In this document: positions 1 to 64,000 of the stretch, piece after piece | How the letters are laid out: each line of letters opens with the position of its first letter | Numbering within the stretch: the first letter of the stretch is position 1 | The notes under the pieces: generated by a model | What the model saw: only the letters and a program-made list of their open reading frames with translations | Databases searched by the model: none | Told to the model about the DNA's origin: nothing | Origin: Phycisphaerae bacterium | Lineage (GTDB): Bacteria; Planctomycetota; Phycisphaerae; UBA1845 | DNA: 64,000 bases | Assembly: GCA_029260055.1 (NCBI GenBank) | Contig: JAJDDX010000500.1 | Location: forward strand, 119,467-183,466 | Reading direction: 5' to 3' | Translations under genes and position numbers: made by a program

Positions 1-73
1 TCTTGGGGCAGAACTTGCCGTTGCTCGCGTGATAGGTGCCACACCCCTCACACAGCGACTTCGTTTCAATCAT
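1..73 (-). CDS. Partial zinc-ribbon-like protein (3' part outside window)
   Basis: Only the first 24 codons are in the window. The peptide begins MIETKSLCEGCGTYHASNG and includes a CxxC pair followed by another Cys (KFCPK), so it looks like a small zinc-ribbon protein. Its ATG overlaps the stop of the gene before it (TGATG), which suggests translational coupling at the end of the head operon. Function unknown. Confidence 0.55.
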   Translation of the reverse strand, partial: MIETKSLCEGCGTYHASNGKFCPK

Positions 74-756
74 CACGCACCCTTCCGGACCACATCCTTC
101 TCAATCTTCTTGAAGAGCTTGTCGAACTTGCGGGCCTTCGTGATGCCTGTGCCCGGGATGCCCTTGTTCAGGGGACCCTTCTCCATGCCGTGCTGGAAAC
201 TACGCCGCACACCCTTTTGGGTCTGCCTGGTCGCCTTTGGGAGCTTGGTGTTCACCCGGTATGGACCCTTCAGGTAGCCGTACTTCGTCATGGCCCATCG
301 ACAGATGTTCCAGGCCGCCTTCTCGGACTTCCCGCGCTTGTGCTTGAGGGCCAGCATGCAGTGACGAATCTGCGCTGGGACCATCTCCTTCGGCGCCTTG
401 CCGACAGGAGTGGCCTTCGCCTTCGTGCCCGTAGGCTCCTGCTTGGCCGCCGCCCTGGCCGCCTTCTTCTCCTGGCGGGCCTTCTTGTTGGCGGCCAACG
501 CAGCACGCGTGGCCTCCTTGGCCTTCCGCGCCTTGGTCTTCTGAGCCTTGGCTATCGCCGCCGTCTTCTTCTTCGCTGCTGCCTGGGGCGTGGGTTTCTT
601 GATCGTGCGCCTCTTGGACGCAGCCTTCTTCTGGCGCTTCTGCTGCGCCTGCTGAGCCGGCTCTTGGCGCTCGTCGTCGTCCTTCGGAGGGTTGGGTCCC
701 TCCGGTGGGCGTGGCCCCTGTGGAGCCTCAATAAGCGGCATGAGCAAGTCCAGCAT
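73..756 (-). CDS. Lys/Ala-rich basic protein after the neck gene
   Basis: 227 residues. I start it at the ATG two bases past the stop of the neck-protein gene, giving MLDLLMPLIEAPQ; the longer frame upstream is only antisense-like filler. Residues 25-125 are a low-complexity run of Lys, Ala, Arg and Gln, probably helical and DNA- or RNA-binding by charge. The C-terminal third is more ordered (IRHCMLALKHKRGKSEKAAW, then a Gly/Lys-rich tail). It sits at the distal end of the head gene block, so a structural or packaged basic protein is possible. No family is recognised. Confidence 0.6.
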   Translation of the reverse strand: MLDLLMPLIEAPQGPRPPEGPNPPKDDDERQEPAQQAQQKRQKKAASKRRTIKKPTPQAAAKKKTAAIAKAQKTKARKAKEATRAALAANKKARQEKKAARAAAKQEPTGTKAKATPVGKAPKEMVPAQIRHCMLALKHKRGKSEKAAWNICRWAMTKYGYLKGPYRVNTKLPKATRQTQKGVRRSFQHGMEKGPLNKGIPGTGITKARKFDKLFKKIEKDVVRKGA

Positions 757-758
757 GG

Positions 759-1553
759 TCACCCCGTCATGAACGGTACGGGATCCGAGAGACCCATGAT
801 CTCTTCCTTGAGCTGCCCCTTGGTCTCGTTGGCCTCGTCGATGAGCGAAGAGCCGTCCAGGAGCTTCGGTCCGCCAGCGCCAGGCATCCCGTCCTGGTAC
901 TTCGAACGCGCCCGGCCGACCCTGATCTTCGCCTCGGCGAGGGCGTACCGCATGATGAGGTCTCGCTCGCGCCACATGAGCCCCTCGGAGAAGTCGTTCT
1001 TCAGCCCATCGGGGTTGTTCTCGGTGTCATCGGCAGCGAAGGCCCCCAGGCGCGTGCTCGCGTAGCGCGCGATGAGCGAGCCGGTCCGGACGTTCCTCGG
1101 GAAGATATTCAGGAGGTTCCGGTCCCGGTAGTAGTCCCAGTCGGGCTCGGACCCGACGATCCGACGGGCGGTCTCGGCGTGCGCCAAAATCTGGTGCAAG
1201 GTGCCGTAGAACTGCCCGCCGGGAACGCCGGTGATGGACTGGTAGGCGACAGGGAGCTGGTCGACGTCGATGAACGCGAAGGGGTTGACCGCCGCGATGA
1301 TGTCGAGCTGGACGCCTGGGAACCACACCTGGATGACCATGTCGGTGTCGTCCGGCATGATGTACTCCTGGACACCTGGGACCAGGTTCACCGCAGCGTG
1401 GCGCTTGATTCCCCGGTACCCCACGTACCAACGCACAGCGTCATCGAAGGCGTCGTCCAGAGCTTCTGGCGACGTCTCCAACACGATGACTCCACCACCG
1501 AGCTTCCGCTGAATCCACCCGATGACATCTGGTTTGGTCTTGGGGTCCGCCAC
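759..1553 (-). CDS. T4 gp13-like neck / head-completion protein
   Basis: 264 residues, with a GTG start preceded by AGGAGG five bases upstream. The N terminus (IGWIQRKLGGGVIVLE, then ALDDAFDDAVRWYVGY) follows the pattern of T4-type gp13 neck proteins, which open with a helix ending LGxPVIEI and then a DDxIDDAxxxY helix. T4 gp13 is about 309 residues, so the size is close. In T4 it seals the filled head with gp14 and lets the tail join. The position after the capsid gene in a T4-ordered head block supports the call. The call rests on pattern and gene order, not on an alignment. Confidence 0.6.
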   Translation of the reverse strand: MADPKTKPDVIGWIQRKLGGGVIVLETSPEALDDAFDDAVRWYVGYRGIKRHAAVNLVPGVQEYIMPDDTDMVIQVWFPGVQLDIIAAVNPFAFIDVDQLPVAYQSITGVPGGQFYGTLHQILAHAETARRIVGSEPDWDYYRDRNLLNIFPRNVRTGSLIARYASTRLGAFAADDTENNPDGLKNDFSEGLMWRERDLIMRYALAEAKIRVGRARSKYQDGMPGAGGPKLLDGSSLIDEANETKGQLKEEIMGLSDPVPFMTG

Positions 1554-1587
1554 CCTTACCTCCTACTGCGACTGGAAAGAGTGATCC

Positions 1588-2043
1588 TTAGCCCCTGTCC
1601 TTGGCGCTCCTCTTTCTGGCCCCACCGGTCCCCGGCTGCACCTTGCTGGCTGGGCTCTTTGTCGAACTTTCATTCGCATCGGCGGCAGCCTGGCGGGCCT
1701 TCGCCTCGGCGGTATCGGCCTCGGCACGAGCCTGCTCTTCGGTGGCCCTCTCGGCGGCGGCGTCCTTCTCGGCCTTGGCCTGCGCCTTCTTCTCGGCCGC
1801 GGTGGCCGGCTCAGGGTCGGACTCGGGCTCGGGCTCAGGCTCAGGCTTCTCCCCGCGCCCGCGCAGGATGTCGGCGACCTCTTCGTCCGTGCATCGGCGC
1901 AGGAAACCCATCGCGACGAAACGGTCCCACTTCGAGCCTTCGAGGACCACGTTGTCGAAGATGGTCTGGTCCCCTCGTCCGACCATAATCTTCAGGTCTT
2001 TTCCCATGTAGTCGGGATGCTTTGCGTACATTTTCATGCTCAT
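1588..2043 (-). CDS. Small acidic/Ala-Lys-rich head-block protein
   Basis: 151 residues, starting MSMKMYAKHPDYMGKDLKIM, with GAGGAAGGA as ribosome site. Residues 1-65 look folded. Residues 70-151 are a PEPEPE stretch followed by an Ala/Glu/Lys coiled-coil-like tail. The 16-base palindrome at 2061-2076 lies 17 bases upstream of the start, where it could control this gene. It lies between an unknown structural gene and the neck gene. Function unknown. Confidence 0.55.
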   Translation of the reverse strand: MSMKMYAKHPDYMGKDLKIMVGRGDQTIFDNVVLEGSKWDRFVAMGFLRRCTDEEVADILRGRGEKPEPEPEPESDPEPATAAEKKAQAKAEKDAAAERATEEQARAEADTAEAKARQAAADANESSTKSPASKVQPGTGGARKRSAKDRG

Positions 2044-2060
2044 CTGGATTCCTTCCTCAG

Positions 2061-2076
2061 GTGCAGACGTCTGCAC
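2061..2076. repeat. 16-base perfect palindrome, copy 1
   Basis: GTGCAGACGTCTGCAC, intergenic, just upstream of the ribosome site of the gene starting at 2043. Related copies are at 15949, 25668, 38272, 48557 and 58044. Candidate operator or ParB-type binding site. Confidence 0.7.
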
Positions 2077-2086
2077 CCCGATTCTT

Positions 2087-3421
2087 CTACTCGCCCCACA
2101 CCGATCGGACGAGCGACTTCCACGCTGCATCACTGAGGTCGTACTTCTTGATGACCCGGTCGCGGGCGGCGGCACTACTGGTACCTGCCCTCTTGAGCAG
2201 CCTAGCAAGCTTCATCGCACCCTTTAGTCCGGGGTCGATCCCTGCCTCTGTGAGGATCCGTTGCTCCAGTCGCCGAGCCTTGCTCGTGGACTCCTCGGCC
2301 CGATGGCGGAAGCCCGTGGTCGTCGCCCTCGGCGCGTTGATGCGCTCGTGGGCGATGTTCGTGAACATGTCGAACAGCTCGGCCTCGGTCTTGGCCTCCT
2401 CGGAAGGAGCCTCCTCACCGTCGTCGACGAGGTCGTGCGTCTGGGTCCGAATGGTCGCTACCTCGACGGGAGTGAGCCACTTGCTCCCCGTCATGTCGAA
2501 CCCGTAGGTCTTCACGCGCCGACCCTCGCCGAGCTTCACAAGGAGCACCTCGGGATCGAAGTCGCTCGGGTTCACGTCCTGGACCTTGTAGACCTCGCCC
2601 TTGATGCGGACCTTCTTTCCCACCTCGGGGATGGCCTCGTTGAGACCGGAACGGCTCTCGTTGAGGCTCTCAGTCTTCGCCTTCTTGAGGCGCCCGAGGT
2701 CGGCCTTGAGATTCGAGATGTAGTAGCCCATCGGCTTCACATCGATCTGGCCCCTGCGGTCGATGTCCGCCTGCATGTCGCCCTTGGTCACACTGATACT
2801 GCGGGCCACCTTCGCGTCGAGCGGCTGGATCTCCTTGGCGTGCGCGGCGAGGTTGTGGATGTAGTTCTTGGCCGAACGACCCGTGATGGGCTTCTTCGAG
2901 CGGTAGTCCGGGTCGGTCTCCATCTCGTCGATGGTCACGTCCAGGCCCCTGAGGATGGCCTCACGACTCCTGCCCTCGGTGACACGGCTCGCTGCCCCGA
3001 GGATCTCCTGCTCGACGAGCGCTGCCTGACGAACGCCACGGCCGATCATCCGGCCCTCGCGCATGTGCTTGTGTGCCATCTTCCTTGCCAGCTTCCTCAG
3101 CTCTCGCTTGTCGTAGAGGGCGACCTCGCTCTTGAAGGCCAGTGCCGCTCCCGCAGTCATCGGGATGCGCTGCTGACCGGGCCACCAGACCTCGCCGTGG
3201 CTGAGGTGGTAACCGTGGCCACCCTTGACGATGATGGCGACCTTGGTGCCGTCGGCTGCCGTGACGTTGAACGCGGTGACGGGGAGGTCGTCGATGTCCT
3301 GGGGGACCGACATACTCTTGCCCGATCCGACGTTGTGGGTCTTGGTCCTACCACTCGCGCCGCGAGCGATGGACTCCTCGTTGCGCTGATGGGCGAGGTG
3401 TTTGAGTAGATCCATGGACAT
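2087..3421 (-). CDS. Unknown head-region protein with L-x-E sites
   Basis: 444 residues, starting MSMDLLKHLAHQRNEESIAR, directly downstream of the major capsid gene. No domain is recognised. Near residues 250-265 it carries ESLNESRSGLNEAIPE, with two L-N-E tripeptides that fit the (L/I)-x-E cleavage rule of T4-type prohead proteases, so it may be cut during head maturation. A basic stretch (KRELRKLARKMAHKHMREG) lies near residue 110. The opening MDLLKHLAHQR loosely resembles the capsid-targeting-like peptides in this genome but lacks the L-x-E end. An internal head or core protein is my inference. Confidence 0.6.
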   Translation of the reverse strand: MSMDLLKHLAHQRNEESIARGASGRTKTHNVGSGKSMSVPQDIDDLPVTAFNVTAADGTKVAIIVKGGHGYHLSHGEVWWPGQQRIPMTAGAALAFKSEVALYDKRELRKLARKMAHKHMREGRMIGRGVRQAALVEQEILGAASRVTEGRSREAILRGLDVTIDEMETDPDYRSKKPITGRSAKNYIHNLAAHAKEIQPLDAKVARSISVTKGDMQADIDRRGQIDVKPMGYYISNLKADLGRLKKAKTESLNESRSGLNEAIPEVGKKVRIKGEVYKVQDVNPSDFDPEVLLVKLGEGRRVKTYGFDMTGSKWLTPVEVATIRTQTHDLVDDGEEAPSEEAKTEAELFDMFTNIAHERINAPRATTTGFRHRAEESTSKARRLEQRILTEAGIDPGLKGAMKLARLLKRAGTSSAAARDRVIKKYDLSDAAWKSLVRSVWGE

Positions 3422-3463
3422 GCAGACTCCTCCGTTGCGACTGCGAGACTACCAGAAACGAGA

Positions 3464-3490
3464 AAGGGAGGCCCCTTCCAGGACCTCCCT
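3464..3490 (-). terminator. Rho-independent terminator after the major capsid gene
   Basis: On the minus strand a 9-base stem GGGAGGTCC / GGGCCTCCC (one G-U pair) with a 6-base loop is followed by TTTCTCGTTT. It starts 28 bases past the capsid stop and would uncouple capsid expression from the genes below it. Confidence 0.65.
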
Positions 3491-3517
3491 CGCTCTTCGT
3501 TCTCGAACCGTTGTGGC

Positions 3518-5017
3518 TCAGAGACCGCCGGTGATGGTCACCCGACCGTACCACTCGTCACGAAGACGCTTGGTCGCGTACCGTGTCCGCATCCCCTTGC
3601 GGTAGGTCTGGTCGTCCGGGTCCAGGAACGTGGGGGTCATCTGGAGCGGCACGTAGGGCGCGAAGACGAACCCGGCGTCCAGGTAGCTCTGCCCGCGAAG
3701 GCCGAGCATGATCTGGTTGAACCGGAAGAAGGGGTCCTGGTAGCCCCACCACTTGTTCGCCAGGGTGCCCATCTTGATGATGCCCTGGTGGGAGCTGATG
3801 GGACCGTAGCTGGGCGGGGTGACGGTGCCGTCGAACGGCCCCTGCGTGGTGCCCGGCGCGCTGACCCAGGCCGCCCGGTAGTCCGAGTGGGTCTGGAGCT
3901 GCACGAGCTTGGCCGAGACCTCGGGGGAGGTGACGAACCAGTTCGCGGGCGAACGGAGGGTCTTCTTGTGGATGAGATACGAGACCGCGCTCATCCGCGT
4001 GAGTACCGAACGGATGTGGCTGACCTCGTCGAGGCCGGCCGGGACCGTGAAGTCGAACGTGCTGGTCGTGGAGACCGACGCCTGGAAGAGCTGGTCCAGG
4101 ATATCTCGGTCCAGTTCGAGGGCGATCTCCTGGCTGATGCCGGCGACCAACTCGGTCTCCGCGTCGATGCCGTGGAAGGCACGGAGGTCATCGGCGGCCT
4201 CGGCGCTCCAGCGAGCCTTCAACTTCCTAGTCGTCGCGCGGATCGTCTCGAAGTTGATGTCGATGAAGACGTCGGGAACCTGCTTGTTGGCTTCCGAGTC
4301 GTAGTAGTAGGTCGCCCGGACCACTCGTCCAGCACCGGCCGCGGGGGCCGCCGTGAACAGGAATCCAGTTACCTGGCCGGTGGCGTAGTTGATGGAGCCC
4401 GCGGCGGTGTCGCCAGTGAAGCCACCTGCGCCGTCATCGGACGCCGTCTGAGCGACGGTACCGTCTGCGTCAACATCCTCCAGGAGCACGCTGATGCTCG
4501 CCGAGGTATCGAGGGGTCGTACAGGAGAAAACTGAAGGATGCGGTTGAGGGCCGCACCACCACCACCCATGTTGGTGCCGTCGGGAACACCGATCTGCTC
4601 GTTCTCGACCTTCTCGCCCGAGTAGTGCATGTCGAAGTTCTGGATCAGGTTCGACCCTGCGGTCGTCTGGCCCTTGCTTCGTCCATGCTTGTACTCGAAG
4701 TAGAAGACCGCTCCGACCGGGGCCGTCATCGGCTGGACCGAGACGATCTCGTTGGCGATCAGGTTCGGGAACACGCGACGCAGAACGGGGAAGATGTACT
4801 TGGTGTACTGTCCCGCGTTGACGCTGAGCGTGTCCTCGTGAAGCTGACGCCTCATGTCGTCGAGCTGGTTCTCGAAGAGCAGCGACATCACACGGCGCGT
4901 GTAGTGGTCACCCACGCCGTCGAGGAACTGCCCCCACTTATCTTCCAGGAGGGCGGAGTAGGACTCGTCCCGCACCGTCCCTTGGTTTGCTGCACCCATC
5001 ATGTTTCGCGCTTCCAT
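3518..5017 (-). CDS. Major capsid protein, T4 gp23-like
   Basis: 499 residues. The stretch RRVFPNLIANEIVSVQPMTA near residues 80-100, then GAVFYFEYKHG, matches the gp23 signature of T4-type phages (RxxxPNLIAxxIxxVQPMxxPxGxVF). The protein forms the hexamers of the head shell. T4 gp23 is cut by the prohead protease after an (L/I)-x-E; here residues 22-27 read ALLEDK, so a cut after L-L-E is plausible. A glycine-rich insert lies near residues 150-230. The ATG is preceded by GAAGGAG. It follows the protease-scaffold gene as in T4 and ends at a strong terminator, consistent with high expression. The 90-base leader shows TTGAAC but no convincing -10. Confidence 0.93.
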   Translation of the reverse strand: MEARNMMGAANQGTVRDESYSALLEDKWGQFLDGVGDHYTRRVMSLLFENQLDDMRRQLHEDTLSVNAGQYTKYIFPVLRRVFPNLIANEIVSVQPMTAPVGAVFYFEYKHGRSKGQTTAGSNLIQNFDMHYSGEKVENEQIGVPDGTNMGGGGAALNRILQFSPVRPLDTSASISVLLEDVDADGTVAQTASDDGAGGFTGDTAAGSINYATGQVTGFLFTAAPAAGAGRVVRATYYYDSEANKQVPDVFIDINFETIRATTRKLKARWSAEAADDLRAFHGIDAETELVAGISQEIALELDRDILDQLFQASVSTTSTFDFTVPAGLDEVSHIRSVLTRMSAVSYLIHKKTLRSPANWFVTSPEVSAKLVQLQTHSDYRAAWVSAPGTTQGPFDGTVTPPSYGPISSHQGIIKMGTLANKWWGYQDPFFRFNQIMLGLRGQSYLDAGFVFAPYVPLQMTPTFLDPDDQTYRKGMRTRYATKRLRDEWYGRVTITGGL

Positions 5018-5107
5018 CGGTCAGCTCCTTCACCGGCCTCTATCGTGTTTGCCAAGTACCGTAACTGGCTCAGTCGTTCAACTTTTCCGGTCTACAGCAC
5101 CCGGCGC

Positions 5108-6769
5108 CTATGAAGGCTTTCCGGTGCCTGCCAGCCTCGAATAGTCACTCACACCCATCCCGAACTCTGCCAGGGGGCCGACCCCAGCTTCGTCCGACTT
5201 GGGCTGCGTCCCGGTGCCGCCATGAGTGTCCTCGTGGAGATCCCGTTCCTTTCCACGCCCTACTCGGGCGCGGATACGATCTGCTTCGTCGTCATCCATG
5301 ATGCGACGTGGTTCGACGACCTCGACGAGCGCAAGGCGCTTGTGGTCGGCGATTGCTTTGCGCGTGGCGTCCTCGTCGGTGAGGTCCTCGCACAGACCCT
5401 CGACGGTGGCGATGTCATCATCGTCCATCCCCCGAGTCTCTTCGGCGACGACCCTGGCGACACGCTCACGCTCCGCGATGCGGATGGCCTGCTGGGCCTG
5501 CTGCTCGTGCTCGGCGGCCTGCTGGTGGGCCAAGCGCTCCCGCTCCTCGGACTCCTGAAGACGACGCTCCATGCCGGCGAAGCGTTCCTCCCACTCGGTC
5601 TGGGCCTCCTCGTCGGAGCTGCCACCCAAGCGGTTCAGTTCTTCGCGCACGGTGTCGACCTTGGTGTCGAGGTCGGTACGGGAGTCGTACTCATTGAGGT
5701 CGCCGATCAGGGCCAGGATGGCCGCCTTCGACGGGTCAGCCCCGAGCTTGCGCTCCAGGTGGAGACCGTAGGCCGCCTCCTTCGCCATCTTCGCGGACTC
5801 GGTCGCCTCGCGGGTGACCTTCTGGATCTCCAGCTCGCGGTCGGCCAACTCCGTGCGGAGCCTCTCGATCTCTTCGTCCTTCGCTCCGAGCTGGCCCTTG
5901 GCCTGAGCATCGACACCGAAGGGCATCACCAGGGATGCGATGGCCTCGACGACCTGTTTGGCCCCAGCTATCTCGGGGTCGGTCATGTAGTCCGAACGGA
6001 CCTTGGCCTCGACCTCTTCGCGCATGACCTCCATGGCCCGGCGCATCTCACCGGAGAAGCGGTCCACGAGACGGTCTCGGGTACGCTCCTCGGCCTCGAT
6101 GATGGCTCTGGCAACATCACTGCCAGTAGCACCCTCAGTCAGACCGGCGCCGCCACCGTTGAACTCACGAGCCAGCTCACCCACAAGTCCGGGGTAGTCC
6201 TTTTTCAGGGCTTCGACCGTCAGCTCCATCTCGTCCTCCCAGATCTTGCCTCGCTCTTCCCGGAACACGGCCGGGTAGGCGGTCTTGGTGGCGGGGTCCG
6301 CCACGAAGTCGAACGTGTCGAGCCGAAAGTCCTCCTGGACCTCCATGACTCCGTCGCTGAGGGTCTTCACGGACCCAAAGCCACGCGAACTAATGCCGAC
6401 CTCGCCGCTCGCCTCCGCGATGGCCTTCATGATGCGGCCGTTGGGCGTGTCGATGACCTCGGCCTCGCCGTAGACCTCGTTCCCGCGGACCTCCAGCTTG
6501 GTGATGATGTGGCTCACCCTCTGGAGCCGCGTGCGACCGTCCTGGGGGTGGTCCAGCTCGCCGTAGACACGACGACGCTTGATGCCCTCGGAGAGGCGAC
6601 CAAACTCGCGCTTCCACAGGTGCTCCCTGTAGAGACGCTTGTTCTCCGTCGCCTTGTCGGATCGCGCGAACTGCCCCTTGATGATGATCTTGTTGGGGGA
6701 GCCAGACTCCTTCGCTTCGGTGAGCGAGAACCTGAGGGTCGAGTGATGATCTATGAGCAGCTCTGCCAT
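5108..6769 (-). CDS. Prohead protease fused to scaffold (gp21-gp22 type)
   Basis: 553 residues. Residues 25-170 match the T4 gp21 serine protease (family S80): GELDHPQ with the likely catalytic His74, RVSHIITKLEVRGNEVYGEA, and GISSRGFGS with the likely catalytic Ser127/128. The remainder (about 200-520) is highly charged, helical and coiled-coil-like, as expected for a gp22 scaffold core. In T4 these are separate genes; here one frame encodes both with no internal stop. The gene lies between the portal side and the capsid gene as in T4. FSLTE at residues 14-18 fits an L-x-E self-cleavage site. This protease is the obvious candidate to trim the capsid-targeting-like proteins at 39.6-43.5 and 56.5-60.3 kb. 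Confidence 0.85.
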   Translation of the reverse strand: MAELLIDHHSTLRFSLTEAKESGSPNKIIIKGQFARSDKATENKRLYREHLWKREFGRLSEGIKRRRVYGELDHPQDGRTRLQRVSHIITKLEVRGNEVYGEAEVIDTPNGRIMKAIAEASGEVGISSRGFGSVKTLSDGVMEVQEDFRLDTFDFVADPATKTAYPAVFREERGKIWEDEMELTVEALKKDYPGLVGELAREFNGGGAGLTEGATGSDVARAIIEAEERTRDRLVDRFSGEMRRAMEVMREEVEAKVRSDYMTDPEIAGAKQVVEAIASLVMPFGVDAQAKGQLGAKDEEIERLRTELADRELEIQKVTREATESAKMAKEAAYGLHLERKLGADPSKAAILALIGDLNEYDSRTDLDTKVDTVREELNRLGGSSDEEAQTEWEERFAGMERRLQESEERERLAHQQAAEHEQQAQQAIRIAERERVARVVAEETRGMDDDDIATVEGLCEDLTDEDATRKAIADHKRLALVEVVEPRRIMDDDEADRIRARVGRGKERDLHEDTHGGTGTQPKSDEAGVGPLAEFGMGVSDYSRLAGTGKPS

Positions 6770-6778
6770 GGGTATGTC

Positions 6779-6868
6779 CTACCAAGATCGCCATCGTTGT
6801 TTGGACGCGAGAGGGGTCCTCTTGATGAGTCGTCCCGCCTTCTCTTTTCTGACCTTCCGCTTCGGCAA
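6779..6868 (-). CDS. Possible tiny basic peptide in the 206-base gap
   Basis: The gap 6770-6975 has one open minus-strand frame ending TAG at 6779. It lacks ATG; a TTG at 6868 after AAAAAGGGGGTCCAG would give 29 residues, MPKRKVRKEKAGRLIKRTPL and onward, 40% Lys/Arg. T4 has very small head core genes (67, 68) in the same region, which makes this worth listing. It may equally be untranslated. Confidence 0.25.
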   Translation of the reverse strand: MPKRKVRKEKAGRLIKRTPLASKQRWRSW

Positions 6869-6975
6869 CTGGACCCCCTTTTTCAGGTCGTCCAGTCCTC
6901 CAGCGAACAGTTCACGTCTTCCACTTCGATAGGCAGTCCTCCGCTTTCGCTTGCCCTCAAGGAACCGGATGAGGC

Positions 6976-8037
6976 TTAGACCTCGTCCAGCTCCTCGTCG
7001 CCGTTTCCCAGGTCACCGAAATCGTCGCCGTCGAGATCGTCGAGGTCATCGAGGTCGTCGACATCTTCCTTGTACGAGGAGCCGCACTTCTCGCACTTGC
7101 CGTCCTTGCCGTACTTCATGTCGCACTTCTTGCACATTTTGTCGGCGTACATCTCGTCGAGGTCGTCACCATCGTCGTCGCTCTCTTCGAGCTTGTGGGC
7201 GTGGTACTCGCACGCCTCCAGGAGCGAAGGAGCGTCCATCGCCTCGTGGAAACGGAGGCCCTTGAGGACCTGCTCCAGGACGCTGTTGAGCTTGGCCTCC
7301 ATGGCATCGTCCAACGTGTCGTGCTGGTCCAGCTCCTCACTCAGCTCGCCCGCGTAGTCGGACAGCTCCGACATGGCCTCGCCAGCCTCTTCCTCGAAGA
7401 CCTCCTCGAAAATCTCGGAGAGGTAGAGCGAGACCAGGCTCGCGTTCAGGGCCGCCTCGCCGTAGACGCTGAGACTCTCGGTGATGGCACCGGTGCCCTC
7501 GCCCGTGATCTCCTCACGAAGCTGATCGAGGTCCGGCAGCTCGTCGGACATCTTGATGGCCTTGCCGGCGCGGTGGAGCGCCGACTGCTGCTTGGCCGAG
7601 AAGCGCGTGTTCTTGCGCTTCGCACGGCGCTTGATGGCCACCTTGTTCTTGCGGCGAGAAATGCGACCGGCCGCACGCGCCGCGCCCTTGCCCTTCCGGT
7701 ACGCCTTCTTGCCTGCGATATGGGCCTTCTTGTTGCGCTGCTGACCCTTTTTGGTCGTCGCCGAGCGGCCGATCTCGAACTCGTCGAGCGGCTCGCCGGG
7801 TAGGCCAACGTCCTCCATGAGGGAGCGCTCTTCATTCACATGGCCGGAGAGGTTGGAGGTGCCTACGCCATAGGTCGGCAGGGGAGGGGAACCCTTCCAG
7901 GTCCCGTCGGGGGACGATCCCTCCGTGAGGTTCTGGGACATTCGGTCCACCTGTCCGGTGAACTTTTCGGAGTCGATCCCGAGGTCACTGAGGTCTTCGT
8001 TCAGGGGCCTCACGGTCCGGTGCTTGGTCAGCAGCAT
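6976..8037 (-). CDS. Unknown head-block protein with acidic zinc-ribbon C terminus
   Basis: 353 residues. I start at ATG 8037 (MLLTKHRTVRPLNEDLSD) because AGGAGGAG lies just upstream and the frame before it is filler. Residues 85-155 are strongly basic (many RRxKRK). Residues 215-300 are helical and acidic. Then CKKCDMKYGKDGKCEKCG forms a zinc ribbon, and the last 40 residues are an Asp-rich tail (DDLDDLDDLDGDD). Its place between portal and protease suggests a head assembly or core role. No family is recognised. Confidence 0.6.
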   Translation of the reverse strand: MLLTKHRTVRPLNEDLSDLGIDSEKFTGQVDRMSQNLTEGSSPDGTWKGSPPLPTYGVGTSNLSGHVNEERSLMEDVGLPGEPLDEFEIGRSATTKKGQQRNKKAHIAGKKAYRKGKGAARAAGRISRRKNKVAIKRRAKRKNTRFSAKQQSALHRAGKAIKMSDELPDLDQLREEITGEGTGAITESLSVYGEAALNASLVSLYLSEIFEEVFEEEAGEAMSELSDYAGELSEELDQHDTLDDAMEAKLNSVLEQVLKGLRFHEAMDAPSLLEACEYHAHKLEESDDDGDDLDEMYADKMCKKCDMKYGKDGKCEKCGSSYKEDVDDLDDLDDLDGDDFGDLGNGDEELDEV

Positions 8038-8050
8038 CTCAGGTCTCCTC

Positions 8051-8986
8051 CTACGCCGCTTCTGACGGCGCCTCGAATCGGCGTGCGAGCTTGTCGACGA
8101 AGGCCGCCGCGAGCGTCCACTCGTACATCTGGCCCGCGATTCCGTCATGGACTCGTGCCAGACACTTCACACAGCCATCCTCGGCGATCGCAAGAGCGTC
8201 GCTGACAATGCCGCGCATACCTTCCAGGTCCTCAACGAAGCCCTGGACGAACTCGGAAAACTCAGTGGCGGCCATTGAGTCGTCGCTACCTTGGAGGGTG
8301 TAGCTCTCGTCGACCTGGCGACCCAAGAGGCAAGACTCATCCATCTTCCGGAGGCTCTCGGCGAGACGCTTCACGGCGACGATGACGGCCGCTCGGTGAC
8401 CCTCCTCCTGGGAGGGTGTAATGTCCGACTCAATCATCGACTCGAAGCGGGGGGTCGGGCGCTCGATGCGACCAGCGTCCCCACCGATAAAGGCCCTCAT
8501 CGAGGACTCCTTCTCGCGGGTCGCCAGGAACCAGTCGGCCTCGTGGAATGACTGTTTGCCCCAGTGGTCCTCGACACCCTCGGGCGTGAGGCGTGCGCCG
8601 GTGTAGGCGTACTGGGCCAACTCCTTGAGCCGCTCGTCCACGTCGGGGGCACCGCGGAGGATGGCCTCGACGGTCTCTCGGGCAACACCACGGACCTGGC
8701 CGCTGAGGGCCTCGGCCTCGTAGACCGGCACAGCAATGTCCTTGATCTCGCTCAGCGTAACCTTGCCCTCATCAGACATGGCCCACTCGGCTCGGTAGAA
8801 TTCCCCGTCTTCGTTGGCCACGATACAATGGTCTGTGTGGGTTGCGATGGCGCGCACCACCCCACCACCGAAGAGGTCAGCGTGCTCTCCCACGGCTTCT
8901 TCAACCGCTCCGACATTGGCCTCGAAGGACCCAATCATGAGTCTTCCGAGGAAGTCGGCGTCGACCATTTTTTCGGTGCTGGGCAT
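8051..8986 (-). CDS. Unknown head-block protein
   Basis: 311 residues, starting MPSTEKMVDADFLGRLMIG, a soluble mixed alpha/beta-looking protein with no recognised domain. It has its own candidate promoter in the 109-base gap after the portal gene. It lies between portal and protease-scaffold, where T4 keeps small core genes, so a head role is likely by position only. Confidence 0.6.
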   Translation of the reverse strand: MPSTEKMVDADFLGRLMIGSFEANVGAVEEAVGEHADLFGGGVVRAIATHTDHCIVANEDGEFYRAEWAMSDEGKVTLSEIKDIAVPVYEAEALSGQVRGVARETVEAILRGAPDVDERLKELAQYAYTGARLTPEGVEDHWGKQSFHEADWFLATREKESSMRAFIGGDAGRIERPTPRFESMIESDITPSQEEGHRAAVIVAVKRLAESLRKMDESCLLGRQVDESYTLQGSDDSMAATEFSEFVQGFVEDLEGMRGIVSDALAIAEDGCVKCLARVHDGIAGQMYEWTLAAAFVDKLARRFEAPSEAA

Positions 8987-9034
8987 TGTTGGACCTACAC
9001 AGAGCCGGAGCTTTGCCCCGGCGAGTTGCTGTGA

Positions 9035-9064
9035 ACGCTATTGCTGGTGCCCAAGGGCTGTCAA
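9035..9064 (-). promoter_or_regulatory. Sigma70-like promoter after the portal gene
   Basis: TTGACA at 9059-9064, 18-base spacer, TAGCGT at 9035-9040 (minus strand). It would drive the gene starting at 8986 and possibly the protease-scaffold genes. Confidence 0.45.
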
Positions 9065-9095
9065 GTATCGCCACCCACGGCAGGGCCACGTATCG

Positions 9096-11801
9096 TCAGG
9101 CTGCCTTGGTAAGGTGACCCTTGATCTCACTGAGCAGACCTCCCAGCTCCCTCATACGCCTCACGGTGGTGGCATCGTTGGCGAGTAGCCGTTGAAGTTT
9201 ACTGTCTACCTTCCTGACATCATTCATCTTTCGGTCGAACGAACGCTCCCAGTCCCGGTGGTGAGAGCTGAGCATCTTGGCGAACTGACGCTCGACCAGC
9301 GGGTCACCGCGATGTCGGCGGCGCTCGGCCTCCGGGGCAGCCTTCTCCTGGGGCGGCGCGCCGTCCTCTGGCTCCTGCTGCTGCGTGGGAGGTGCTTCCT
9401 CTTCGCCGCCGCCGAGCTTGGCCACGCGGTTCTCCATCCGGGCCGCCTGGAGCTGCTCTTCCTCTCGCTCCTTCATCAGTGAGTGAGCCTCTTCGTCCGT
9501 AAACTTGAACAATGACGTGAGGATCCAGCGCGTCGAAACGCTCTCCTTCATGCGCTCGGCGAGGTCGGCCGTGGCGCTCATGACCTCTAGCTTCGCCAGC
9601 TCCATGATGGCGCTCGGGACGCTCATCCGGACCTCGTAATCGTGGGCATCGGGATTCTCAGCACCCCTGGCCACAAGGTGGATACGGCACGCCTTGCGGT
9701 AACCCATCTGCATCTCAGACTGGATGCGCATGACGGTCCGCGCGAAACGGATGTCTTCGCTGGACAGCGAGCCACGGGTCGCCTCTCCGCCATAGCCCAT
9801 GTAGGGCTTCGGAACCTTCAGGGCCGCGACCAGCTTGTCCCGGTGGTACTCCAGCGAGTCCGTCTCCGCGTAGTCCGGCCCCTGGAGGACCTCGATGCGG
9901 GTGCTGTCCTTGCCGCCGCGGGACGGGACGAAGAAGTCCTCGTCGTGCGCGAGCGGGTTGTAGCGCATGTCGAGCTTGCCCGTGGAGGGGTTCACGAACT
10001 TCTTCTTCACGAACTGATTCTTGACCCGGTTCACGTAGGCAAGGCCCCGCTCACCATCGAGTTCGCCGATGTCGACATAGAAGGCGTATCGCGAAGGAGC
10101 CCGGCTCAGCTTGTAGATGAGGAGCGCATCCTCCAGAAGAGCGAGCCTTTTCCAGATCCAGCGGGCCGGGTCGATGACCCCGTGGCCGTAGACCGACCTG
10201 AGGTGCTTGCCGCGGAGCCGCCAGTGAATCAGCTCCCAGTCTTCGAAGACCGTCAGCTCCCCCTGGCCCCTCGTGCGCTCGGAGTTCGTGCCGCGCTGCT
10301 TCGCGAGCTTGTAGAAGTCCTCCAGCGAGAGGTTGAACTCGCCGCGGGTGTCCTGGATGAATCCGAGGAGCTGGCCCTTGGGACCCTCAACCCGTCGACA
10401 GGTTGGCGGTGGGAGGAAGCTGATGCCCACGAGCCCCTGCTCGGAGACGAGGGCCTCGCCGTACCCGTTGCCGTACTTGCCCAGGGTCCGAGCCAGACCC
10501 CAGTTGTCGCTCTCGACCAAGAGCTGTTTGTGCAGCATGTGGTTCAGCTCTTTGGACGTGGAGTTGTCCGAGCTGGTCACCCAGACCGACTGGTTCCGCT
10601 CCATGTCGGGGATGGTTGCGTCGTCTGCATAAAGATCCAGGGCGGTGTTGTGAACCACCACCCCATGGCACACGAAGTTGTGGAACCCCGGCACATGCAG
10701 ATCGTACACCGCAGGACTCTCGTCGAGATGCTCGACACGAAGCACCCTGTGGTTGCCGCCGTCGCTGACCAGGTCGAACGCGACGGCCCTCCTCTTCGCC
10801 ATTGACCACGAAATCCCGAGGATCTCAGCCGCACCTGCAACCGTACCTCCCTCCGACAGGGCCGACTCCATCTTGGCTCGTGAAATGTCGATTCGGTTCG
10901 GCTGCGTATTGCCGCGCATCTTCTCGGCCTGCTGAAGGCGTCGTTCACCTGTCCATTCCGGAAAAAAACGGCTGTTGTCGATGTCCGCGATGTGGTGACC
11001 AGCATGTGTGGACCTGGTCTCGATCGACAGGTTCGACGGGTCGTTGTTGAGCTGGTCATGGTTCTCGTGATGAACCACCTGGTACTCGCCTCGTTCCACC
11101 GAGAGCATCTCCTCGGCCACCAGGTGATGGAGCCAGACCCATCGCTTTCCGTCGCTCGAACAGATCTCAGAATCCGCATGGGGCTGATGGATCTGCCAGT
11201 AGGGCGATGCCGAGGAGTCGTTCAACGACCTGAGCCTGAGGTTCCCTGGCATGAGCCGCTGACCCACCACGAGGTCTCCGGCCTCGATCCACTGCTCGTC
11301 CTTGGCCAGGAAGGGGTGGTCGGCTGTGCAGACAATCTGCTCCCCATTGTCGAGGGTGACCCGCACCATCGGCTTGTGGTGACCCTCAGGGGCCGACAAA
11401 AGGGCCGTGCCCTCGGCGGGCACCAGGGACCGCCGTTCCTTGTCGTAGGCGATGACGTGGAAGTTCTGGCCCACCATGTCACGGATCTGAACCCACCCAC
11501 GTTCCAGTGTGAAGACCGGCGAATCCCCGTGTAGACACGAAATCTCCGGGTATTCGTCCATCTCCTCGTAGTCCGAGAAACGGGCCTGGAGGTCCTGGTC
11601 AACGCGAAGGTGTTGGGCGAGGGAGTCGTACCCGAACTGAGAGGCGAGGTTGTAGGGGAGCCCGGCCCGCTCGGAGCTGGGCATCCCTCCTCTGCGGAGC
11701 TGCGCGGCTTGGACCTCGGGCGCGCGAGCGAAGAACGACCTGATGGCCGTGCCCATGCCCTGCGAGAACCCTTCCCAAAGACTCTTGTTCGTCGTTGCCA
11801 C
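9096..11801 (-). CDS. Portal protein, T4 gp20-like, interrupted by an intein
   Basis: The frame encodes 901 residues, about 604 after removal of a 297-residue intein (residues 89-385). The exteins join as EYPEIS-TALDLYADDAT, which matches T4-type portals (EIxxALDIYADE). The rest shows the gp20 pattern: FEDWELIHWRLRGK, VYGHGVIDPARWIWKRLALL, SRAPSRYAFYVDIGEL, LSSEDIRFARTVMRIQSEM. The portal is the dodecameric ring through which DNA is packaged and leaves the head. The stop lies 4 bases after the start region of nothing else; the terminase gene lies directly upstream with a 4-base gap, as a packaging operon. Splicing is needed for function. Confidence 0.92.
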   Translation of the reverse strand: MATTNKSLWEGFSQGMGTAIRSFFARAPEVQAAQLRRGGMPSSERAGLPYNLASQFGYDSLAQHLRVDQDLQARFSDYEEMDEYPEISCLHGDSPVFTLERGWVQIRDMVGQNFHVIAYDKERRSLVPAEGTALLSAPEGHHKPMVRVTLDNGEQIVCTADHPFLAKDEQWIEAGDLVVGQRLMPGNLRLRSLNDSSASPYWQIHQPHADSEICSSDGKRWVWLHHLVAEEMLSVERGEYQVVHHENHDQLNNDPSNLSIETRSTHAGHHIADIDNSRFFPEWTGERRLQQAEKMRGNTQPNRIDISRAKMESALSEGGTVAGAAEILGISWSMAKRRAVAFDLVSDGGNHRVLRVEHLDESPAVYDLHVPGFHNFVCHGVVVHNTALDLYADDATIPDMERNQSVWVTSSDNSTSKELNHMLHKQLLVESDNWGLARTLGKYGNGYGEALVSEQGLVGISFLPPPTCRRVEGPKGQLLGFIQDTRGEFNLSLEDFYKLAKQRGTNSERTRGQGELTVFEDWELIHWRLRGKHLRSVYGHGVIDPARWIWKRLALLEDALLIYKLSRAPSRYAFYVDIGELDGERGLAYVNRVKNQFVKKKFVNPSTGKLDMRYNPLAHDEDFFVPSRGGKDSTRIEVLQGPDYAETDSLEYHRDKLVAALKVPKPYMGYGGEATRGSLSSEDIRFARTVMRIQSEMQMGYRKACRIHLVARGAENPDAHDYEVRMSVPSAIMELAKLEVMSATADLAERMKESVSTRWILTSLFKFTDEEAHSLMKEREEEQLQAARMENRVAKLGGGEEEAPPTQQQEPEDGAPPQEKAAPEAERRRHRGDPLVERQFAKMLSSHHRDWERSFDRKMNDVRKVDSKLQRLLANDATTVRRMRELGGLLSEIKGHLTKAA
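10647..11537 (-). other. Intein in portal, with HNH-type endonuclease
   Basis: 297 residues from Cys (block A: CLHGDSPVFTLERGWVQIRD) to His-Asn (VCHGVVVHN) followed by Thr as +1 residue. Block B is VCTADHPF. The core holds an HNH-like homing endonuclease, YQVVHHENHDQLNNDPSNL, then HAGHH, and a helix-turn-helix-like segment (AGAAEILGISWSMAKRRAV) that could bind DNA. Both splice ends look intact. Confidence 0.9.
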
Positions 11802-11805
11802 TCAG

Positions 11806-14800
11806 CTACCCCTTGATGAAGGGCATCGGCCCATCCACATCGAAAGACGGTCCGCCCATATTGCCTTGGGGACCCTCCTTCCTACCACTCTTGTCAGAAA
11901 CCAACACCTTCCCCCCGCTGACCCACGAGTGATCAGCCTTGTCGGCCGCCACCGTAGCGTTCGTCAATCCGAGCATGGGGGGCACCGGCCGGCCCGGCAT
12001 CCGCTGTATCAGGGAAAAGGTCACGCCGGCCAGGGCATCGGCCACATCCTTGGATCCAGGGACCTGCACTCCGTCGGGTCCGGTCATCCTCTTGGGGTGA
12101 TCGATCTTCACCCTGCCCGAGGTGCGAGGAACCCTCTGGAGGTTCCGCAGCTCAGCCTGCAACCACGGGTGGTGGTGGATCCTGGTCCGACCCTCGTAGA
12201 TGGCGTCCTTGAGGACGTCGTAGGCGTCGGTGGTCTTGTCGACGGAGACGATCTCGGCCTCGACCCCTCGCTTCCTGAGCTGCTGGAGCGAGTCCGCGCT
12301 CTGGTACTGGTCCATCGAGACGTACCCGATATTGAAGCCGTGACCCATGAACTGGTAGAGGATCGACCGCACGTCCGAGAGCATAATCTCGTCGCCGGGC
12401 GGGGGCTTGATGCGGAGGATGAGGTCGGTCTCGGTGACCGGCGCCAGCTCCTCGTACTCCTCGCCGAACGGGTCCTTGCGAACCACCTCGGTCCAGTGGG
12501 CCACGTGGGAGATGACAAGCCCTGTGCAGTCGCCCGTGAGCGAGGAGTCCCAGTGGGCATACCGGACGGCGTTCGGGTGCCTGATGGGCCTCCACGCCTC
12601 CTCCGTGGCCCCTCCCGGAAGGCGCCTCTCGTAGGAGTTCGCTATGGCCGCCCACCGGATGTAGAGCGGCGAGTTCGCGATCCAGGTGTGCTGGTTCTCT
12701 TCGCCGCCCTCGCCGCCGAGGGGGTTGACCAGCTCGGCATGGTCCGACGCCTCGTAGATCTTGTCGGTGCGGGTCATGAACGGGGTGACCGCCTCGGTGG
12801 CGATGCCCGCGATCTCTCGGATGGCGTTGTCGAGGTCGCGCTCGAACTCGGTGCGGTAGTCCTCGGGGACCGTCACGACCTGGAGCCCCATCTCGCGCCA
12901 GCGGTTCAACTCCTCCTCGGGGGTGTCGCCCGCGAGGATGCGGCTCTGGACCCGCTCGTTCCCCGCGACGACCACGAAGCGCTCGGGGCTGAAGATCTCA
13001 GGGGGCTTCACGTCCCAGGTCGAGTATTCGCGGACAAAGAAGTGAGGGTCGTCGGACTCCTTCGCCTGCTTGATGCGCTTCTCGATGAACGCTGTCGGCC
13101 GCTCCTTCGAGCTGACCGTGATGAGCGCTCCGGGGAGCCGTCCGACACGCTGGAAGCGCGACTTCATGCGGCGGATGATGCTCTTGTGGATCTTCTCGCC
13201 GAGGTCCTCGACGATGACGTGCCCACGACCGTCGATGATGGACTGCTCGCCCATGAAGCTCGACTCGTCGATGAACCCGCTGAAGACGTTGAGCCCGATG
13301 ATGGCCGTCGATCGCGTCGAACCCGCCACGACCCAAACGCGGCTGGGGAACTGAATCTCCAGGGAACTGGGCGCGTACCGGAGGTGCTTGAAGTTCTCTT
13401 TGAAGTACGGGGAGTGCTCGATCTTCCCCATCAGCTCTTGGATGGCGACGCGCCGCGCGACCTTCTCCGAGGGGGCGAGCATGGCCAGGTAGATGGCTGA
13501 CCCGTCGCTGATGCCGTAGGCGCCCTGGGGGTTCGCCAGGCAGCTCATCTGGTAGAGCACGTAGGACATCGCCGTCGTGGCGAAGTAGCTGTTGTGGACA
13601 ACAGGCCCGCCGTTGATGACCATGTTTTGGGTCTCTGGGACGCTAATCTCGTACACGTCCTGCTCACCCGTCGACTCAATGGTCGCAACCCTCTCCCACA
13701 CCACGTCCTCCGCCATCGTGACGTATCTGTAGAACCTCCCCCGGTAGCCCGTGGCTTCACAGAGACGGCAGAACTTCTGGGTCCCCAGATAAGACCCCTT
13801 GGCGAGCGATCCCAACCTCAGCCACTCCTGGTTGCTCCACGGGCCCGTCTCTCGCCGGATCTCCTTCAACTCCTCGATGGTGATCGGAACCACATCCCAG
13901 TTGGGATTGGATTTGACCTTCAATGCCTGATCTCGAAGCTCCTGACACTTGGACTCCTTGCCGGGTATGTCGCCGACAGCATCGAGAAACAGGAGTTGGC
14001 TCGTTGCATCGGCAATCTGGAGGCGCCAGGCGTCATGGAACACCCCATCCTTTTTTGCCCTTTTGGGCTGGTAGGACTTCCTGGCCACCACCCCAAACCG
14101 TCGCAAAAGGGCCTGGATATCGTCGATGAGCCCCTCGGACGCGAGAGCGATCTCGATCTTCCTCGGAGACCTCGTGTAGACGTTTCCGTCGGTGAAGAGC
14201 CACCGGAGGAAGATGGCTAGCTGGTCATCCGGCAGCCCATAAAACCTCGCCGGTACCCTCTTGCAGGTGGAGTTGCAGTCGATGTCGATGGACCTGATCC
14301 ACGACAACAACCCCTTGAGATAGACGTAGTGGGCACCCCCCTCAAACACATCTCGACCCACACCGTCCCACCCATCAATCTCGGATGCCGCATCGATCAC
14401 GGATTCCACCAGACGACGGTCACCTTTGACGTATCCGGCCTGGTTGTGCCCGAGCCCAGATCCATCTGCGATGAGAGCTGCTGCCACAAGCACCTCTGCA
14501 TCAGATATCCAGCGCCTCCAGCGCCCCATAGATGGCGCAGGTACGCGGCGGGCCACCGCGACCAGGTCACCCGACCTCAGGGTCTCCAGGGCCTCCCAGC
14601 CACCAGGAACACGTATCCGATGGTCAAGGCTGACCTCGATCCACTGACCCGAGGCGAGCGTCATCTTCGCGCAGACTTTCCTCCCGGTCTTCCACACCTG
14701 CCCGATCGCTTTTCCATCCACCCTTCCATCGTCCGTGAGCGACGCTATCGAAATGCCTGCTTGCTCCGCCACACTCCGCCTGGTACCACTGCCCAAATCC

Positions 14801-15168
14801 ACGTAAGTAGTTGAAATCGCGGCGCTTTTGCCCCAGCCGATGGACCCACCGAGGGCGGCCTCGTGGTAGTTGCCCTCGAACAGCTCGACCATGTCGTCCT
14901 TGAGGGCCGGCCATAGGGTCTGTCCGATGTGCCCCAGGTAGTAGGGGTCGTTGAGGAACTCCTCGACCGAGACCGGGCTCACCTTGTAATCGACGTCGAC
15001 TACCTGGTTCCACTCGGCGTGAAACCCTCCGCCGAGCTTCTCCAGGGCCTCCAGGACCGCCAGCTTCTCTTCGGGCGGGAGGTGGTGGATCTCCTTGAGC
15101 AGAAGCTCGTGGTCCTCCTCGGAAGTTCTTATGGACCGGGGGCGACCGCCCTGTTCGATGATGGCCAC
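11806..15168 (-). CDS. Large terminase subunit interrupted by an intein
   Basis: The frame encodes 1,120 residues, about 708 after removal of a 412-residue intein. Exteins join to restore the Walker A motif GGSIGWGK-S followed by YFATTAMSYVLY. Walker B reads GFIDESSF. The C-terminal RNase H-like nuclease has the expected acidic residues in HWDSSLTGD, SMDQYQSAD and KDVADALAG. The protein is the packaging motor: it hydrolyses ATP to push DNA through the portal and cuts the concatemer. It lies between the TerS candidate and the portal in a tight operon. Spliced length is above T4 gp17 (610) but normal for such phages. Confidence 0.93.
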   Translation of the reverse strand: MAIIEQGGRPRSIRTSEEDHELLLKEIHHLPPEEKLAVLEALEKLGGGFHAEWNQVVDVDYKVSPVSVEEFLNDPYYLGHIGQTLWPALKDDMVELFEGNYHEAALGGSIGWGKSAAISTTYVDLGSGTRRSVAEQAGISIASLTDDGRVDGKAIGQVWKTGRKVCAKMTLASGQWIEVSLDHRIRVPGGWEALETLRSGDLVAVARRVPAPSMGRWRRWISDAEVLVAAALIADGSGLGHNQAGYVKGDRRLVESVIDAASEIDGWDGVGRDVFEGGAHYVYLKGLLSWIRSIDIDCNSTCKRVPARFYGLPDDQLAIFLRWLFTDGNVYTRSPRKIEIALASEGLIDDIQALLRRFGVVARKSYQPKRAKKDGVFHDAWRLQIADATSQLLFLDAVGDIPGKESKCQELRDQALKVKSNPNWDVVPITIEELKEIRRETGPWSNQEWLRLGSLAKGSYLGTQKFCRLCEATGYRGRFYRYVTMAEDVVWERVATIESTGEQDVYEISVPETQNMVINGGPVVHNSYFATTAMSYVLYQMSCLANPQGAYGISDGSAIYLAMLAPSEKVARRVAIQELMGKIEHSPYFKENFKHLRYAPSSLEIQFPSRVWVVAGSTRSTAIIGLNVFSGFIDESSFMGEQSIIDGRGHVIVEDLGEKIHKSIIRRMKSRFQRVGRLPGALITVSSKERPTAFIEKRIKQAKESDDPHFFVREYSTWDVKPPEIFSPERFVVVAGNERVQSRILAGDTPEEELNRWREMGLQVVTVPEDYRTEFERDLDNAIREIAGIATEAVTPFMTRTDKIYEASDHAELVNPLGGEGGEENQHTWIANSPLYIRWAAIANSYERRLPGGATEEAWRPIRHPNAVRYAHWDSSLTGDCTGLVISHVAHWTEVVRKDPFGEEYEELAPVTETDLILRIKPPPGDEIMLSDVRSILYQFMGHGFNIGYVSMDQYQSADSLQQLRKRGVEAEIVSVDKTTDAYDVLKDAIYEGRTRIHHHPWLQAELRNLQRVPRTSGRVKIDHPKRMTGPDGVQVPGSKDVADALAGVTFSLIQRMPGRPVPPMLGLTNATVAADKADHSWVSGGKVLVSDKSGRKEGPQGNMGGPSFDVDGPMPFIKG
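13591..14826 (-). other. Intein in the terminase P-loop, LAGLIDADG type
   Basis: 412 residues. The most economical junction is GWGK|SAAISTTYVDLGSGTRR at the N side and PVVHN|SYFATT at the C side, so the intein begins with Ser (not Cys) and the +1 residue is the Walker A Ser. Starts at Ala two or three residues later are possible alternatives. Block B reads VSLDHRI. Two LAGLIDADG helices are visible: LVAAALIADGSG and AIFLRWLFTDGNV, both with Asp, so the endonuclease may be active. Confidence 0.85.
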
Positions 15169-15171
15169 GAG

Positions 15172-15897
15172 CTAGCTTGCCTCGCGTTCGCGATCATCCT
15201 CTCCGGACTTGGGCTCCCCGACGCCTTCCGACCCCATACGCTGGAGCCTTTCGACGATGCTGATGACGCGACGTCGCGAGTCGGGCCTGCTGAGCACCCG
15301 GGCCGTCTCCTGCGAGTAGCCCTTCAGGTCTCGGATGTCCTTGGTCTTGGTCCCGAGCCCCGCCTTCTCCTTGGCGGTGATGCGCTTCATGAGGATGTCG
15401 GCCGCGACCGCCAGCTCATGCCCAGCCTTGTCACTGAATGCCCCAACACTGTGTTCGAGGGTGACGAGCCGATCGATACGGTCCCGCTGGGTAAGGTAGA
15501 GGGCCTCCAGCTCGATAACCTCCTCGATGCCACCCTTGGTCCGCTTGTATGCCCCCCGGGCAAGCACCGACGGTTTGGCCGGCCCGTCGTCGTCATCATA
15601 GTCCACGACGCGCCCGGTCTCGAACCAGTCCTCCTCGACCCCTTCGCCATCATGACCCTCATACTCGTGGACGTCCGGGTCGAACCTCAGATCGTTGAGG
15701 AGCCTCGTCTTCTGCTTGGCCAGTGCGTTGGTCAGCGCCTTGTGGGTCACGTCTTCCATGGAGGTCTGATCCTCCTGGATGAAGTGAGCCACTTGCGAAG
15801 CAGGGACCCCCTCCTTGAGCATCGTGTTGACGGTCTTCACGAAGGCAAGGTTCGCGATTCGCTGCGAGATCGTTGGTTTTCCGGCTCCTCGGGACAT
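15172..15897 (-). CDS. Probable small terminase subunit
   Basis: 241 residues from MSRGAGKPTISQRIANLAFV; AAGGTGGAG precedes this ATG. Residues 10-45 (ISQRIANLAFVKTVNTMLKEG, then PASQVAHFIQED) look like a DNA-binding helix-turn-helix. The middle is acidic, and the C-terminal half is helical, as in TerS oligomers. It lies 3 bases upstream of the large terminase, the usual TerS place. TerS proteins diverge quickly, so the call rests on position and the helix-turn-helix. Confidence 0.55.
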   Translation of the reverse strand: MSRGAGKPTISQRIANLAFVKTVNTMLKEGVPASQVAHFIQEDQTSMEDVTHKALTNALAKQKTRLLNDLRFDPDVHEYEGHDGEGVEEDWFETGRVVDYDDDDGPAKPSVLARGAYKRTKGGIEEVIELEALYLTQRDRIDRLVTLEHSVGAFSDKAGHELAVAADILMKRITAKEKAGLGTKTKDIRDLKGYSQETARVLSRPDSRRRVISIVERLQRMGSEGVGEPKSGEDDREREAS

Positions 15898-15948
15898 ATT
15901 CTCCACCTTGGGCGAGTCAAAGTGACCCGTCAAGAAAGCATAGCCGAG

Positions 15949-15964
15949 GTGCAGACGACTGCAC
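15949..15964. repeat. Palindrome copy 2 (imperfect)
   Basis: GTGCAGACGACTGCAC, with the outer six bases each side symmetric and one centre change from copy 1. It is intergenic, between the TerS candidate start and the upstream gene's stop. Confidence 0.55.
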
Positions 15965-15976
15965 AGGCCCATGACA

Positions 15977-16219
15977 CTACGTGGATACGAGGACCTCAAG
16001 TCGGCCAGCGATGGCAGCCAACTCGGCCTTCATCTGTTCCATTGGAACGCCCCGGATCTGAATGACGCTCAGCCCCTCCGGAATGCCGCCCGGAAAAGCC
16101 TCGACCTCGTTGCCTTCGGGGTCGATGACCGTCGGCTTGTCGAGCAAGGTAATCCACGACGAGAGGTGGTTCCGTAGGGTCTTCAGTTCCTCCAGGGCGA
16201 ACTCACGCGAAACCTGCAT
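15977..16219 (-). CDS. Small conserved-looking protein, unknown
   Basis: 80 residues, MQVSREFALEELKTLRNHLS and onward, with an N-terminal amphipathic helix and a possible beta hairpin (VIDPEGNEVEAFPGGI). The ATG abuts the stop of the upstream gene with no gap, so it is probably coupled. Function unknown. Confidence 0.5.
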   Translation of the reverse strand: MQVSREFALEELKTLRNHLSSWITLLDKPTVIDPEGNEVEAFPGGIPEGLSVIQIRGVPMEQMKAELAAIAGRLEVLVST

Positions 16220-17278
16220 CTACCCTTCCTCGTCCTCAGCAGAGAAGTCGTCGACCGTTTCCTGGCCGAAGACGACATCGTTGGTCTCTTCGTCGAGGGC
16301 CACAATCTTGACCCCCAGGGAACGCTCCACGGACCGTAACATCTCGAACCGGAAGTTGGCCCGGTGCTTGACCTTCGACTCCCTCACGGAGCCGTTGTAG
16401 CTCGCGATGAACGAGGTACTGATGTGGTCGAGCAGCATCCCGCCCGCGTCTCGATTCTTCTCCTTATTCTGCCTCGATTCCCCATCGTCGATGAGGTCGT
16501 TCGCGAGACTCATCGCCAGCTCAACGTTCCCCTTCTGGTCGTCGGAAACCTTCACGGTGAAATTGTGCCGGCGGAGCCTCGGCTCATCGTCGGAGACCGG
16601 GTCGGCACCCTGGCGCTCGTCGTCGAGCGGTCGGTGGACGACGGTGCCGGGAGGCGGGTCCGCGTCCCTCTCGCCCTCGGTGTAGAGGGCGTTGCCTTTG
16701 CGGGCCTCCGCGTCCGCGTGGCGCTCGGCGGCCTCGTTGTCCTCGTTGGTCTGGGTGACACGCCCAGTGGCCCGCTCCTTCTTCCGGTCGGCCTTCGCTT
16801 TCTTCGCGAGCCGCGCCTCGTCCTCCAACTTCTTCACTGGCATAACGGCGGCCTTCTCGACCCAAACATCGACGTTCTTAGCGTCGACCACCTCAACGAG
16901 CGCCGCCGCCTTCGACCAGCCCAGCTCTCGGACCTTGTCGAAGACCTGCTTGTTGCCCAGCTCCAGGGCGAAGTAGCGGTAGATGCGCATGAGGTACATC
17001 GCCTTGCGCCAGGCAAACGTGACCTCCCCGTCCACGTAGTCCCCGAAGCTGTCGTAGCCCCAGAGCTGATACAGCGCTTCCTTCTGGACGTGATAGAGAT
17101 GTCGTCCCAACTCGAAGTAGCTAGAGGCCACCGCATCACGCAGTTCGATGATGCGTTTGCGGACAAGATCTGCTTGGACCTCCCTGTCCCCCAAAACCTC
17201 CGGCTCGACGTATGCGCTCCCACTGACCGAGGCCAGGTTGCTCACATTGACTTCGGCTTCACCTTCGACTTTTGCCAT
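16220..17278 (-). CDS. Unknown protein with DUF3102-like N-terminal helices
   Basis: 352 residues. Residues 35-110 (IIELRDAVASSYFELGRHLY, then LWGYDSFGDYVDGEVTFAWR and YLMRIYRYFA) resemble the DUF3102-type segment: a 'shared early helix, GYxSFxxYVExE, helix' pattern seen in phage and plasmid DNA-binding proteins. The middle is charged and disordered. The C-terminal part is mixed. The start (CAGGAGCT then ATG) overlaps the RuvC-like gene end by 37 bases. A DNA-binding or packaging accessory role is only inference. Confidence 0.55.
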   Translation of the reverse strand: MAKVEGEAEVNVSNLASVSGSAYVEPEVLGDREVQADLVRKRIIELRDAVASSYFELGRHLYHVQKEALYQLWGYDSFGDYVDGEVTFAWRKAMYLMRIYRYFALELGNKQVFDKVRELGWSKAAALVEVVDAKNVDVWVEKAAVMPVKKLEDEARLAKKAKADRKKERATGRVTQTNEDNEAAERHADAEARKGNALYTEGERDADPPPGTVVHRPLDDERQGADPVSDDEPRLRRHNFTVKVSDDQKGNVELAMSLANDLIDDGESRQNKEKNRDAGGMLLDHISTSFIASYNGSVRESKVKHRANFRFEMLRSVERSLGVKIVALDEETNDVVFGQETVDDFSAEDEEG

Positions 17279-17787
17279 AGCTCCTGAATCTCCTTCTCCT
17301 TCGCCACTACCCAGTCGAACGTGTATCTCGCGACCACGGCCGCGTCCGCTTCATGGTCATTGGCGACGTCTATTTCGAGCCCCTCTCGGACGGCCTCTGT
17401 GATGACCTCCTTCGAGAGTCGGCCACCATACCCGAGTACGTGTTTTCGCGCAGCCCCCGGTGCAACTACTTCCGCAACCAGCTTGCAGGCCAGGTAAAGC
17501 TGGGTCTTCAACGCCCCGGCCACCTCCCCGATCTGGTGGGCCTGCCACTTGGCGTCGTGGGCGAACCCCTCGATCCCCACGTGCATGACCTTGAAGTCTT
17601 TGATGACCTGGATGATCTCGTTGCAGATGCCGAGGAGCCGCTGGACAATCTCGGCCTGGGCGATCGGAGGGTCGCCCTTCTTCCGTCCGGAGAAGACGTA
17701 GTCGATGGTCATCGTCCGCATCACCACCCCCGTCTTTGTGAGAACGCACAGTCCCGTGTGCTGAAGCGAGAGGTCAATCCCCAGCAC
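17242..17787 (-). CDS. RuvC-like Holliday junction resolvase
   Basis: 181 residues with GTG start, overlapping the upstream nuclease gene by 14 bases; GGAGGT lies 11 bases before. Motifs of the RuvC RNase H-like fold are clear: VLGIDLSLQHTGLCV (first Asp), VGIEGFAHDAKWQAHQIGEV (Glu), and NDHEADAAVVARYTF (final acidic pair), with PGAARKHVLGYGGRLSKE before it. Such enzymes cut branched DNA made by recombination-dependent replication; in T4 the unrelated gp49 does this. It sits with the Hjc-like nuclease, the RecB/Cas4-like nuclease and the recombinase. Confidence 0.82.
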   Translation of the reverse strand: MLGIDLSLQHTGLCVLTKTGVVMRTMTIDYVFSGRKKGDPPIAQAEIVQRLLGICNEIIQVIKDFKVMHVGIEGFAHDAKWQAHQIGEVAGALKTQLYLACKLVAEVVAPGAARKHVLGYGGRLSKEVITEAVREGLEIDVANDHEADAAVVARYTFDWVVAKEKEIQELWQKSKVKPKSM

Positions 17788-18676
17788 GGGACCGGAACAC
17801 CTCCAGTTCAATGCACTTGCAGTCGCCAAACGGGATTTTGCCGCCATATGGACAAGCCGGGATGGGTCGAAGGGGGTTTTTGAGCGCTTCACGGAGGCCA
17901 CGGATCTTCTCTTTCTCTTCGTGCATGAGCTGCGGATCGAAGGTGATGATGTGCTCTACCATCGCGTCCTCGAACTTCAGTGCGCCCGGGTCGAGATAGA
18001 TGAGTCGACCTCTCCGGATGTCGTAGGCGTCCATGTACCAATGAAGCTGCTTCACATCGTGCGGACGTGGCTCTCGGCGGACCCACTTGAGACTCTTCGT
18101 CGTCTTCAGGTCGAAAAACTCCAGGGAGTGGCCCGGCAGCATGAGGATGCCATCGACCGGCCCCCACACCTTCAGCTCGTAGTTCCTGGTCCATGGCTCA
18201 ACGTACTGGAAGGGGTCGAACTTGTTCGACTTATGGTCGCACGCCTTGCACACCTCAGGCATCGGGATCGCCGTCTCCGGCGTGACCAGGACGAACCCCC
18301 CGTGGTTCTCCTCCTTGGTTAGCTCTCGGGAGACGTGGAGCTTCGCGCACCGAGGGCACCGCCAGCCCCCATACATCCACCCGAGGGGACCGAGCCACAG
18401 CTCTTGGAAGATGCGGTGGATCGAGGTACCGCGGTCCATCCTCCACCGGGCCTCGATGTCGTACTCGTCGATGAGGTTGGTAATCCCCATGCGGTACGCC
18501 ATCACATGGAAGCGCGGGCAGTGGAGCGGAACCTTCGACGCGCCGAGCCAGTCGTCGGGACCGGGCATCTTCTTGTTCGGGTTGTAGACCGCCAGGTGCT
18601 CCGCGAGGATCCCGTGTAGGTAGTTGTGACCCTTGCGGATCTGGTCAATCTCTTCGATGACATCGCCGAAGCCCAT
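17774..18676 (-). CDS. PD-(D/E)XK exonuclease, RecB/Cas4-like
   Basis: 300 residues, starting MGFGDVIEEIDQIRKGHNYL with TGATG overlap to the upstream stop. The nuclease core reads RGTSIHRIFQELW (His), VWGPVDGILML (Asp), LEFFDLKTTKSLKW (the D-x-K of PD-(D/E)XK) and KQLHWYMDAY (QxxxY). Cys clusters CPRCAKLH, CKACDHK and the C-terminal CPYGGK then DCKC may hold zinc or an Fe-S cluster, as in AddB and Cas4 proteins. Likely trims DNA ends in recombination or replication. Confidence 0.8.
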   Translation of the reverse strand: MGFGDVIEEIDQIRKGHNYLHGILAEHLAVYNPNKKMPGPDDWLGASKVPLHCPRFHVMAYRMGITNLIDEYDIEARWRMDRGTSIHRIFQELWLGPLGWMYGGWRCPRCAKLHVSRELTKEENHGGFVLVTPETAIPMPEVCKACDHKSNKFDPFQYVEPWTRNYELKVWGPVDGILMLPGHSLEFFDLKTTKSLKWVRREPRPHDVKQLHWYMDAYDIRRGRLIYLDPGALKFEDAMVEHIITFDPQLMHEEKEKIRGLREALKNPLRPIPACPYGGKIPFGDCKCIELEVFRSRAGD

Positions 18677-19476
18677 CAGTCCCGACCCTTCAGGATGCGA
18701 CGATAAACGAGCCGTTGTCGGATCCACTGGAGAACCGCTTTGGGGGTCTGGTCGACATCGACTTTCTCGTACCCACCATCGGCCATCAGGTACCCGGTCG
18801 ACATCGGCGAGTAGATGGGCGATCCGTGCCCATCCTCCTGACCGAGCACGTCCCACGGTCGATCGCCCTCGGCCGCGATGTACGCGCGCAGGCGCGTGTA
18901 GGCGTCCACCTCAATCCTTGTGACCGTAAGCCACAGGCTGATGGCGTGTTGGGTGTTGTGGGTCTTCGCGCTGGTCACCATCGCCAGGTCCCATGCGAAG
19001 TCAGAGAGCTTCGTTAGCGGCTCCTCAACCCGCTTCTTACGGAGCCCATCGAGCGCCATGACGATCACCCTGGAGACCTGGTCCCACTTGTTGTTGAGCA
19101 AGACCCTGGCCTTACTGAGATCGACTCCCACGGTGGCGACGTTCGCGAGCACCCAGTCGTAGGCGTCGCTGACAAAGTTCTGCCACGGACGTTCACCGAC
19201 CCACGTCGGGCACTTGCCCAACTCCAGGTCGTCAGCCAGTTCGAAAAAGTTGCCGTTGGATGTCAGCCGGAACAACTTGGTGTCCCCTAGAATCCGCTTC
19301 TCCCACTTCGCGTCGAGGTCCTCCGCGCGTTCTCCGATGTTGTGCATCAACCCACGGAGAGCTATCGCCCCTACCTGCTCATGTTTGAGGCACAGCCGGA
19401 TAGCCTCCCACTTCGAGCGCCTGGTGAGGTACGCCCGGTACCGTTTCCACCGCTCCAGTGTCTCCACCTCATCCAA
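18676..19476 (-). CDS. Unknown protein in the recombination cluster
   Basis: 266 residues from a TTG at 19476, chosen because AGGAGG lies 9 bases upstream and the frame before it overlaps the Hjc-like gene as filler. Sequence begins MDEVETLERWKRYRAYLTRR. It is soluble with several Trp-rich helices. No domain is recognised. It is coupled on both sides to nucleases, so a recombination or DNA-repair link is plausible. Confidence 0.55.
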   Translation of the reverse strand: MDEVETLERWKRYRAYLTRRSKWEAIRLCLKHEQVGAIALRGLMHNIGERAEDLDAKWEKRILGDTKLFRLTSNGNFFELADDLELGKCPTWVGERPWQNFVSDAYDWVLANVATVGVDLSKARVLLNNKWDQVSRVIVMALDGLRKKRVEEPLTKLSDFAWDLAMVTSAKTHNTQHAISLWLTVTRIEVDAYTRLRAYIAAEGDRPWDVLGQEDGHGSPIYSPMSTGYLMADGGYEKVDVDQTPKAVLQWIRQRLVYRRILKGRD

Positions 19477-19933
19477 AATCCGGACCCTCCTGGCCCAGCG
19501 CCTCGAAGATGGCCTGCACCGTCGTAGCCGGAAACATGACCCAGTCGGTCTCCGCGGAGAGCCCCTGCCTCGCGAGCTTGTCCATGACCTCCTTGTCGAA
19601 CTGGATCGCGAGGGCCGGATGCTTGTGGACGTTGAACGCCTCACGCGTAATCTTCGCGAGCCACTCCGCCTTCACGCTGATCGACTTGCCGTGTCCATTC
19701 GCCCTCAACGTCGTGCGCTTGCACTCGACGAGGAGAGGGAAGTCTTGGATGTACCCGCTGCCCTCACGTGCCGCATCCCCCTTGGCGTCCTCGTGACTCC
19801 CTGAGCCGCCCTGGCGTCTTCCTCCGACCACCAGGGCGACCTTCTTCTCCTGAGCCTTGGGCTTGACCCTGTGGCTCCTACGCTTCTCCGTCTCCTCGGG
19901 CCGGTGAGTCGACGGCTTCGTCCTTTCGGCCAC
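19469..19933 (-). CDS. Hjc/Rpc-like PD-(D/E)XK endonuclease
   Basis: 154 residues. The pattern GGRRQGGSGSHEDAKGDA, then PLLVECKRTT, SISVKAEWLAKITREA, and PALAIQFD follows the archaeal Hjc and phage Rpc-type Holliday junction nuclease layout (R-x-x-GSG, K-G-D, E-C-K, then S-x-x, L-x-K-x-x-x-E-A, P-x-L). Catalytic residues would be the Asp in KGD and the Glu/Lys in ECK. With the RuvC-like protein this gives the phage two candidate junction-cutting enzymes. Confidence 0.72.
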   Translation of the reverse strand: MAERTKPSTHRPEETEKRRSHRVKPKAQEKKVALVVGGRRQGGSGSHEDAKGDAAREGSGYIQDFPLLVECKRTTLRANGHGKSISVKAEWLAKITREAFNVHKHPALAIQFDKEVMDKLARQGLSAETDWVMFPATTVQAIFEALGQEGPDFG

Positions 19934-19936
19934 AGG

Positions 19937-21514
19937 TCACATGCTCCGAAGCATCGCGTCTTCGAGGATCGACTGACGGACCGCATCGTAGAAGTGAACG
20001 TCGTCGCGCAGGTCCGTGAGGATGGCCGCCTGGGACGTGTACTCCCGGCCACCGAGCTTGTACTTCGAGGCCGAGCCCTTCTTCTCCTGCTCGACGAGGT
20101 ACTTGAGCGACATCTTGAAGACACGCTCCCAATCAATGACCGTGCCCGCACAGTAGGCGTCGGTGTCGCGCATCGCCTGGCGGTAGCTTCCCTCGACGTC
20201 ACGAAGACCGACGCCATGCCCACCCTTGGACTTGGTCACCTTGAAGATGAACTCCTCCCAGACCGGGATGGTGATGCTCTCGTTCTTGTCCTTGGCACCC
20301 CACAACTCCTCGACGGTCTCCGTGGCCCCGTGCCGGAACTTGATCTCAGAGACGACCTGGAAGCCCTGACCCTTGCCGCCGGGCATCGTGGCCGGCGAGC
20401 CGAACATAACCCCGATCTTCTCTCGCTCCTGGTTGATCCAGATCTGGGTAACGGGCCGCTTGCCGTAACGGACGACGTTGGCGGATTCCTTGTTCCACCT
20501 CCGGATCGCCTTGTTCATGAGCCGCGCCGCGAGGCCCTGTTGCCACGCCTCGGCCGACTCGGTCAGCTCCTTTTTGGGCGTAAGCTGGGCGATGGAGTCA
20601 ATGGCCAGCAGGTCGACCTCACCCGTGAAGATGAGACCGGCCATGATGTCAATCGCCTCCTCGGCCGAGTTCGACCAGATCAGGAGGAGCCGGTCGGTGT
20701 CCACTCCGAGCTTCGTGGCCCAGTCAATGTCGAGCGTCATCTCCTCGTCGAACCACGCCACGACCATCTCGTTGTAGGAGTTCAGAGACATGCCCTCATT
20801 CCAGGCCTCAAGAGCGGCCCTGTGCTTCTTGCTCTTCTTGGCGGGCTTGCTGCTCCCCTCGATGAGCCCCATCTCCATCAGTTCGTCGATGGACGGTTCC
20901 TCGGGATCGTAGAGCTTCCTCGCGAAACAATCGCAAAAACCACGCGCCTCCCACCGAGCCTCCGGGTCCTCCTCCAGTTCGGCCTCCGATGGCCTGATGG
21001 ACTCGACGTCGCCCCCAGTGTGGATGGCCATCGCGTAGGTGTCGCCCTTCACGTAGATGACCGTCAGCACCTCGTCCACATCCTCCATGATCGGGTGGAT
21101 ACTGTACCCGTCCTTGATGAGCTTCTCGTGGACCGCGCCCCTCGTGAGTGCCGAGTTGGCGTCCCACTCATGGACCTGCTTGAAACAGTCTCCCGGCTTC
21201 TCGGCCTTGAGCCCCACGACCGTGACCCAGCCGTCACGGCGAGCACGGCGAAAACAGTTGCGGCAGACATTCTGGGCCTCACCGCACGTGCGGAGCGCCG
21301 ACGAGGTTTTGCCGCCGCTTTTTTTGCCCCAGAAGAGGGTGACATTGCCGACCTTCAGGCCGCCGCCGAGGGCGTAGTCGAGATCGATGGCGCCCGTCGG
21401 GATGCGCCGATCGATGCCGAGTATGGAGGTCGCCGCGCGACGACAGGACCCCTCTTGCTTGCGCTTCCCCTGCTCTCGCAAAAAAGCGTTGAGAGCCTTC
21501 TTAGCCTTCGCCAT
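19937..21514 (-). CDS. RecA/UvsX-like recombinase with a large cysteine-bearing insertion
   Basis: 525 residues; the ATG overlaps the upstream stop (TGATG). Residues 39-70 are RecA-like (IPTGAIDLDYALGGGL, Walker A GKKSGGKT). The catalytic-acid segment VAWFDEEMTLD comes only near residue 252 and Walker B LLAIDSIAQL near 302. In RecA the first two are about 25 residues apart, so some 165 residues are inserted here. The insert has Cys at C77, C84, C87, C110 and the pair FCDCF at 194-196, possibly zinc-binding. RecA-like loop and NQ motif follow (IWINQEREKIG, MPGGKGQGF). It should drive strand exchange in recombination-dependent replication. Confidence 0.85.
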   Translation of the reverse strand: MAKAKKALNAFLREQGKRKQEGSCRRAATSILGIDRRIPTGAIDLDYALGGGLKVGNVTLFWGKKSGGKTSSALRTCGEAQNVCRNCFRRARRDGWVTVVGLKAEKPGDCFKQVHEWDANSALTRGAVHEKLIKDGYSIHPIMEDVDEVLTVIYVKGDTYAMAIHTGGDVESIRPSEAELEEDPEARWEARGFCDCFARKLYDPEEPSIDELMEMGLIEGSSKPAKKSKKHRAALEAWNEGMSLNSYNEMVVAWFDEEMTLDIDWATKLGVDTDRLLLIWSNSAEEAIDIMAGLIFTGEVDLLAIDSIAQLTPKKELTESAEAWQQGLAARLMNKAIRRWNKESANVVRYGKRPVTQIWINQEREKIGVMFGSPATMPGGKGQGFQVVSEIKFRHGATETVEELWGAKDKNESITIPVWEEFIFKVTKSKGGHGVGLRDVEGSYRQAMRDTDAYCAGTVIDWERVFKMSLKYLVEQEKKGSASKYKLGGREYTSQAAILTDLRDDVHFYDAVRQSILEDAMLRSM

Positions 21515-21852
21515 CAGAGAGGACTCTTTGGCCCAGGCTTCTTGGAGCGAATCGAGGTGACCGCCTCCTTGATCCGCGTCTCGATGAAATCCTCGGCCCA
21601 CTTGTCGGCCAGGTGGAGGTCTTCCAGGTAGCAAGGCACCTCGACCGAGACGTCGATGCGGGCGCTCTCAAAGTTCCCGAGGTTCATGGTGAGCCCGTAC
21701 CCTCGTCGGACGATGGCTGGGGTGGTCTCAAATTTCACCACTTTGACGATCTCCTCGTCGGCCGCGATGATCTTCTCCTGGCCGTTGCCCCGCTTGAAGC
21801 GATGGTCGACGGTCACGATGATGGGATGATCCTGTCCCTTTTCGCTGCTCAT
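21514..21852 (-). CDS. Small unknown protein upstream of the recombinase
   Basis: 112 residues from MSSEKGQDHPIIVTVDHRFK, mostly beta-rich in the middle (IVTVDH, IVKVVKFETTPAIV, RIDVSVEVPCYL) with a C-terminal helix and basic tail. The ATG is 1 base past the regulator's stop and its own stop overlaps the recombinase ATG. No family recognised. Confidence 0.55.
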   Translation of the reverse strand: MSSEKGQDHPIIVTVDHRFKRGNGQEKIIAADEEIVKVVKFETTPAIVRRGYGLTMNLGNFESARIDVSVEVPCYLEDLHLADKWAEDFIETRIKEAVTSIRSKKPGPKSPL

Positions 21853-21853
21853 T

Positions 21854-22396
21854 CTACTCCTCCTGCTGCTCCGGCTCCGGAGCGGGTGTTCTCGTCTTGG
21901 CGAGCACGTAGTCGAGGTCTCCTTCGGTTCCAACGGGCACGCCCGACTCGACCCACGCGGCCATGATTCGGTCGGACATCTCGGGGTCCGCCGGAAAGAG
22001 CCGACGCTTGCCACCGACCTCATCTCTCACAGCCTCGATCATCGATCTCGTGTAGAGGCGATGACCGCGGGTGTCCCGGAAGGGCGTCGGAGGCAAGAGC
22101 CCCTGCTTCTCCCAGTGCGAGATGGATTGGACAGACCGCTGCACGAAAGTCGCGAAGGCCCCCACACTGAAGAGTTGGACCTCCCCGCCGTCACCGGCCT
22201 GACAGGTCTTCACCTGGTTGATTCGAGGCATACGAACTTTGGGACGACCACGCTTCTTGTCGCGGTAGGTCTGCGAGTGCTTGAGCACCCGTTTTCTGTA
22301 GTCATCGTCCGACTCGTACCGCTTCCGGCGCTTGTCGTTGATGTCGTCCTTGTTGTCTTCGTAATACTTCTGGTAGTACCCATCTTTGTTGGGCAT
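21854..22396 (-). CDS. MerR-like helix-turn-helix protein
   Basis: 180 residues. I start at ATG 22396 (MPNKDGYYQKYYEDNKDDIN) because the strong promoter at 22416-22444 would begin transcription just upstream and GGAGGT precedes it. The N-terminal 60 residues are charged and helical, with a basic hook (KKRGRPKVRMP). Residues 75-130 (LFSVGAFATFVQRSVQSISH, WEKQGLLPPTPFRDTRGHRL, YTRSMIEAV) match the MerR-type winged helix. Likely a regulator of phage genes, first gene of the recombination operon. Confidence 0.68.
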   Translation of the reverse strand: MPNKDGYYQKYYEDNKDDINDKRRKRYESDDDYRKRVLKHSQTYRDKKRGRPKVRMPRINQVKTCQAGDGGEVQLFSVGAFATFVQRSVQSISHWEKQGLLPPTPFRDTRGHRLYTRSMIEAVRDEVGGKRRLFPADPEMSDRIMAAWVESGVPVGTEGDLDYVLAKTRTPAPEPEQQEE

Positions 22397-22415
22397 TCCG
22401 GTACCTCCACTCACC

Positions 22416-22444
22416 ATTATGGTGGTATGGTTTGCGATTGTCAA
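22416..22444 (-). promoter_or_regulatory. Near-consensus sigma70 promoter
   Basis: TTGACA (22439-22444), 17-base spacer, CATAAT (22416-22421) on the minus strand. The -35 overlaps the stop codon of the UvsW-like gene. The start point would leave about 13 bases before the regulator's ATG. Confidence 0.82.
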
Positions 22445-25400
22445 CCGGTGGCTCCGGCAACCTTGGTGCCAAGTTCACGGTAGAAGGACAGCCGATACTT
22501 TTTGCGTCGTTGCGTCAGCGGGAAGCGGCGGTCGACGATGTCCGCGACGATGGGGGTGGGCTTGCCTTCGCAGGTGCCCGCTCGCCACGAGCACAGATGC
22601 TCGCAGTCCTCCGGGGTCTTGTCACCCCCGAAGGCCACCGGGACGCAGAAGCGGCGCGCCCGGCCCGCAGCTTGCTCGACGTCGGATACCGGGGAGGCAA
22701 GCACCTGGGTGTCGATGGCGGGGATGTCCACGCCCTCAGAATTGTGAACAATGATCCCCGACGCTGCCCAGCTCTTGTCCGGTGGAACGGCAAAATCACC
22801 CACCTCCCTGGCACCCACAGCGACCACTGCGCGGACCGGGATCCATGCCACCGCTTCTGAAAGCACCGGTTCGCCGATGAACTCAGCGATGGCGTCGTAC
22901 CTCTCGCGAGAAAGAAAGACGATCTTGGCACTGAGCTTGGATGGAAAGACCTCGGCTGCCTCAGCCATCGCCTTCACCATGAAGCCTCCGTCGCGACCTC
23001 GTTGAACCAGATCGCGAGCCATCTGCGGAGGAACCATTGTGAAATCCCCGACACCTAGACGTCTCTTATCGTGCGACCCCACCCGGAGCTTCTTTCGGGC
23101 GAGTCTCATCCCCACCAACTCACGAGCAACCTGGGACTCGTGGCGACCAAGGAGGACCACCCAGCACCCTTTGCCACCATGGAACGGCGGCTTGGTCGGA
23201 ATGCCGAGACGTAGCAGGAGCGTTCGAGTTTGCTCCAACAGAGGTCTAGACACCGAAGAAAACGAGAAACGCCCCTCGGCACTCACACACCCGTCACCAT
23301 CGACGTACCCACCCAGGTAAGACCTAACAATCCCAAGTGGCGCCATCACAAGCTCCTGCGGCAACCTTTTGTTGTGCGCCGTCTTACACATACCAAGGCG
23401 TTCCAGCTCTTCCCGTAACCACGACTTACGACCTGGACCCGAACTTCCACCGAGCACTCTCGTGTTCCAGTGTTGGTGGCGCTCCTTCGCGAGAAACATA
23501 CCGTGACTCCGAAGAACACGATCGGCCTCGCTGACAAGCTCCTGGTCGTCCGAAGTGAGACCGAAGGTCCCTCGCTCAGGACACGACAACGACCCGTCCG
23601 CCATGAGTAAACCCATCAACCACGCATCGTCCTCAGACAGGTCAGTTGGTTGAGTTTCCAAATCCAGCTTGCGCGGCACCGAGACATAGTCCCCACCCGT
23701 ACTGGACGGCGATCCCTCATGGGCAACCAAATCACCGGCCTCCACCCACCCCCTCTGGGTCCACATACGGTGATCTGGAGTGAGCACCAGTGAACGCTTC
23801 CCGGTTCCTCCAACCACCACCTCCACACACTCCTTGATCCCGAAAAGTCCGACATCGGACGGCTCCACCACGGAGCACACATTCCTCCCCGACACCACCC
23901 TGACCTTGGCACCGTCTTCAATACACTGCCTCATGGTCACCACCTCTCCGTTGAGAGGGTCCACGACCTCCGTATCTATGTCGACGCAGCACATCTGGTA
24001 GGTCGCGAAGACCACTCGTGCCCGCTCGGCCTCGTAGAGGTCCTCCTCGGTCAGGGGCTTCCTCACCGGCTTCGACTTGTCCTGCGCAATGTCGTAGTCG
24101 CGCGCGAGCGAGCACAACTGCTTGCCGTTCAGGTTCTCCAGGATCCGCTTCGCGTGGCGGTGCTTGTAGAGGGAGATCTCGTGGGCCGGATCGAACCGGT
24201 CGTCCCCGTTCTCGTCCTGCGCGTAGAGCACCGTCATCCGGCCGCACTTGCCGTTCCACATGAGGGTGACCTTCGGCTTCTTCTTGCTCTTGGCCTTCGT
24301 GATGTCGTCCTCGGCCTGCACGCCCTTCAGGCCGTCACCGGCAGCCTTGTACCGGCGGAAGTGGCGGTAGATGGTGGCGATGGCCTGGAGGCGCTCCTCG
24401 GGCTCCAGGTCGCGGACCTTCTTGAGGCTGAGGGTCATCTCTCCCGTAAACCACTCGCCCACGTAGAAGCCCGTCGAGAGATCCTCGACCGTCGACTGCT
24501 CGCGGATCAGTTTCTCCAGCACCTTGAGCTGCTCCAGGCGTTCGGAGATGACCATGAGCTTGCGGCCGGCCGGCGACCGTAGAGCTTTTACGGCCTCGTC
24601 GACAACCACCTGGTTCCGCTTCGTCAGCTTCGTCAGGACGTTGATCACCACGCTCGGGCTGACCGTGTCCTCGGTGAGCATGTCCGGGCCACGCGCGTCG
24701 GACTCGACCATCCTCACGAGCGGTTTGGGGGTCTCGGTCTTGGCCTTGTAGACGACCTCGCCGATAGACCACCAGAAGACCTTGTCGGCCCCGTCCTTAC
24801 GCCTGGGGGTCGCCGTGAGCCCGACGATGTACTGAGCGGCGAAGAGCGACGGCACCGGCGCCCACGAGCCCGCGCCGATGCGATGGGTCTCGTCGATGAA
24901 AATGAGCCCATGGTGGGAGTAGAACTCCTGGGGGTAACGGGCCTCTCCGGACTTCCCCTCCAGCGAGAGCGACTGGACCATCGCGACACTGAAGTCGTGG
25001 TCCTCGAACTCGCACCGCGCCTCCTGGACAATGCCCACCCGAGCGTCAGGCATGAAGCGCTTGATGCGCCGCACCCACTGACGCATCAGGAACTCCTTGT
25101 GGACGATGATGAGGGTTTTCCGTCCTAGCTTGTACGCGAGCGCGAGCGCGGTGTTGGTCTTGCCGAAGCCCGTGGCCCCCTGGAGAATGCCGCCGAGCCC
25201 GAGCCCACGTCGGTTGTCGTTTGCGCCCTCGGGCACGACCATGTGATCCCACATCGCGTCGATGGCCGTGGCCTGCTCGGCGTACTTGCCCTCCTGTCGC
25301 AGGAGGTTCTTGAACGGAGCCATCGGCTCGCCATCGGAGAAGGTCCAGACGATCTCGTGGTTGCCCTGGGAGGTGCCGAAGAAGTAGGCCCTCGGTACTC

Positions 25401-25575
25401 CGATGCAACCTCGGCTCTTCTCGATGCGGTAGCACCTGATGGGGGTCGGCTTGGTGTCGCTGTACATTGAGAGCTTCTTCGGCACGATGGTCAGCGCCTT
25501 CTTCAGGTACGCGACACCGTCCGCGCCCAGCTCCTCCATCGAGAGCCAGACCATGCCCGAGACCTCAACCTTCAA
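22441..25575 (-). CDS. UvsW-like SF2 helicase interrupted by an intein
   Basis: 1,044 residues from a TTG at 25575 preceded by AGGAGG; about 628 without the intein (T4 UvsW is 587). Motifs: Walker A GATGFGKTNTALALA, DETH box IFIDETHRIG, motif III GLTATPRRKDG, and the motif V region FATYQMC-SEGVDIPAID rebuilt by splicing, then motif VI QAAGRARR. In T4 UvsW unwinds branched DNA and R-loops and switches origin use to recombination-dependent replication. The 205-base leader carries a copy of the 14-base palindrome. Confidence 0.85.
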   Translation of the reverse strand: MKVEVSGMVWLSMEELGADGVAYLKKALTIVPKKLSMYSDTKPTPIRCYRIEKSRGCIGVPRAYFFGTSQGNHEIVWTFSDGEPMAPFKNLLRQEGKYAEQATAIDAMWDHMVVPEGANDNRRGLGLGGILQGATGFGKTNTALALAYKLGRKTLIIVHKEFLMRQWVRRIKRFMPDARVGIVQEARCEFEDHDFSVAMVQSLSLEGKSGEARYPQEFYSHHGLIFIDETHRIGAGSWAPVPSLFAAQYIVGLTATPRRKDGADKVFWWSIGEVVYKAKTETPKPLVRMVESDARGPDMLTEDTVSPSVVINVLTKLTKRNQVVVDEAVKALRSPAGRKLMVISERLEQLKVLEKLIREQSTVEDLSTGFYVGEWFTGEMTLSLKKVRDLEPEERLQAIATIYRHFRRYKAAGDGLKGVQAEDDITKAKSKKKPKVTLMWNGKCGRMTVLYAQDENGDDRFDPAHEISLYKHRHAKRILENLNGKQLCSLARDYDIAQDKSKPVRKPLTEEDLYEAERARVVFATYQMCCVDIDTEVVDPLNGEVVTMRQCIEDGAKVRVVSGRNVCSVVEPSDVGLFGIKECVEVVVGGTGKRSLVLTPDHRMWTQRGWVEAGDLVAHEGSPSSTGGDYVSVPRKLDLETQPTDLSEDDAWLMGLLMADGSLSCPERGTFGLTSDDQELVSEADRVLRSHGMFLAKERHQHWNTRVLGGSSGPGRKSWLREELERLGMCKTAHNKRLPQELVMAPLGIVRSYLGGYVDGDGCVSAEGRFSFSSVSRPLLEQTRTLLLRLGIPTKPPFHGGKGCWVVLLGRHESQVARELVGMRLARKKLRVGSHDKRRLGVGDFTMVPPQMARDLVQRGRDGGFMVKAMAEAAEVFPSKLSAKIVFLSRERYDAIAEFIGEPVLSEAVAWIPVRAVVAVGAREVGDFAVPPDKSWAASGIIVHNSEGVDIPAIDTQVLASPVSDVEQAAGRARRFCVPVAFGGDKTPEDCEHLCSWRAGTCEGKPTPIVADIVDRRFPLTQRRKKYRLSFYRELGTKVAGATG
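22741..23988 (-). other. Intein in UvsW-like helicase, LAGLIDADG type
   Basis: 416 residues from Cys (CVDIDTEVVDPLNGEVVTMR) to IIVHN followed by Ser. Block B reads LTPDHRMW. LAGLIDADG motifs LMGLLMADGSLS and YLGGYVDGDGCVS both keep Asp, so the endonuclease may be active. Insertion is between C and SEGVD of helicase motif V. Base use looks visibly less GC-rich than in the flanking helicase. Confidence 0.9.
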
Positions 25576-25667
25576 CGGGCCCTCCTGTGGGCAAAAGAAG
25601 GGGCACCACTCGCCTCGTCGCCGTGGGGGGGGTAGGCGAGGTCGGCGAGGGTGCCCCCGCAAGATTA

Positions 25668-25681
25668 TGCAGACGTCTGCA
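25668..25681. repeat. Palindrome copy 3
   Basis: TGCAGACGTCTGCA, perfect 14-base palindrome in the 205-base gap between the gp32-like gene's stop and the UvsW-like start. Confidence 0.7.
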
Positions 25682-25780
25682 CGCGATGACGACTCAATAG
25701 GTGGGTGGCACCTACGAAGGCTCCGTACTTCCCGAGCCCTTCGAGGGTCGAAGACCACAACGGCGTCAAGTCGGTTTTAG

Positions 25781-26596
25781 TCAATAAGGAATGTCGTCGT
25801 CGACTCCACCGTCCTTGAAGTCGTCCTTGGTGCCGGTACTGCCACCACCGCCGTTGGATTCCTGCGAGGGCGCGTTCTTACCGAACATTGCGCGGATCTC
25901 CGAGATGTCCCTGGGCTTGATCTTCTCTTCCCAGTTGAAGGGCTCCCAGGGCGACCACTCCAAGAGCTTCTCGACGGATACCTTCTTTTTGTCGTCCTCG
26001 ACGGCCTTGTTACGGCGCTCGACGTAGGACTTGAGCTGTTCCATCGAGTACGCCTGGATCTCACCCGGGTCGATCTTCTCGATGAGATCGAAATCGGAGC
26101 CGCACACCTCGGTCTTCTTGCCGGGGCGCTCGATATCGAAGATGAGCCCGCGGAGCCGGCCGTGCTTGGACTTGAGCTTCTCCAACTTCTTCAGGACGCC
26201 GGGCTTGTCCTTGCCGCCCAGTTTCGCCGCGAAAATGCGCCGACTGAAGTTCATCTCGATGTGGTCCTTCTTCGTGAACCAGGGCGTCATCTCGATGACG
26301 GTGTGGCACCCCACGAAGTAGGGCCATCGGTCGTCGTATGCCTTGCAGATGGGACAGGACCCACCGCTCAACCGCGCGAGGTGTTTGTTCCTCTCGTGGC
26401 AGGGCTCCCAGTTCGTCCACTTCCCATCGTACTGAAACTGGTGCTCCCAGAACGCCGCGGGGTCGTCGTCGAGAAACAAAAAACGGCGCGTCTGGTCCGC
26501 TTTCAGGTAGACGCGATCGTTCTTACCCGAACTTGACTTAGGTGTCTCATTGTAAGCCTCCTGCGCCGACTCATATCCGGTCGAAAACCAACTCAT
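25781..26596 (-). CDS. Single-stranded DNA-binding protein, T4 gp32-like
   Basis: 271 residues. The layout fits gp32: short basic N terminus, a core with a zinc-like cluster (EPCHERNKHL, then GGSCPICKAYDD), aromatic residues, and a Gly/Ser-rich linker with an acidic C-terminal tail ending VDDDIPY. The acidic tail is the usual docking site for replication and recombination partners. T4 gp32 is 301 residues. The gene has its own strong promoter and two inverted repeats in its leader, which fits autoregulation as known for gp32. Confidence 0.75.
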   Translation of the reverse strand: MSWFSTGYESAQEAYNETPKSSSGKNDRVYLKADQTRRFLFLDDDPAAFWEHQFQYDGKWTNWEPCHERNKHLARLSGGSCPICKAYDDRWPYFVGCHTVIEMTPWFTKKDHIEMNFSRRIFAAKLGGKDKPGVLKKLEKLKSKHGRLRGLIFDIERPGKKTEVCGSDFDLIEKIDPGEIQAYSMEQLKSYVERRNKAVEDDKKKVSVEKLLEWSPWEPFNWEEKIKPRDISEIRAMFGKNAPSQESNGGGGSTGTKDDFKDGGVDDDIPY

Positions 26597-26617
26597 AAAC
26601 CGCCTCCTCGTCTATAC

Positions 26618-26655
26618 GTGCTCGGTCCGAGCACTTCCGTGTACAGCCTGTACAC
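26618..26655. promoter_or_regulatory. Two 17-base inverted repeats in the gp32-like leader
   Basis: GTGCTCGG-T-CCGAGCAC (26618-26634) and GTGTACAG-C-CTGTACAC (26639-26655). Centres are 21 bases apart, two helical turns. They lie from about +2 to +39 of the predicted transcript. They could be operators for a dimeric repressor or hairpins in the messenger. Confidence 0.75.
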
Positions 26656-26663
26656 ACTAACGG

Positions 26664-26692
26664 TACTTACCCCCTAAGGTCGGTGCAGTCAA
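26664..26692 (-). promoter_or_regulatory. Sigma70-like promoter of the gp32-like gene
   Basis: TTGACT (26687-26692), 17-base spacer, TAAGTA (26664-26669). The -35 overlaps the primase stop codon. Both inverted repeats lie immediately downstream. Confidence 0.6.
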
Positions 26693-27912
26693 CTCTTGTT
26701 TGGAGGTGGCCCGATAAACTCCTCGATGCCCTCCATGAGGCTATTCGGATCGGTCCCTGACGGCAGCTCTTTGAGGGTCAACGGGATCCTATCGGCAACG
26801 AGTTTCTTCATCTTGGTGGCGAAGTCCTGACCGGCTTGGTCACCATCGGCAACGAGGATGATTCGGTCGGCATCGCGGATCATCTTCTCGACCTGGTTCT
26901 GGCTCGGCCAGCTCCCCAACGTCGCCACCACGGGCCGGTACCCGAGCTGCCACATCGCGGGCACATCGGCGTTCCCCTCAACAACGTAGAGCCGTCCATC
27001 GGTCTTATCGATGCGGATCCGGTTCTCTCCGTAGAGGATGAAGTTGCGCTTGAACCCCTTCGAGTGGAGGTACTTGGGCGGCGACTTCCAGAGGCACTTC
27101 GCGCACACAGCCCGCTGGCGCTTCATCTCGATGTGATCGCACTTCGGGCAGTGGTCGTCGACGTCGAGATTGCCGTAGACCGTTTCTCCACAGGCTGTGC
27201 ATACGTTGGGGGAAACGGTCTCGGGGGGTCCGAGCCCGCAGCTCGGGCACTCGTAGAGCCGGCCGCTGATGGCAACGAGCCGGCCCTTCCGGTCACGCAT
27301 GGGGAAGAGCAACCGTTTGCCGTACTTGTCGTGACCCAGCTCCCACGCCTTGCAGGTCTCGATGGTCAGCCCCCGGTCGAGGGCGTACCTCGGAACTGAG
27401 CCCGCGTTGGGCGCGTATCGCGCGTAGGGAATCTCCTCCAGCTCGATCTCGGCCGCCTTGTAGTCGTAGAAGGGCTTGCCCGGGGCCTGCGGCTTGAACT
27501 GGCTCCTGGTGGCCTTCCTGAGGGCCTTGCGAGCTGCTGACGACCGATAGACGTAGTCCTGCTCCCTTTCGGCCAGCCCGTCGGCACGCTGGCTCTTGGA
27601 GCGCTCCTCGGCATCCTCCACCGAGGTCTCTTCGTCGACGACCTCGATCCAGTTCATGAGGTTCACGCGACGCTGAGTCCAAAGGTCGAGGATGAGGTCA
27701 CGCAGGCTGCCACTCTCGTGACACCCGAGGCACGTGTAGATGGGGTCCCCGTGTGAGCCCTCCGGGAAAAGAACCATGGAGGGATGGGTGTCGTATCCCT
27801 TGGCGTGCGTCCACCTCGCGAGAAGGCAGACGCACCGCACCCGGTCACCGGCGACGGATACCCGGTCGCCGCCGATGCCTCGCACGATATCCGCGAGACG
27901 ATAGCTGTCCAC
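26689..27912 (-). CDS. DnaG-type primase with extra zinc knuckles
   Basis: 407 residues. Residues 27-70 form a CHC2-like zinc domain (RCVCLLARW, DTHPSMVLFPEG, YTCLGCHESGSLRDLI). Residues 210-275 carry four more Cys pairs (CPSCGLG, CTACGET, CPKCDHIEM, CAKC). The TOPRIM core follows: LYVVEGNADVPAMWQLGY, then RIILVADGDQAGQDFATKM, with the DGDxAG acidic motif. It would make RNA primers with the gp41-like helicase. The double zinc module between domains is unusual and looks like an insertion of the rubredoxin-like type. Confidence 0.88.
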   Translation of the reverse strand: MDSYRLADIVRGIGGDRVSVAGDRVRCVCLLARWTHAKGYDTHPSMVLFPEGSHGDPIYTCLGCHESGSLRDLILDLWTQRRVNLMNWIEVVDEETSVEDAEERSKSQRADGLAEREQDYVYRSSAARKALRKATRSQFKPQAPGKPFYDYKAAEIELEEIPYARYAPNAGSVPRYALDRGLTIETCKAWELGHDKYGKRLLFPMRDRKGRLVAISGRLYECPSCGLGPPETVSPNVCTACGETVYGNLDVDDHCPKCDHIEMKRQRAVCAKCLWKSPPKYLHSKGFKRNFILYGENRIRIDKTDGRLYVVEGNADVPAMWQLGYRPVVATLGSWPSQNQVEKMIRDADRIILVADGDQAGQDFATKMKKLVADRIPLTLKELPSGTDPNSLMEGIEEFIGPPPNKS

Positions 27913-27915
27913 GCC

Positions 27916-28374
27916 TCAGCCCGAGAACTGGTGCGCCGGGTGGACCTGGGTGTCCTTGGCATCCCACCAAGGTTCGAACCCAGGAATGGTCGCCTGGGCC
28001 TTCTCCTGGTCGAGAAACCGGAAAAGCAACGACCCGTGCTTCGGGTGGTCGTAGTAGTGCCCCACCTTCGTGCCGTGCTTGCGGCTGAAGAGGATCACGT
28101 CCCCGATGCGCACGTTCGGCGGCTCGTGGAAACGACCACGCTGGTCGACGCGCCCTGGCCCGATAGCAATGACCTCGCCGTAGCGCCACAGGTCGAAGCG
28201 GTAGGCGTAGAACATCTCGTCGGACCGACCCTCAGGGATCCAGATGCCGCTCTTGGTGACGTTCGGTTGCCCGTAGTCCGCGACGATGATCAGGTCCTTG
28301 GAACACTTGACCCCGCACACCGTCTTCCCAGCGTCAGGGTTCATGCTCGTCATCCGGTCTATCTCCATCTCCAT
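27916..28374 (-). CDS. GroES/Cpn10-fold protein (first of two)
   Basis: 152 residues; GGAGGAG precedes the ATG. The core follows the Cpn10 pattern: KDLIIVADYGQPNVTKSGIW, IPEG, a mobile-loop region, then GEVIAIGPGRVDQRG, VRIGDVILFSRKHGTKVG. T4 encodes gp31, a cochaperonin that adapts host GroEL for folding the capsid protein. This protein is longer than GroES (97) and has a 40-residue C-terminal extension. A second, more canonical GroES is at 60.3 kb. Confidence 0.68.
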   Translation of the reverse strand: MEMEIDRMTSMNPDAGKTVCGVKCSKDLIIVADYGQPNVTKSGIWIPEGRSDEMFYAYRFDLWRYGEVIAIGPGRVDQRGRFHEPPNVRIGDVILFSRKHGTKVGHYYDHPKHGSLLFRFLDQEKAQATIPGFEPWWDAKDTQVHPAHQFSG

Positions 28375-28743
28375 CTACTCCTCCAGCTTCTCCAGGATGG
28401 TCTCTTGCACCTCTTGGGGGAGGCGACACATAGGGCATATCGGCAGCGCAGTCACCCCTGGCTCCAAAGCCACAGCGACAGCCACGCCGCACTTCCTGCA
28501 CTCCATATCTTGGTCCACGAGCTTGCCCTCGACGACCGGGGGGCGCTGTGCCGCTTCCCTCGCCGCGATCACGTCCTCGTAGTTCGGTGTGCAGTCATCT
28601 GCATAGAAGCCCAGCTCGGCCTCCTCCATATCGACGGCTTCACCAAGCTCTCCGAGGAGGGCCGCCCCCTCTTCGTCGTCACCACGATCCAGCTCTCGCT
28701 TCACGAGCCACCGGAAGGTCCGCAGCTTCAGCAGCTCGTTCAC
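28375..28743 (-). CDS. Small zinc-ribbon protein
   Basis: 122 residues. The N-terminal half is helical and acidic; CRKCGVAVAVALEPGV then ICPMC form a zinc ribbon. Coupled to neighbours (4-base overlap with the membrane gene upstream, 0-base gap to the Cpn10-like gene). Function unknown. Confidence 0.6.
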   Translation of the reverse strand: MNELLKLRTFRWLVKRELDRGDDEEGAALLGELGEAVDMEEAELGFYADDCTPNYEDVIAAREAAQRPPVVEGKLVDQDMECRKCGVAVAVALEPGVTALPICPMCRLPQEVQETILEKLEE

Positions 28744-29192
28744 GAACCCGCCGGAGAGACCGGCTCCGACTTGTCGTCGTGGTCATCCATGATGGCATGC
28801 GCCTCGTCTTCGCTCAGGTTTGGGAGCCGCGAATCAGGGACGCCCTGGGGTCTCCGAGGCATGGGATTCTGCGGCATCGCGAACCGCCGCACCACGGTCC
28901 TGGACAACGACCCGAGTATCGCAAGCAGCTCTTCGGCGACATGGGCCGCAACCGCGGTGAGTCCACCCATCAGGAAGATGTTGAAGAGCCCGTTGCCCGA
29001 ATAGATGGCCCACGCGAACCCAAGACAGAAACCGACCCAGAGAGGATCGCCAAGAACGGCCACCAGCCATCCCCAGAAAGCGTGAGACCTGGTCCGACAC
29101 CAACCCCTCAGCGGCTCGAACCCGCTCGACGACGTGAACACCAGAACGACCCCCACAAGACCACCAAACGCTTCCCAGCTCAGACCTTGCAT
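28740..29192 (-). CDS. Membrane protein, unknown
   Basis: 150 residues with about four hydrophobic segments (near 8-22, 38-50, 51-66, 70-95), including LWVGFCLGFAWAIYSG and FNIFLMGGLTAVAAHVAEEL, then a polar C-terminal tail of 45 residues. It could be a holin or other inner-membrane protein, but no family is recognised and it lies in the replication cluster, away from the endolysin. Confidence 0.6.
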   Translation of the reverse strand: MQGLSWEAFGGLVGVVLVFTSSSGFEPLRGWCRTRSHAFWGWLVAVLGDPLWVGFCLGFAWAIYSGNGLFNIFLMGGLTAVAAHVAEELLAILGSLSRTVVRRFAMPQNPMPRRPQGVPDSRLPNLSEDEAHAIMDDHDDKSEPVSPAGS

Positions 29193-29201
29193 CGTGGCTC
29201 C

Positions 29202-31844
29202 TCAGAAGGGGACATCGCTGAACTCCTCATCGAACTGCTTCTTGCCCTTGTAGCTCCCGGCGCCACCCTCGTCGTCATCGTCCGGGCTGGAATCAATCTT
29301 CGTCCCGATCTGGTCGAAGTTCATCTGCTCCATGTCCCAGTTGATCACGACGTGGCTCGACCGCGCTCGACGACGGACCTTCAAGGGGACGAACATGAGC
29401 TGCTTGTCGAGCCGCATGTCCGGGTCCTGCCACACGGCGAAGAGGTTGTGGACGTCCATCAGCAACGTGTCGGTGAACGCCAGGGCGTCCTCCAGGCCGC
29501 CTGTGCCCTTGCCCTGCTTCACCGAGTGCCTCGCACCCTTCTTGACCTTGCCCTCGCGAGAGAGCTGGCTGATGCCGAGGATGGGGATGTTCTTGCGGCG
29601 CGAAAGCCGGCGCATCCAGTCGACGGTCTCGTGGATCCTGTCGTACCGGCCGCCCTTGCTCCCTGGCCCCTTCTTTACTTTCCCCTCGTCGACCCTCATC
29701 AGGTAGACGGCATCGAAGACCACGAGCTTCGGTTTGAGGGCGTCGATGGCCGCCTCGATGTACTCGGGCTGGAGCCTGTCCTCGTCGTCGAGGATATAGA
29801 GGTTCTCGCCGATCTCCTCCAGCTTCGTAATGGTCTCTTCGAGCGCTGGCTCGCCCATCATCCCGAGGGTGCCAGCCACGAGGTCGCCGTAGGACAGCCC
29901 GCCGTGCTTGGCGACCATGCGTTCGGCCAGCTCGGTGCGGTTCATCTCGGGGGAGATGATCAGGACCTTGTCGTGGGTCTCCTTGATGATGCCCTGCAAC
30001 CAGACGTGCATCGCGATGATAATGGCCGTCCAGGTGTTGTGGACAATGATGTCGTTGGCGACGAAACACGCGGTTGGATCTACCGTCAAGTCGTAGACCT
30101 TCTGCTCCCCAACGTTCTCGATCGACACCACCTCATCCCAGAAGATCGAGGAGTCCCACCACCACCTGTACTGATCCTCGATGCCATACACTGCTGAGAA
30201 CCCACGAAACGCGGTCATCTTGACGGCGTTGTGGTTTCCGAACAGGTCACGAGTCTGAAAACGAGCGCGGCCCAAGACCTCCGCCACCTTGGCGTGGAGA
30301 CCTCCGGACCACCGCCCGGAACCAACCTTCGACGCACAGCGAAGCTCCTCGACCAACTCGTCTGAAATCCTTGGGGACCCCACGTTGGGGTTTCTCGTTC
30401 GGGGGTTCGAGACGTTCAACCGATCTGCTTTTTGACCCCACAGGGAAAACGCTGACGCGAATGCATTCGCGCAATGCGCGTACACTCTCAACCTCCACGC
30501 ATCGAACCCTCCCTTGATGGGTCGATGTTGCACCCTCGACTGGATTCCAAAACGCAGCAGCAACGACTGAATCTGGCGAACCATCGTCTCCGACGCAAGC
30601 GTGACCAAGGCGTCGCCCCGTTTCGACACCGTTCCATCACACATCCAGAAAATCGACAAGAACCGAGAAAGCTGGTCCTTGGGCAACCGAAATATGGCCT
30701 CAGGCAACACCTTGTTCCGTGCCAACTTCCTGTCAGCCCCGGCGCCTCGCAATATCTCTCGAACCGGGTTCGGACCTACGCTCCCGCGCCTCACCAGGTC
30801 ATAGTCGATCTCATTTCGTGGGGTCACGTCCACGCCAATCATCTCCGCCGCTGAGCAAGCGATCATCAGGATCGCCGGATCGGTGGTCGTGAACCCAACG
30901 TGGTTACCGCTGTAACTCCCCTTCGACAACAAGATGGCCCACAGGTCCAACTCTGCGGGCACCATCCGTGTCGACTGCTCCGGGAACGGCATTTCCGATG
31001 GTAGCGCCAACGACCTGCCCACCTCCAACTCGTCGGCCCTACGCCACCCTTCCGGTGTCAGGAACGGGTGCTCCGGCGTGACCACGACCGACCGGCCGCT
31101 ACGTGTGGTGAAGCGAAGACACTCCTTTCGGCCCGTGTCCACCTTCGCAGTGATGTTCGTTGGGTGTACACCCTCGTCCTTCGACCACGTCGTTACTCTC
31201 TGAACGTCCGACGTGTACACCTCCCGGATGGACCTTGGAACACCTGTCACCGGGTCCACAATTTCAGTGTCTTCGTGGACGCACTTTCCGACGCCTGGGC
31301 GCGCGACGAAGAACGTCAACGTCTGGGGCCACATCCCGAGCGTCATGTCATTCATGGCGTCCCAGGGGAACGGCACACCGATCTCGCCACGTTTGGTGCG
31401 CTCGTACATCTCCTGGACGCCGCGGGCCTCCTGCGCAATCGTCGTGAGCTGGACGTGCTGGATCTTGGCCTGACGCAGCGCATCCGCGAGCGAATGAACC
31501 TCGGTGACCGCGTCATCCTGCTCACCCTCCTCAAGGTGCTCCAAGGATGCCGACAAGCCGTGCTGAAGACACCGGAACTCATGGCGCCTGAAAAGCTGAT
31601 CCGCGAGGTAGGAGAGGTCGGCCCGTTCCTCCTCGTCCGGCTCTCGGATGGACGCGCCCGTCTGCTCGATGACGATACCGATGCCCGGCACCCCCCCGTG
31701 CTCGGATCGGTACTTCTCCAGGAAGCGCCAGGCTGACTTCGAGACGCCCTTGAAGAGGTGCTCGCCGATGCCCAGCTCCTTGGCCCGGAGCATGTCCTCG
31801 TCGCTACGTGTTGCTTGCCAAATAGTTGCTGAATCGAGATCCAA
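29202..31844 (-). CDS. Replicative DnaB-type helicase (gp41-like) interrupted by an intein
   Basis: 880 residues from a TTG start; about 464 after removal of the intein, close to T4 gp41 (475). Splicing restores the Walker A motif ARPGVGK-TWTAI. Other RecA-fold motifs: VLIISPEMNRTELAERM, KPKLVVFDAVYLMRVD (Walker B), PILGISQLSREGK, and SHVVINWDMEQM. It would form the hexameric fork helicase and partner with the primase and the loader. The acidic C terminus ends FSDVPF. A GC-rich hairpin lies in the leader. Confidence 0.88.
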   Translation of the reverse strand: MDLDSATIWQATRSDEDMLRAKELGIGEHLFKGVSKSAWRFLEKYRSEHGGVPGIGIVIEQTGASIREPDEEERADLSYLADQLFRRHEFRCLQHGLSASLEHLEEGEQDDAVTEVHSLADALRQAKIQHVQLTTIAQEARGVQEMYERTKRGEIGVPFPWDAMNDMTLGMWPQTLTFFVARPGVGKCVHEDTEIVDPVTGVPRSIREVYTSDVQRVTTWSKDEGVHPTNITAKVDTGRKECLRFTTRSGRSVVVTPEHPFLTPEGWRRADELEVGRSLALPSEMPFPEQSTRMVPAELDLWAILLSKGSYSGNHVGFTTTDPAILMIACSAAEMIGVDVTPRNEIDYDLVRRGSVGPNPVREILRGAGADRKLARNKVLPEAIFRLPKDQLSRFLSIFWMCDGTVSKRGDALVTLASETMVRQIQSLLLRFGIQSRVQHRPIKGGFDAWRLRVYAHCANAFASAFSLWGQKADRLNVSNPRTRNPNVGSPRISDELVEELRCASKVGSGRWSGGLHAKVAEVLGRARFQTRDLFGNHNAVKMTAFRGFSAVYGIEDQYRWWWDSSIFWDEVVSIENVGEQKVYDLTVDPTACFVANDIIVHNTWTAIIIAMHVWLQGIIKETHDKVLIISPEMNRTELAERMVAKHGGLSYGDLVAGTLGMMGEPALEETITKLEEIGENLYILDDEDRLQPEYIEAAIDALKPKLVVFDAVYLMRVDEGKVKKGPGSKGGRYDRIHETVDWMRRLSRRKNIPILGISQLSREGKVKKGARHSVKQGKGTGGLEDALAFTDTLLMDVHNLFAVWQDPDMRLDKQLMFVPLKVRRRARSSHVVINWDMEQMNFDQIGTKIDSSPDDDDEGGAGSYKGKKQFDEEFSDVPF
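30036..31283 (-). other. Intein in the DnaB-type P-loop, degenerate LAGLIDADG
   Basis: 416 residues from Cys (CVHEDTEIVDPVTGVPRSIR) to DIIVHN followed by Thr, which becomes the Walker A Thr. Block B reads VTPEHPF. The first LAGLIDADG helix reads DLWAILLSKGSYS, with Lys where the catalytic Asp should be; the second is FLSIFWMCDGTVS. The endonuclease is therefore probably inactive while splicing residues look intact. Confidence 0.88.
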
Positions 31845-31859
31845 AAAGACACCCCTACA

Positions 31860-31877
31860 GCCCTCCCGCAGGAGGGC
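31860..31877 (-). terminator. Hairpin between loader and helicase genes
   Basis: GCCCTCC / GGAGGGC stem with a 4-base loop in the 60-base gap; TCTTTTTGG follows 10 bases later on the minus strand and includes the helicase TTG. It may be an attenuator or partial terminator. Confidence 0.35.
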
Positions 31878-31904
31878 CGTCCCTGGCTTCGAGGGGGTTC
31901 GATT

Positions 31905-32549
31905 CTACCCTACCGCAAGACGGTCGCGTAGATCATCACCCGCACCCATACGTCGATTCTCCCCTTCGACATGTATGGGCGCTACGGTCTCCCGAAGAAC
32001 TTCCATCATTGAGATCCCGTACCGCTCGATGAGCTGCTTGGGTCCCAGGTTACTCGTGATGATCGTGGTCCGCTGATGGGCCGACCGAATACGAATCAGG
32101 TTCTCGTAGAGCATCTCCGAGTACCCGCTCGCGCCGCTGTGCTCCTTGCCCAGGTCGTCGATGACCAGGACGTCGACCTCGCGAGCCCGGTCCATGACGG
32201 TGATGTCGTCGTGGAACAGGGTCCGCTCGATGTCGGCCTTGCGCAGGTCCTCGGCCGTGATGAACAGCGAGGGGGCGCCACGCCGCCGGCACTCCTTCAT
32301 GAGGATGACGGCCGCCGACGACTTGCCGAGGCTGTTGTCTCCCCAGAAAAGGAGTCCGTTGCCTGCGTCGAGGTGCGAATCAATGTCGCGAAGGTAGCTC
32401 TCGACCGTGCTTTGGAGCTTCTTGCCCTCGATCTGGACGTACTTCACCGCCCAGAACCGACGCGGGATACGCATCAGCAACATGTGGTCCGCCCTCAACG
32501 GCGTTCGATGTCCTGCCACACGCATGGGATCGCTCTTTCTCCACATCAT
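31905..32549 (-). CDS. DnaC/IstB-like AAA+ helicase loader
   Basis: Up to 214 residues; starts at 32525 or 32483 (after GAGGG) are also possible. Walker A GDNSLGKSSAAVIL, Walker B VDVLVIDDLGKE, and sensor-like TTIITSNLGPKQL are typical of DnaC-type loaders. IPRRFWAVKYVQIEG before the ATPase core is also common in this family. Directly upstream of the DnaB-type helicase it should load. A GTGACC-N16-TATGAT promoter-like element overlaps the first ATG. Confidence 0.82.
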   Translation of the reverse strand: MMWRKSDPMRVAGHRTPLRADHMLLMRIPRRFWAVKYVQIEGKKLQSTVESYLRDIDSHLDAGNGLLFWGDNSLGKSSAAVILMKECRRRGAPSLFITAEDLRKADIERTLFHDDITVMDRAREVDVLVIDDLGKEHSGASGYSEMLYENLIRIRSAHQRTTIITSNLGPKQLIERYGISMMEVLRETVAPIHVEGENRRMGAGDDLRDRLAVG

Positions 32550-32568
32550 ATTGTAACGCCACGTAGGG

Positions 32569-33030
32569 TCACGCGCTACCCGCCTCGAAGATATCCCCCC
32601 AGCCGTCGACCTCGTCGTTACCGCGATCGTACTCCCGCTCCTGCTTTCGGCGTGAGGCGACCGACTCCTTCGTCGTCCCCTCCACCATCGTCCGGAACGA
32701 GTTTCTGACGGTCCAGAAGTAGCGGAACGGAGGCATCCCCTCCTTGCCCTTCTCGGACCACCAGGTGATGAACCGCTTCACCAGCTCGATGGCACTGTCG
32801 AACTCGACCTCCTTCAGGTAGGCCCTGGCCAGCTTCGACTCCGCTGGGCCCCACTCGATGGTGCCGCACTCCTTACCGAAGACCCTCCAGGTCTCCTCCT
32901 GCCACTCGCTAGCGAGGACCTTCCACGGGCGCCGCTTCACGGCTCGCGTCCGCTTCTTCATCTTGGCCTGCGCGTTCTTCCGCAGGGCCTCACGCCGTAC
33001 CTCGGCGATGGTCTTGTCTCTAACGCCCAT
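32569..33030 (-). CDS. Unknown protein, possible replisome accessory
   Basis: 153 residues. N-terminal 35 residues are very basic (EALRKNAQAKMKKRTRAVKR). The middle is helical and Trp/Phe-rich (VKRFITWWSEKGKEGMPPFR, YFWTVRNSF), reminiscent of winged-helix replisome-organiser proteins, but I cannot assign it. It sits just upstream of the loader. Confidence 0.55.
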   Translation of the reverse strand: MGVRDKTIAEVRREALRKNAQAKMKKRTRAVKRRPWKVLASEWQEETWRVFGKECGTIEWGPAESKLARAYLKEVEFDSAIELVKRFITWWSEKGKEGMPPFRYFWTVRNSFRTMVEGTTKESVASRRKQEREYDRGNDEVDGWGDIFEAGSA

Positions 33031-33063
33031 CTCTCCCCCTTCTTACACCATCAGAACGGCGAG

Positions 33064-33369
33064 TCAAAGAGGCGGGAGAACTTCTTCCACATCGACGGTC
33101 GTGACGCGCATAAAGGTGAGCCGGCCCAAGATCCTCACGTCGGCCTCGTAATAGACCTCGATCCAGTGCTTGCCGAAGGTGGACTGGAGCTGCGGGGTGA
33201 GCATGAGGGCCTCCAGTTCGCTCTTGTTCTTGAGCACGACCCTGGCCTTCTGGACGGTGATGACCTCACCCACCCTCCCTCGGCTGAGCCTCACGCGCTC
33301 ACCTACACGCGGGCGCGGCCACATGCTCTTGAGAGCTTCGATCTCGACAAGGTCCTTCGCGTCTTTCAT
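33064..33369 (-). CDS. Small KOW-like/beta protein, unknown
   Basis: 101 residues from MKDAKDLVEIEALKSMWPRP, with ATGA overlap to the upstream gene. VGERVRLSRGRVGEVITVQKARVVL looks like a small SH3/KOW barrel strand pattern, which is common in RNA or ribosome-linked proteins. No firm family. Confidence 0.5.
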   Translation of the reverse strand: MKDAKDLVEIEALKSMWPRPRVGERVRLSRGRVGEVITVQKARVVLKNKSELEALMLTPQLQSTFGKHWIEVYYEADVRILGRLTFMRVTTVDVEEVLPPL

Positions 33370-33773
33370 TCGGATGACGCTTCGTCCTCGGCCTTGGTGC
33401 GCCGAGCCATGGCCTTCCCAAGCGGGCCGTTCTTGATCACGTGGGTCATGTACTTCACCCCAAGAAGAAACTTTTCGGAGTCGCCCAGATCGAGCCGCCC
33501 TCGCTCGTCGAGCTGCGGGACGTGCGTGGTCTTGCGCCTGTGCGTGAACGCGGAAGCTCGCGCCGTGCGCCCAACGATCACGATCTCGTCCCTCCGCTCG
33601 TGCCCCCAGGTGGACCCGCCGTAGAGGACACACCAACCGCACATCGGAACCGGCTCGTTGCCGCCCATGGGAGCGGTCATCCAGGCCGCGTAGTTCTTGC
33701 AGTCCCCCATGAGGCACCGGCGCTTCGTTTTGCCGCTGATGGGCTCCAGGACATCGTCCTCGTCGTAGATCAT
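33366..33773 (-). CDS. Small Cys-containing protein, unknown
   Basis: 135 residues, MIYDEDDVLEPISGKTKRRC and onward. Cys in RRCLMGDCKNY and PMCGWCVLYG could bind one zinc. C-terminal half is helical and basic. First gene of the leftward cluster; transcription diverges from the plus-strand gene at 33848 across a 75-base gap. Confidence 0.5.
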   Translation of the reverse strand: MIYDEDDVLEPISGKTKRRCLMGDCKNYAAWMTAPMGGNEPVPMCGWCVLYGGSTWGHERRDEIVIVGRTARASAFTHRRKTTHVPQLDERGRLDLGDSEKFLLGVKYMTHVIKNGPLGKAMARRTKAEDEASSE

Positions 33774-33847
33774 CGCCCTCTCCTTCTACTGAAGGGCTGG
33801 CCCCCTCGGTTGCACTGTCGATGATAGCCTTCCCGCGGAGGAGCCCC

Positions 33848-34666
33848 ATGTCCAGCCTGATCGATTACAGCTACGCGCCCCCCGCGTTTCCGCCGCCGCT
33901 GACCTTCAAAAACGGCCTCTTTACGAAAGGTCGGAAGAGTCGCCGGGTGGACCCCGACAAGGTCCTCATTCTCACGCCAGATCGTAACGAAAAGAAGGCC
34001 GACTACACCGGCGCATTCCTGCCCGAGGCCCGCAAGTTCGCCGACCTCCACGGCATCCCGCGCAGCCAAATCCACACCATCGACGTCGGCAAGTCGATGC
34101 GTTACCGGGCTGACCGATCGCTCGCGCTCATCGAGGAGCACCAGCCCCAGGTTCTCGTGATCTTCTGCCACGGTTACTCGACCGGCATCCAGGTCGGGTT
34201 CCGGAGCCCTTCGAAGGTCAAGCGGAAGCGTGGGTGGTACACGCCCACGACTCGCGCGAAGGAGCAGTTCGACCACCTCGTGGAGTTGATGGCTTCCTGC
34301 AACAAGAACCCGACCATCGCCCTCTACTGTTGCTCGACCGGGGACGACCCGGACAACGACGACGACAGCGCGCCCGGCTCCGGTGATGACTCCTTCGCCG
34401 ATCTGCTCCGCGACGCGCTGTGCGAGGCCGGTTCGCGGACCTGCCGGGTCTTCGCGCACGTCACCGCCGGCCATACGTCCCGCAACCCCCACTGTAAGTT
34501 CTACGACGGCGCCTACTCATCCACGGGTGGCGTCGGCGCTGGACACGTCGCCCGCCCTGGGAGCAACAGCTTCCGGAAGCTCGCGAAGGGACTCAAGACC
34601 GACCTCCGTTTCCGCCTGCCCTTCCTCAGCACGGCTCGCGTCCACGAGCTGCTGGAGAACGTCTAA
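33848..34666 (+). CDS. Protein with caspase-like (clan CD) His/Cys motifs
   Basis: 272 residues on the opposite strand from its neighbours; start MSSLIDYSYAPPAFPPPLTF after GGAGGAG. Two hydrophobic strands end in motifs typical of clan CD peptidases: QVLVIFCHGYSTGIQVGF (His108-Gly) and PTIALYCCSTGDD (Cys161/162), 53 residues apart, as in caspases and CHAT proteases. Strand KVLILTPDRNEKKADYTGAF near residue 38 fits the first strand of that fold. A Cys/His-rich end follows (AHVTAGHTSRNPHCKFYDGA). Protease activity is inference; another alpha/beta fold remains possible. No signal peptide. Confidence 0.6.
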   Translation: MSSLIDYSYAPPAFPPPLTFKNGLFTKGRKSRRVDPDKVLILTPDRNEKKADYTGAFLPEARKFADLHGIPRSQIHTIDVGKSMRYRADRSLALIEEHQPQVLVIFCHGYSTGIQVGFRSPSKVKRKRGWYTPTTRAKEQFDHLVELMASCNKNPTIALYCCSTGDDPDNDDDSAPGSGDDSFADLLRDALCEAGSRTCRVFAHVTAGHTSRNPHCKFYDGAYSSTGGVGAGHVARPGSNSFRKLAKGLKTDLRFRLPFLSTARVHELLENV

Positions 34667-35593
34667 GTCCAACCCAAAAAGTTCGACCAAGGTTGGTTCT
34701 GGATCGCGTCCGCGACGAAGGGAGAGTAGGACCTCTCTCCTGGCCGTCTCCGGTGTGAAGTGCCTGGTCCTGGCCCAGTAACGGTTGGCAGTCGCCCCGC
34801 ACGTCTCAACAGGAATCAGGCCACGCCATCGCGCGATGGCATCATCACACGCACCTGAGGCCACGTCACAACGCCCACCCCAGGCCACGACGGGCACCGG
34901 ACACTGCCTGGTCCTATCGCGGCCATGTACGAGGTCTGAGGCCCACCCTAGGAGCGTCTCCCACTTCGCACGGTAAGTCTGCTCCCAGGCCCCCTCCTCG
35001 GTCACTCGGCCCCACCTGGCGGTCGGCTCAACCAGGTCGAGGTTCAGCCCCGCAATCCATCGCTCACGTGCACGACGCGGAGCCCAAACCTCGGAGACGA
35101 CCCGGGAGTGATTCCTCATCGCGTTGATCAGGGTCTCGGTGTTGCCTCGGGTCGTGCGGAGGACCTGGTAGAGCGCCCTCATGTCCTCGCGGTTCTCCCA
35201 GTTGGCCTCGGAAAAGGCCATCCGTGCGAGGACCAGGACGGTGACCCTGAGGAGGACCTCGTCGTCCCCGATGTTGCGTACCTCGGCTCCCCACCTGGTC
35301 ACCCTTTCCTCGTGCCTCGACGGTGCGCGTTGCACCTCGGTCACGCGGCGCGTCAGGAGCCTCGGGGAGTTGACCGTCCGCCGTCCTCGAAGAATCTGGC
35401 TGACCGGGATCCCGGCCGCATGAACGGTCTCGTCCGGAGGATCTTCCTCAACCACCTCGGGCTCCTCGACAAGGGCCTCCACAAAAAGTGCTACCACCTC
35501 AGCATCCGGGTGTTCTTCGACGTCTGGTACAGACTCAACAACGGGGTCGGTGCATCCAAGGAGAAGTGCTGCGAACAAAAGGGAGTGTCTCAC
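34517..35593 (-). CDS. Lipoprotein, possible wall-active domain
   Basis: 358 residues from GTG 35593, chosen because GGAGG lies 5 bases upstream; ATG 35605 is the alternative. The N terminus RHSLLFAALLLGCTDP is a lipoprotein signal with lipobox LLLG-Cys, so the mature protein would be anchored in a membrane. Residues 130-160 (ARMAFSEANWENREDMRALY) and CPVPVVAWGGRCD, ETCGATANRYWA loosely recall SleB-type wall hydrolases. The last 50 codons overlap the 3' end of the plus-strand gene by 150 bases. It may act in superinfection exclusion or lysis; this is inference. Confidence 0.6.
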   Translation of the reverse strand: MRHSLLFAALLLGCTDPVVESVPDVEEHPDAEVVALFVEALVEEPEVVEEDPPDETVHAAGIPVSQILRGRRTVNSPRLLTRRVTEVQRAPSRHEERVTRWGAEVRNIGDDEVLLRVTVLVLARMAFSEANWENREDMRALYQVLRTTRGNTETLINAMRNHSRVVSEVWAPRRARERWIAGLNLDLVEPTARWGRVTEEGAWEQTYRAKWETLLGWASDLVHGRDRTRQCPVPVVAWGGRCDVASGACDDAIARWRGLIPVETCGATANRYWARTRHFTPETARREVLLSLRRGRDPEPTLVELFGLDLDVLQQLVDASRAEEGQAETEVGLESLRELPEAVAPRAGDVSSADATRG

Positions 35594-35722
35594 AAGGGCC
35601 TCCATGGCTCGGGTGCAAAGCGGTTGGACTCGAACCCGCGTGCGTCTCGGCCAGTTGGGCGCGCACATCGGGGTTGGTCTCACCAGTCTATGTCGAGCGG
35701 GTGGAACCCTACTCCGGTGGTT

Positions 35723-36139
35723 TCAGGCTCGCAAGTCCTCGCGCATCTGGTCGTTGGACATGTTGGACCAACGCGTCGAGATCCACCGCTCGGTAAAGGG
35801 GCGGGGCATGCGCCACCTATCACGCGGGAACCTGGCGACCACCTGGATCATGAACGCGACGGCGATCGCGTCGGAGACGCATGGCACCTCCAGGTAATGA
35901 CTGAGAATCGAACGAGCAAGACCCATGGACCCCGGACCGCCCCTCCCCCAGTCGAACACCTCTCCACGACGCATCACCCGAGGGAGCACCCCTCGCTCCT
36001 TGGCCTCCTCGTCGAAGATGAAGACGTCGTGGGGTCCGTGCTCCTTTCGGATGCCGCAGTAGGACAGGTGGCTCGGCTGCATCTCGTCGCTCATCTCACT
36101 CACCATCGTCCTCGAAAAGGCCCTTGCCGTAGCACTCAT
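35723..36139 (-). CDS. DUF6166-like protein
   Basis: Up to 138 residues, ATG overlapping the upstream stop (ATGA); a start at MSDEMQPSHLSYCG is also possible. The segment RGEVFDWGRGGPGSMGLARSIL resembles the DUF6166 core (GFxWGYGGSGPAQLALAIL), with a preceding YCGIRKEHG strand. Function of that family is unknown. The 129 bases before the lipoprotein gene (35594-35722) hold no convincing gene. Confidence 0.5.
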   Translation of the reverse strand: MSATARAFSRTMVSEMSDEMQPSHLSYCGIRKEHGPHDVFIFDEEAKERGVLPRVMRRGEVFDWGRGGPGSMGLARSILSHYLEVPCVSDAIAVAFMIQVVARFPRDRWRMPRPFTERWISTRWSNMSNDQMREDLRA

Positions 36140-37203
36140 CCAATTGGTGTCGAAGGGGGGAAGCTGTCAATCTCGTCCGGACACTCGCCGTCACAGTATT
36201 CTTCGCCGCAGTCGGGACAAGACTCGAACTCGACTGGCCCTGCGGGAAGCGTTTCGGGCACCTCGGTCGAGTCGGTGAGAATCGGGGTCTCGCGCTCACC
36301 CAGCAGGAGCTTGGGCATGTCACCGCGGGCAATCGCCGCCATGCCGGCCCGGGTGAGGACCACCTGGGCGAACGCCTCGATCTCGGCCTTGGCCGACGTG
36401 ACGACCTTGTCCGCCGACTCGCGGAACTGGTTCACCACGAAGGGAGCGTTCTTGCGCAACTCCTGGGCCGCGTGCGTGAGGACCTTGAGCATCTCGCGAG
36501 CCCGGCCCTTCGAGATGGTCTTGCTCCCGTCGAGGATCGCAGCCCAGTCGTCCCGGGCCTTCTCCAGCTCGATGGCCGTTTCGTCGATCTTCTCCTCGAA
36601 GCCTTCACGGATCTTCTGGTGCTCGGCCTGCGCCTCCACCGGGACCGGCTCCATCAGGACGCGACCGATCTCATAGATGGTGCAGGGGGCGCCGACGCCG
36701 CTGTTGAGAGACGTGATGGCCTCGGCGAACTGCGCGGCCGAGAGCTTAATCTCGATCAGGTGGTCGGTCGGGTGGTAGCGGTCGTAGCTGAGCCCGTGGC
36801 AGACCTTCGCCCGCGAGACCGCCATGGTGATGTAGTGCTGGTGCTGCTCCAGGTGCGACCCGAAGAGACGAACCCCACCGCTCACCCGGTTGAACCGGAC
36901 GAGGCCGAACGACTCGTGCTCCTCCTCGATGTCACCGTCACCCGCACCCTGGCGCTTCCTCGTGACGTTCTCGTAGGGCACGCGCTTCTCGGCCGGGGCG
37001 CCGTGCTCGAAACGGTCCACGCCGTCCTCCAGGCGTATGATGGACCTGGTGAAGTCGCGCAGGGTCGCACGCTGGGAGTATGGCGTTGGGTCGCTGCCCA
37101 CCATCCGAATGGTGTAGTCGTCGATGACACTCCGGACGCGGCGGATGAATTCCTTTATATTTCCCTGACCTACCGGCCCGTGACTCTCTTCCTCGTTGCT
37201 CAT
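36136..37203 (-). CDS. Conserved phage protein of unknown function
   Basis: 355 residues from MSNEEESHGPVGQGNIKEFI; the promoter at 37226-37253 makes the ATG at 37227 unlikely. Features: IEIKLSAAQFAEAITSLNSG, VGAPCTIYEIGR is a pattern I have seen in unnamed phage protein families; a long helix follows (EAQAEHQKIREGFEEKIDET onward), then QVVLTRAGMAAIARGDMPKL, and a C-terminal zinc-like CPDCGEEYCDGECPDE. Role unknown. Confidence 0.6.
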   Translation of the reverse strand: MSNEEESHGPVGQGNIKEFIRRVRSVIDDYTIRMVGSDPTPYSQRATLRDFTRSIIRLEDGVDRFEHGAPAEKRVPYENVTRKRQGAGDGDIEEEHESFGLVRFNRVSGGVRLFGSHLEQHQHYITMAVSRAKVCHGLSYDRYHPTDHLIEIKLSAAQFAEAITSLNSGVGAPCTIYEIGRVLMEPVPVEAQAEHQKIREGFEEKIDETAIELEKARDDWAAILDGSKTISKGRAREMLKVLTHAAQELRKNAPFVVNQFRESADKVVTSAKAEIEAFAQVVLTRAGMAAIARGDMPKLLLGERETPILTDSTEVPETLPAGPVEFESCPDCGEEYCDGECPDEIDSFPPSTPIG

Positions 37204-37225
37204 AATGAGGCTCATCCCTCTCACC

Positions 37226-37253
37226 ATCCTAGCGTGTAAGGAGCGACAGTCAA
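37226..37253 (-). promoter_or_regulatory. Sigma70-like promoter
   Basis: TTGACT (37248-37253), 16-base spacer, TAGGAT (37226-37231), minus strand, ahead of the gene starting at 37203. It lies within the 84-base gap after the methyltransferase gene. Confidence 0.65.
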
Positions 37254-37287
37254 CCCTGGTGGTTCACCAAAGGTGACGCTGCGATCC

Positions 37288-37962
37288 TCACAGGAACCCG
37301 ACGATGGCGTTGTCCTCTTCGTCTGGCCCTGTGCGCGGCGTGACGCGGGGCTCGATCTCGACAAAACTGAAGTCGCGCATGGGGGATCCGCGGCCGAAGG
37401 AGGGCCGGTCGGAGATGAACTTCAGGCGAAGGACGCGGACGTTCCACCAGACCATCTTGCGGCGCTCGATGGAGTGCAGGGTCCGGGTCTGGATGAGCGC
37501 GCAGGTCCTCTTGGCCCACCGCAGGCCGAGGTGCGCGAGGAAGACCCCGTCCATACCCTTTGATAGCGGCGGGTTCATGACGGAGACGTCGAAAAGGGGC
37601 TCGTTCTTCAGCCGCGGCGGCAGGACCTTCAGGAAGTCGCAAGCGTCGTAGGTGGTGGCCTCGGGGAAGTGTTTGCGGAGGTAGGCGACCCACTCCACGT
37701 CCAGCTCGTAGGCGTGGACCTCGGCGCCGGCCTTGAGGAGCGGCTTCACGAGATTTCCGCAGCCGGCTGTCGGCTCGACCACGCGGTCTCCCGGCTTGAT
37801 GTTCGACCAGTCAACGAACTCCTGCGCGAGCTTCGGGTCGGTGAACCACTGGTCGAGGTCCTCCTTGCGCTCGGGCTCGATGTCGGACGGCAAGAGCCTG
37901 AGCTGGCCCTTCTTGAAAAGGTCTATCTGGCCTCTCGTATCCATCTCTGCTTTGGGCATCAT
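37288..37962 (-). CDS. N6-adenine-type DNA methyltransferase
   Basis: 224 residues from the ATG at 37962 that overlaps the upstream stop (ATGA). SAM-binding motif VVEPTAGCGNLVKPLL, acidic loop VHAYELDVEWV, and catalytic NPPL (SVMNPPLSKGMDG) are typical of N6-adenine methyltransferases. No target-recognition or restriction partner is seen, so it is probably an orphan enzyme protecting phage DNA or marking it for replication. Confidence 0.78.
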   Translation of the reverse strand: MMPKAEMDTRGQIDLFKKGQLRLLPSDIEPERKEDLDQWFTDPKLAQEFVDWSNIKPGDRVVEPTAGCGNLVKPLLKAGAEVHAYELDVEWVAYLRKHFPEATTYDACDFLKVLPPRLKNEPLFDVSVMNPPLSKGMDGVFLAHLGLRWAKRTCALIQTRTLHSIERRKMVWWNVRVLRLKFISDRPSFGRGSPMRDFSFVEIEPRVTPRTGPDEEDNAIVGFL

Positions 37963-38213
37963 CCTACGACCTCCTGCGGGACTCCATCGAAGCCCTTGAA
38001 ACCGAACTGGCCGATCCCAGGCTCGATGTCTCCGGAGGCGCGGATGCGCTTCCTGTACTTGCGAGACGCGACGCGGGCCGTCTTGGCGTGTGCCTGGGCC
38101 TGCTGACTGATGCACGCATCCTCGTGGCGCTGGAGGTTCCACTCCCCCAGGCCATAATCGATGAAAATCTTCCGGGTGCAGTGAATACACCGACGGAACG
38201 TTCTCTCGTGCAT
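37959..38213 (-). CDS. Small zinc-finger protein
   Basis: 84 residues: CIHCTRKIFIDYGLGEWNLQ then RHEDACISQQ gives a CxxC-x(n)-H-x4-C zinc finger of the type found in phage HNH-associated or DNA-binding proteins. The tail is basic. Coupled to the methyltransferase. It has its own candidate promoter at 38232-38260. Confidence 0.6.
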   Translation of the reverse strand: MHERTFRRCIHCTRKIFIDYGLGEWNLQRHEDACISQQAQAHAKTARVASRKYRKRIRASGDIEPGIGQFGFKGFDGVPQEVVG

Positions 38214-38231
38214 CGCACCTCCACCTCTCCG

Positions 38232-38260
38232 TTCTTATGGGACGAAAAGGGTTAGCGCAA
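38232..38260 (-). promoter_or_regulatory. Candidate promoter with CCCATAAGAA -10
   Basis: TTGCGC (38255-38260), 17-base spacer, TAAGAA (38232-38237). The -10 context CCCATAAGAA also occurs at the ParB-like promoter (45122). A palindrome copy lies 12 bases upstream of the -35. Confidence 0.45.
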
Positions 38261-38271
38261 GCCGACGCTCA

Positions 38272-38285
38272 TGCAGACGACTGCA
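38272..38285. repeat. Palindrome copy 4 (imperfect)
   Basis: TGCAGACGACTGCA, same centre variant as copy 2, directly next to the stop codon of the RRM gene and upstream of the promoter at 38232-38260. Confidence 0.55.
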
Positions 38286-38666
38286 CTACCACCCGGTGCT
38301 GTCGTACTTGTCGCCGTCACCGCGCCGTCGTCGGCTCTTTCCCTTCCCGCCCCCTCGCCGCTCTTCGATGTGGGGGGTGGGCTCGGTCCGCTGCTCTCGG
38401 GGAGGGTCTCGGCGGGGCTTACGCTCCCGCTCGTGAGCCTCGTTGACCCTGAGGTCTCTCCCGCCCAGGTTGGCACCGTTGAGAGCCTCGATGGCCTCTT
38501 GGACACTTCCCTCGATCTCGACGAAGCCGAAGCCCCTGGAGCGGCCGGTCTCCCGGTCGTTGATGACCGAGACCTTGGTGACCTCGATGCCCTTGGCCTC
38601 AGAGATTTCCCGAAGCTCCGCATCCCCTGTCGTCCAGGAGAGGTTTCCCACAAACAGTCGTCCCAC
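38286..38666 (-). CDS. RRM-domain RNA-binding protein
   Basis: 126 residues. RNP2 LFVGNLSW at residues 4-11 and RNP1 RGFGFVEI at about 44-51, with the alpha-helix QEAIEALNGANLGGRDLRV, make a complete RRM like those of cyanobacterial Rbp proteins. The last 45 residues are Arg/Lys/Glu-rich and end KYDSTGW. RRM proteins are uncommon in phages; likely binds phage or host RNA to affect stability or translation. Confidence 0.88.
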   Translation of the reverse strand: MGRLFVGNLSWTTGDAELREISEAKGIEVTKVSVINDRETGRSRGFGFVEIEGSVQEAIEALNGANLGGRDLRVNEAHERERKPRRDPPREQRTEPTPHIEERRGGGKGKSRRRRGDGDKYDSTGW

Positions 38667-38687
38667 GATTCCCTCGATGATCTCTGA

Positions 38688-39557
38688 CTAGAAACTGCCG
38701 GTCTGGATGACGTGTGAGTTCGCCTGGTCGCCCAGTTTCACGGCTGCGAGAGCGTCCTCGATGGACATGTACTGCTCAGCCTTGCCGAAGCGTCCGCCCT
38801 TTTGCTTCCGCACGGAGACGGAGGTGCCCATCTTGTTCTTGGCCAGCTCGTAGGTGTGGCCGGCCACGTTCACATGGACCCAACCGCCTACCTTGAGGGC
38901 CTTGCGGACGTCCTGGGAGCCCTGGGACACCTCGACGAGATCGGATTCAACCGCAAGGGCCTCTTCGAGTTGGTCGGCGTAACTGGTCATCACATCTCCT
39001 TGGGAACGCTGGGAGACAATATCACGCGCCCCCGGACGCGCGTAGTATCGAGCCTTCTTGTAGCACGCCTCGCACAGACCCTTGGCGTAGTGCTTTTTCC
39101 TGGTCCCCTCACAGTCATCGCAACACGCCGGACGTCCGGAGACCCCCCACTCGGTCGCAGGATGCTGGATGATGGACGCCCCGTCGGGGTAGGTCCTCAA
39201 GAACTCCCGAATCGCATCAGCAGCCTCGTCATTGAGTCCGGTGCGGCGTCCCTTCTTCGGGCGCTTCGCACGCGGCAGCGGACTGGGGCTCTTCGCGATG
39301 TTGATCTTGAGCTTCCGCGCCGCGTTGACGACCCGGTCCCGATGAAACCCTGTCTCCTCGGCAAGCTCGCCGATGGTGATGAGCCCTCGATGACTCGGTC
39401 CCAGGTCGAGGCGCTTGGCCCGCCAGATGACGGAGTTGACGGACCGACCTAGACGCTCGGCAATCGTGTCGGCATTGAAGACGCCCCAGTCGAAAGCCAA
39501 CCGGCTGTCGTCACCCTCCGTCCAGGGCAACCGGTGCTTCATCGGCCCATCAGCCAC
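38688..39557 (-). CDS. Helix-turn-helix/zinc protein with internal in-frame start
   Basis: 289 residues, GTG start. Residues 10-55 are SANT/HTH-like (WTEGDDSRLAFDWGVFNADT, IAERLGRSVNSVIWRAKRL), 60-90 a second HTH (LITIGELAEETGFHRDRVVN), 145-170 a zinc finger (CCDDCEGTRKKHYAKGLCEA, C). The last 100 residues (from MTSYADQLEEALAVESDLVE) form a different, beta-rich domain. ATG 38990, preceded by AAGGAG at ideal spacing, could start this last domain as a separate product. Confidence 0.55.
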   Translation of the reverse strand: MADGPMKHRLPWTEGDDSRLAFDWGVFNADTIAERLGRSVNSVIWRAKRLDLGPSHRGLITIGELAEETGFHRDRVVNAARKLKINIAKSPSPLPRAKRPKKGRRTGLNDEAADAIREFLRTYPDGASIIQHPATEWGVSGRPACCDDCEGTRKKHYAKGLCEACYKKARYYARPGARDIVSQRSQGDVMTSYADQLEEALAVESDLVEVSQGSQDVRKALKVGGWVHVNVAGHTYELAKNKMGTSVSVRKQKGGRFGKAEQYMSIEDALAAVKLGDQANSHVIQTGSF

Positions 39558-39576
39558 AGAGGACTCCCCGTCCCTG

Positions 39577-42500
39577 TCAGCTCCAGACCGAGTGCTGGTA
39601 CTCGTAGCCGATCTTCTTCTTCTTCAGCCACTCGGTGAACTTGTCGAAGGAGATGCCTTTGAGGATCGACTCGTTGGCTTTGAGCATCTTGAAGAGCTTA
39701 CGCGCCGCACCGGGGCTCTTCGAGACGAGCTTGGTGTAGCTGGGATCGTGGCCGCCCCGCATGTCAGAACCAGGCGAATAGGCGCTGAACTTCGTCCACT
39801 CGGCGTGGACGACGAAGTCCTTGGCGTCGATGTCGAGCGGGTCAACATCCTCGGGCTCGACCTGGAGGTAAAAGACCATCTCCTCACGAGGATGGAACCA
39901 GGTCTTCTTGTCGAGGCCGGCCTCCTTCACGGCGGCCTCCATGGCGCTCGAGAGTTTGCTCTTCACCTTGTCGTAGACATCGCCACCCGCGATCTTTGCG
40001 ACCCGGAGAATGTTCTGGGCGATGAACGCTGCGTGGCGGTTGCTGAAGCCCGGATTCTGGAGGGTCAGCTTCCTGAGCTTCTTCTTGCCCTTCACGGGCA
40101 GCTCTTCGAGCACGAAGTGGTAGCCCGACCACTGGAGGCGGTACGCCTTGCCGACGATCTTGCCGTCCCAGCGCGGACCCTCTTCAAGAGGCTCCGGTCC
40201 CTGCGTCCTCCGGTGGGCATCGTCGCGGGAGCGCTCCATGACCGTCTTGGCCAGGTGCATGGACCCGCCGACCATCTCCATGAGGGCGTCCTTGGACGGC
40301 ACGTCGCGCTCCTCAGGTCGCTGGCGACTGCTCTCGATGACGAGCTGGTTGAGGTTGGTCGGGCCAACGCTCTCAACCAGGAGACCGACGCGGCCGAAGG
40401 CGGATGCCTCGACGCTACTGGAGCCGGCGCTCTTGAGGCGCTTGGCGAGCATGAGGGCGCGGAGCATCCCCGTCTCATCCTTCGAGCGGCCCGTGCGGCC
40501 CTTCATCTCGCGGATGGTCGCGTCGATGCGATCGACCGGGATGTCATCACCGTTGTTGACGCCGAGGAAGCGACTGACCCGGTTGGGGTCCTTGACCGCA
40601 TCGGCGATCGACCTCTTCTCGCTCAGCGACAGACGGTCGAGGTCCTCGAAGCTCTCGGTCTTGGCGCCACGGGAGAGGTGCTTGACCACCCGGTCGAGCA
40701 TCATCTTGCACAGCGCGTCGAGCCCAGTCTTCGAGCCCACCGACACGATCTGTCCGCCCCAATCCCGCGGAAGGTTGACCGTCCCCTGGAAGTAGTTGTC
40801 GTCTGGCTGCCGGATGACGAACTGGGCCTGTAGCTTCTCGTTCTTGGCAGTCACGATACCGATCGTGGCCGACATGCCCCACTGGGAACGCTTGCTCGGC
40901 CCGAACTTGTCCGTGTCGAGGATCCGGAGCTTCGCCTTCGGCGTGATCGCGCCGAGACCCTTCATGAGCTTCTTGCCGACCGCCGGTGGCGTCGGGTTCC
41001 CGCCAGCCTCCTCGAAGAAAGGGTCCGTGGACTGATCCACATCCTCGGAGAACTTCGCGAGCGTCGCGAGATCATGTTTCTCGATGGCCTTCGCGGCGGC
41101 CACAGGGGTCTTGAAGGTGCCAGAGAGGCCCTGGAGCTTGCCGTTGCCAACCACCCAACCCTGCTTCTCGTAGCCAGCGGGCAGGTTCCCCGCGACGCGC
41201 TTGGCCGCCGGGTTGATGCCGTAGCTGCCGTAGCGGTAGCTCATCGAGCCACCTCTCATCTTTCCGTCGAGCGACGACTTGTACTTCCTACCAACACCAC
41301 CGCCCGAGACCGCGTACCCCGAGTAGCTCTCGGCCTCGCCCAGATCCGAGCCCTCAGACTCCGCGTACTTGGCCCGCTTCGCACGAGGGTCGTCCGAGTC
41401 GGTCTCGAAGTACCGCTTGAAAATCTGGAGCGCCATCATCTCACCGCTCACGCGGGTCACGAAGATGAGATAGAGGAGCCCGGCGTTGCTCGGGACCTTA
41501 CGCACGTACTTCGCGAGCTTCGGTGAGACCTTCTGGAGGTTCTGCATCCACTTGTTGAAGGCCGGCCGCGGCTTGCCCGCGATGAAGTCCTGGGTGTCGT
41601 TGAGATGCGGGTCGTCCTTGACCCCCCACGCCAGGCCCAACTTGTCCCTGGGGATGGCGGTGATGGCCGCTCGGACCTTCGGGAAGAGCATCTCCTCGGG
41701 ACCCTTGCCCGCCTCGTCCTTCCACATCTTCAGGACCTTGGAGGAGACCTTGAAGCCGCCGGGTTTGGTGGGCTTGTCCTCACCGCCGAACGCAAGGCCA
41801 GGGGCACCGCGCTGAGCTTCGTCGAGACGGCCAGCAGCGAGGAAGTCTGAGAGGTTCGAGTGTTCCATATATCCCCGTTGTGACGCCTTCCAGGCGGCTG
41901 ACTTTTGACGCTTGATCCGAGCGCTTGCGGGCTCGGGAGAGGCGTTGGGTTGTCTCAACGCCGGCCGGTCGCCGTGCGACTTTTTGAGGGTCTTCGCGAT
42001 GTCGCTCTCGAACTTGTTCTGGATGCTCATGTACTCCAGGTACGGGAGCGACCAGGCGCCGTTGTTGAAGCGGAAGCCGACTCGTTTGAGCAGCTCCTTG
42101 ATCGGGTAGGTGTTGCCCTCGAAGACGATGTCCGCGTCGTGGATGGTGCGGTTGCCCTTCCACAGGATGCGCACCTTCACGTCGTAACGGTCGAGGCGTG
42201 CCTTGCGCCGGATGCCGCTCTCGACCTCCTTGATCTTCTTCTTCGTCGTGGAAGGGAGCGGGGTCTTCATCTCGTCGCTCGGGTAGCCGACGGTCGCGAA
42301 GTGGTCCTGGTTCTTGCGTAGGATCCCGTCGTTGTGCCGCTGCACCAGGTCGTTGACCTTCTCGATGGTCGCGCGGACCTTGGCCTCGGGCACATTGCCG
42401 CGGTGGCTCCGGTGGTCATCCCGGATGTGAATCATGGACCAGCCCTTGTTCCGCTGGTCGAACTTGAGCCCGAGCTTCTTCAGCTCGTCCTTGATGGGGA

Positions 42501-43491
42501 AGGACCCGCCGGAGACGTGAACCCCATACTCACCAGGCAGGGGGTATCCACCGCTCGAACCACCACGGAAATCCCCGAAGGCCGTGTTCGAAACCCTGAC
42601 CTGGACGCGCTGCTCCAGCCGCTCAGCGAGGTAGCGCTCCTTCTCGTCGGGAGTCTTCCCCCAGCTCGCGAGAGCGTGGGTTGCCTCCTCGAAGAGGGTG
42701 TCCGTGGGCGGCTCCACGCCCTCGTGCGCGCGACGCGCTGACGCCTTCACGATGAAGTCGCCGATGGCCTTGCCGAGCTTCTTTGGGTCGGACGAGGTGA
42801 TGGTCCTGGAGACCTTCCGGTTCTTCGAGGAGACCTGCGCAGCGAGCTTGTCGCCGCCGCTGAGGACGTTGCTGATGTCGATCTCGAAGCGGTTCCAACC
42901 GGTCCGCTCCTGCCCCACGTGAACCGAGAGGATGTGCCGCTGCGGGGTCGTGATGTCGGCCTTCGAGCCCCCCGCCTCGATCGCACGAGCGACCTCGCGC
43001 GAGAACGGGCTAGCGACCTTCAGTTCCTCGGCGGACCAGTTCATGGCCTCGCCCAGCTCGACCGACTCGTGCTTGAGACCCCCTTCGACGCGGTCCACGA
43101 TGGCCCTACCGATCTTCTGGTTGCCGCCAGCCTTCTTCCCCAGCTCGACGAGCGTGCCGAGATCGGTGAACCTACTGTCCTTGCTGCCCTGAACCTTCAT
43201 GGCGGCCTCGTAGCCACTCCTGGACCTGAAGATCTGGATGGTCGCGCTTTGGTCGCCAACTTTGAAGGTGACCTGGACCTTGCTCGCGCCCACCCCAAAG
43301 GCAGTCCCAGATGTCCTGCCATCCTTCTTGATCTGGACCGCGACCGTGTTCCCAACCTTCTCCAGGTCGGCGTCGTTGCCTTCGTTCACCAGCTCGAAGT
43401 ACGCGGCCCATTCGGCACCAAACGTAAGGTCGGAAGCCCCACGGTGAGCTTCGTCAACGCGGCTCTCACTCAAAAACGATCGGATGTCCAT
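39577..43491 (-). CDS. Giant 1,304-residue protein with two capsid-targeting-like signals
   Basis: It starts MDIRSFLSESRVDEAHRGAS, after GGAG. A second signal, MEHSNLSDFLAAGRLDEAQR GA, lies in frame at residue 542 (ATG 41868), so it looks like two cargo proteins fused. Both signals end in an L-x-E or V-D-E then (S/A)xR. The first module carries two repeats of the form FPIKDELKKLGLKF and YPIKELLKRVGFRF followed by a Trp, resembling DUF5710-type short domains. The second module is globular and unrecognised. It may be an internal head protein, cut by the gp21-like protease and injected with DNA. The upstream gene's stop is 2 bases before its ATG. Confidence 0.7.
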   Translation of the reverse strand: MDIRSFLSESRVDEAHRGASDLTFGAEWAAYFELVNEGNDADLEKVGNTVAVQIKKDGRTSGTAFGVGASKVQVTFKVGDQSATIQIFRSRSGYEAAMKVQGSKDSRFTDLGTLVELGKKAGGNQKIGRAIVDRVEGGLKHESVELGEAMNWSAEELKVASPFSREVARAIEAGGSKADITTPQRHILSVHVGQERTGWNRFEIDISNVLSGGDKLAAQVSSKNRKVSRTITSSDPKKLGKAIGDFIVKASARRAHEGVEPPTDTLFEEATHALASWGKTPDEKERYLAERLEQRVQVRVSNTAFGDFRGGSSGGYPLPGEYGVHVSGGSFPIKDELKKLGLKFDQRNKGWSMIHIRDDHRSHRGNVPEAKVRATIEKVNDLVQRHNDGILRKNQDHFATVGYPSDEMKTPLPSTTKKKIKEVESGIRRKARLDRYDVKVRILWKGNRTIHDADIVFEGNTYPIKELLKRVGFRFNNGAWSLPYLEYMSIQNKFESDIAKTLKKSHGDRPALRQPNASPEPASARIKRQKSAAWKASQRGYMEHSNLSDFLAAGRLDEAQRGAPGLAFGGEDKPTKPGGFKVSSKVLKMWKDEAGKGPEEMLFPKVRAAITAIPRDKLGLAWGVKDDPHLNDTQDFIAGKPRPAFNKWMQNLQKVSPKLAKYVRKVPSNAGLLYLIFVTRVSGEMMALQIFKRYFETDSDDPRAKRAKYAESEGSDLGEAESYSGYAVSGGGVGRKYKSSLDGKMRGGSMSYRYGSYGINPAAKRVAGNLPAGYEKQGWVVGNGKLQGLSGTFKTPVAAAKAIEKHDLATLAKFSEDVDQSTDPFFEEAGGNPTPPAVGKKLMKGLGAITPKAKLRILDTDKFGPSKRSQWGMSATIGIVTAKNEKLQAQFVIRQPDDNYFQGTVNLPRDWGGQIVSVGSKTGLDALCKMMLDRVVKHLSRGAKTESFEDLDRLSLSEKRSIADAVKDPNRVSRFLGVNNGDDIPVDRIDATIREMKGRTGRSKDETGMLRALMLAKRLKSAGSSSVEASAFGRVGLLVESVGPTNLNQLVIESSRQRPEERDVPSKDALMEMVGGSMHLAKTVMERSRDDAHRRTQGPEPLEEGPRWDGKIVGKAYRLQWSGYHFVLEELPVKGKKKLRKLTLQNPGFSNRHAAFIAQNILRVAKIAGGDVYDKVKSKLSSAMEAAVKEAGLDKKTWFHPREEMVFYLQVEPEDVDPLDIDAKDFVVHAEWTKFSAYSPGSDMRGGHDPSYTKLVSKSPGAARKLFKMLKANESILKGISFDKFTEWLKKKKIGYEYQHSVWS

Positions 43492-43493
43492 GG

Positions 43494-44015
43494 TCACTCC
43501 TGCTTGGCGACGATCACGACGCCCGGAAGAGCGGCGATGCTGGCCTGGTCGGCGATATCGGCCGCGATCTGGATGGCCGTGACGGTCTCCAGGACCGTGG
43601 CCTTGTCGAGGTTCTTCCAGTTGTCGGTCGAGCTGAACCGGTACTGGAGAGAGATGTCCGCGTCCGCCACCAGGGCGTTGACGCTCGTGCCGGCGTTGCC
43701 GAAGAACGCGCCGATGGCCGTCTTCACGCCCGAGATGGTCACCGGGACCGAGAAGGTCATCAGACTCCACTCGACGCGGTTGGTACCGAGGACGCCTACC
43801 GCCAGCTCGATCGACTTGTTGGCGTGGTCGATGCTGACGGAGCCGGCACTGCTGTCGACGTTGTCGAAGTTGAACAGTAGTTCGACGTCACGCGCCAGAT
43901 CATCGATTCGGGCGAGCATCGCGGCCCGCGTCGCCGACGACAGGGCCGTGTCCTTGGTGACGCTCTCGCGAAGGAGCGACTGGAATATCGCGAAAGTCGT
44001 CGTCGTCGTAGCCAT
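43494..44015 (-). CDS. Unknown protein before the giant head-protein candidate
   Basis: 173 residues, MATTTTTFAIFQSLLRESVT and onward; GGAGGAG precedes the ATG. The centre and end are beta-rich (ADISLQYRFSSTDNWKNLDK). It resembles structural or decoration proteins in composition, but no family is recognised. Coupled to the giant gene. Confidence 0.55.
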   Translation of the reverse strand: MATTTTTFAIFQSLLRESVTKDTALSSATRAAMLARIDDLARDVELLFNFDNVDSSAGSVSIDHANKSIELAVGVLGTNRVEWSLMTFSVPVTISGVKTAIGAFFGNAGTSVNALVADADISLQYRFSSTDNWKNLDKATVLETVTAIQIAADIADQASIAALPGVVIVAKQE

Positions 44016-44137
44016 CTGGCACTCCTCCGGGAAATATGCGGCGAGTGTACGTGTACGCCTGCTCCCGGTCTACTTCCAGAAGCCGCTCACGCGCGCCACA
44101 GGCTACCACGAAGGATTCCAACACACACAGAACACTG

Positions 44138-44152
44138 GCCTACAATGTAGGC
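44138..44152. repeat. 15-base inverted repeat
   Basis: GCCTACA-A-TGTAGGC, intergenic, about 125 bases upstream of the gene starting at 44015. Same 7+1+7 architecture as the two repeats at 26618 and 26639, so a candidate operator. Confidence 0.5.
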
Positions 44153-44172
44153 AACGGTAGGCAAACCGGCGG

Positions 44173-44225
44173 CTGGTGGGTGCGGGGGGGTACGGGTGGG
44201 TGCGGGTGGGTGCGGGTGGGTGCTG
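44173..44225 (+). repeat. G-rich pentamer-like repeat (possible G-quadruplex)
   Basis: GGTGGGTGCGGGG, then repeats of GGGTGCGGGT with 10-base period on the plus strand, lying just past the stop of the ParB-like gene (44233). At least eight G-runs. The rest of the 217-base gap 44016-44232 holds the inverted repeat and GTACGTGTAC near 44047. Confidence 0.6.
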
Positions 44226-44232
44226 GTAACAC

Positions 44233-45084
44233 CTACAGGTCGGCCAGCACCCCTCTGAGCCCCTTCACCGAGCCCACGTCGAGGTCCCCAATCGCATACC
44301 TGACGCCCAGCAGAAACTCGTCGCTGAGTTCGAGATCCTTTTCCTTCGACCGCGCGACGAGCTTCCGAAGCTGCCTCTTGGCAGGCACCGGAGGTAGAGC
44401 GGTCCCCGCCTGGCGACTCTTCGTCGCCCGGTTTGCGTCCTTCGTCGTGGCCTTTTTGCCGTTGGCCGTGAGCTTCGCCAGCTCCTCATCCTGCTCGGAC
44501 CTCTTGAGCGGCGCGAGCTTCGCGGCAGCCGACGGGGAGATGACCCCCGTGTCGATGGCGGAGCGGAGATTCTTCGAGACCCCCGCGATCTTCACCCACT
44601 CCCGGATGGTCTGGGTCGTGACCCCGAAGGCGTTGGCCGTCCTAGCGTAGTCGTCCGCGTTGCGGCCCAACATCCGGACGGCCTTGTCCACCTTCGTCAT
44701 CAGCGGATCGTCCTCACGGTGCTCGTTGAGAGAGATCCCCAGCTCCTCCATGAGGTTGTCGGACCCCTTGGCGAGCATGACCGGAACGAGGTTGGGCATC
44801 TCCCCCAGCTTCTTCAGCCGGCGATTGGCCTCGCGGCCATACATGACCCTTCGTCGACCGTCGACCACCTCGGGTCGACCATCGACCTTCACGACCTTCA
44901 CGGCCATCTGCACGCCGAGGCTCATGATGTTGAGGACGGTCTCCTCCCTGAGCGGACGCTTGATGCGCTCGTCGTACCTCGGATGCTCTGGCCCATCCTC
45001 GGTATCGAGCCCGATGATGACGAGATCGCCTGGGTCCATCCCGAAGGCATTGAGCCTCTTGCCTGGTAGGGCCTGCTTGGTCAC
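44233..45084 (-). CDS. ParB/Spo0J-like protein
   Basis: 283 residues from GTG 45084 (AAGGAG six bases before). The N-terminal domain has the ParB nuclease/CTPase-type box around VDGRPEVVDGRRRVMYGREA and LVPVMLA, with the Arg pair of the GxRR motif. A helix-turn-helix follows (TANAFGVTTQTIREWVKIAG, VSKNLRSAI). The tail is basic, with a C-terminal dimerisation-like helix. No ParA is seen nearby. It could be a partition, origin or transcription regulator, and is a candidate binder of the repeated 14-16 base palindrome. Confidence 0.7.
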   Translation of the reverse strand: MTKQALPGKRLNAFGMDPGDLVIIGLDTEDGPEHPRYDERIKRPLREETVLNIMSLGVQMAVKVVKVDGRPEVVDGRRRVMYGREANRRLKKLGEMPNLVPVMLAKGSDNLMEELGISLNEHREDDPLMTKVDKAVRMLGRNADDYARTANAFGVTTQTIREWVKIAGVSKNLRSAIDTGVISPSAAAKLAPLKRSEQDEELAKLTANGKKATTKDANRATKSRQAGTALPPVPAKRQLRKLVARSKEKDLELSDEFLLGVRYAIGDLDVGSVKGLRGVLADL

Positions 45085-45121
45085 GGTGGTCTCCTTCTCC
45101 CTGCTAGGTTCAACTACCCCA

Positions 45122-45149
45122 TTCTTATGGGGTAACAATCAAGAGTCAA
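45122..45149 (-). promoter_or_regulatory. Sigma70-like promoter of ParB-like gene
   Basis: TTGACT (45144-45149), 16-base spacer, TAAGAA (45122-45127), overlapping the stop of the SNF2 gene (45139). The leader of about 30 bases includes AAGGAG. Confidence 0.62.
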
Positions 45150-48100
45150 CCACGTCCACATGGAGGCCCCTGTTTTTGAGGAAGTGCTCGGCGAGCTTTT
45201 TGATGTGGTTGGGGTCTGTTTGGAGGTTCTCGACGAGCGATGCGTCCGGGTTCTTGATACCGGTGATCTGCTGGCGCTTCAGGCCGAGGATATCGGCGAT
45301 GACCGGATCGGATCCGTCCTCGGCGATGAGGAAGTAGGCGACACTCCCCTCGGTCTGGCCGTCGCGGTGGTAGCGCCCGATGCAGTTGCCCACGACCACC
45401 ACCTTGCCCCCTCGCCTCACGACAAGGGTTCCCACATCGTTGGTCACGCACCAGACGCGCTGAGGCTCCCACGGATCGGCCTTGATCCGGTTCGGTTTGG
45501 ATGGTCCAGGAAGCGACGCCTCTTCTGCGTCGGACAGCCAGATGTCGTAAATCGGATTTCCGACCCTGGTTCGTCCCTTTCGCTTTGAAATATTCGCAGC
45601 CATTCCGCGACGCACACAGATCGATTGAAGCCGATCGAGCATGTTTTTGTTGACGCTAGTGATCCTTTTCACGTTTTTGAGACGAGTCGACTTGCTGCCA
45701 TCTCCCATCCAAAGACCGTGAAGAAAATGTTCCAGTTGCTCCCGAGTCATGTCCTCCATGAGTGGGCTCATATCCTTGTCTAGATACGGTTCCAGGTGAT
45801 CCCAGCCACGACCGATGCGCTGGCACAGCGTGCCCTCATCCACACCTTGCGTTCTCCTGTATCGCTTTCCGACAGCCACAGGACTACGATCGACACTCCT
45901 TGCCACCTCACCGTAAGAGGCCCCATCAGCAACCATTTCCATCATTTGACCGACTTCACTGATCGACCACCGACGTGAACCACGTCCGCTCGGCACGTAG
46001 TAGATGTTCATCCCACTGGGTCGCGTACACATGCCCCAGTCGATCCGGCACCCATTCAACGTCTCCCTCAGGTCTGCGTTCCACCGCTGATGGTCGGCTT
46101 GATAGAACTGAAGCTGCCTACCGTTGAAGCTCCCGTCAGACACGAACCACCCAATCAGTCGAAGTTCGTAGTCTGTGAGACATACACCCCGAATATCCCC
46201 CTCTCTTCCTGAGACGGGAACGTACCTCCTCGACGCCCCATCCAAAGACGAAGCGTCGACCATTTCCCATGCCGATCGCGTAACACCACTCGCGGTACGC
46301 CTCCCGCACCGAACAACCATACGGTGTCCACCCGTCACACACAGGTCGATCTTCTCGGTCTTGGTGACGAACATTCGCTCATCAGCAGCAAGGGGCCTGT
46401 CGATCTTTTTTACGACTGGTCGCCACACAATCCGTCCATCGACAAACGCGGCAACCTCGTGCCCCAGATGGACCTCATCCACGCCCCTAAACCCGTCTCT
46501 AGTTAGTACCTCCGTGTCTTCCGATAGGCACTGCTCGTGGACTCCCGGCGACCAGTCCAACTCGCCGAAGACCCCCACGTTGCAGCACTCCTGGAGCCCG
46601 TCGAGACCTGCCCCCGACCGGAGGCTCATGATCAGCACCCGGGCGTCCCCGGCGACGAACGCCTCGCGGGCACGGTCCTTCTGTTTGACGCTCTCCTGCC
46701 CCGTGAAGAGGACCGGGTTGTACTCCTTGAGCGCGGCCTTCCAGACGTCGTAGACGGCGTGGTGCCAGCCGTAGAGGATGACCTGTTGCTCGCTCTCAAT
46801 GAGCATCTTCACGAAGTTGGCCACGTGAGGGGCCTTCCCGAGCCCAGTGGCCTGCCTCAGTTTCCAGTCCAGTTCGCGAGCGGCTTGGCCCTTGGCCGTG
46901 AACGCCTCTCCCTGACTGAGGATGATGCGGGCCAGCTCGGCGGCAGCGTCCTTCACCTCGTCGAGGATCTTGGGGTCTGAATCCACGTGGTACGGGATGC
47001 GGGTGAGCGGCGGCAGTTCGCGGCCGACCTCGCGACGGGTGCGCCGGATCATCAGCCCTGACTCGCGGACGAAATGGCCGAACGCCTTGGGGTTCGTGAT
47101 GCGGGCCTTGTCCTCAGAGTAGGAGTAGGAGCACCACTCGCGCTGAAACTCGGCCTTCGACCCGAGCGAGTCCGGCTGGAGGATATCGAGGATGTTCCAC
47201 ATCTCCCCGCCATAGTTGTAGATGGGGGTCGCGCTGAGCCCGATGCGGTAGTTGGTCGACCGCGAGATGTGCTCGGCCGCGAGGCTCTTCGCCGTCCTGT
47301 CCCCGTAGGTACCCCGCCGCCGTAGCTCCTGGCACTCGTCGAAGACGACCGACTCAATCTTCGACGCGAGGACCTCGGCCCACTTCGAAAGCTTGTGGTA
47401 GTTCACAATGATCACGTCAGGGAAGGGCGGTTCGGACTCCATCCAATCAGTCCACGCTTTCTGCTTCGACACGTCGGAACCCTTGTCGACCCGACCAGCG
47501 AAGGCGCAGTGGTGGCACCCCACGCCCACACACGAGGGGCACTTGGCGGTGCCCACCTTGGGGCGCTTGTTGGACTTCTTGATCGTGTCGGCGCGCATCT
47601 TCGCGGCGATGTCGTAGGGCTTGATCTTCTCGATGATGTGCCACCGCAGCTCGGGCGCGAACTTCGTTAGCTCACGTCCCCACTGGGTCTGGAGGTGGGT
47701 CATCGTCACGACGAGGGCCGGCCGGGTTCCGGGCTCGACCATGGTGCAGATGGCCGTGGCGCTCTTTCCGAGCCCAAGATCGTCTGCCACGAGGAGCCCG
47801 CGCGACATGAGGGCCAACTCGGCGCCAACCTTCTGATACTTCCGTGGCGGAAGAGCGAGTTTGAACTTCCGCGGCTTCAGGGTGCCGCTGAGGACCTGGT
47901 GGAAATCCAAGGCTCGCTTGTCGAAGGTCGCCGACGCCTTCGCCATGTAGGCCCGGTGCTCCTCGGTCATCTCCATCGGGAACCGTCCAAGGAACCAGTT
48001 CAGCTCCCGGCAGTTCTCCTCCGAGTTGACCAGGGTGGTCTTGCCGAGGTGACGATCGTTCACCTTTGCGAACGTCCGCTTCAGGCGGAGCATCGCATGG

Positions 48101-48207
48101 GGCTCGCACTCGATAAGCCACACCCCTCCCGGTCCGGCCGCCTTGGGTGGGTGCTTCATCCCGTTCGCCTCCACGGTGCAGAGGGTGACCTTGCCGACGT
48201 TTCTCAC
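45139..48207 (-). CDS. SNF2-family helicase/ATPase interrupted by an intein
   Basis: 1,022 residues, GTG start overlapping the upstream stop (TAGTG); about 640 without the intein. Motif I LLVADDLGLGKSATAICTMV, motif II VVFDECQELRRR (DECQ), motif III GLSATPIYNYGGEM, motif V/VI rebuilt as VHEQ-CIGRYHRDGQTEG. A zinc-like insert CPSCVGVGCHHC lies between motifs I and II. Phage SNF2 proteins are remodelling ATPases without clear roles; one use is resetting protein-DNA complexes on the infected DNA. Confidence 0.85.
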   Translation of the reverse strand: MRNVGKVTLCTVEANGMKHPPKAAGPGGVWLIECEPHAMLRLKRTFAKVNDRHLGKTTLVNSEENCRELNWFLGRFPMEMTEEHRAYMAKASATFDKRALDFHQVLSGTLKPRKFKLALPPRKYQKVGAELALMSRGLLVADDLGLGKSATAICTMVEPGTRPALVVTMTHLQTQWGRELTKFAPELRWHIIEKIKPYDIAAKMRADTIKKSNKRPKVGTAKCPSCVGVGCHHCAFAGRVDKGSDVSKQKAWTDWMESEPPFPDVIIVNYHKLSKWAEVLASKIESVVFDECQELRRRGTYGDRTAKSLAAEHISRSTNYRIGLSATPIYNYGGEMWNILDILQPDSLGSKAEFQREWCSYSYSEDKARITNPKAFGHFVRESGLMIRRTRREVGRELPPLTRIPYHVDSDPKILDEVKDAAAELARIILSQGEAFTAKGQAARELDWKLRQATGLGKAPHVANFVKMLIESEQQVILYGWHHAVYDVWKAALKEYNPVLFTGQESVKQKDRAREAFVAGDARVLIMSLRSGAGLDGLQECCNVGVFGELDWSPGVHEQCLSEDTEVLTRDGFRGVDEVHLGHEVAAFVDGRIVWRPVVKKIDRPLAADERMFVTKTEKIDLCVTGGHRMVVRCGRRTASGVTRSAWEMVDASSLDGASRRYVPVSGREGDIRGVCLTDYELRLIGWFVSDGSFNGRQLQFYQADHQRWNADLRETLNGCRIDWGMCTRPSGMNIYYVPSGRGSRRWSISEVGQMMEMVADGASYGEVARSVDRSPVAVGKRYRRTQGVDEGTLCQRIGRGWDHLEPYLDKDMSPLMEDMTREQLEHFLHGLWMGDGSKSTRLKNVKRITSVNKNMLDRLQSICVRRGMAANISKRKGRTRVGNPIYDIWLSDAEEASLPGPSKPNRIKADPWEPQRVWCVTNDVGTLVVRRGGKVVVVGNCIGRYHRDGQTEGSVAYFLIAEDGSDPVIADILGLKRQQITGIKNPDASLVENLQTDPNHIKKLAEHFLKNRGLHVDVVDS
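45385..46530 (-). other. Intein in SNF2-like ATPase, LAGLIDADG type
   Basis: 382 residues from Cys (CLSEDTEVLTRDGFRGVDEV) to VVVVGN followed by Cys; the penultimate residue is Gly instead of His. Block B-like VTGGHRMV. LAGLIDADG helices LRLIGWFVSDGSF and LEHFLHGLWMGDGSK, plus a helix-turn-helix-like insert (GASYGEVARSVDRSPVAVGK). Inserted right before motif VI. Confidence 0.85.
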
Positions 48208-48572
48208 TAGAACGCTCCACCACTGATCCAGACGACCTCGACACTCTTCCCGGAGACCTCGTCTGGCAGGTTCCGGTGCTTCGATTTGGTTGTGACAACG
48301 AGCATCGCGGCCAGCTCGTCGTGCTGGAGGTAGCGGTGGGCCTGCCTCGTGAGGGCCGTCAACGACCCGTCCACCTTCACCTCGATGCCGAGAACCCCTT
48401 CGACCATGAAGTCGATCTGGTCCCTCGACCTCCCGAGCCGGTGCTCCCGCGCGTAGGGGAGCCCCAGCTCATCGAGGACGATGGCTATGCCGGCCTGGAG
48501 TTCGGCTTCGTTGTCGTAGCGGAACCGCTTGGAGCGCAGCGCCGCGACGACGCGCTGTGCAGACGTCTGCAC
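48207..48572 (-). CDS. PD-(D/E)XK nuclease-like protein
   Basis: 121 residues from a GTG at 48572 that forms the end of the 16-base palindrome; the stretch upstream of it is filler overlapping the next gene. Core: ELQAGIAIVLDELGLPYARE, DQIDFMVEGVLGIEVKVDGS (D then E-x-K), TRQAHRYLQHDELAAMLVVT. This is the layout of a small PD-(D/E)XK nuclease domain. The target is unknown. No ribosome site is obvious, so expression may depend on coupling. Confidence 0.65.
   Translation of the reverse strand: MQTSAQRVVAALRSKRFRYDNEAELQAGIAIVLDELGLPYAREHRLGRSRDQIDFMVEGVLGIEVKVDGSLTALTRQAHRYLQHDELAAMLVVTTKSKHRNLPDEVSGKSVEVVWISGGAF
48557..48572. repeat. Palindrome copy 5 overlapping a start codon
   Basis: GTGCAGACGTCTGCAC, perfect 16-base palindrome spanning the GTG start of the nuclease gene. 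Seven bases further is a second inverted repeat CAGACT-GA-AGTCTG (48579-48592). Confidence 0.7.
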
Positions 48573-48576
48573 CCGG

Positions 48577-48951
48577 TCAGACTGAAGTCTGTGCCGTTCC
48601 GCCCTTCGACTTGCCGCTCTTGGCTGGCGGCGGGTCCGCGTTCGCTGCGGCAGCCTCTTCGGCCTTCGCCTTCTCGGTCTCGATCTTCTGCTTGGCGACC
48701 GAAATCTGACCGTCGTTGAAGAGGCCCTTCGCCTCGCGATTCGCACGCTTGACCGCGTCGTTGAGGATGGACTCACGAGCCTTCACGGCGCGGTCCAGCT
48801 CGTTGCGCTGTTCGAGTAGCGGCTGGAGGTCCTCTTCCATCGCGGCGACCGTTGAGACGATTCCTCGTCCCCATGCGCCACCGCCTTCTGGGAGGGCCTC
48901 GACCCAGGCCACTTTGCTCGACGCAGCTACGTCATCCTTCTTCTTCGGCAT
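48577..48951 (-). CDS. Coiled-coil protein, unknown
   Basis: 124 residues. Residues 35-95 form a long charged helix (MEEDLQPLLEQRNELDRAVK onward) and the tail is Ala/Pro/Lys-rich. Divergent from the plus-strand KH gene across an 87-base gap. Function unknown. Confidence 0.5.
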   Translation of the reverse strand: MPKKKDDVAASSKVAWVEALPEGGGAWGRGIVSTVAAMEEDLQPLLEQRNELDRAVKARESILNDAVKRANREAKGLFNDGQISVAKQKIETEKAKAEEAAAANADPPPAKSGKSKGGTAQTSV

Positions 48952-49038
48952 CTACTTCTCCTTCGAGTTGGGGTCGGGGACAATACCATACGCCCACGCG
49001 ATACCGTATCCTCTCCACGCCAGGGAGAAGGAGACACC

Positions 49039-49362
49039 GTGACCACAGCAGTCGTAGAAACAGAAAACATCACCCCGATGACCACTCCCGACCCCTACAT
49101 CGAGCTGGAAACCATCCTAATGACCATGAGCCGAGGGCTCGTGGACAAGCCAGACGAGGTCACCATCTTCCCCGCCAAGGGAGAGGGCTTCGTCCACTTC
49201 GAGGTGCGGTGCGACGATCGTGATCTCGGTGCCCTCATCGGCAAACGGGGCGCCCACGCCACGTCGATGCGATCGATTCTCTCGGCATCAGCGGCCGTGC
49301 GAAACATTCGGGTCACCGTCCAGTTCATCTCGCGCGAGGGCGATGGGCACGCAGGCCGCTGA
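49039..49362 (+). CDS. KH-domain RNA-binding protein
   Basis: 107 residues, GTG start after GGAGAAGGAG. Residues 60-95 carry the KH core DDRDLGALIGKRGAHATSMR with the GxxG loop (GKRG), like bacterial KhpA. The N-terminal 40 residues are extra. With the RRM protein at 38.3 kb, this phage encodes two small RNA-binding proteins, so control at the RNA level is likely. First gene of a short plus-strand operon. Confidence 0.8.
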   Translation: MTTAVVETENITPMTTPDPYIELETILMTMSRGLVDKPDEVTIFPAKGEGFVHFEVRCDDRDLGALIGKRGAHATSMRSILSASAAVRNIRVTVQFISREGDGHAGR

Positions 49363-50102
49363 TGACTCGCCGAAACCCACGAGCGCGTAGCTCTTCGCTC
49401 GGAACTCTCCAGGCCGGTATCCTGGGCGTCCTCCCCTTCGACCCGGAGATCATCGGCGTGTACCCCTCCATCAGCGCATCGTTCCTCCCACACAAGCAGG
49501 AGATCAGTTTCCATCGAGGGGACACGCTCAACATCCCCATCCAGATCCAGGACGACCAGGACCCGCCGGACCCCGTCATGATCAGCGGCGGCGTCCTCCG
49601 ATGGTCCGCCAAACAGAACGGACCGGCGCTGCCCGCCGACAACAACGTGGCCCTTCTCATCAAGAAGACGAGCTACGACGGCGGCATCGAGCTGACCAAC
49701 GAGGCCAACGGCCAGGCCATCCTCCACGTCTACCCCGAGGATACCCGATCCTTCCCGGTCGTGGCCGCCTGCTGGGACCTGGAGGTCACCCAGGCCGTCG
49801 AAGAGCTGCTGGTCGCCTCGGGCTGCGACACCGTCCCCGCGCCTACCGCCAGCGTCACCGTCGGCACCCCCGTCGTCACCGTCTCCGGCTACGACCTCAT
49901 GAGCCTCGGGCTCCGCTGGGGGGACATCATCGACGTCCAGGGTCGGTGCGTTCTCGTCAAGGAGGTCCTGTCCTCCTCGATGGTCGAGACCGACTTCGAC
50001 GGGTGGACATCGGAGTCCGACATGGACTTCGTCATCGCCCGCGGAGAGACGAAGACGGTGGCCTCAGGCCCCTTCAGTCTCATCCTCGACATCACCATCT
50101 GA
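49362..50102 (+). CDS. Probable structural beta protein
   Basis: 246 residues, ATG overlapping the KH stop (ATGA). IGVYPSISASFLPHKQEISF, HRGDTLNIPIQIQDDQDPPD is the N-terminal pattern of beta-rich phage fibre or decoration proteins of the BppU type. Other segments are beta-rich too (SVTVGTPVVTVSGYD). Could be a tail or fibre part. No firm family. Confidence 0.5.
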   Translation: MTRRNPRARSSSLGTLQAGILGVLPFDPEIIGVYPSISASFLPHKQEISFHRGDTLNIPIQIQDDQDPPDPVMISGGVLRWSAKQNGPALPADNNVALLIKKTSYDGGIELTNEANGQAILHVYPEDTRSFPVVAACWDLEVTQAVEELLVASGCDTVPAPTASVTVGTPVVTVSGYDLMSLGLRWGDIIDVQGRCVLVKEVLSSSMVETDFDGWTSESDMDFVIARGETKTVASGPFSLILDITI

Positions 50103-50149
50103 GGTGGCCCGGTTCTTGACAATCGCTCCTGAGCCGGCAAGATGAACTT

Positions 50150-50368
50150 GTGGGTAAACCCAAGACGATGCGCTGCAAGGGATGTGGCGAGGTCCTCGAC
50201 GAGGATGCGGGTTCCGTGATTCGTGTGACACCTGGTGAGCTGGTGACGAAGAGCGAGAAGCTCCGGTTCTGCCGTGATGGAGAGCCCTGGGGTGTCATGC
50301 ACGAGCGGTGCTTCAAAATTGCTATCGGAGACCCCGACAGCATCGACCTCCTCGCCGTCTCGGCCTAA
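50150..50368 (+). CDS. Small zinc protein
   Basis: 72 residues, GTG start (ATG 50168 possible). MRCKGCGEVLDEDAGSVIRV, LRFCRDGEPWGVMHERCFK gives Cys/His ligands CxxC, C, HxxC for one zinc. Last gene of the plus-strand group. Confidence 0.5.
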   Translation: MGKPKTMRCKGCGEVLDEDAGSVIRVTPGELVTKSEKLRFCRDGEPWGVMHERCFKIAIGDPDSIDLLAVSA

Positions 50369-50390
50369 CGTCCCCTACAAGCCCGCCGAC

Positions 50391-50406
50391 CTCGGACATG
50401 TCCGAG
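50391..50406. repeat. 16-base perfect palindrome between convergent genes
   Basis: CTCGGACA-TGTCCGAG, 22 bases after the stop of the zinc protein gene. Half-site CTCGG matches the outer bases of the 26618 repeat. Could be an operator or part of transcript-end structure. Confidence 0.5.
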
Positions 50407-50461
50407 CGTGCAGGCGTACCCGCACGAGAGCCTCTACGTCCACCCACGCACCCGCGCGAGG

Positions 50462-50530
50462 GAAAAACGAACTCCCCGACCACCGCCCTTTTTTTGGAAG
50501 GGACGGGACGGCAGCCGGGGAGAACGAAGA
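50462..50530 (-). terminator. Terminator between convergent transcripts
   Basis: Arms CGAACTCCCCG (50468-50478) and CGGGGAGAACG (50516-50526), about 37 bases apart with further GC pairing inside, followed on the minus strand by GTTTTT (50462-50467). It ends the UvrD transcript and may act for the plus strand too. Confidence 0.5.
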
Positions 50531-53485
50531 CTAGTGGCTGGTGAGCGAGAACTCAGCCGGTGGCGGGACCACACCCGGAATCGGAGAGTGCCCGACCTCG
50601 TCGAGGTAGTCGCTCGGCGGGAGCTGGACAACCCGATTCCCGACCGCGACGTTGATCGCGTAGCTGTAGTGCAGCTCGTCCTTGGCGCGGGTCGAAGCCA
50701 CGTAGAAGAGGCGACGCTCCTCCTCGGGGTCCTCGGCGCGGCCGTGGGGGAGGATGCCGTGGGCGCAGCCGATGACGATGACCACGGGCCACTCCAGGCC
50801 CTTGCTGCGGTGGATGGAGCAGAGGGTGACCTTGTTCGGATCCTTTTTGCCGCGCTTCTCGCGACTGGCCCTGATGGTGCGGTCGACATAGTCGAGCAGC
50901 TCGCGGACGGTGGGGAAGCGACCCGCGGCGCGGACCATCTCACGAACGTTCGAGACGCGGGAGTTCTCGGTCGACTCCTCGCCCTCGTCGCGGATGAGCC
51001 ACTGGGTGTAGCGGGTCTGGGTGACGATGGAGTCGAGGATGCGGGCCGGAAAAGCCGCGTCACGTGCCTCTGCGCTCGCTCCCTCGGCGGCACCGGCCTG
51101 GATCTCAGCACGGAGGTTCTCGATCATCGAAGCCCAGTCCTCGGCGGCGTAACGCTGGCGGCGCTGGATGCCGGCGCGCTCGTTGGCCTCCTTGACGACG
51201 GCAAGCCAGGAGAAGCGAGTCCCCTCGCTCTTGGCCCTACGGGCGTGCATCTTGGCGACCTCGCGGACCTTCTCTACGTAGCGCTTGCCGAGGAAGCGGA
51301 AGGGACTGTTGATGCACTTCTCCATGGAGTCGAGCCAGTCAACGAACTTGCCGTGGCCCGAGGCAACGCGGAGGTACCCGAGGAGGTTCTTGACCTCGCG
51401 GCGCTCGTAGAAGCTCGTGCCGCCGAGAATACGGTAGGGGATGCGGTGGCCGATGAGGCCCTCTTCGGGAGCGCGGGACTGGGCGTTCGTGCGGTAGAGG
51501 ATAGCGATGTCACGAGGCTCGACGCCGGCATTAGCCACGAGGGTGGCGATGCGGTGAGCGACCGACTCGCCCTCGTCTTCGAGGTTCATGAACTCGGTCG
51601 AGGTCACGGTGCCCTCTGTGTCCCGCTCGCAGATCATGTCGAGGTCGAGGCGGGTGGTCGGGTCCATCGCCGCGAGGGACCTGTTGGCGGCGTCGATGAT
51701 CTTCGAGCCACAGCGGTAGTTGCGGCCCATCTTGACCACGCTGGCCGACCAGTCCTTCTCGAAGCCGAGGAGCTTCTCGGGGCGGGCGCCGCGCCAGGTG
51801 TAAATGCAGTTCAGAACCACGATGCCATTGGCGGCGTAGGAATGATCCTTCTCCACGTCAAGGGAGTAGACCAGGCCCGAGTACATCCGTGATGGAACCG
51901 CATCAATGGGAGCCCACATGTTCCGGTCGTCTGGGAGCGGAACGCTCATCAGGCCCGGCAGGAGGTTGATAGCGTGGACCGGGAAGTAGGTGCCGCGCAC
52001 GTAGTCCGCATTAGGGTCGTCGGCTTCTGTTGCCGGGAAAGGCCAGAACGGAAAGTCGACGGATCGACTGTACTTGGCGAGCACCTGTGGTCCACGCGAC
52101 CATGTGTTCACCGACCCGAAAATCTCGGGGATAGCAGCGGTGTCGAGGTGGGTGTTGCTGACTGGCTCGAACGTCGCCGTGGGGATACCATGCTTGGCAG
52201 CCACGATGGACTCGTGGATACTCGCTTCCCTCCGGGTCTTGTGGGTCTTCAGAATCCAGACCTTGTCAGCTTTTTCCAGCTTCGCGCGCGTCACGAGGTG
52301 TAGGTTCCGGGACTTCCCTCTGGAGGCGAGGAGCTGGCACCACCCGACGCGGTATCCGAGGTCCTTACGGTACATGAGGTAGGTGACGCAGGTGTCGTGG
52401 TCGTCTCGATTGGTCCACCGACAGAGCACCTTGTGGTTGTCGGTCATCTCGGTCGAACGGTCGCAGACACGCATATCGAAGAGGCGACCGTCATAGACGC
52501 GGCTACCCAAGCTGGCACGGCGTCCTCCCACCATCTTCTGTGCTTTGCGATTCCACCCCTTGACGGTGATGAGCTTACCTTCCTGGTCTGCCCACAGGTC
52601 TTCAATCGAAACGTCACCATCATCGGTGGCGATCATCGTGCCAGGAGGGTGACACTGGGCGGGGTCGCCCACGAGGACGTAGTTGCGGTGGTCCTGCGCG
52701 AGGAGCGAGCCCATCATGAGCTGGGGGAGTGACTGGTCCTGGGCTTCGTCCTGGATGACCCAGTCCCAACGGGCGGCCCAGCGGAGGCGGATGTCTTCGT
52801 TGTCAACCATGGCCTCGACCGAGTCGATGAGCATGTCGGCGAAGGTGAGCAGGCGGCGCTCGCGGCGAATCTCCTCGGCACGCTCGTATGCCTCGTGAAG
52901 GAGGGCGGGGTTGTGCTTGGGGCCGGGGTACTTGGCGTAGATACCCTCGGCGATCTCGATGGCCTCATCCGAGTTCGGTCGCGCCATGTTCGACTTGCAG
53001 GTCTCGATGTAGGTCGCAAGGGCAGTTACGTCGGCCTTCTTCCAGTTCATGTGCTTGTAGCCGGTGACCTCCTTGAGAACGACGCGGAAACGGTCCTTGC
53101 TGTCGATGGTCCAGTCCCACTCGCTGCCGAAGCTGCCGAGGCACTCGCTCCTGTGGATCTCCAGGGCCACCGAGTGGAACGTGCCCACGCGGGCGTCGGT
53201 CTCGCCGATGAGGTTCTTGAGCCTCTCGTTCATTTCGTCGGCGCCCTTCTTCGAGAAGGTCACGGCGAGAATACGGCCGGGGTGGACGCCCTTGACCTTC
53301 ACGAGGCGCGCGATGCGGTGAACGACCACGCGGGTCTTGCCGGCGCCCGCGACGGCGACGAGAAGTTTGGGTCCCTCTTCATGGAGGACAGCTTCGCGCT
53401 GCTCGGGGTTCAGGCCAACGAGGAGCTTGTCCTCGTGCTTGATGTCGACCCCGCGGCTCACGTCAATAATGTCTCCGATGCCCAT
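50531..53485 (-). CDS. UvrD/PcrA-type SF1 helicase interrupted by an intein
   Basis: 984 residues from MGIGDIIDVSRGVDIKHEDK; about 702 without the intein, the usual UvrD size. Q motif and Walker A GLNPEQREAVLHEEGPKLLV, AVAGAGKTRVVVHRIARL; motif II WDWVIQDEAQDQS; motif III rebuilt as VGDPAQ-CIYTWRGARPE; motif IV LGRNYRCGS-like; motif V/VI TLCSIHRSKGLEWPVV, RRLFYVASTRAKDEL. Likely removes proteins or unwinds DNA at forks, the role T4 assigns to Dda. It has its own leader and ends at a strong terminator. Confidence 0.9.
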   Translation of the reverse strand: MGIGDIIDVSRGVDIKHEDKLLVGLNPEQREAVLHEEGPKLLVAVAGAGKTRVVVHRIARLVKVKGVHPGRILAVTFSKKGADEMNERLKNLIGETDARVGTFHSVALEIHRSECLGSFGSEWDWTIDSKDRFRVVLKEVTGYKHMNWKKADVTALATYIETCKSNMARPNSDEAIEIAEGIYAKYPGPKHNPALLHEAYERAEEIRRERRLLTFADMLIDSVEAMVDNEDIRLRWAARWDWVIQDEAQDQSLPQLMMGSLLAQDHRNYVLVGDPAQCHPPGTMIATDDGDVSIEDLWADQEGKLITVKGWNRKAQKMVGGRRASLGSRVYDGRLFDMRVCDRSTEMTDNHKVLCRWTNRDDHDTCVTYLMYRKDLGYRVGWCQLLASRGKSRNLHLVTRAKLEKADKVWILKTHKTRREASIHESIVAAKHGIPTATFEPVSNTHLDTAAIPEIFGSVNTWSRGPQVLAKYSRSVDFPFWPFPATEADDPNADYVRGTYFPVHAINLLPGLMSVPLPDDRNMWAPIDAVPSRMYSGLVYSLDVEKDHSYAANGIVVLNCIYTWRGARPEKLLGFEKDWSASVVKMGRNYRCGSKIIDAANRSLAAMDPTTRLDLDMICERDTEGTVTSTEFMNLEDEGESVAHRIATLVANAGVEPRDIAILYRTNAQSRAPEEGLIGHRIPYRILGGTSFYERREVKNLLGYLRVASGHGKFVDWLDSMEKCINSPFRFLGKRYVEKVREVAKMHARRAKSEGTRFSWLAVVKEANERAGIQRRQRYAAEDWASMIENLRAEIQAGAAEGASAEARDAAFPARILDSIVTQTRYTQWLIRDEGEESTENSRVSNVREMVRAAGRFPTVRELLDYVDRTIRASREKRGKKDPNKVTLCSIHRSKGLEWPVVIVIGCAHGILPHGRAEDPEEERRLFYVASTRAKDELHYSYAINVAVGNRVVQLPPSDYLDEVGHSPIPGVVPPPAEFSLTSH
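51809..52654 (-). other. Intein in UvrD-type helicase, atypical ends
   Basis: 282 residues from Cys (CHPPGTMIATDDGDVSIEDL) to IVVLN followed by Cys; penultimate Leu replaces His. Block B is MTDNHKVLCRW. No LAGLIDADG motifs. The centre TYLMYRKDLGYRVGWCQLL, then WILKTHKTRREASIHES has a loose GIY-YIG-like look (YLM, YRVG, R, E), low certainty. Insertion separates Q and CIY of motif III. Confidence 0.82.
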
Positions 53486-53546
53486 GTTCCGCTCTTTTCT
53501 GCCGGTTCTTGCCGGCGGTAGCGTCGGTCCTCGTGCCGACCTAACG

Positions 53547-53575
53547 ATACTGAGGCTATAACGAGCGTTCGTCAA
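53547..53575 (-). promoter_or_regulatory. Candidate promoter for the UvrD gene
   Basis: TTGACG (53570-53575), 17-base spacer, CAGTAT (53547-53552), with the -35 overlapping the stop of the membrane protein gene. Leader about 55 bases. Confidence 0.4.
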
Positions 53576-53841
53576 GAGCTTTTATTTGACCGCGCTTCAC
53601 CGCCGCTCCTCCGCTTCGGAAAGGCACGCCCCAGTAGGCGCCCTGCATACGTGGCAGCCACAGCGGCGGCAAGCCCCTGGAGCATCGACAGCGGCAACGA
53701 AGCGACCCCAAGTCCAATCGTGGCTGGCACGGTCCAGAACATGGAAACCAGGACCCCCAGCGAGAGCAGCAAGAGGATAATCCCCCCGATCGCCTGATAG
53801 GCCCGCCGGCCTGTTCGCCCTCGACCCCCCTCTACATCCAT
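53572..53841 (-). CDS. Small membrane protein with two transmembrane helices
   Basis: 89 residues from MDVEGGRGRTGRRAYQAIGG; AGGAG lies 7 bases before the ATG. Helices near 17-37 (AIGGIILLLLSLGVLVSMFW) and 40-63 (ATIGLGVASLPLSMLQGLAA), flanked by basic ends. The size and layout fit a class II holin, but the endolysin candidate lies 7 kb away, so the role is uncertain. Confidence 0.5.
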   Translation of the reverse strand: MDVEGGRGRTGRRAYQAIGGIILLLLSLGVLVSMFWTVPATIGLGVASLPLSMLQGLAAAVAATYAGRLLGRAFPKRRSGGEARSNKSS

Positions 53842-53886
53842 AACCGGGCTCCTGCGTACCCCTCTGTTTCCTTGTCGACACACACG

Positions 53887-54042
53887 GCCAACACGTCCTG
53901 CCGAACCTGCCTCACCCAACCCTGCCTCACCCGACCTCACCTAACCCGACCTGCCTCACCCGACCTCACCAAACCTCACCGCGCCATACCTGCCTCACCC
54001 GACCAGACCTAACCCGACCTCACCTCGCCATACCTGCCGTAC
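53887..54042. repeat. Degenerate pentamer repeat, about 155 bases
   Basis: On the minus strand units of GGTNN/GGCNN recur with 5-base period (GGTGAGGTCGGGTGAGGCAG and variants). It fills the gap between the membrane protein gene and the gene at 54043. The plus strand is C-rich. It resembles the repeat at 44173 in period and base bias. It could be an origin-like or protein-binding array. Confidence 0.7.
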
Positions 54043-54498
54043 CTAGTTTTTCTCAACTTCGACCTTCGCCTGAAAATCGATCACCTGAGTGATCATCAAG
54101 TCGATCGAGTCACCCATACCAACAGCTGATGCAATCGACTGTGCCCTCTTGAGACACCCAAGGGCGCGCTGCATCTCCTGTTGCAACGTCCGAAGCGCTT
54201 TGCCCCGATCACTCACCAACGACAACGTCTCGACGTACCCGCCCTCTTCACGGTCTGGGTCGTGAACATACCTGGGAACCATCAACACGTGATGCCTAGT
54301 CGACACCTCGATCGTTACAGATCTGATCATCGATCGCGCCTGTTGAAGACGGTGCTCGTGAGCAGCTTTCTCGTCGTCCCACTCGAAGAACCCGTGGAGG
54401 GGAGAACCCTCCGGGTGGGCTTCCTTGATCACACGGTCGGGTGATAGTTCACCAGCATGAGCGAGCCGCTGAAGGACCTCTAGCCCCTCGTCTGTCAC
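54043..54498 (-). CDS. Conserved phage protein, unknown
   Basis: 151 residues. EGSPLHGFFEWDDEKAAHEH, RLQQARSMIRSV is a pattern I recognise from a widespread unnamed phage family. C-terminal half has a long helix (TLQQEMQRALGCLKRAQSIA). Coupled by ATGA overlap to the upstream gene. Function not known. Confidence 0.6.
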   Translation of the reverse strand: MTDEGLEVLQRLAHAGELSPDRVIKEAHPEGSPLHGFFEWDDEKAAHEHRLQQARSMIRSVTIEVSTRHHVLMVPRYVHDPDREEGGYVETLSLVSDRGKALRTLQQEMQRALGCLKRAQSIASAVGMGDSIDLMITQVIDFQAKVEVEKN

Positions 54499-55313
54499 GC
54501 GATCTCTGCCAACGAGGTGCCGTTACTCTTGGAGACGAGATTCTTGAAACCCTTGGGTGTGTGCCCTCGACGTTTGACCTCCTCGTGCCACCACACAAGG
54601 AACTGGTCGGTCTCCTCGTCGTAGCTAACGGGATTCGCCAGGGCCTCTTCCTGTACCTCACGACCTCCTTGTTCGACAATGCGGTGCCAATCGGCATCGT
54701 CATCGTTCACCAGCCGAAACTGACCGAAATTGCCCGCACCCCTCTCCTGCCGAAAATCTCCGACGCCTCGGATCATACCGGCCGCTGAAAGCAAGTTGGC
54801 GATGATGGTGGTGTTGAGGGCTGGCTCAACGAACGCTAGGTCCAACTTGCACGCCCACTCCGACAGACAAGCACGGGTGCGGATGTCCGGGGTCCTTTTC
54901 ATGTCCGCCATCCTGACGACATCCATACGAAGCCTCGGAACTCCCCAAACCGGGATCCGCTCCCCGATAGCCCACACAAGGCGCTCGACCTGGGTCCTCT
55001 TCGCACCCCCTATATCGAGCGAAGCGCTCGCTAAGGCCCGCTTGAACGAGACCGCCGGGATCACGAGCCGAGTTGGACCCGTTGCCGACTTGTAGACCGA
55101 GTTTCGAAACTCCTCAGGTGGGTTATGCTTCGCCGTGGACTGCTTCTCCGCCGCCGTCCTCTTCCGCGGGTAAAGCAGATCCCCGATCGTCTTGTTACTC
55201 ATCGCGTTGTAGATTAATGGCGTCGACCCACAAACGTAACACGTCAACCGTCCTTCGTTGATCTTGAGGATGTCGACTTCCTCTTTTGACCTTGACCTAG
55301 ACTTCTCACTCAT
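54495..55313 (-). CDS. Conserved phage protein of unknown function
   Basis: 272 residues, MSEKSRSRSKEEVDILKINE and onward. Middle region (LTCYVCGSTPLIYNAMSNKT, then KSATGPTRLVIPAVSFKRAL) matches a family commonly paired with the 54043-type gene in phages, often annotated only as hypothetical. A helical centre and beta-rich end follow. Role unknown. Confidence 0.6.
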   Translation of the reverse strand: MSEKSRSRSKEEVDILKINEGRLTCYVCGSTPLIYNAMSNKTIGDLLYPRKRTAAEKQSTAKHNPPEEFRNSVYKSATGPTRLVIPAVSFKRALASASLDIGGAKRTQVERLVWAIGERIPVWGVPRLRMDVVRMADMKRTPDIRTRACLSEWACKLDLAFVEPALNTTIIANLLSAAGMIRGVGDFRQERGAGNFGQFRLVNDDDADWHRIVEQGGREVQEEALANPVSYDEETDQFLVWWHEEVKRRGHTPKGFKNLVSKSNGTSLAEIA

Positions 55314-55513
55314 TCGTTCCCCTTTCCTTTTCTGGGATTGACCGCTCGATCACTCTGCTTCACGGGCCAACACTCGTTGCACTGTGCTTGGTTGGTTGCG
55401 GTACTCCGCATCACGCATCTTGCGGATGCCAACCACGCTAAGCGGCTTTGTTTCGCCACACTCTCCCACTTACCCCACTGTAACACGTTATGTGATAACA
55501 ACCGCCAGCGCAA
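55310..55513 (-). CDS. Possible small protein in a low-GC leader region
   Basis: 67 codons open, ending with ATGA overlap to the next gene; Cys in RCVMRSTATNQAQCNECWPV could bind metal. No clear ribosome site at the first ATG; a shorter start is possible. The region 55480-55505 holds an AT-rich inverted repeat GTTAT-GTG-ATAAC (55487-55499). Confidence 0.3.
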   Translation of the reverse strand: MRWRLLSHNVLQWGKWESVAKQSRLAWLASARCVMRSTATNQAQCNECWPVKQSDRAVNPRKGKGNE

Positions 55514-55525
55514 CCCGCCGTCTTT

Positions 55526-56059
55526 TCACTTCAATGTGGAACGGCTTGTTGAGCGGCAATCCGGATACGCGCAGCAGCCGTAGAAGGCCGTCCAGCTCTG
55601 GCCCGCCTTGGGGGTCCTGAGGCCCATGATGGAGCCACAGGCCGGGCATGTCGGGTGCTTGAGGGCTTCGCCGTAGGCGGTGCGGAGGTTCGTCGTGAGG
55701 CGCTTGAGGAAGACCTCGACGCGCTCCTCGGGGGAGAGCTTCGTGGGGGCGGTGCGGAGCATCTTGCGGCTCTTCGCGAGGGGCTGGAAGCGGACCTTGC
55801 CGCGGTCGTCCTCGAAGACCCGTCCGACCACGAAGCGGATGGCATCGTCACCGCACGCCCGGACGTTGCCGGCGCCGCAGGTGATGGTCGTGAAGACCCG
55901 GACCCGGGACTGCCGGTTCGGCGGGCAGATGTCGACGAAGACCTCGCGGCCCTGCACGCCCTCCTCAAAGGAGCCCCCCCGCCCGGCGACCGCTTGGCCG
56001 ATGGTGCGGAGGGTCCCAAGGAGGTCGTCCGAGGGGACGTTGATGAAGCTCGGGTTCAC
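55526..56059 (-). CDS. Unknown protein with topoisomerase-type zinc ribbon
   Basis: 177 residues from GTG 56059 (GTGA overlap with the upstream stop). The N-terminal two thirds are mixed alpha/beta with no recognised domain. C terminus CPACGSIMGLRTPKAGQSWT, FYGCCAYPDCRST is the four-Cys zinc ribbon found at the ends of bacterial topoisomerase I and some nucleases. It suggests binding to DNA or RNA. Confidence 0.6.
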   Translation of the reverse strand: MNPSFINVPSDDLLGTLRTIGQAVAGRGGSFEEGVQGREVFVDICPPNRQSRVRVFTTITCGAGNVRACGDDAIRFVVGRVFEDDRGKVRFQPLAKSRKMLRTAPTKLSPEERVEVFLKRLTTNLRTAYGEALKHPTCPACGSIMGLRTPKAGQSWTAFYGCCAYPDCRSTSRSTLK

Positions 56060-56298
56060 GACGCCACCGCGGGTGTGAAGGTTGCTCCACCCATCACGGC
56101 CCACGCCGCGAAGACCTCGTCCCTGGGACCGGTGACGATGGTGGCCATCCGGTCGTTACGGTCGAGGTAGCCCTCTTCCTCGGCCTCAGCCTCCTCCGCG
56201 GCGGTGGCGTAGACCACCTCGCACAGAATGTGACCCTCGGGGATCGCCCACCCCAGGTCGTGGTCGAAGATGCTCGCGATAATGTTCTTGGTCTGCAT
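56056..56298 (-). CDS. Small unknown protein
   Basis: 80 residues from MQTKNIIASIFDHDLGWAIP; GGAAGGG precedes it and the promoter at 56323-56350 fits this start. An acidic helix (AAEEAEAEEEGYLDRN) lies in the middle. Function unknown. Confidence 0.5.
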   Translation of the reverse strand: MQTKNIIASIFDHDLGWAIPEGHILCEVVYATAAEEAEAEEEGYLDRNDRMATIVTGPRDEVFAAWAVMGGATFTPAVAS

Positions 56299-56322
56299 GG
56301 TGAATCGCCCTTCCGCTATCCA

Positions 56323-56350
56323 CACTAAGGCTATGGTTATCGTCAGTCAA
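56323..56350 (-). promoter_or_regulatory. Sigma70-like promoter
   Basis: TTGACT (56345-56350), 16-base spacer, TTAGTG (56323-56328; TAGTGT with 17). Between 56299 and 56495 no further gene is seen; it separates this operon from the cargo genes to the right. Confidence 0.45.
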
Positions 56351-56495
56351 GGGGCGACAGAAAACAGTTCACCGGGGGCCAAAACAAAAGCGCCCCCGCC
56401 AGAACCATATCCGGGGGGGGGCTACGCATCCGATGAGGCCACGCGAGTCTACGTTGGCACTTGTCGCTTGGCCTCGCTCGGGTTCTCGTTCATGG

Positions 56496-56990
56496 CTAGA
56501 TACCCTTCCAGCCTCGCCCACTAAGGTACGCACGTATCTCGTCAGGCTTCATATTGGTGTCCCTAGACATCCGGTCGATGGAATTGGTGACCACTCGCGA
56601 TCGGTCAGGCCCCTTCGAGCCGGCTGCGATCTTGAGCTGCTTGTAGAAGCGGCTGCCCGTGATCCTCTTGAGGGTCTTCATATCCGACGCCTTCGCGTGA
56701 TCCCGCTGAGCCTCCTGAGCCTTCTTCCACATGAACGCCTGCGACTTGCTCGACTCTCCGCGTCCCTTGAGGATCGCCGCGCACCTTGTGCCGACGTAGA
56801 TCTCACCGCTCTCGTCGGCGTGATCTCGACTCTGCATGACCACGCACTTCTTGAGGTTGCTCTTCCCGCACCTCTCGCACTGGTCGTGGTCACCGGACGT
56901 CCCGATGATGTCCCAGGCCCCAGCCATCCCGCCCTTGGCCCGCGCCTCGGTCAGTCCGCGGCTCTCGGCCAAGTATTCTTGAAGGTCCAT
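56496..56990 (-). CDS. Zinc protein with capsid-targeting-like N terminus
   Basis: 164 residues. It starts MDLQEYLAESRGLTEARAKG, nearly the T4 internal-protein signal MKTYQEFIAEA, with cleavage expected after L-A-E (residue 9). The rest has a zinc cluster CERCGKSNLKKCVV with a later Cys (GTRCAAIL) and a basic helical C-terminal half (RDHAKASDMKTLKRITGSRF). In the T4 head, proteins with this signal are packaged and trimmed by the prohead protease. The neighbours at 57.0 and 59.0 kb carry the same signal. Function after entry unknown. Confidence 0.65.
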   Translation of the reverse strand: MDLQEYLAESRGLTEARAKGGMAGAWDIIGTSGDHDQCERCGKSNLKKCVVMQSRDHADESGEIYVGTRCAAILKGRGESSKSQAFMWKKAQEAQRDHAKASDMKTLKRITGSRFYKQLKIAAGSKGPDRSRVVTNSIDRMSRDTNMKPDEIRAYLSGRGWKGI

Positions 56991-56992
56991 GG

Positions 56993-57550
56993 CTACAGTC
57001 TTGCCCCTTTCCGGAACGCACCACCCACACCGGTCTTCATAGCAGATTTGAGGTCCCTGACCGTGATGCCCTGGTCCTTGAAGAGCCGCTGGTAGAGCGC
57101 GGTGGCGATTCCCGTGCGCCTGAACTCTGGCTCCACCTCCACGAACAGGATGTCGTACTCCTTCTGCCACTGGCGCCACGAAAGCACCCCCACGCGCTCG
57201 CCTGACGGGAGGTAGGCGTGAATCCACCCCTCCCACTGATCCCCCATCGAGTCCCCACCGGTCTTGATCTTGAGCCCACGGATCTCCACCGTGCCCTGGG
57301 GAGTGCTTTTGGTGAGCCGCCGCATGATCTGGCCCTGAAACCGTGTGCCTCCGTCGCCGGTCCAGAAGACCGTTCGCCCACGCCACACAGCGAGCTGTTG
57401 CCCACCCATACCGCTCTGGTGGAGCTTCTTCCCGTCGGTGCTCAGGATGCCACCGGAGTCATCGAGAGGCAGTTGGTCCGCAAAGGCGTCGACGACCTGG
57501 AGGGTGCTCTTACGCAACCTTGATTCGGCCAGGTATTCGCGGAGATCCAT
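56993..57550 (-). CDS. GNAT acetyltransferase with capsid-targeting-like N terminus
   Basis: 185 residues from MDLREYLAESRLRKSTLQVV (an ATG 3 codons upstream is also open). The signal is cut after L-A-E by analogy with T4. Then LFVEVEPEFRRTGIATALYQ RLF is the acetyl-CoA binding motif A of GNAT N-acetyltransferases (R/Q-x-x-G-x-G/A). A host-directed protein modifier delivered with the DNA, as T4 delivers Alt, is the natural inference. Target unknown. Confidence 0.7.
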   Translation of the reverse strand: MDLREYLAESRLRKSTLQVVDAFADQLPLDDSGGILSTDGKKLHQSGMGGQQLAVWRGRTVFWTGDGGTRFQGQIMRRLTKSTPQGTVEIRGLKIKTGGDSMGDQWEGWIHAYLPSGERVGVLSWRQWQKEYDILFVEVEPEFRRTGIATALYQRLFKDQGITVRDLKSAMKTGVGGAFRKGARL

Positions 57551-57560
57551 GGTGGGCATT

Positions 57561-58877
57561 CTACCCGTCAGGTGGCCGTTCCTTCCAGTTGCCAGTCACG
57601 AGGGCCGGGATCCCGAGCGTGTGGCAGTCGAAGACGTACTCTTCGGCGCGTGTGACCTTCGAGCCCCACTCGCCCACGACACCGCACCCTCCGCACGCCA
57701 CATCCGAGTCGTCGACGTCCTCGTGCGGCTTCTTCCCGTCCTCGTCGAGCTTCAGGCCCCGGAGGGCGCCCATCTTCTGGGTCAGCTGCGTGCGGTAGGT
57801 CGCCACCTCCCACCGGGCCACCAGCTCGGGATCCGTAGTCCTCACGAAGCACTGGTTCGACAGGTACTCCTCATCGGAGTTGCCGCCCCCGTGACAGACG
57901 CCCTTGGATATGTACTTGGCGGCCCTCTCCAGGCCCTCACGGCTTCCCCGCGGGTCGGTGGCATGGTTGCGGCGTCCCTTGCCTGCCGGGGCGTAGGCGA
58001 CGTCCTGAACGTGAATCGAGCCGATACGGTCCAGGTCCTCGTGTGCAGACGTCTGCATGACCGACTCCAGCACGTAGGAGTTCGTCGGCGGGCCGAAGTA
58101 GAGGAGGTTCGCGTGAACGTGACCGCGGACAGAGACCTCGATCGTCCGGTAGCAGCCGGCCTTCGGAACCTTCAGCTCGTGCTGCCACAGGTACTTCACC
58201 GACCGCGCCGCAAGCTGGACGCGAGACCGCAGACCCTCGACGCTGAGATCCTCGGGATCATCCGGGTCGTAGGGGAACGTCATCACGACCATGTGCCAGC
58301 GGTGCCCCCGGTGGTCGAGCTTGTCGAACGCCTTCCCCATCCATTCGCTCACGCGCTTCGCGCGGACCCAGGCGCACGTCGGGCATCCCCTGGTCTTGCA
58401 CGTGTGCGTCCCCTCGTAGGTACCCGTTCCCCCACGTACCGATCCGCAGGCTCCGCACGAACGAACCATCACATGAGACCCACAACGCATGAACGACTCC
58501 AGCCTCTTCTGGAGCTTCAACCTCACCCCGACTGGCTCAGCCGCAATAGCCTCATCCCATTCGTCCCGTACAGCTCGCTTGAACGTGTTCCGGTTGTGAC
58601 CCCATCTGGAGAAACCTGAATCGTCCCAATGGGTTGAAGAGTTCTTTCCCTTTTGATCAAGAGAGCGACGGCGGCGGCGCTTCTTCGGGCGGCGCACCTT
58701 CCGATCCGAGCAAGGGTCCGGCGGCGTGTGGCGGCCCGACCGCGAGGCATGGTGTGGCGCTACGTTGCCTGACACCACTGGTTGTTGTAGATCTGGTCCT
58801 ACCACGCTCAATCCCCTGGCTTCGTGTGGTTTCCAGTCGGGCCAACGCGCGCAAGCGCGACCAAAGCCCAACCACAT
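57561..58877 (-). CDS. HUH rolling-circle Rep-like protein
   Basis: About 438 residues from ATG 58877 (GGAGGGG 11 bases before; the start is uncertain and the first 100 residues are basic and low-complexity, RKVRRPKKRRRRRSL). Then CGACGSVRGG, CKTRGCPTCAWVRAKRVSEW (zinc), HRWHMVVMTFPYDPDD (motif 1), EVSVRGHVHANLLYFGP (HUH motif His-Val-His), and EGLERAAKYISKG (Tyr-x2-Lys motif 3). This is the order of Rep/relaxase HUH nucleases. Such a gene is unexpected in a T4-like phage and may come from a plasmid or transposon. It may nick an origin. Confidence 0.65.
   Translation of the reverse strand: MWLGFGRACARWPDWKPHEARGLSVVGPDLQQPVVSGNVAPHHASRSGRHTPPDPCSDRKVRRPKKRRRRRSLDQKGKNSSTHWDDSGFSRWGHNRNTFKRAVRDEWDEAIAAEPVGVRLKLQKRLESFMRCGSHVMVRSCGACGSVRGGTGTYEGTHTCKTRGCPTCAWVRAKRVSEWMGKAFDKLDHRGHRWHMVVMTFPYDPDDPEDLSVEGLRSRVQLAARSVKYLWQHELKVPKAGCYRTIEVSVRGHVHANLLYFGPPTNSYVLESVMQTSAHEDLDRIGSIHVQDVAYAPAGKGRRNHATDPRGSREGLERAAKYISKGVCHGGGNSDEEYLSNQCFVRTTDPELVARWEVATYRTQLTQKMGALRGLKLDEDGKKPHEDVDDSDVACGGCGVVGEWGSKVTRAEEYVFDCHTLGIPALVTGNWKERPPDG
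58044..58057. repeat. Palindrome copy 6 (inside the Rep-like gene)
   Basis: TGCAGACGTCTGCA, perfect, coding for VMQTSA in the Rep-like protein. It is the only copy fully inside a gene. Confidence 0.6.
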
Positions 58878-58971
58878 CGAGAGGAATTCCCCTCCGCTCG
58901 ATGTGGGGCTGGTGTATCCAGCTCCCGGTGAAGGAGGGGACGGTACCTGTGAGGGACCGGGCCGGCAAGCG

Positions 58972-59001
58972 GCTAACACCTGCCGCCTGGCAGTTGTTAG
59001 C
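58972..59001. repeat. 13-base-pair hairpin upstream of Rep-like and protease genes
   Basis: GCTAACACCTGCC and GGCAGTTGTTAGC with 4-base loop GCCT, 12 of 13 bases paired. It lies between the divergent Rep-like and metalloprotease genes. No T-run follows, so it is not a classic terminator. Possible nick site for the Rep-like protein or an operator. Confidence 0.5.
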
Positions 59002-59041
59002 TCATGGAACTGGACCCCCCCAATCGAGTAAGGTGTGCGGC

Positions 59042-60301
59042 ATGGATCTACAGCACTTCCTCGCCGAGCAACGGCTGACCGAGGGAAGCTCGTTCGACGA
59101 GGCGTGGGTCAAGGGCATCCGGAAGTGGTGGAAGACCTGGTCGTCCCGAGGGAAGAGGTTCGAGGGCCGCTACACGACCGTGGGCGGCCTGGGACACAGG
59201 TCCGGGCTCGAACACCTGGACGCCGCCGGGGCCGCGGCCAAGGCGTACCTGACCGAGGGGCACGAGATGGTCGAGCGCCTGAAGACCGACCTCCTGGTCA
59301 ACAAGGGCTTCTGGCACGTGCCGGACAAGAAGGCCGACAAGGGGATGCTCGCCCGCGAGTGGAAGACGAAGACCGTCCAGGAGATCGACGAGGCGAGAAA
59401 ACTCCTCGTCGCCGGGGTACGCGCCGTCGAGTTCTGGTCCGCGGGTGGCTATGACGCCGGCCCTCACATGTCCCGAGAACAGACCGAACTGAAGCTCCGT
59501 GACATCGAGAAGGTCAACAGGATGATCTCGACGATCAACGCGGCCGTCGACGAGGTTGTCGAGCGCGTCGACAAGATCATCTCGGGTCGTCTCCTCCGAC
59601 ACCTGACGAAGCTGGCCAAGATGGGCGGGTGGCAGGACAACAAAGTCGACCTTGGGGGGCACGAGCCCGAGGCGGTGACCCTGGGGAAGGCCCAGCTCAT
59701 CTTCATGGGCACCCCGAAGGGAAAGGCGACGGCGAGCGCCCGTCACCCGCGAATGAGGAAGCGGTACATCGCGTTCGCGCAGGACGTTCGGAATACCCTC
59801 CGGAAGCACAACCTCGGCTACCTCTGGTATGGGAAGTTTTTCACGAAGGCGAAGGGGGACGCGCCCGAGAACCACCTGGGGGTCCACTTCGGGGTCGGGG
59901 CCACCTACTCCCGCAAGGGCGACTACATCACCGTCTACGCGGACCCGAAAAGGAGCATGGCGTTCATGCTCATCCACGAGCTGGGGCACCGCTACTACTA
60001 CAAGTTCATGAACGCCACGGACCGGCACAACTTCGACCGCTGGTTCGGGAAGACGAAGCCCACGAGCAACTACGGTGCAACGATCTCCTCGGAGGACTTC
60101 GCCGAGGTCTTCGCTAGCTACGTGACCGGCAGAAACATCTCGCGCGACCAGGCCGCGCGACTCAAGGAGTTCTTCGGTCGCACCAAGCGCCTGGAGAGCC
60201 TCTCCGTGCCTGATAGGATAGCGACCATGGAACTCCAGTGTTTCCTCACCGAGAGCCGCCGGCGGCGTGGTAGAACCCTCGTCCGCTCATACCCAACCTG
60301 A
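59042..60301 (+). CDS. Zinc metalloprotease with capsid-targeting-like N terminus
   Basis: 419 residues from MDLQHFLAEQRLTEGSSFDE (AAGGTG before). The signal would be cut after L-A-E. Near residues 310-330 FMLIHELGHRYYYKF is a zincin HEXXH motif (HELGH), with a downstream SSEDFAEVFASYV that could give the third ligand Glu. The rest is helical. The last 25 residues restart a signal-like MELQCFLTESRRRRGRTLVR (ATG 60227), in frame. Inference: a protease packaged in the head and injected. Alternatives are a structural or host-lysis role. Confidence 0.72.
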   Translation: MDLQHFLAEQRLTEGSSFDEAWVKGIRKWWKTWSSRGKRFEGRYTTVGGLGHRSGLEHLDAAGAAAKAYLTEGHEMVERLKTDLLVNKGFWHVPDKKADKGMLAREWKTKTVQEIDEARKLLVAGVRAVEFWSAGGYDAGPHMSREQTELKLRDIEKVNRMISTINAAVDEVVERVDKIISGRLLRHLTKLAKMGGWQDNKVDLGGHEPEAVTLGKAQLIFMGTPKGKATASARHPRMRKRYIAFAQDVRNTLRKHNLGYLWYGKFFTKAKGDAPENHLGVHFGVGATYSRKGDYITVYADPKRSMAFMLIHELGHRYYYKFMNATDRHNFDRWFGKTKPTSNYGATISSEDFAEVFASYVTGRNISRDQAARLKEFFGRTKRLESLSVPDRIATMELQCFLTESRRRRGRTLVRSYPT

Positions 60302-60316
60302 AGAAGGAGAAGAAGA

Positions 60317-60673
60317 ATGCTCAATCCCCTCGGTGACCGAGTCATCATCCGCCGCGACGAAGAAGAGGAGAAGACCGAAGGTGGTCTCTTCATCCCGGAC
60401 ACCGCCAAGCAGCCGCCCATCGAGGCGACCGTCATTGCCATCGGACCTGGGTTCCGCTGCCCCGACAACGGCATCTTCATCGAGACGACCCTCAAACCCG
60501 GCCAACGGGTCATGGCTGGCCCCCACGCCGGCATCGAGGTGTCCATCGACGTCGAGGACGGCAACGGGAAGATGAAGCACATCCTTCTCCGCGAGGGAGA
60601 GATCCTCGGGACGCTCGACGGCAACAGCGAGGAAAAGAAGGCTGAAGCCCGGAAGACGCACGAGACGAGCTAG
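60317..60673 (+). CDS. GroES (Cpn10) cochaperonin
   Basis: 118 residues with GAAGGAGAAG ribosome site. NPLGDRVIIRRDEEEEKTEG GLFIPDTAKQPPIEATVIAIGPG contains the conserved GroES pattern: PLGDRVIIRR, mobile loop TEGGLFIPD, VIAIGPG, and later KPGQRVMAGPHAG. It should cap a GroEL-type ring, in phages for folding the capsid protein as T4 gp31. It ends by sharing CTAG with the stop of the minus-strand gene. Confidence 0.92.
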   Translation: MLNPLGDRVIIRRDEEEEKTEGGLFIPDTAKQPPIEATVIAIGPGFRCPDNGIFIETTLKPGQRVMAGPHAGIEVSIDVEDGNGKMKHILLREGEILGTLDGNSEEKKAEARKTHETS

Positions 60674-60855
60674 TAGTCTTCGCGCTCTTCTTTGGCGATG
60701 GCCTCTTGCAGGCACTCGTCGACCATGATTTTGAAATCGTCGACGCACTCTTCGGCATCAACGTCATCATCACCCCGATACCCCTGCTCCGCGAGCTGCT
60801 CATCGAAAGCGTTGAGACAGTCGCGGAGCATTTTCATCATCACCTGCACTTCCAT
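60670..60855 (-). CDS. Small acidic protein
   Basis: Up to 61 residues, MEVQVMMKMLRDCLNAFDEQ onward; a start at 60840 (MMKML) is also possible. Acidic, helical. Convergent with GroES, sharing a 4-base CTAG overlap of the two stop codons. Function unknown. Confidence 0.45.
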   Translation of the reverse strand: MEVQVMMKMLRDCLNAFDEQLAEQGYRGDDDVDAEECVDDFKIMVDECLQEAIAKEEREDY

Positions 60856-60889
60856 GGTGGAGGAAACTACCCTCCGTCTCCGCCCAGGT

Positions 60890-61981
60890 TCAAGCGGCAG
60901 CCGCATGGTTGGCCCGGTTTACGGCGAGGGTCTGGTGTCTCCCCGGTCCGAGTGAGTCTGTCCATCCGACAGTACCGTTGCTCCGGTGACGCACCGAGTA
61001 CGCCTGGGGGAGCAGGAGGTCCATGAGGGGCGCGAGGACGGCGCTCTTACTGTTCTCGACGTGGTACGTGTACGTCGTCAGCTCCAGTTTCCCGTCGGGG
61101 CCGACCAGCTCGCGCATCTTCATGGCAAGGTACTCGGCGGCCTCCTTCATCGTGCGGAAGCCCTGGAGGAACCCCTTCTTCCAGTTGCCCTCGGTGTCGA
61201 CCTCCAGCGTCGTCGACTGAATGAGCGGGAGGATCCACGCGAGGTCCTTGCACATCGTGTCGATCATCGTCTTCGAGGGGCGCGGCCAGCACGTGGCGAT
61301 GCACTCGATGCCGCGCGAGTGGAAGAGGGTCGAGACCTTCTCCAGCTCCTCACGGTCCCAACGGAGTGCCCACGGCACCTGGCTCGCGAGCGTGTTCGAC
61401 TTGTTGATCATGAGCGCGGCGATCCTGATCTGCATCTGCTTGAGGTGGTCGGCGAACTCGGGCTTCCACACGTCGTGGATCGGGTCGTCGATCCACGCGC
61501 CGACGATGACGTCGTCGGGGATGGTTTTTCGCTCCAGCCACGCGCCGGAGTAGTCGTTTCCCTTGTTGCCGCCGTGGGAGAGCTGCTCTGGGATGAGCCA
61601 CTCGCTCGACCAGTAGCGGATCTCCTTGCACCCCTCGGAGACCGCGGTGTCGAAGTCCTTGTCCATCGCCTCCTCGGGCGAGTGGCCGGGGAAGGTGTTG
61701 TCGTAGGCCGCTAGGCCACACCCGATCTGGACGACCTTGGGCGAGTAGGCAGGGACCAACTCCCACGAGTCCTTGATGGCTGCGTAGGTGGTCGACCCTA
61801 CCTTGCCGTCTGCGGCCAGCCCGTTGGCGGCCTGCCAGTCGGCGACCTTCCTCACGGTGTCCGGCCCCCAGACACCATCCTCGACGGCTCCCACGGTCTT
61901 CTGGGTGAGCTTGATCTCCCCGTCGCAGTAGCCCTGCTTCTTGTTGTACTCGACCGCCGCGCTCGCTTCGCTGTTCGTCAT
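60890..61981 (-). CDS. Peptidoglycan-binding endolysin-like protein
   Basis: 363 residues from MTNSEASAAVEYNKKQGYCD (GAGGGAGAG before). Residues 25-70 are a PG_binding_1 domain (VEDGVWGPDTVRKVADWQAA, NGLAADGKVGSTTYAAI). Residues 80-363 look like a TIM-barrel hydrolase (PKVVQIGCGLAAYDNTFPGH, EIRYWSSEWLIPE, IVGAWIDDPIHDVWKPE), of the general type used by phage wall enzymes such as DUF1906/GH25-like folds. Probable lysis enzyme; no signal peptide seen, so it would need a holin. Confidence 0.65.
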   Translation of the reverse strand: MTNSEASAAVEYNKKQGYCDGEIKLTQKTVGAVEDGVWGPDTVRKVADWQAANGLAADGKVGSTTYAAIKDSWELVPAYSPKVVQIGCGLAAYDNTFPGHSPEEAMDKDFDTAVSEGCKEIRYWSSEWLIPEQLSHGGNKGNDYSGAWLERKTIPDDVIVGAWIDDPIHDVWKPEFADHLKQMQIRIAALMINKSNTLASQVPWALRWDREELEKVSTLFHSRGIECIATCWPRPSKTMIDTMCKDLAWILPLIQSTTLEVDTEGNWKKGFLQGFRTMKEAAEYLAMKMRELVGPDGKLELTTYTYHVENSKSAVLAPLMDLLLPQAYSVRHRSNGTVGWTDSLGPGRHQTLAVNRANHAAAA

Positions 61982-61991
61982 CTGCTCTCCC

Positions 61992-62423
61992 TCAGTGGCC
62001 GGAGAGCAGGTCCTCCATCCTGTGTTTGGCATGGGTGTCCACCCGGTTCATGCCCCACTCGGGACACTCGTGTGGACAACAGCCCTCGCACTTCGAGAGG
62101 CAGTCTCCGAGATCTTCAACATTGAGAGCATTGCAGTGTGGGAGGTGCCCTGTCGAGCCGCAGTCCTCGCACACGTAATCGCCGTCGACGACGAACTCAG
62201 CGAAGACCTCGCCCTCGGGGAACATGCCGCGCTTCAAATCGTGCTGCGCCTCCTGGAAAAAGCTCGACTCCATGTCGTGCGCGTCGGAGGCCGCGTCCCC
62301 ACTCGGCTGAGGGCCTAGGATGTAGAACAGGACCAGCTCGCAGCACTTCCTGCGCGCGAGGACCAACCGCTCCTTCCGGGACTTGGAAGTGCGGTTGGCC
62401 TCTATAACGTCGAAGAGACTCAT
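61992..62423 (-). CDS. Cysteine-rich protein, unknown
   Basis: 143 residues. CEDCGSTGHLPHCNALNV, then CLSKCEGCCPHECPEWG packs 9 Cys in about 40 residues, probably two zinc sites. N-terminal helix is basic. Function unknown. Confidence 0.55.
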   Translation of the reverse strand: MSLFDVIEANRTSKSRKERLVLARRKCCELVLFYILGPQPSGDAASDAHDMESSFFQEAQHDLKRGMFPEGEVFAEFVVDGDYVCEDCGSTGHLPHCNALNVEDLGDCLSKCEGCCPHECPEWGMNRVDTHAKHRMEDLLSGH

Positions 62424-62424
62424 C

Positions 62425-63201
62425 TCACGCCGAGGGAGGTTCAGCCCCGAAGAGAGAGGGTGCTGTGGTGGGTGGCTCGGGGTCTACGTCGTCGTTGGTA
62501 CCAACCTTGCCCTTATCGACGACCGGCCTGGAGACCGAGTCCGCACGCAGGCGGTAGTGAAACGAGCCCTCGCCGACCGGGAAGGTCTCGATGACCCTGT
62601 CCCCCATCATCTTGTCGAGCACGATCAACGTCGCGCTGTTGTCACCGAGGATCCACGCGAGATCGTTGAGGTGCGCGCCCTTGCTGCCGACGTTCACGAG
62701 AGCTGCGTGGATGCGCTCTGGCGACGACGCCTCGGTGGCGATGTCCGACTCCGTACCGTTCGCCTTCGACACTTTGGTCCGGTAGCGGTGATGGCCACGC
62801 TTGCCGATGCGGTCCACCTCTTCGGCTTTGACCATCCGGCGGAGTGCACCAGCAATCGAGGACGACTTCATGAGCGGGTCCTGTTCGAGGACGGCCTGGA
62901 TGACCATTTCCTCGGAAACCCCCCTGTCGTGCCCCGCGTCGTCACGCACAATGTCGAGCCCCGCGACCACCTTGCGCGTGAGGTCGAGGACTCCGGTGCG
63001 GCGATCGCTGGTCTTTTCCCCGAGAATGTCCTCGACCCGTTTGAGCTTGGCGCGGACCTCGACCAGCTCCTTCTCCTTGTCCTGGATAGACACCAGGATC
63101 TCCACCTCGGCTCGTTTCAGCTCGACTCGGGCTCCTTCTCCCTGCCTGAGCCAGTCGTTGACGTCGAATCTCATCTTCTTTTTCTCCTCGTGGTGGTTCA
63201 T
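62425..63201 (-). CDS. Coiled-coil/winged-helix-like protein, unknown
   Basis: 258 residues. Residues 10-60 are a coiled coil (ELKRAEVEILVSIQDKEKEL onward). Then two winged-helix-like units around residues 92-145 (VSEEMVIQAVLEQDPLMKSS, SIAGALRRMVKAEEVDRIG, HHRYR) and 160-215 suggest a DNA-binding architecture. Role unknown. Confidence 0.5.
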   Translation of the reverse strand: MNHHEEKKKMRFDVNDWLRQGEGARVELKRAEVEILVSIQDKEKELVEVRAKLKRVEDILGEKTSDRRTGVLDLTRKVVAGLDIVRDDAGHDRGVSEEMVIQAVLEQDPLMKSSSIAGALRRMVKAEEVDRIGKRGHHRYRTKVSKANGTESDIATEASSPERIHAALVNVGSKGAHLNDLAWILGDNSATLIVLDKMMGDRVIETFPVGEGSFHYRLRADSVSRPVVDKGKVGTNDDVDPEPPTTAPSLFGAEPPSA

Positions 63202-63452
63202 CCGCGACCCGGGATGATGAGCTGGGATGCGGGGTCCACGTCTTCGTCAGGTGGACGAGTCACGTGTTTGATGTCTTCGTCCCGCAGCATCATCGCCACA
63301 GGCGTGAGGTCCACTTTGCCCGTTTTCTCGTCCTGGTCGACGAGGACCAGGAAGACGGCACGCTCCTCCTTGTAGAAGCCCTCAATCGTGCCCACGGGGA
63401 CCCGGGGGTCCTTCAGTATATGAGCCAGCACTTTCTCATCTTCGGTTAGCAT
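63198..63452 (-). CDS. Small beta-rich protein, unknown
   Basis: 84 residues, MLTEDEKVLAHILKDPRVPV onward, ATGA overlap downstream. The promoter at 63462-63489 leaves almost no leader before this ATG. Confidence 0.5.
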   Translation of the reverse strand: MLTEDEKVLAHILKDPRVPVGTIEGFYKEERAVFLVLVDQDEKTGKVDLTPVAMMLRDEDIKHVTRPPDEDVDPASQLIIPGRG

Positions 63453-63461
63453 ACCTGCGCA

Positions 63462-63489
63462 TTGTTACCCTGTGGTAAGCGCTAGTCAA
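63462..63489 (-). promoter_or_regulatory. Sigma70-like promoter
   Basis: TTGACT (63484-63489), 16-base spacer, TAACAA (63462-63467), with -35 overlapping the stop of the upstream gene. Very short leader. Confidence 0.55.
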
Positions 63490-63826
63490 CCGGGAGTGTG
63501 TCCTCGAAGGTCTCGTGCTGTTCGCCAACGGTTTCCAGCTCACTGAAGCGACCGTCGCGCGCGAGCATCCGGAGGGCAATGTTGTTGCCTGGTCCGAGTT
63601 GGTGAATGAGCCATCCGACGCACGGGTATTCGGTGTCGGGGTCAGACTCGTGGCAGGCCATCATCCGACGCTTCTCGCCCGAGAGGAACGCGATGGAGGC
63701 AGGCTCGGCGATGGTCTCCTTCAGGTTCGCGTGCTTCGTGGCGCAGTAGCCGCCCGGGATATCCACGTCGGGCACCGTGGAGACCTTCCACGGGCACGCC
63801 TTGCACTGTTTCTTGCGGACCTTCAC
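63482..63826 (-). CDS. DUF6283-like zinc protein
   Basis: 114 residues from GTG 63826 (GTGA overlap with the upstream stop). CKACPWKVSTVPDVDIPGGY, CATKHANLKETI, MMACHESDPDTEYPCVGWLI, HQLGPGNNIALRML follow the DUF6283 pattern (CxxCPW, H, ACH, C-GWL, N-x-ALR). Function of that family is not known. Confidence 0.65.
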   Translation of the reverse strand: MKVRKKQCKACPWKVSTVPDVDIPGGYCATKHANLKETIAEPASIAFLSGEKRRMMACHESDPDTEYPCVGWLIHQLGPGNNIALRMLARDGRFSELETVGEQHETFEDTLPVD

Positions 63827-63999
63827 TGGTAGTGGAGGACCTTCCGCATGACCTGAATCCGGGACGAGCCTTTGCACTTGTAGCAACACTGAGCCTTATC
63901 GTCCGACGCCTTCGCCGGTTCGCCCCAGATCGTGAAGCCGGAGCCCTCACACTTGGTGCAGGTGATGTAGACCATCTTGCCCGGCACGTAGTTGGTCAT
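63823..63999 (-). CDS. Small zinc-ribbon protein at the right edge
   Basis: 58 residues, MTNYVPGKMVYITCTKCEGS onward, with CTKC and CCYKC pairs giving a zinc ribbon. The ribosome site lies outside the window. Confidence 0.55.
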   Translation of the reverse strand: MTNYVPGKMVYITCTKCEGSGFTIWGEPAKASDDKAQCCYKCKGSSRIQVMRKVLHYQ

Positions 64000-64000
64000 C

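What the first reader, a model, noticed from the sequence alone, without database searches (positions are those of the whole stretch)
59042..60301. Candidate injected zinc metalloprotease
The HELGH zincin motif sits in a protein with the capsid-targeting-like tag. A phage-delivered host-directed protease acting at the start of infection would be unusual.
Basis: partly seen in the sequence, partly recalled or inferred. Interest (0 to 1): 0.75.

Follow-up and report, generated by a model that had tools for sequence, protein, structure and literature searches.

The report
Capsid-tagged phage zinc protease, likely injected
A T4-type bacterial virus appears to pack into its head, and probably inject with its DNA, an intact zinc protease distantly related to anthrax lethal factor and Pro-Pro endopeptidases; it carries the same short packaging tag as several other proteins of that virus, which suggests a ready-made set of early-acting effectors.

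Summary
The gene at 59042-60301 (+, 419 aa) encodes HELGH at residues 312-316. Across ten diverse phage relatives H312, E313, H316, Y344 and E351 are invariant. Purifying selection on the zincin domain is strong in one close pair (dN/dS about 0.07).

The tag is also real. MDLxx[FY]L[AS]E begins four otherwise unrelated proteins of this phage and none in three related phages. Those phages have their own tags, which their zincins carry clearly (two cases) or weakly (G002). All encode a T4 gp21-type prohead protease, and the tags contain a hydrophobic-x-Glu site of the kind it cleaves. Another phage's tagged set includes HicA-toxin and alarmone-synthetase domains.

Best reading: a capsid-targeted, internal-head, M34-like protease delivered to the host. 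Packaging is well supported by inference; host targeting is likely but untested; no virion data exist. Injected zincins are known from polyvalent proteins and N4 vRNAP, so this is a new variant of a known kind, less unusual than claimed.

The parts
59042..60301 (+). Tagged zincin gene, 419 aa (P0001)
59042..59083 (+). N-terminal tag MDLQHFLAEQRLTE; candidate prohead-protease cleavage sites after L-A-E (residue 9) and L-T-E (residue 14)
   Evidence: cleavage itself not tested
59093..59620 (+). Conserved N-terminal helical region (residues 18-193, DxxWVKGIRxW ... SGRLLRHLTK), function unknown
59654..60199 (+). Zincin catalytic domain (residues 205-386), M34/PPEP-like fold
   Evidence: AF2 pTM 0.82, pLDDT 82; Foldseek to lethal factor and PPEP-1
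59975..59989 (+). HELGH: zinc ligands H312 and H316, general base E313
   Evidence: invariant in 10 relatives
60071..60073 (+). Y344, predicted oxyanion tyrosine (equivalent of PPEP-1 Tyr178)
60086..60112 (+). SSEDFAEVF; E351 predicted third zinc ligand (equivalent of PPEP-1 Glu185)
60227..60301 (+). In-frame second tag MELQCFLTESRRRRGRTLVRSYPT at the C-terminus; probably the remnant of a neighbouring tagged gene
   Evidence: low-confidence region of the model
56993..57550 (-). Tagged protein MDLREYLAESR..., GNAT acetyltransferase domain, 185 aa
56496..56990 (-). Tagged protein MDLQEYLAESRGLTE..., 164 aa, Cys-containing, no family
39577..43491 (-). Tagged protein MDIRSFLSESR..., 1304 aa, no known domain
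5108..6769 (-). T4 gp21-type prohead protease, the expected tag-removing enzyme
   Evidence: phrog_207 E=1e-43
3518..5017 (-). T4 gp23-type major capsid protein
   Evidence: phrog_138 E=3.7e-63
9096..11801 (-). T4-type portal protein (with intein)
   Evidence: Portal_T4 E=2.3e-53, Intein_splicing E=1.9e-18

Best explanation
The gene encodes a stand-alone, catalytically intact, M34/PPEP-like zinc endopeptidase that behaves as a T4-type internal head protein. Steps, marked as shown or inferred: (1) it has an intact zincin active site, H312/H316/E351 with E313 and Y344 (shown by conservation and predicted fold); (2) its short N-terminal tag targets it to the prohead core (inferred from the tag being shared within this phage and swapped between phages, and from T4 precedent); (3) the gp21-type prohead protease removes the tag after a hydrophobic-x-Glu site (inferred from the motif and the presence of the protease gene); (4) the mature enzyme leaves the head with the DNA (inferred from T4 IP and Alt precedent); (5) in the new cell it cleaves one or a few specific host proteins, most likely defence or regulatory, before phage genes are expressed (inferred, untested). 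It belongs to a set of co-tagged candidate effectors (GNAT and others here; HicA-type toxin and alarmone-synthetase domains in a relative).
For: Active site invariant in 10 relatives. Catalytic-domain model pTM 0.82; Foldseek top hits are lethal factor (E 5.2e-4) and PPEP-1, TM 0.34-0.52. Profile alignment to PPEP-1/Zmp1 puts Y344 and E351 on Tyr178 and Glu185, with the same 7-residue spacing. dN/dS is 0.07 over the zincin domain of one close pair. Tag: within-phage regex hits 4/0/0/0 for the C445 tag and 9/0/0/0 for the G002 tag; the FTEA tag gives 5 in G001 plus 1 in its close relative G003 and none elsewhere. The zincins of C445, G001, G003 and, less clearly, G010 carry their own phage's tag. 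All of these phages have the gp21-type protease; C445, G001, G002 and G003 also have a gp23-type capsid protein. Tag codons differ between copies while residues are kept. Co-tagged proteins include GNAT, HicA (E 4e-13) and RelA/SpoT (E 2e-9) domains. T4 precedent: CTS-bearing internal proteins are packaged, trimmed by gp21 and injected.
Against: There are no virion proteomics, no cleavage data and no known substrate. Only T4 precedent links the tag to packaging here. The G002 zincin (MSLALLIERE) matches its phage's tag only weakly. In many huge-phage relatives no gp21-type protease was found and the N-termini are of another type. Zincins in polyvalent proteins have been proposed to process their own polypeptides rather than host proteins.
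Confidence: 0.55

Rival explanations
1. It is a packaged or prohead-resident maturation protease: it enters the head by the tag but cleaves phage proteins (co-packaged tagged proteins, itself, or scaffold remains) during assembly or on ejection.
For: Iyer et al. favour self-processing for many phage zincins (P1 DdrB precedent; PMC5512222). A zincin of jumbo phages has been proposed to act in virion maturation (PMC7824862). In the 485-kb phage the zincin is fused to a GNAT domain that it could release.
Against: The phage already has a gp21-type protease. The window protein is a single catalytic domain, not a multidomain polypeptide. Relatives sit among accessory effector-like genes such as HicA in G002.
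Confidence: 0.22
2. It acts at the envelope during DNA entry, cleaving a periplasmic or membrane protein or helping the ejection conduit, rather than a cytoplasmic host target.
For: The long N-terminal helical region (residues 20-193) could serve in translocation. The nearest solved relatives, PPEPs, are secreted enzymes (PMC12828418).
Against: No peptidoglycan-binding or membrane domain was found in the family scans. One relative is fused to, and the window gene lies near, a GNAT domain, which needs acetyl-CoA and so suggests the cytoplasm.
Confidence: 0.12
3. The tag is not a capsid-targeting sequence but some other shared signal (for example partner binding), and the protease is made late and acts inside the producing cell.
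For: Packaging has not been shown. Three tagged genes are on the minus strand and the zincin on the plus strand, so they are not one operon.
Against: Tag residues are kept while codons diverge, so the signal is in the protein. The tag has the length (about 10 aa, N-terminal) and Glu-ending motif of T4 CTS sequences, and gp21-type protease genes occur in all the phages with such tags.
Confidence: 0.1

Closest known systems
T4 internal head proteins (IPI, IPII, IPIII) and Alt, with their capsid-targeting sequence
   Same: Short N-terminal tag of about 10 residues shared by otherwise unrelated accessory proteins, a Glu-ending cleavage motif, and a gp21-type protease with T4-type capsid and portal proteins in the same genome.
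   Different: The tag sequence differs from phage to phage and was not compared letter by letter with T4's. No T4 internal protein is known to be a protease (own knowledge). Packaging is not shown here.
Polyvalent-protein zincin metallopeptidases (Iyer et al. 2017), including N4 virion RNA polymerase
   Same: Zincin with HExxH and a Glu on the next helix; phage-encoded; predicted to be delivered; lethal-factor-like by profile comparison in that paper.
   Different: The window protein is a stand-alone zincin with its own tag, not part of a multidomain polypeptide. The relative in the 485-kb phage (zincin plus GNAT in one chain) is closer to a polyvalent protein.
M34-type gluzincins: anthrax lethal factor catalytic domain and clostridial Pro-Pro endopeptidases (PPEP-1/Zmp1)
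   Same: Catalytic fold, HExxH plus Glu third ligand, and a catalytic Tyr seven residues before that Glu.
   Different: 14-19% identity in structural alignments, Pfam ATLF score below the curated cut-off, no receptor-binding domain found, unrelated helical N-terminal region. No evidence of any action on animals or people.
Phage proteins annotated as peptidase, M34 or lethal factor (Pseudomonas phage PaBG S5WBB3, Erwinia phage pEa_SNUABM_5, Siphoviridae ctrCN24)
   Same: Weak overall fold similarity (Foldseek E 4e-3 to 0.6, probability 0.97-1.00).
   Different: TM-scores only 0.20-0.31 (query-normalised); none shown to bear a capsid tag in the data seen here.

Membership tests
M34/PPEP-like gluzincins (Pfam ATLF) | HExxH on the active-site helix | tested here: met
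   H312-H316, helix 306-322, invariant in 10 relatives
M34/PPEP-like gluzincins (Pfam ATLF) | Third ligand Glu on the following helix, with the oxyanion Tyr 7 residues before it | tested here: met
   Y344 and E351 align with PPEP-1 Tyr178 and Glu185
M34/PPEP-like gluzincins (Pfam ATLF) | Overall catalytic-domain fold | tested here: met
   Foldseek top 44 PDB hits are all lethal factor or PPEP-1/Zmp1, best E 5.2e-4, TM 0.34-0.52; moderate, not close
M34/PPEP-like gluzincins (Pfam ATLF) | Passes the curated Pfam gathering score | tested here: not met
   PF07737 13.7 bits against cut-off 27.4; PF15887 14.8 against 27. Hence 'M34-like', not filed as a member
T4-type CTS-bearing internal head proteins | Short N-terminal tag shared with unrelated proteins of the same phage | tested here: met
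T4-type CTS-bearing internal head proteins | Genome encodes gp21-type prohead protease and T4-type head | tested here: met
   also in relatives
T4-type CTS-bearing internal head proteins | Tag removed by the prohead protease after Glu | not testable with these tools
   Motif present (LAE, LTE); no N-terminal sequencing or mass spectrometry data
T4-type CTS-bearing internal head proteins | Protein is in the virion and injected | not testable with these tools
   Needs virion proteomics
Polyvalent proteins | Two or more effector domains in one polypeptide | tested here: not met
   Window protein: helical region plus one zincin, no second known domain. Met only in the relative P0007 (zincin plus GNAT)
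Polyvalent proteins | Falls in one of the 12 published MPTase clades | not tested
   The published alignment was not available here

The most novel reading that the evidence does not exclude
T4-type phages carry exchangeable sets of stand-alone host-directed enzymes (protease, acetyltransferase, HicA-type RNase, alarmone synthetase) made injectable by a short phage-specific capsid tag; the zincin is a recurrent member that is re-tagged as it moves between phages, and it cleaves a specific host defence or regulatory protein within minutes of infection.
Probability: 0.4. Interest if true: 0.8.

Novelty: new variant of a known kind. Interest (0 to 1): 0.57.

Why it matters
If right, the phage-specific tag gives a simple way to list a phage's injected proteins from sequence alone. 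The recurring protease would be an injected host-directed protease of a T4-type phage whose substrate could be found by N-terminal proteomics. It also supplies a testable link between packaged proteins and early counter-defence, since for T4 internal proteins other than IPI the target was still unknown in PMC9391042.

Tried and rejected
Single-sequence PDB search: no hit. Single-sequence viral scan: none; alignment-based scans were needed. Bacterial and archaeal genome scans found no relative, twice, so there is no sign of a cellular or prophage copy at that sensitivity. The full-length model was dominated by the helical bundle in Foldseek against the PDB; only the catalytic domain alone was informative there. 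I considered that the G002 C-terminus also holds a second tag and rejected it: the same segment ends the G010 protein (RLESLSDQLIGALREA), so it is the normal C-terminus of the family. Weak hits to UPF0184 and a type I specificity subunit fall in the helical region and look like coiled-coil noise. An ADP-ribosyltransferase reading of G001 71138-71737 had no family support and is left as an impression.

Full report
What is there. The window is the last 64 kb of a 183,466-base contig, C445. The contig begins and ends with the same 141 bases (from the match positions) and carries T4-type capsid, prohead protease and portal genes, so I read it as an essentially complete myovirus genome binned with a 7.6-Mb bacterial assembly, not as an integrated prophage. 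Its host is not known. The gene in question is 59042-60301 on the plus strand, 419 residues, between a rolling-circle-Rep-like gene and a GroES gene.

The protease. A single-sequence Pfam scan gives only sub-threshold hits to two metallopeptidase families. Alignment-based scans of viral contigs found eleven loci, then a wider set of 33 loci, many from huge phages; two scans of bacterial and archaeal genomes found none. In an alignment of ten sequences, the others 18-38% identical to the window protein, the invariant residues include H312, E313, G315, H316, R317, Y344 and E351-F357. The catalytic domain alone models well (pLDDT 82, pTM 0.82): strands, then a helix with HELGH, then a helix at EDFAE, as described for zincins. 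Foldseek's first 44 PDB hits are all lethal factor or PPEP-1/Zmp1, with moderate TM-scores. An HMM alignment to PPEP-1 puts Y344 and E351 on Tyr178 and Glu185, and in PPEP-3 the equivalents are the oxyanion Tyr190 and zinc ligand Glu197, the same spacing of seven (PMC12828418). In a close pair of relatives dN/dS is 0.07 across the zincin domain against about 0.3 in the helical region, so the active site is being kept.

The tag. Four C445 proteins begin with the pattern M-[DE]-[LIM]-x-x-[FY]-L-[AST]-E: the zincin, a GNAT protein (56993-57550), a 164-residue protein (56496-56990) and a 1304-residue protein (39577-43491). The pattern matches none of 113-275 proteins in each of three related phages (proteome sizes). 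Those phages have other tags, each shared by unrelated proteins: M..[LIV]FTEA in G001 (five proteins, including its zincin) and M.L[SA]..L.EA in G002 (nine proteins). The zincin of G003 carries the G001-type tag. In G010 the zincin shares an N-terminal segment with two neighbours. The G002 zincin starts MSLALLIERE, which resembles but does not match its phage's tag, so that case is weak. The conserved core starts after the tag in each case. Codons of the C445 tags differ (16-25 of 36 bases identical) while residues are kept, which argues for selection on the peptide.

Why capsid targeting. In T4, short N-terminal sequences of 10-20 residues direct internal proteins into the prohead core; gp21 trims them, always after a Glu, and the proteins are injected with the DNA (PMC5694885; PMC9958956; PMC9391042). 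C445, G001, G002, G003 and G010 all have a gp21-type protease gene. The tags here have the right length, position and Glu-ending motif. This is inference by analogy; I had no mass spectrometry for this phage.

Why host-directed. The zincin's neighbours and co-tagged proteins look like effectors rather than structure: GNAT here, and in G002 a HicA toxin domain starting after the tag (residues 23-78) and a RelA/SpoT synthetase domain. In the 485-kb phage the zincin and a GNAT domain are one chain. Against this, zincins in polyvalent proteins have been proposed to process their own polypeptides, with host cleavage as a further option (PMC5512222). I put packaging at about 0.85, an active protease at about 0.9, and the full chain including a host substrate at 0.55.

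The second tag. The last 24 residues, MELQCFLTESRRRRGRTLVRSYPT, repeat the tag in frame. The G010 protein ends at RLESLSDQLIGALREA, which corresponds to RLESLSVPDRIA here, so the repeat lies beyond the normal C-terminus. The simplest reading is a leftover start of a neighbouring tagged gene, consistent with gain and loss in a cluster of tagged genes.

Known or new. Injected zincins are known (polyvalent proteins; N4 vRNAP, PMC12633501), and some phage peptidases are already annotated M34 or lethal factor. What is new, as far as the searches here show, is a stand-alone, capsid-tagged zincin recurring in T4-type phages together with other co-tagged candidate effectors. The literature search covered open-access papers only. 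I rate it a new variant of a known kind.

Noticed in passing
window 9096-11801, 11806-15168, 29202-31793 (-): Inteins interrupt the portal (HNH), terminase (LAGLIDADG) and DnaB-like helicase (LAGLIDADG) genes; LAGLIDADG domains also sit in two more helicase genes at 22441-25575 and 45139-48207. An intein-rich phage.
   Followed up: partly
window 57561-58979 (-): Protein with a Rep_1 rolling-circle replication initiator match (E 6.6e-8, just under cut-off) and an IS91-type zinc domain, between the tagged GNAT and the zincin.
   Followed up: no
window 60317-60673 (+): Phage GroES directly downstream of the zincin. In relative L022 an ORF that reads like GroEL (7545-9194) lies just upstream of the zincin, by eye only.
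   Followed up: no
window 60890-62032 (-): Likely endolysin: peptidoglycan-binding domain and endolysin PHROG matches.
   Followed up: no
G000 contig C445, both ends: Exact direct repeat of about 141 bases at the two contig ends, suggesting a complete, circularly assembled phage genome binned with a bacterial assembly.
   Followed up: yes
L043:2977-3576 and L040:4884-5885 (phage G002): Tagged proteins with a HicA toxin domain and a RelA/SpoT-type alarmone synthetase domain, the latter also matching PADLOC PDC-S33; candidate injected effectors.
   Followed up: partly
L028:11138-11737 (phage G001): Tagged 199-aa protein that by eye resembles an ADP-ribosyltransferase; no family scan supports it.
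   Followed up: partly
L063, L065, L066, L067, L068, L071, L080, L082: Huge-phage zincins start with a different motif (RVAxRFL-like); 15 of 460 proteins in the fetched loci have it in the first 28 residues against 1 of 460 further in, including a few neighbours of zincins. Possibly another packaging tag.
   Followed up: partly
L017, L080, L082 (485-kb phage); L067, L077 (512-kb phage): Several zincin copies of this wider family in one phage genome.
   Followed up: no
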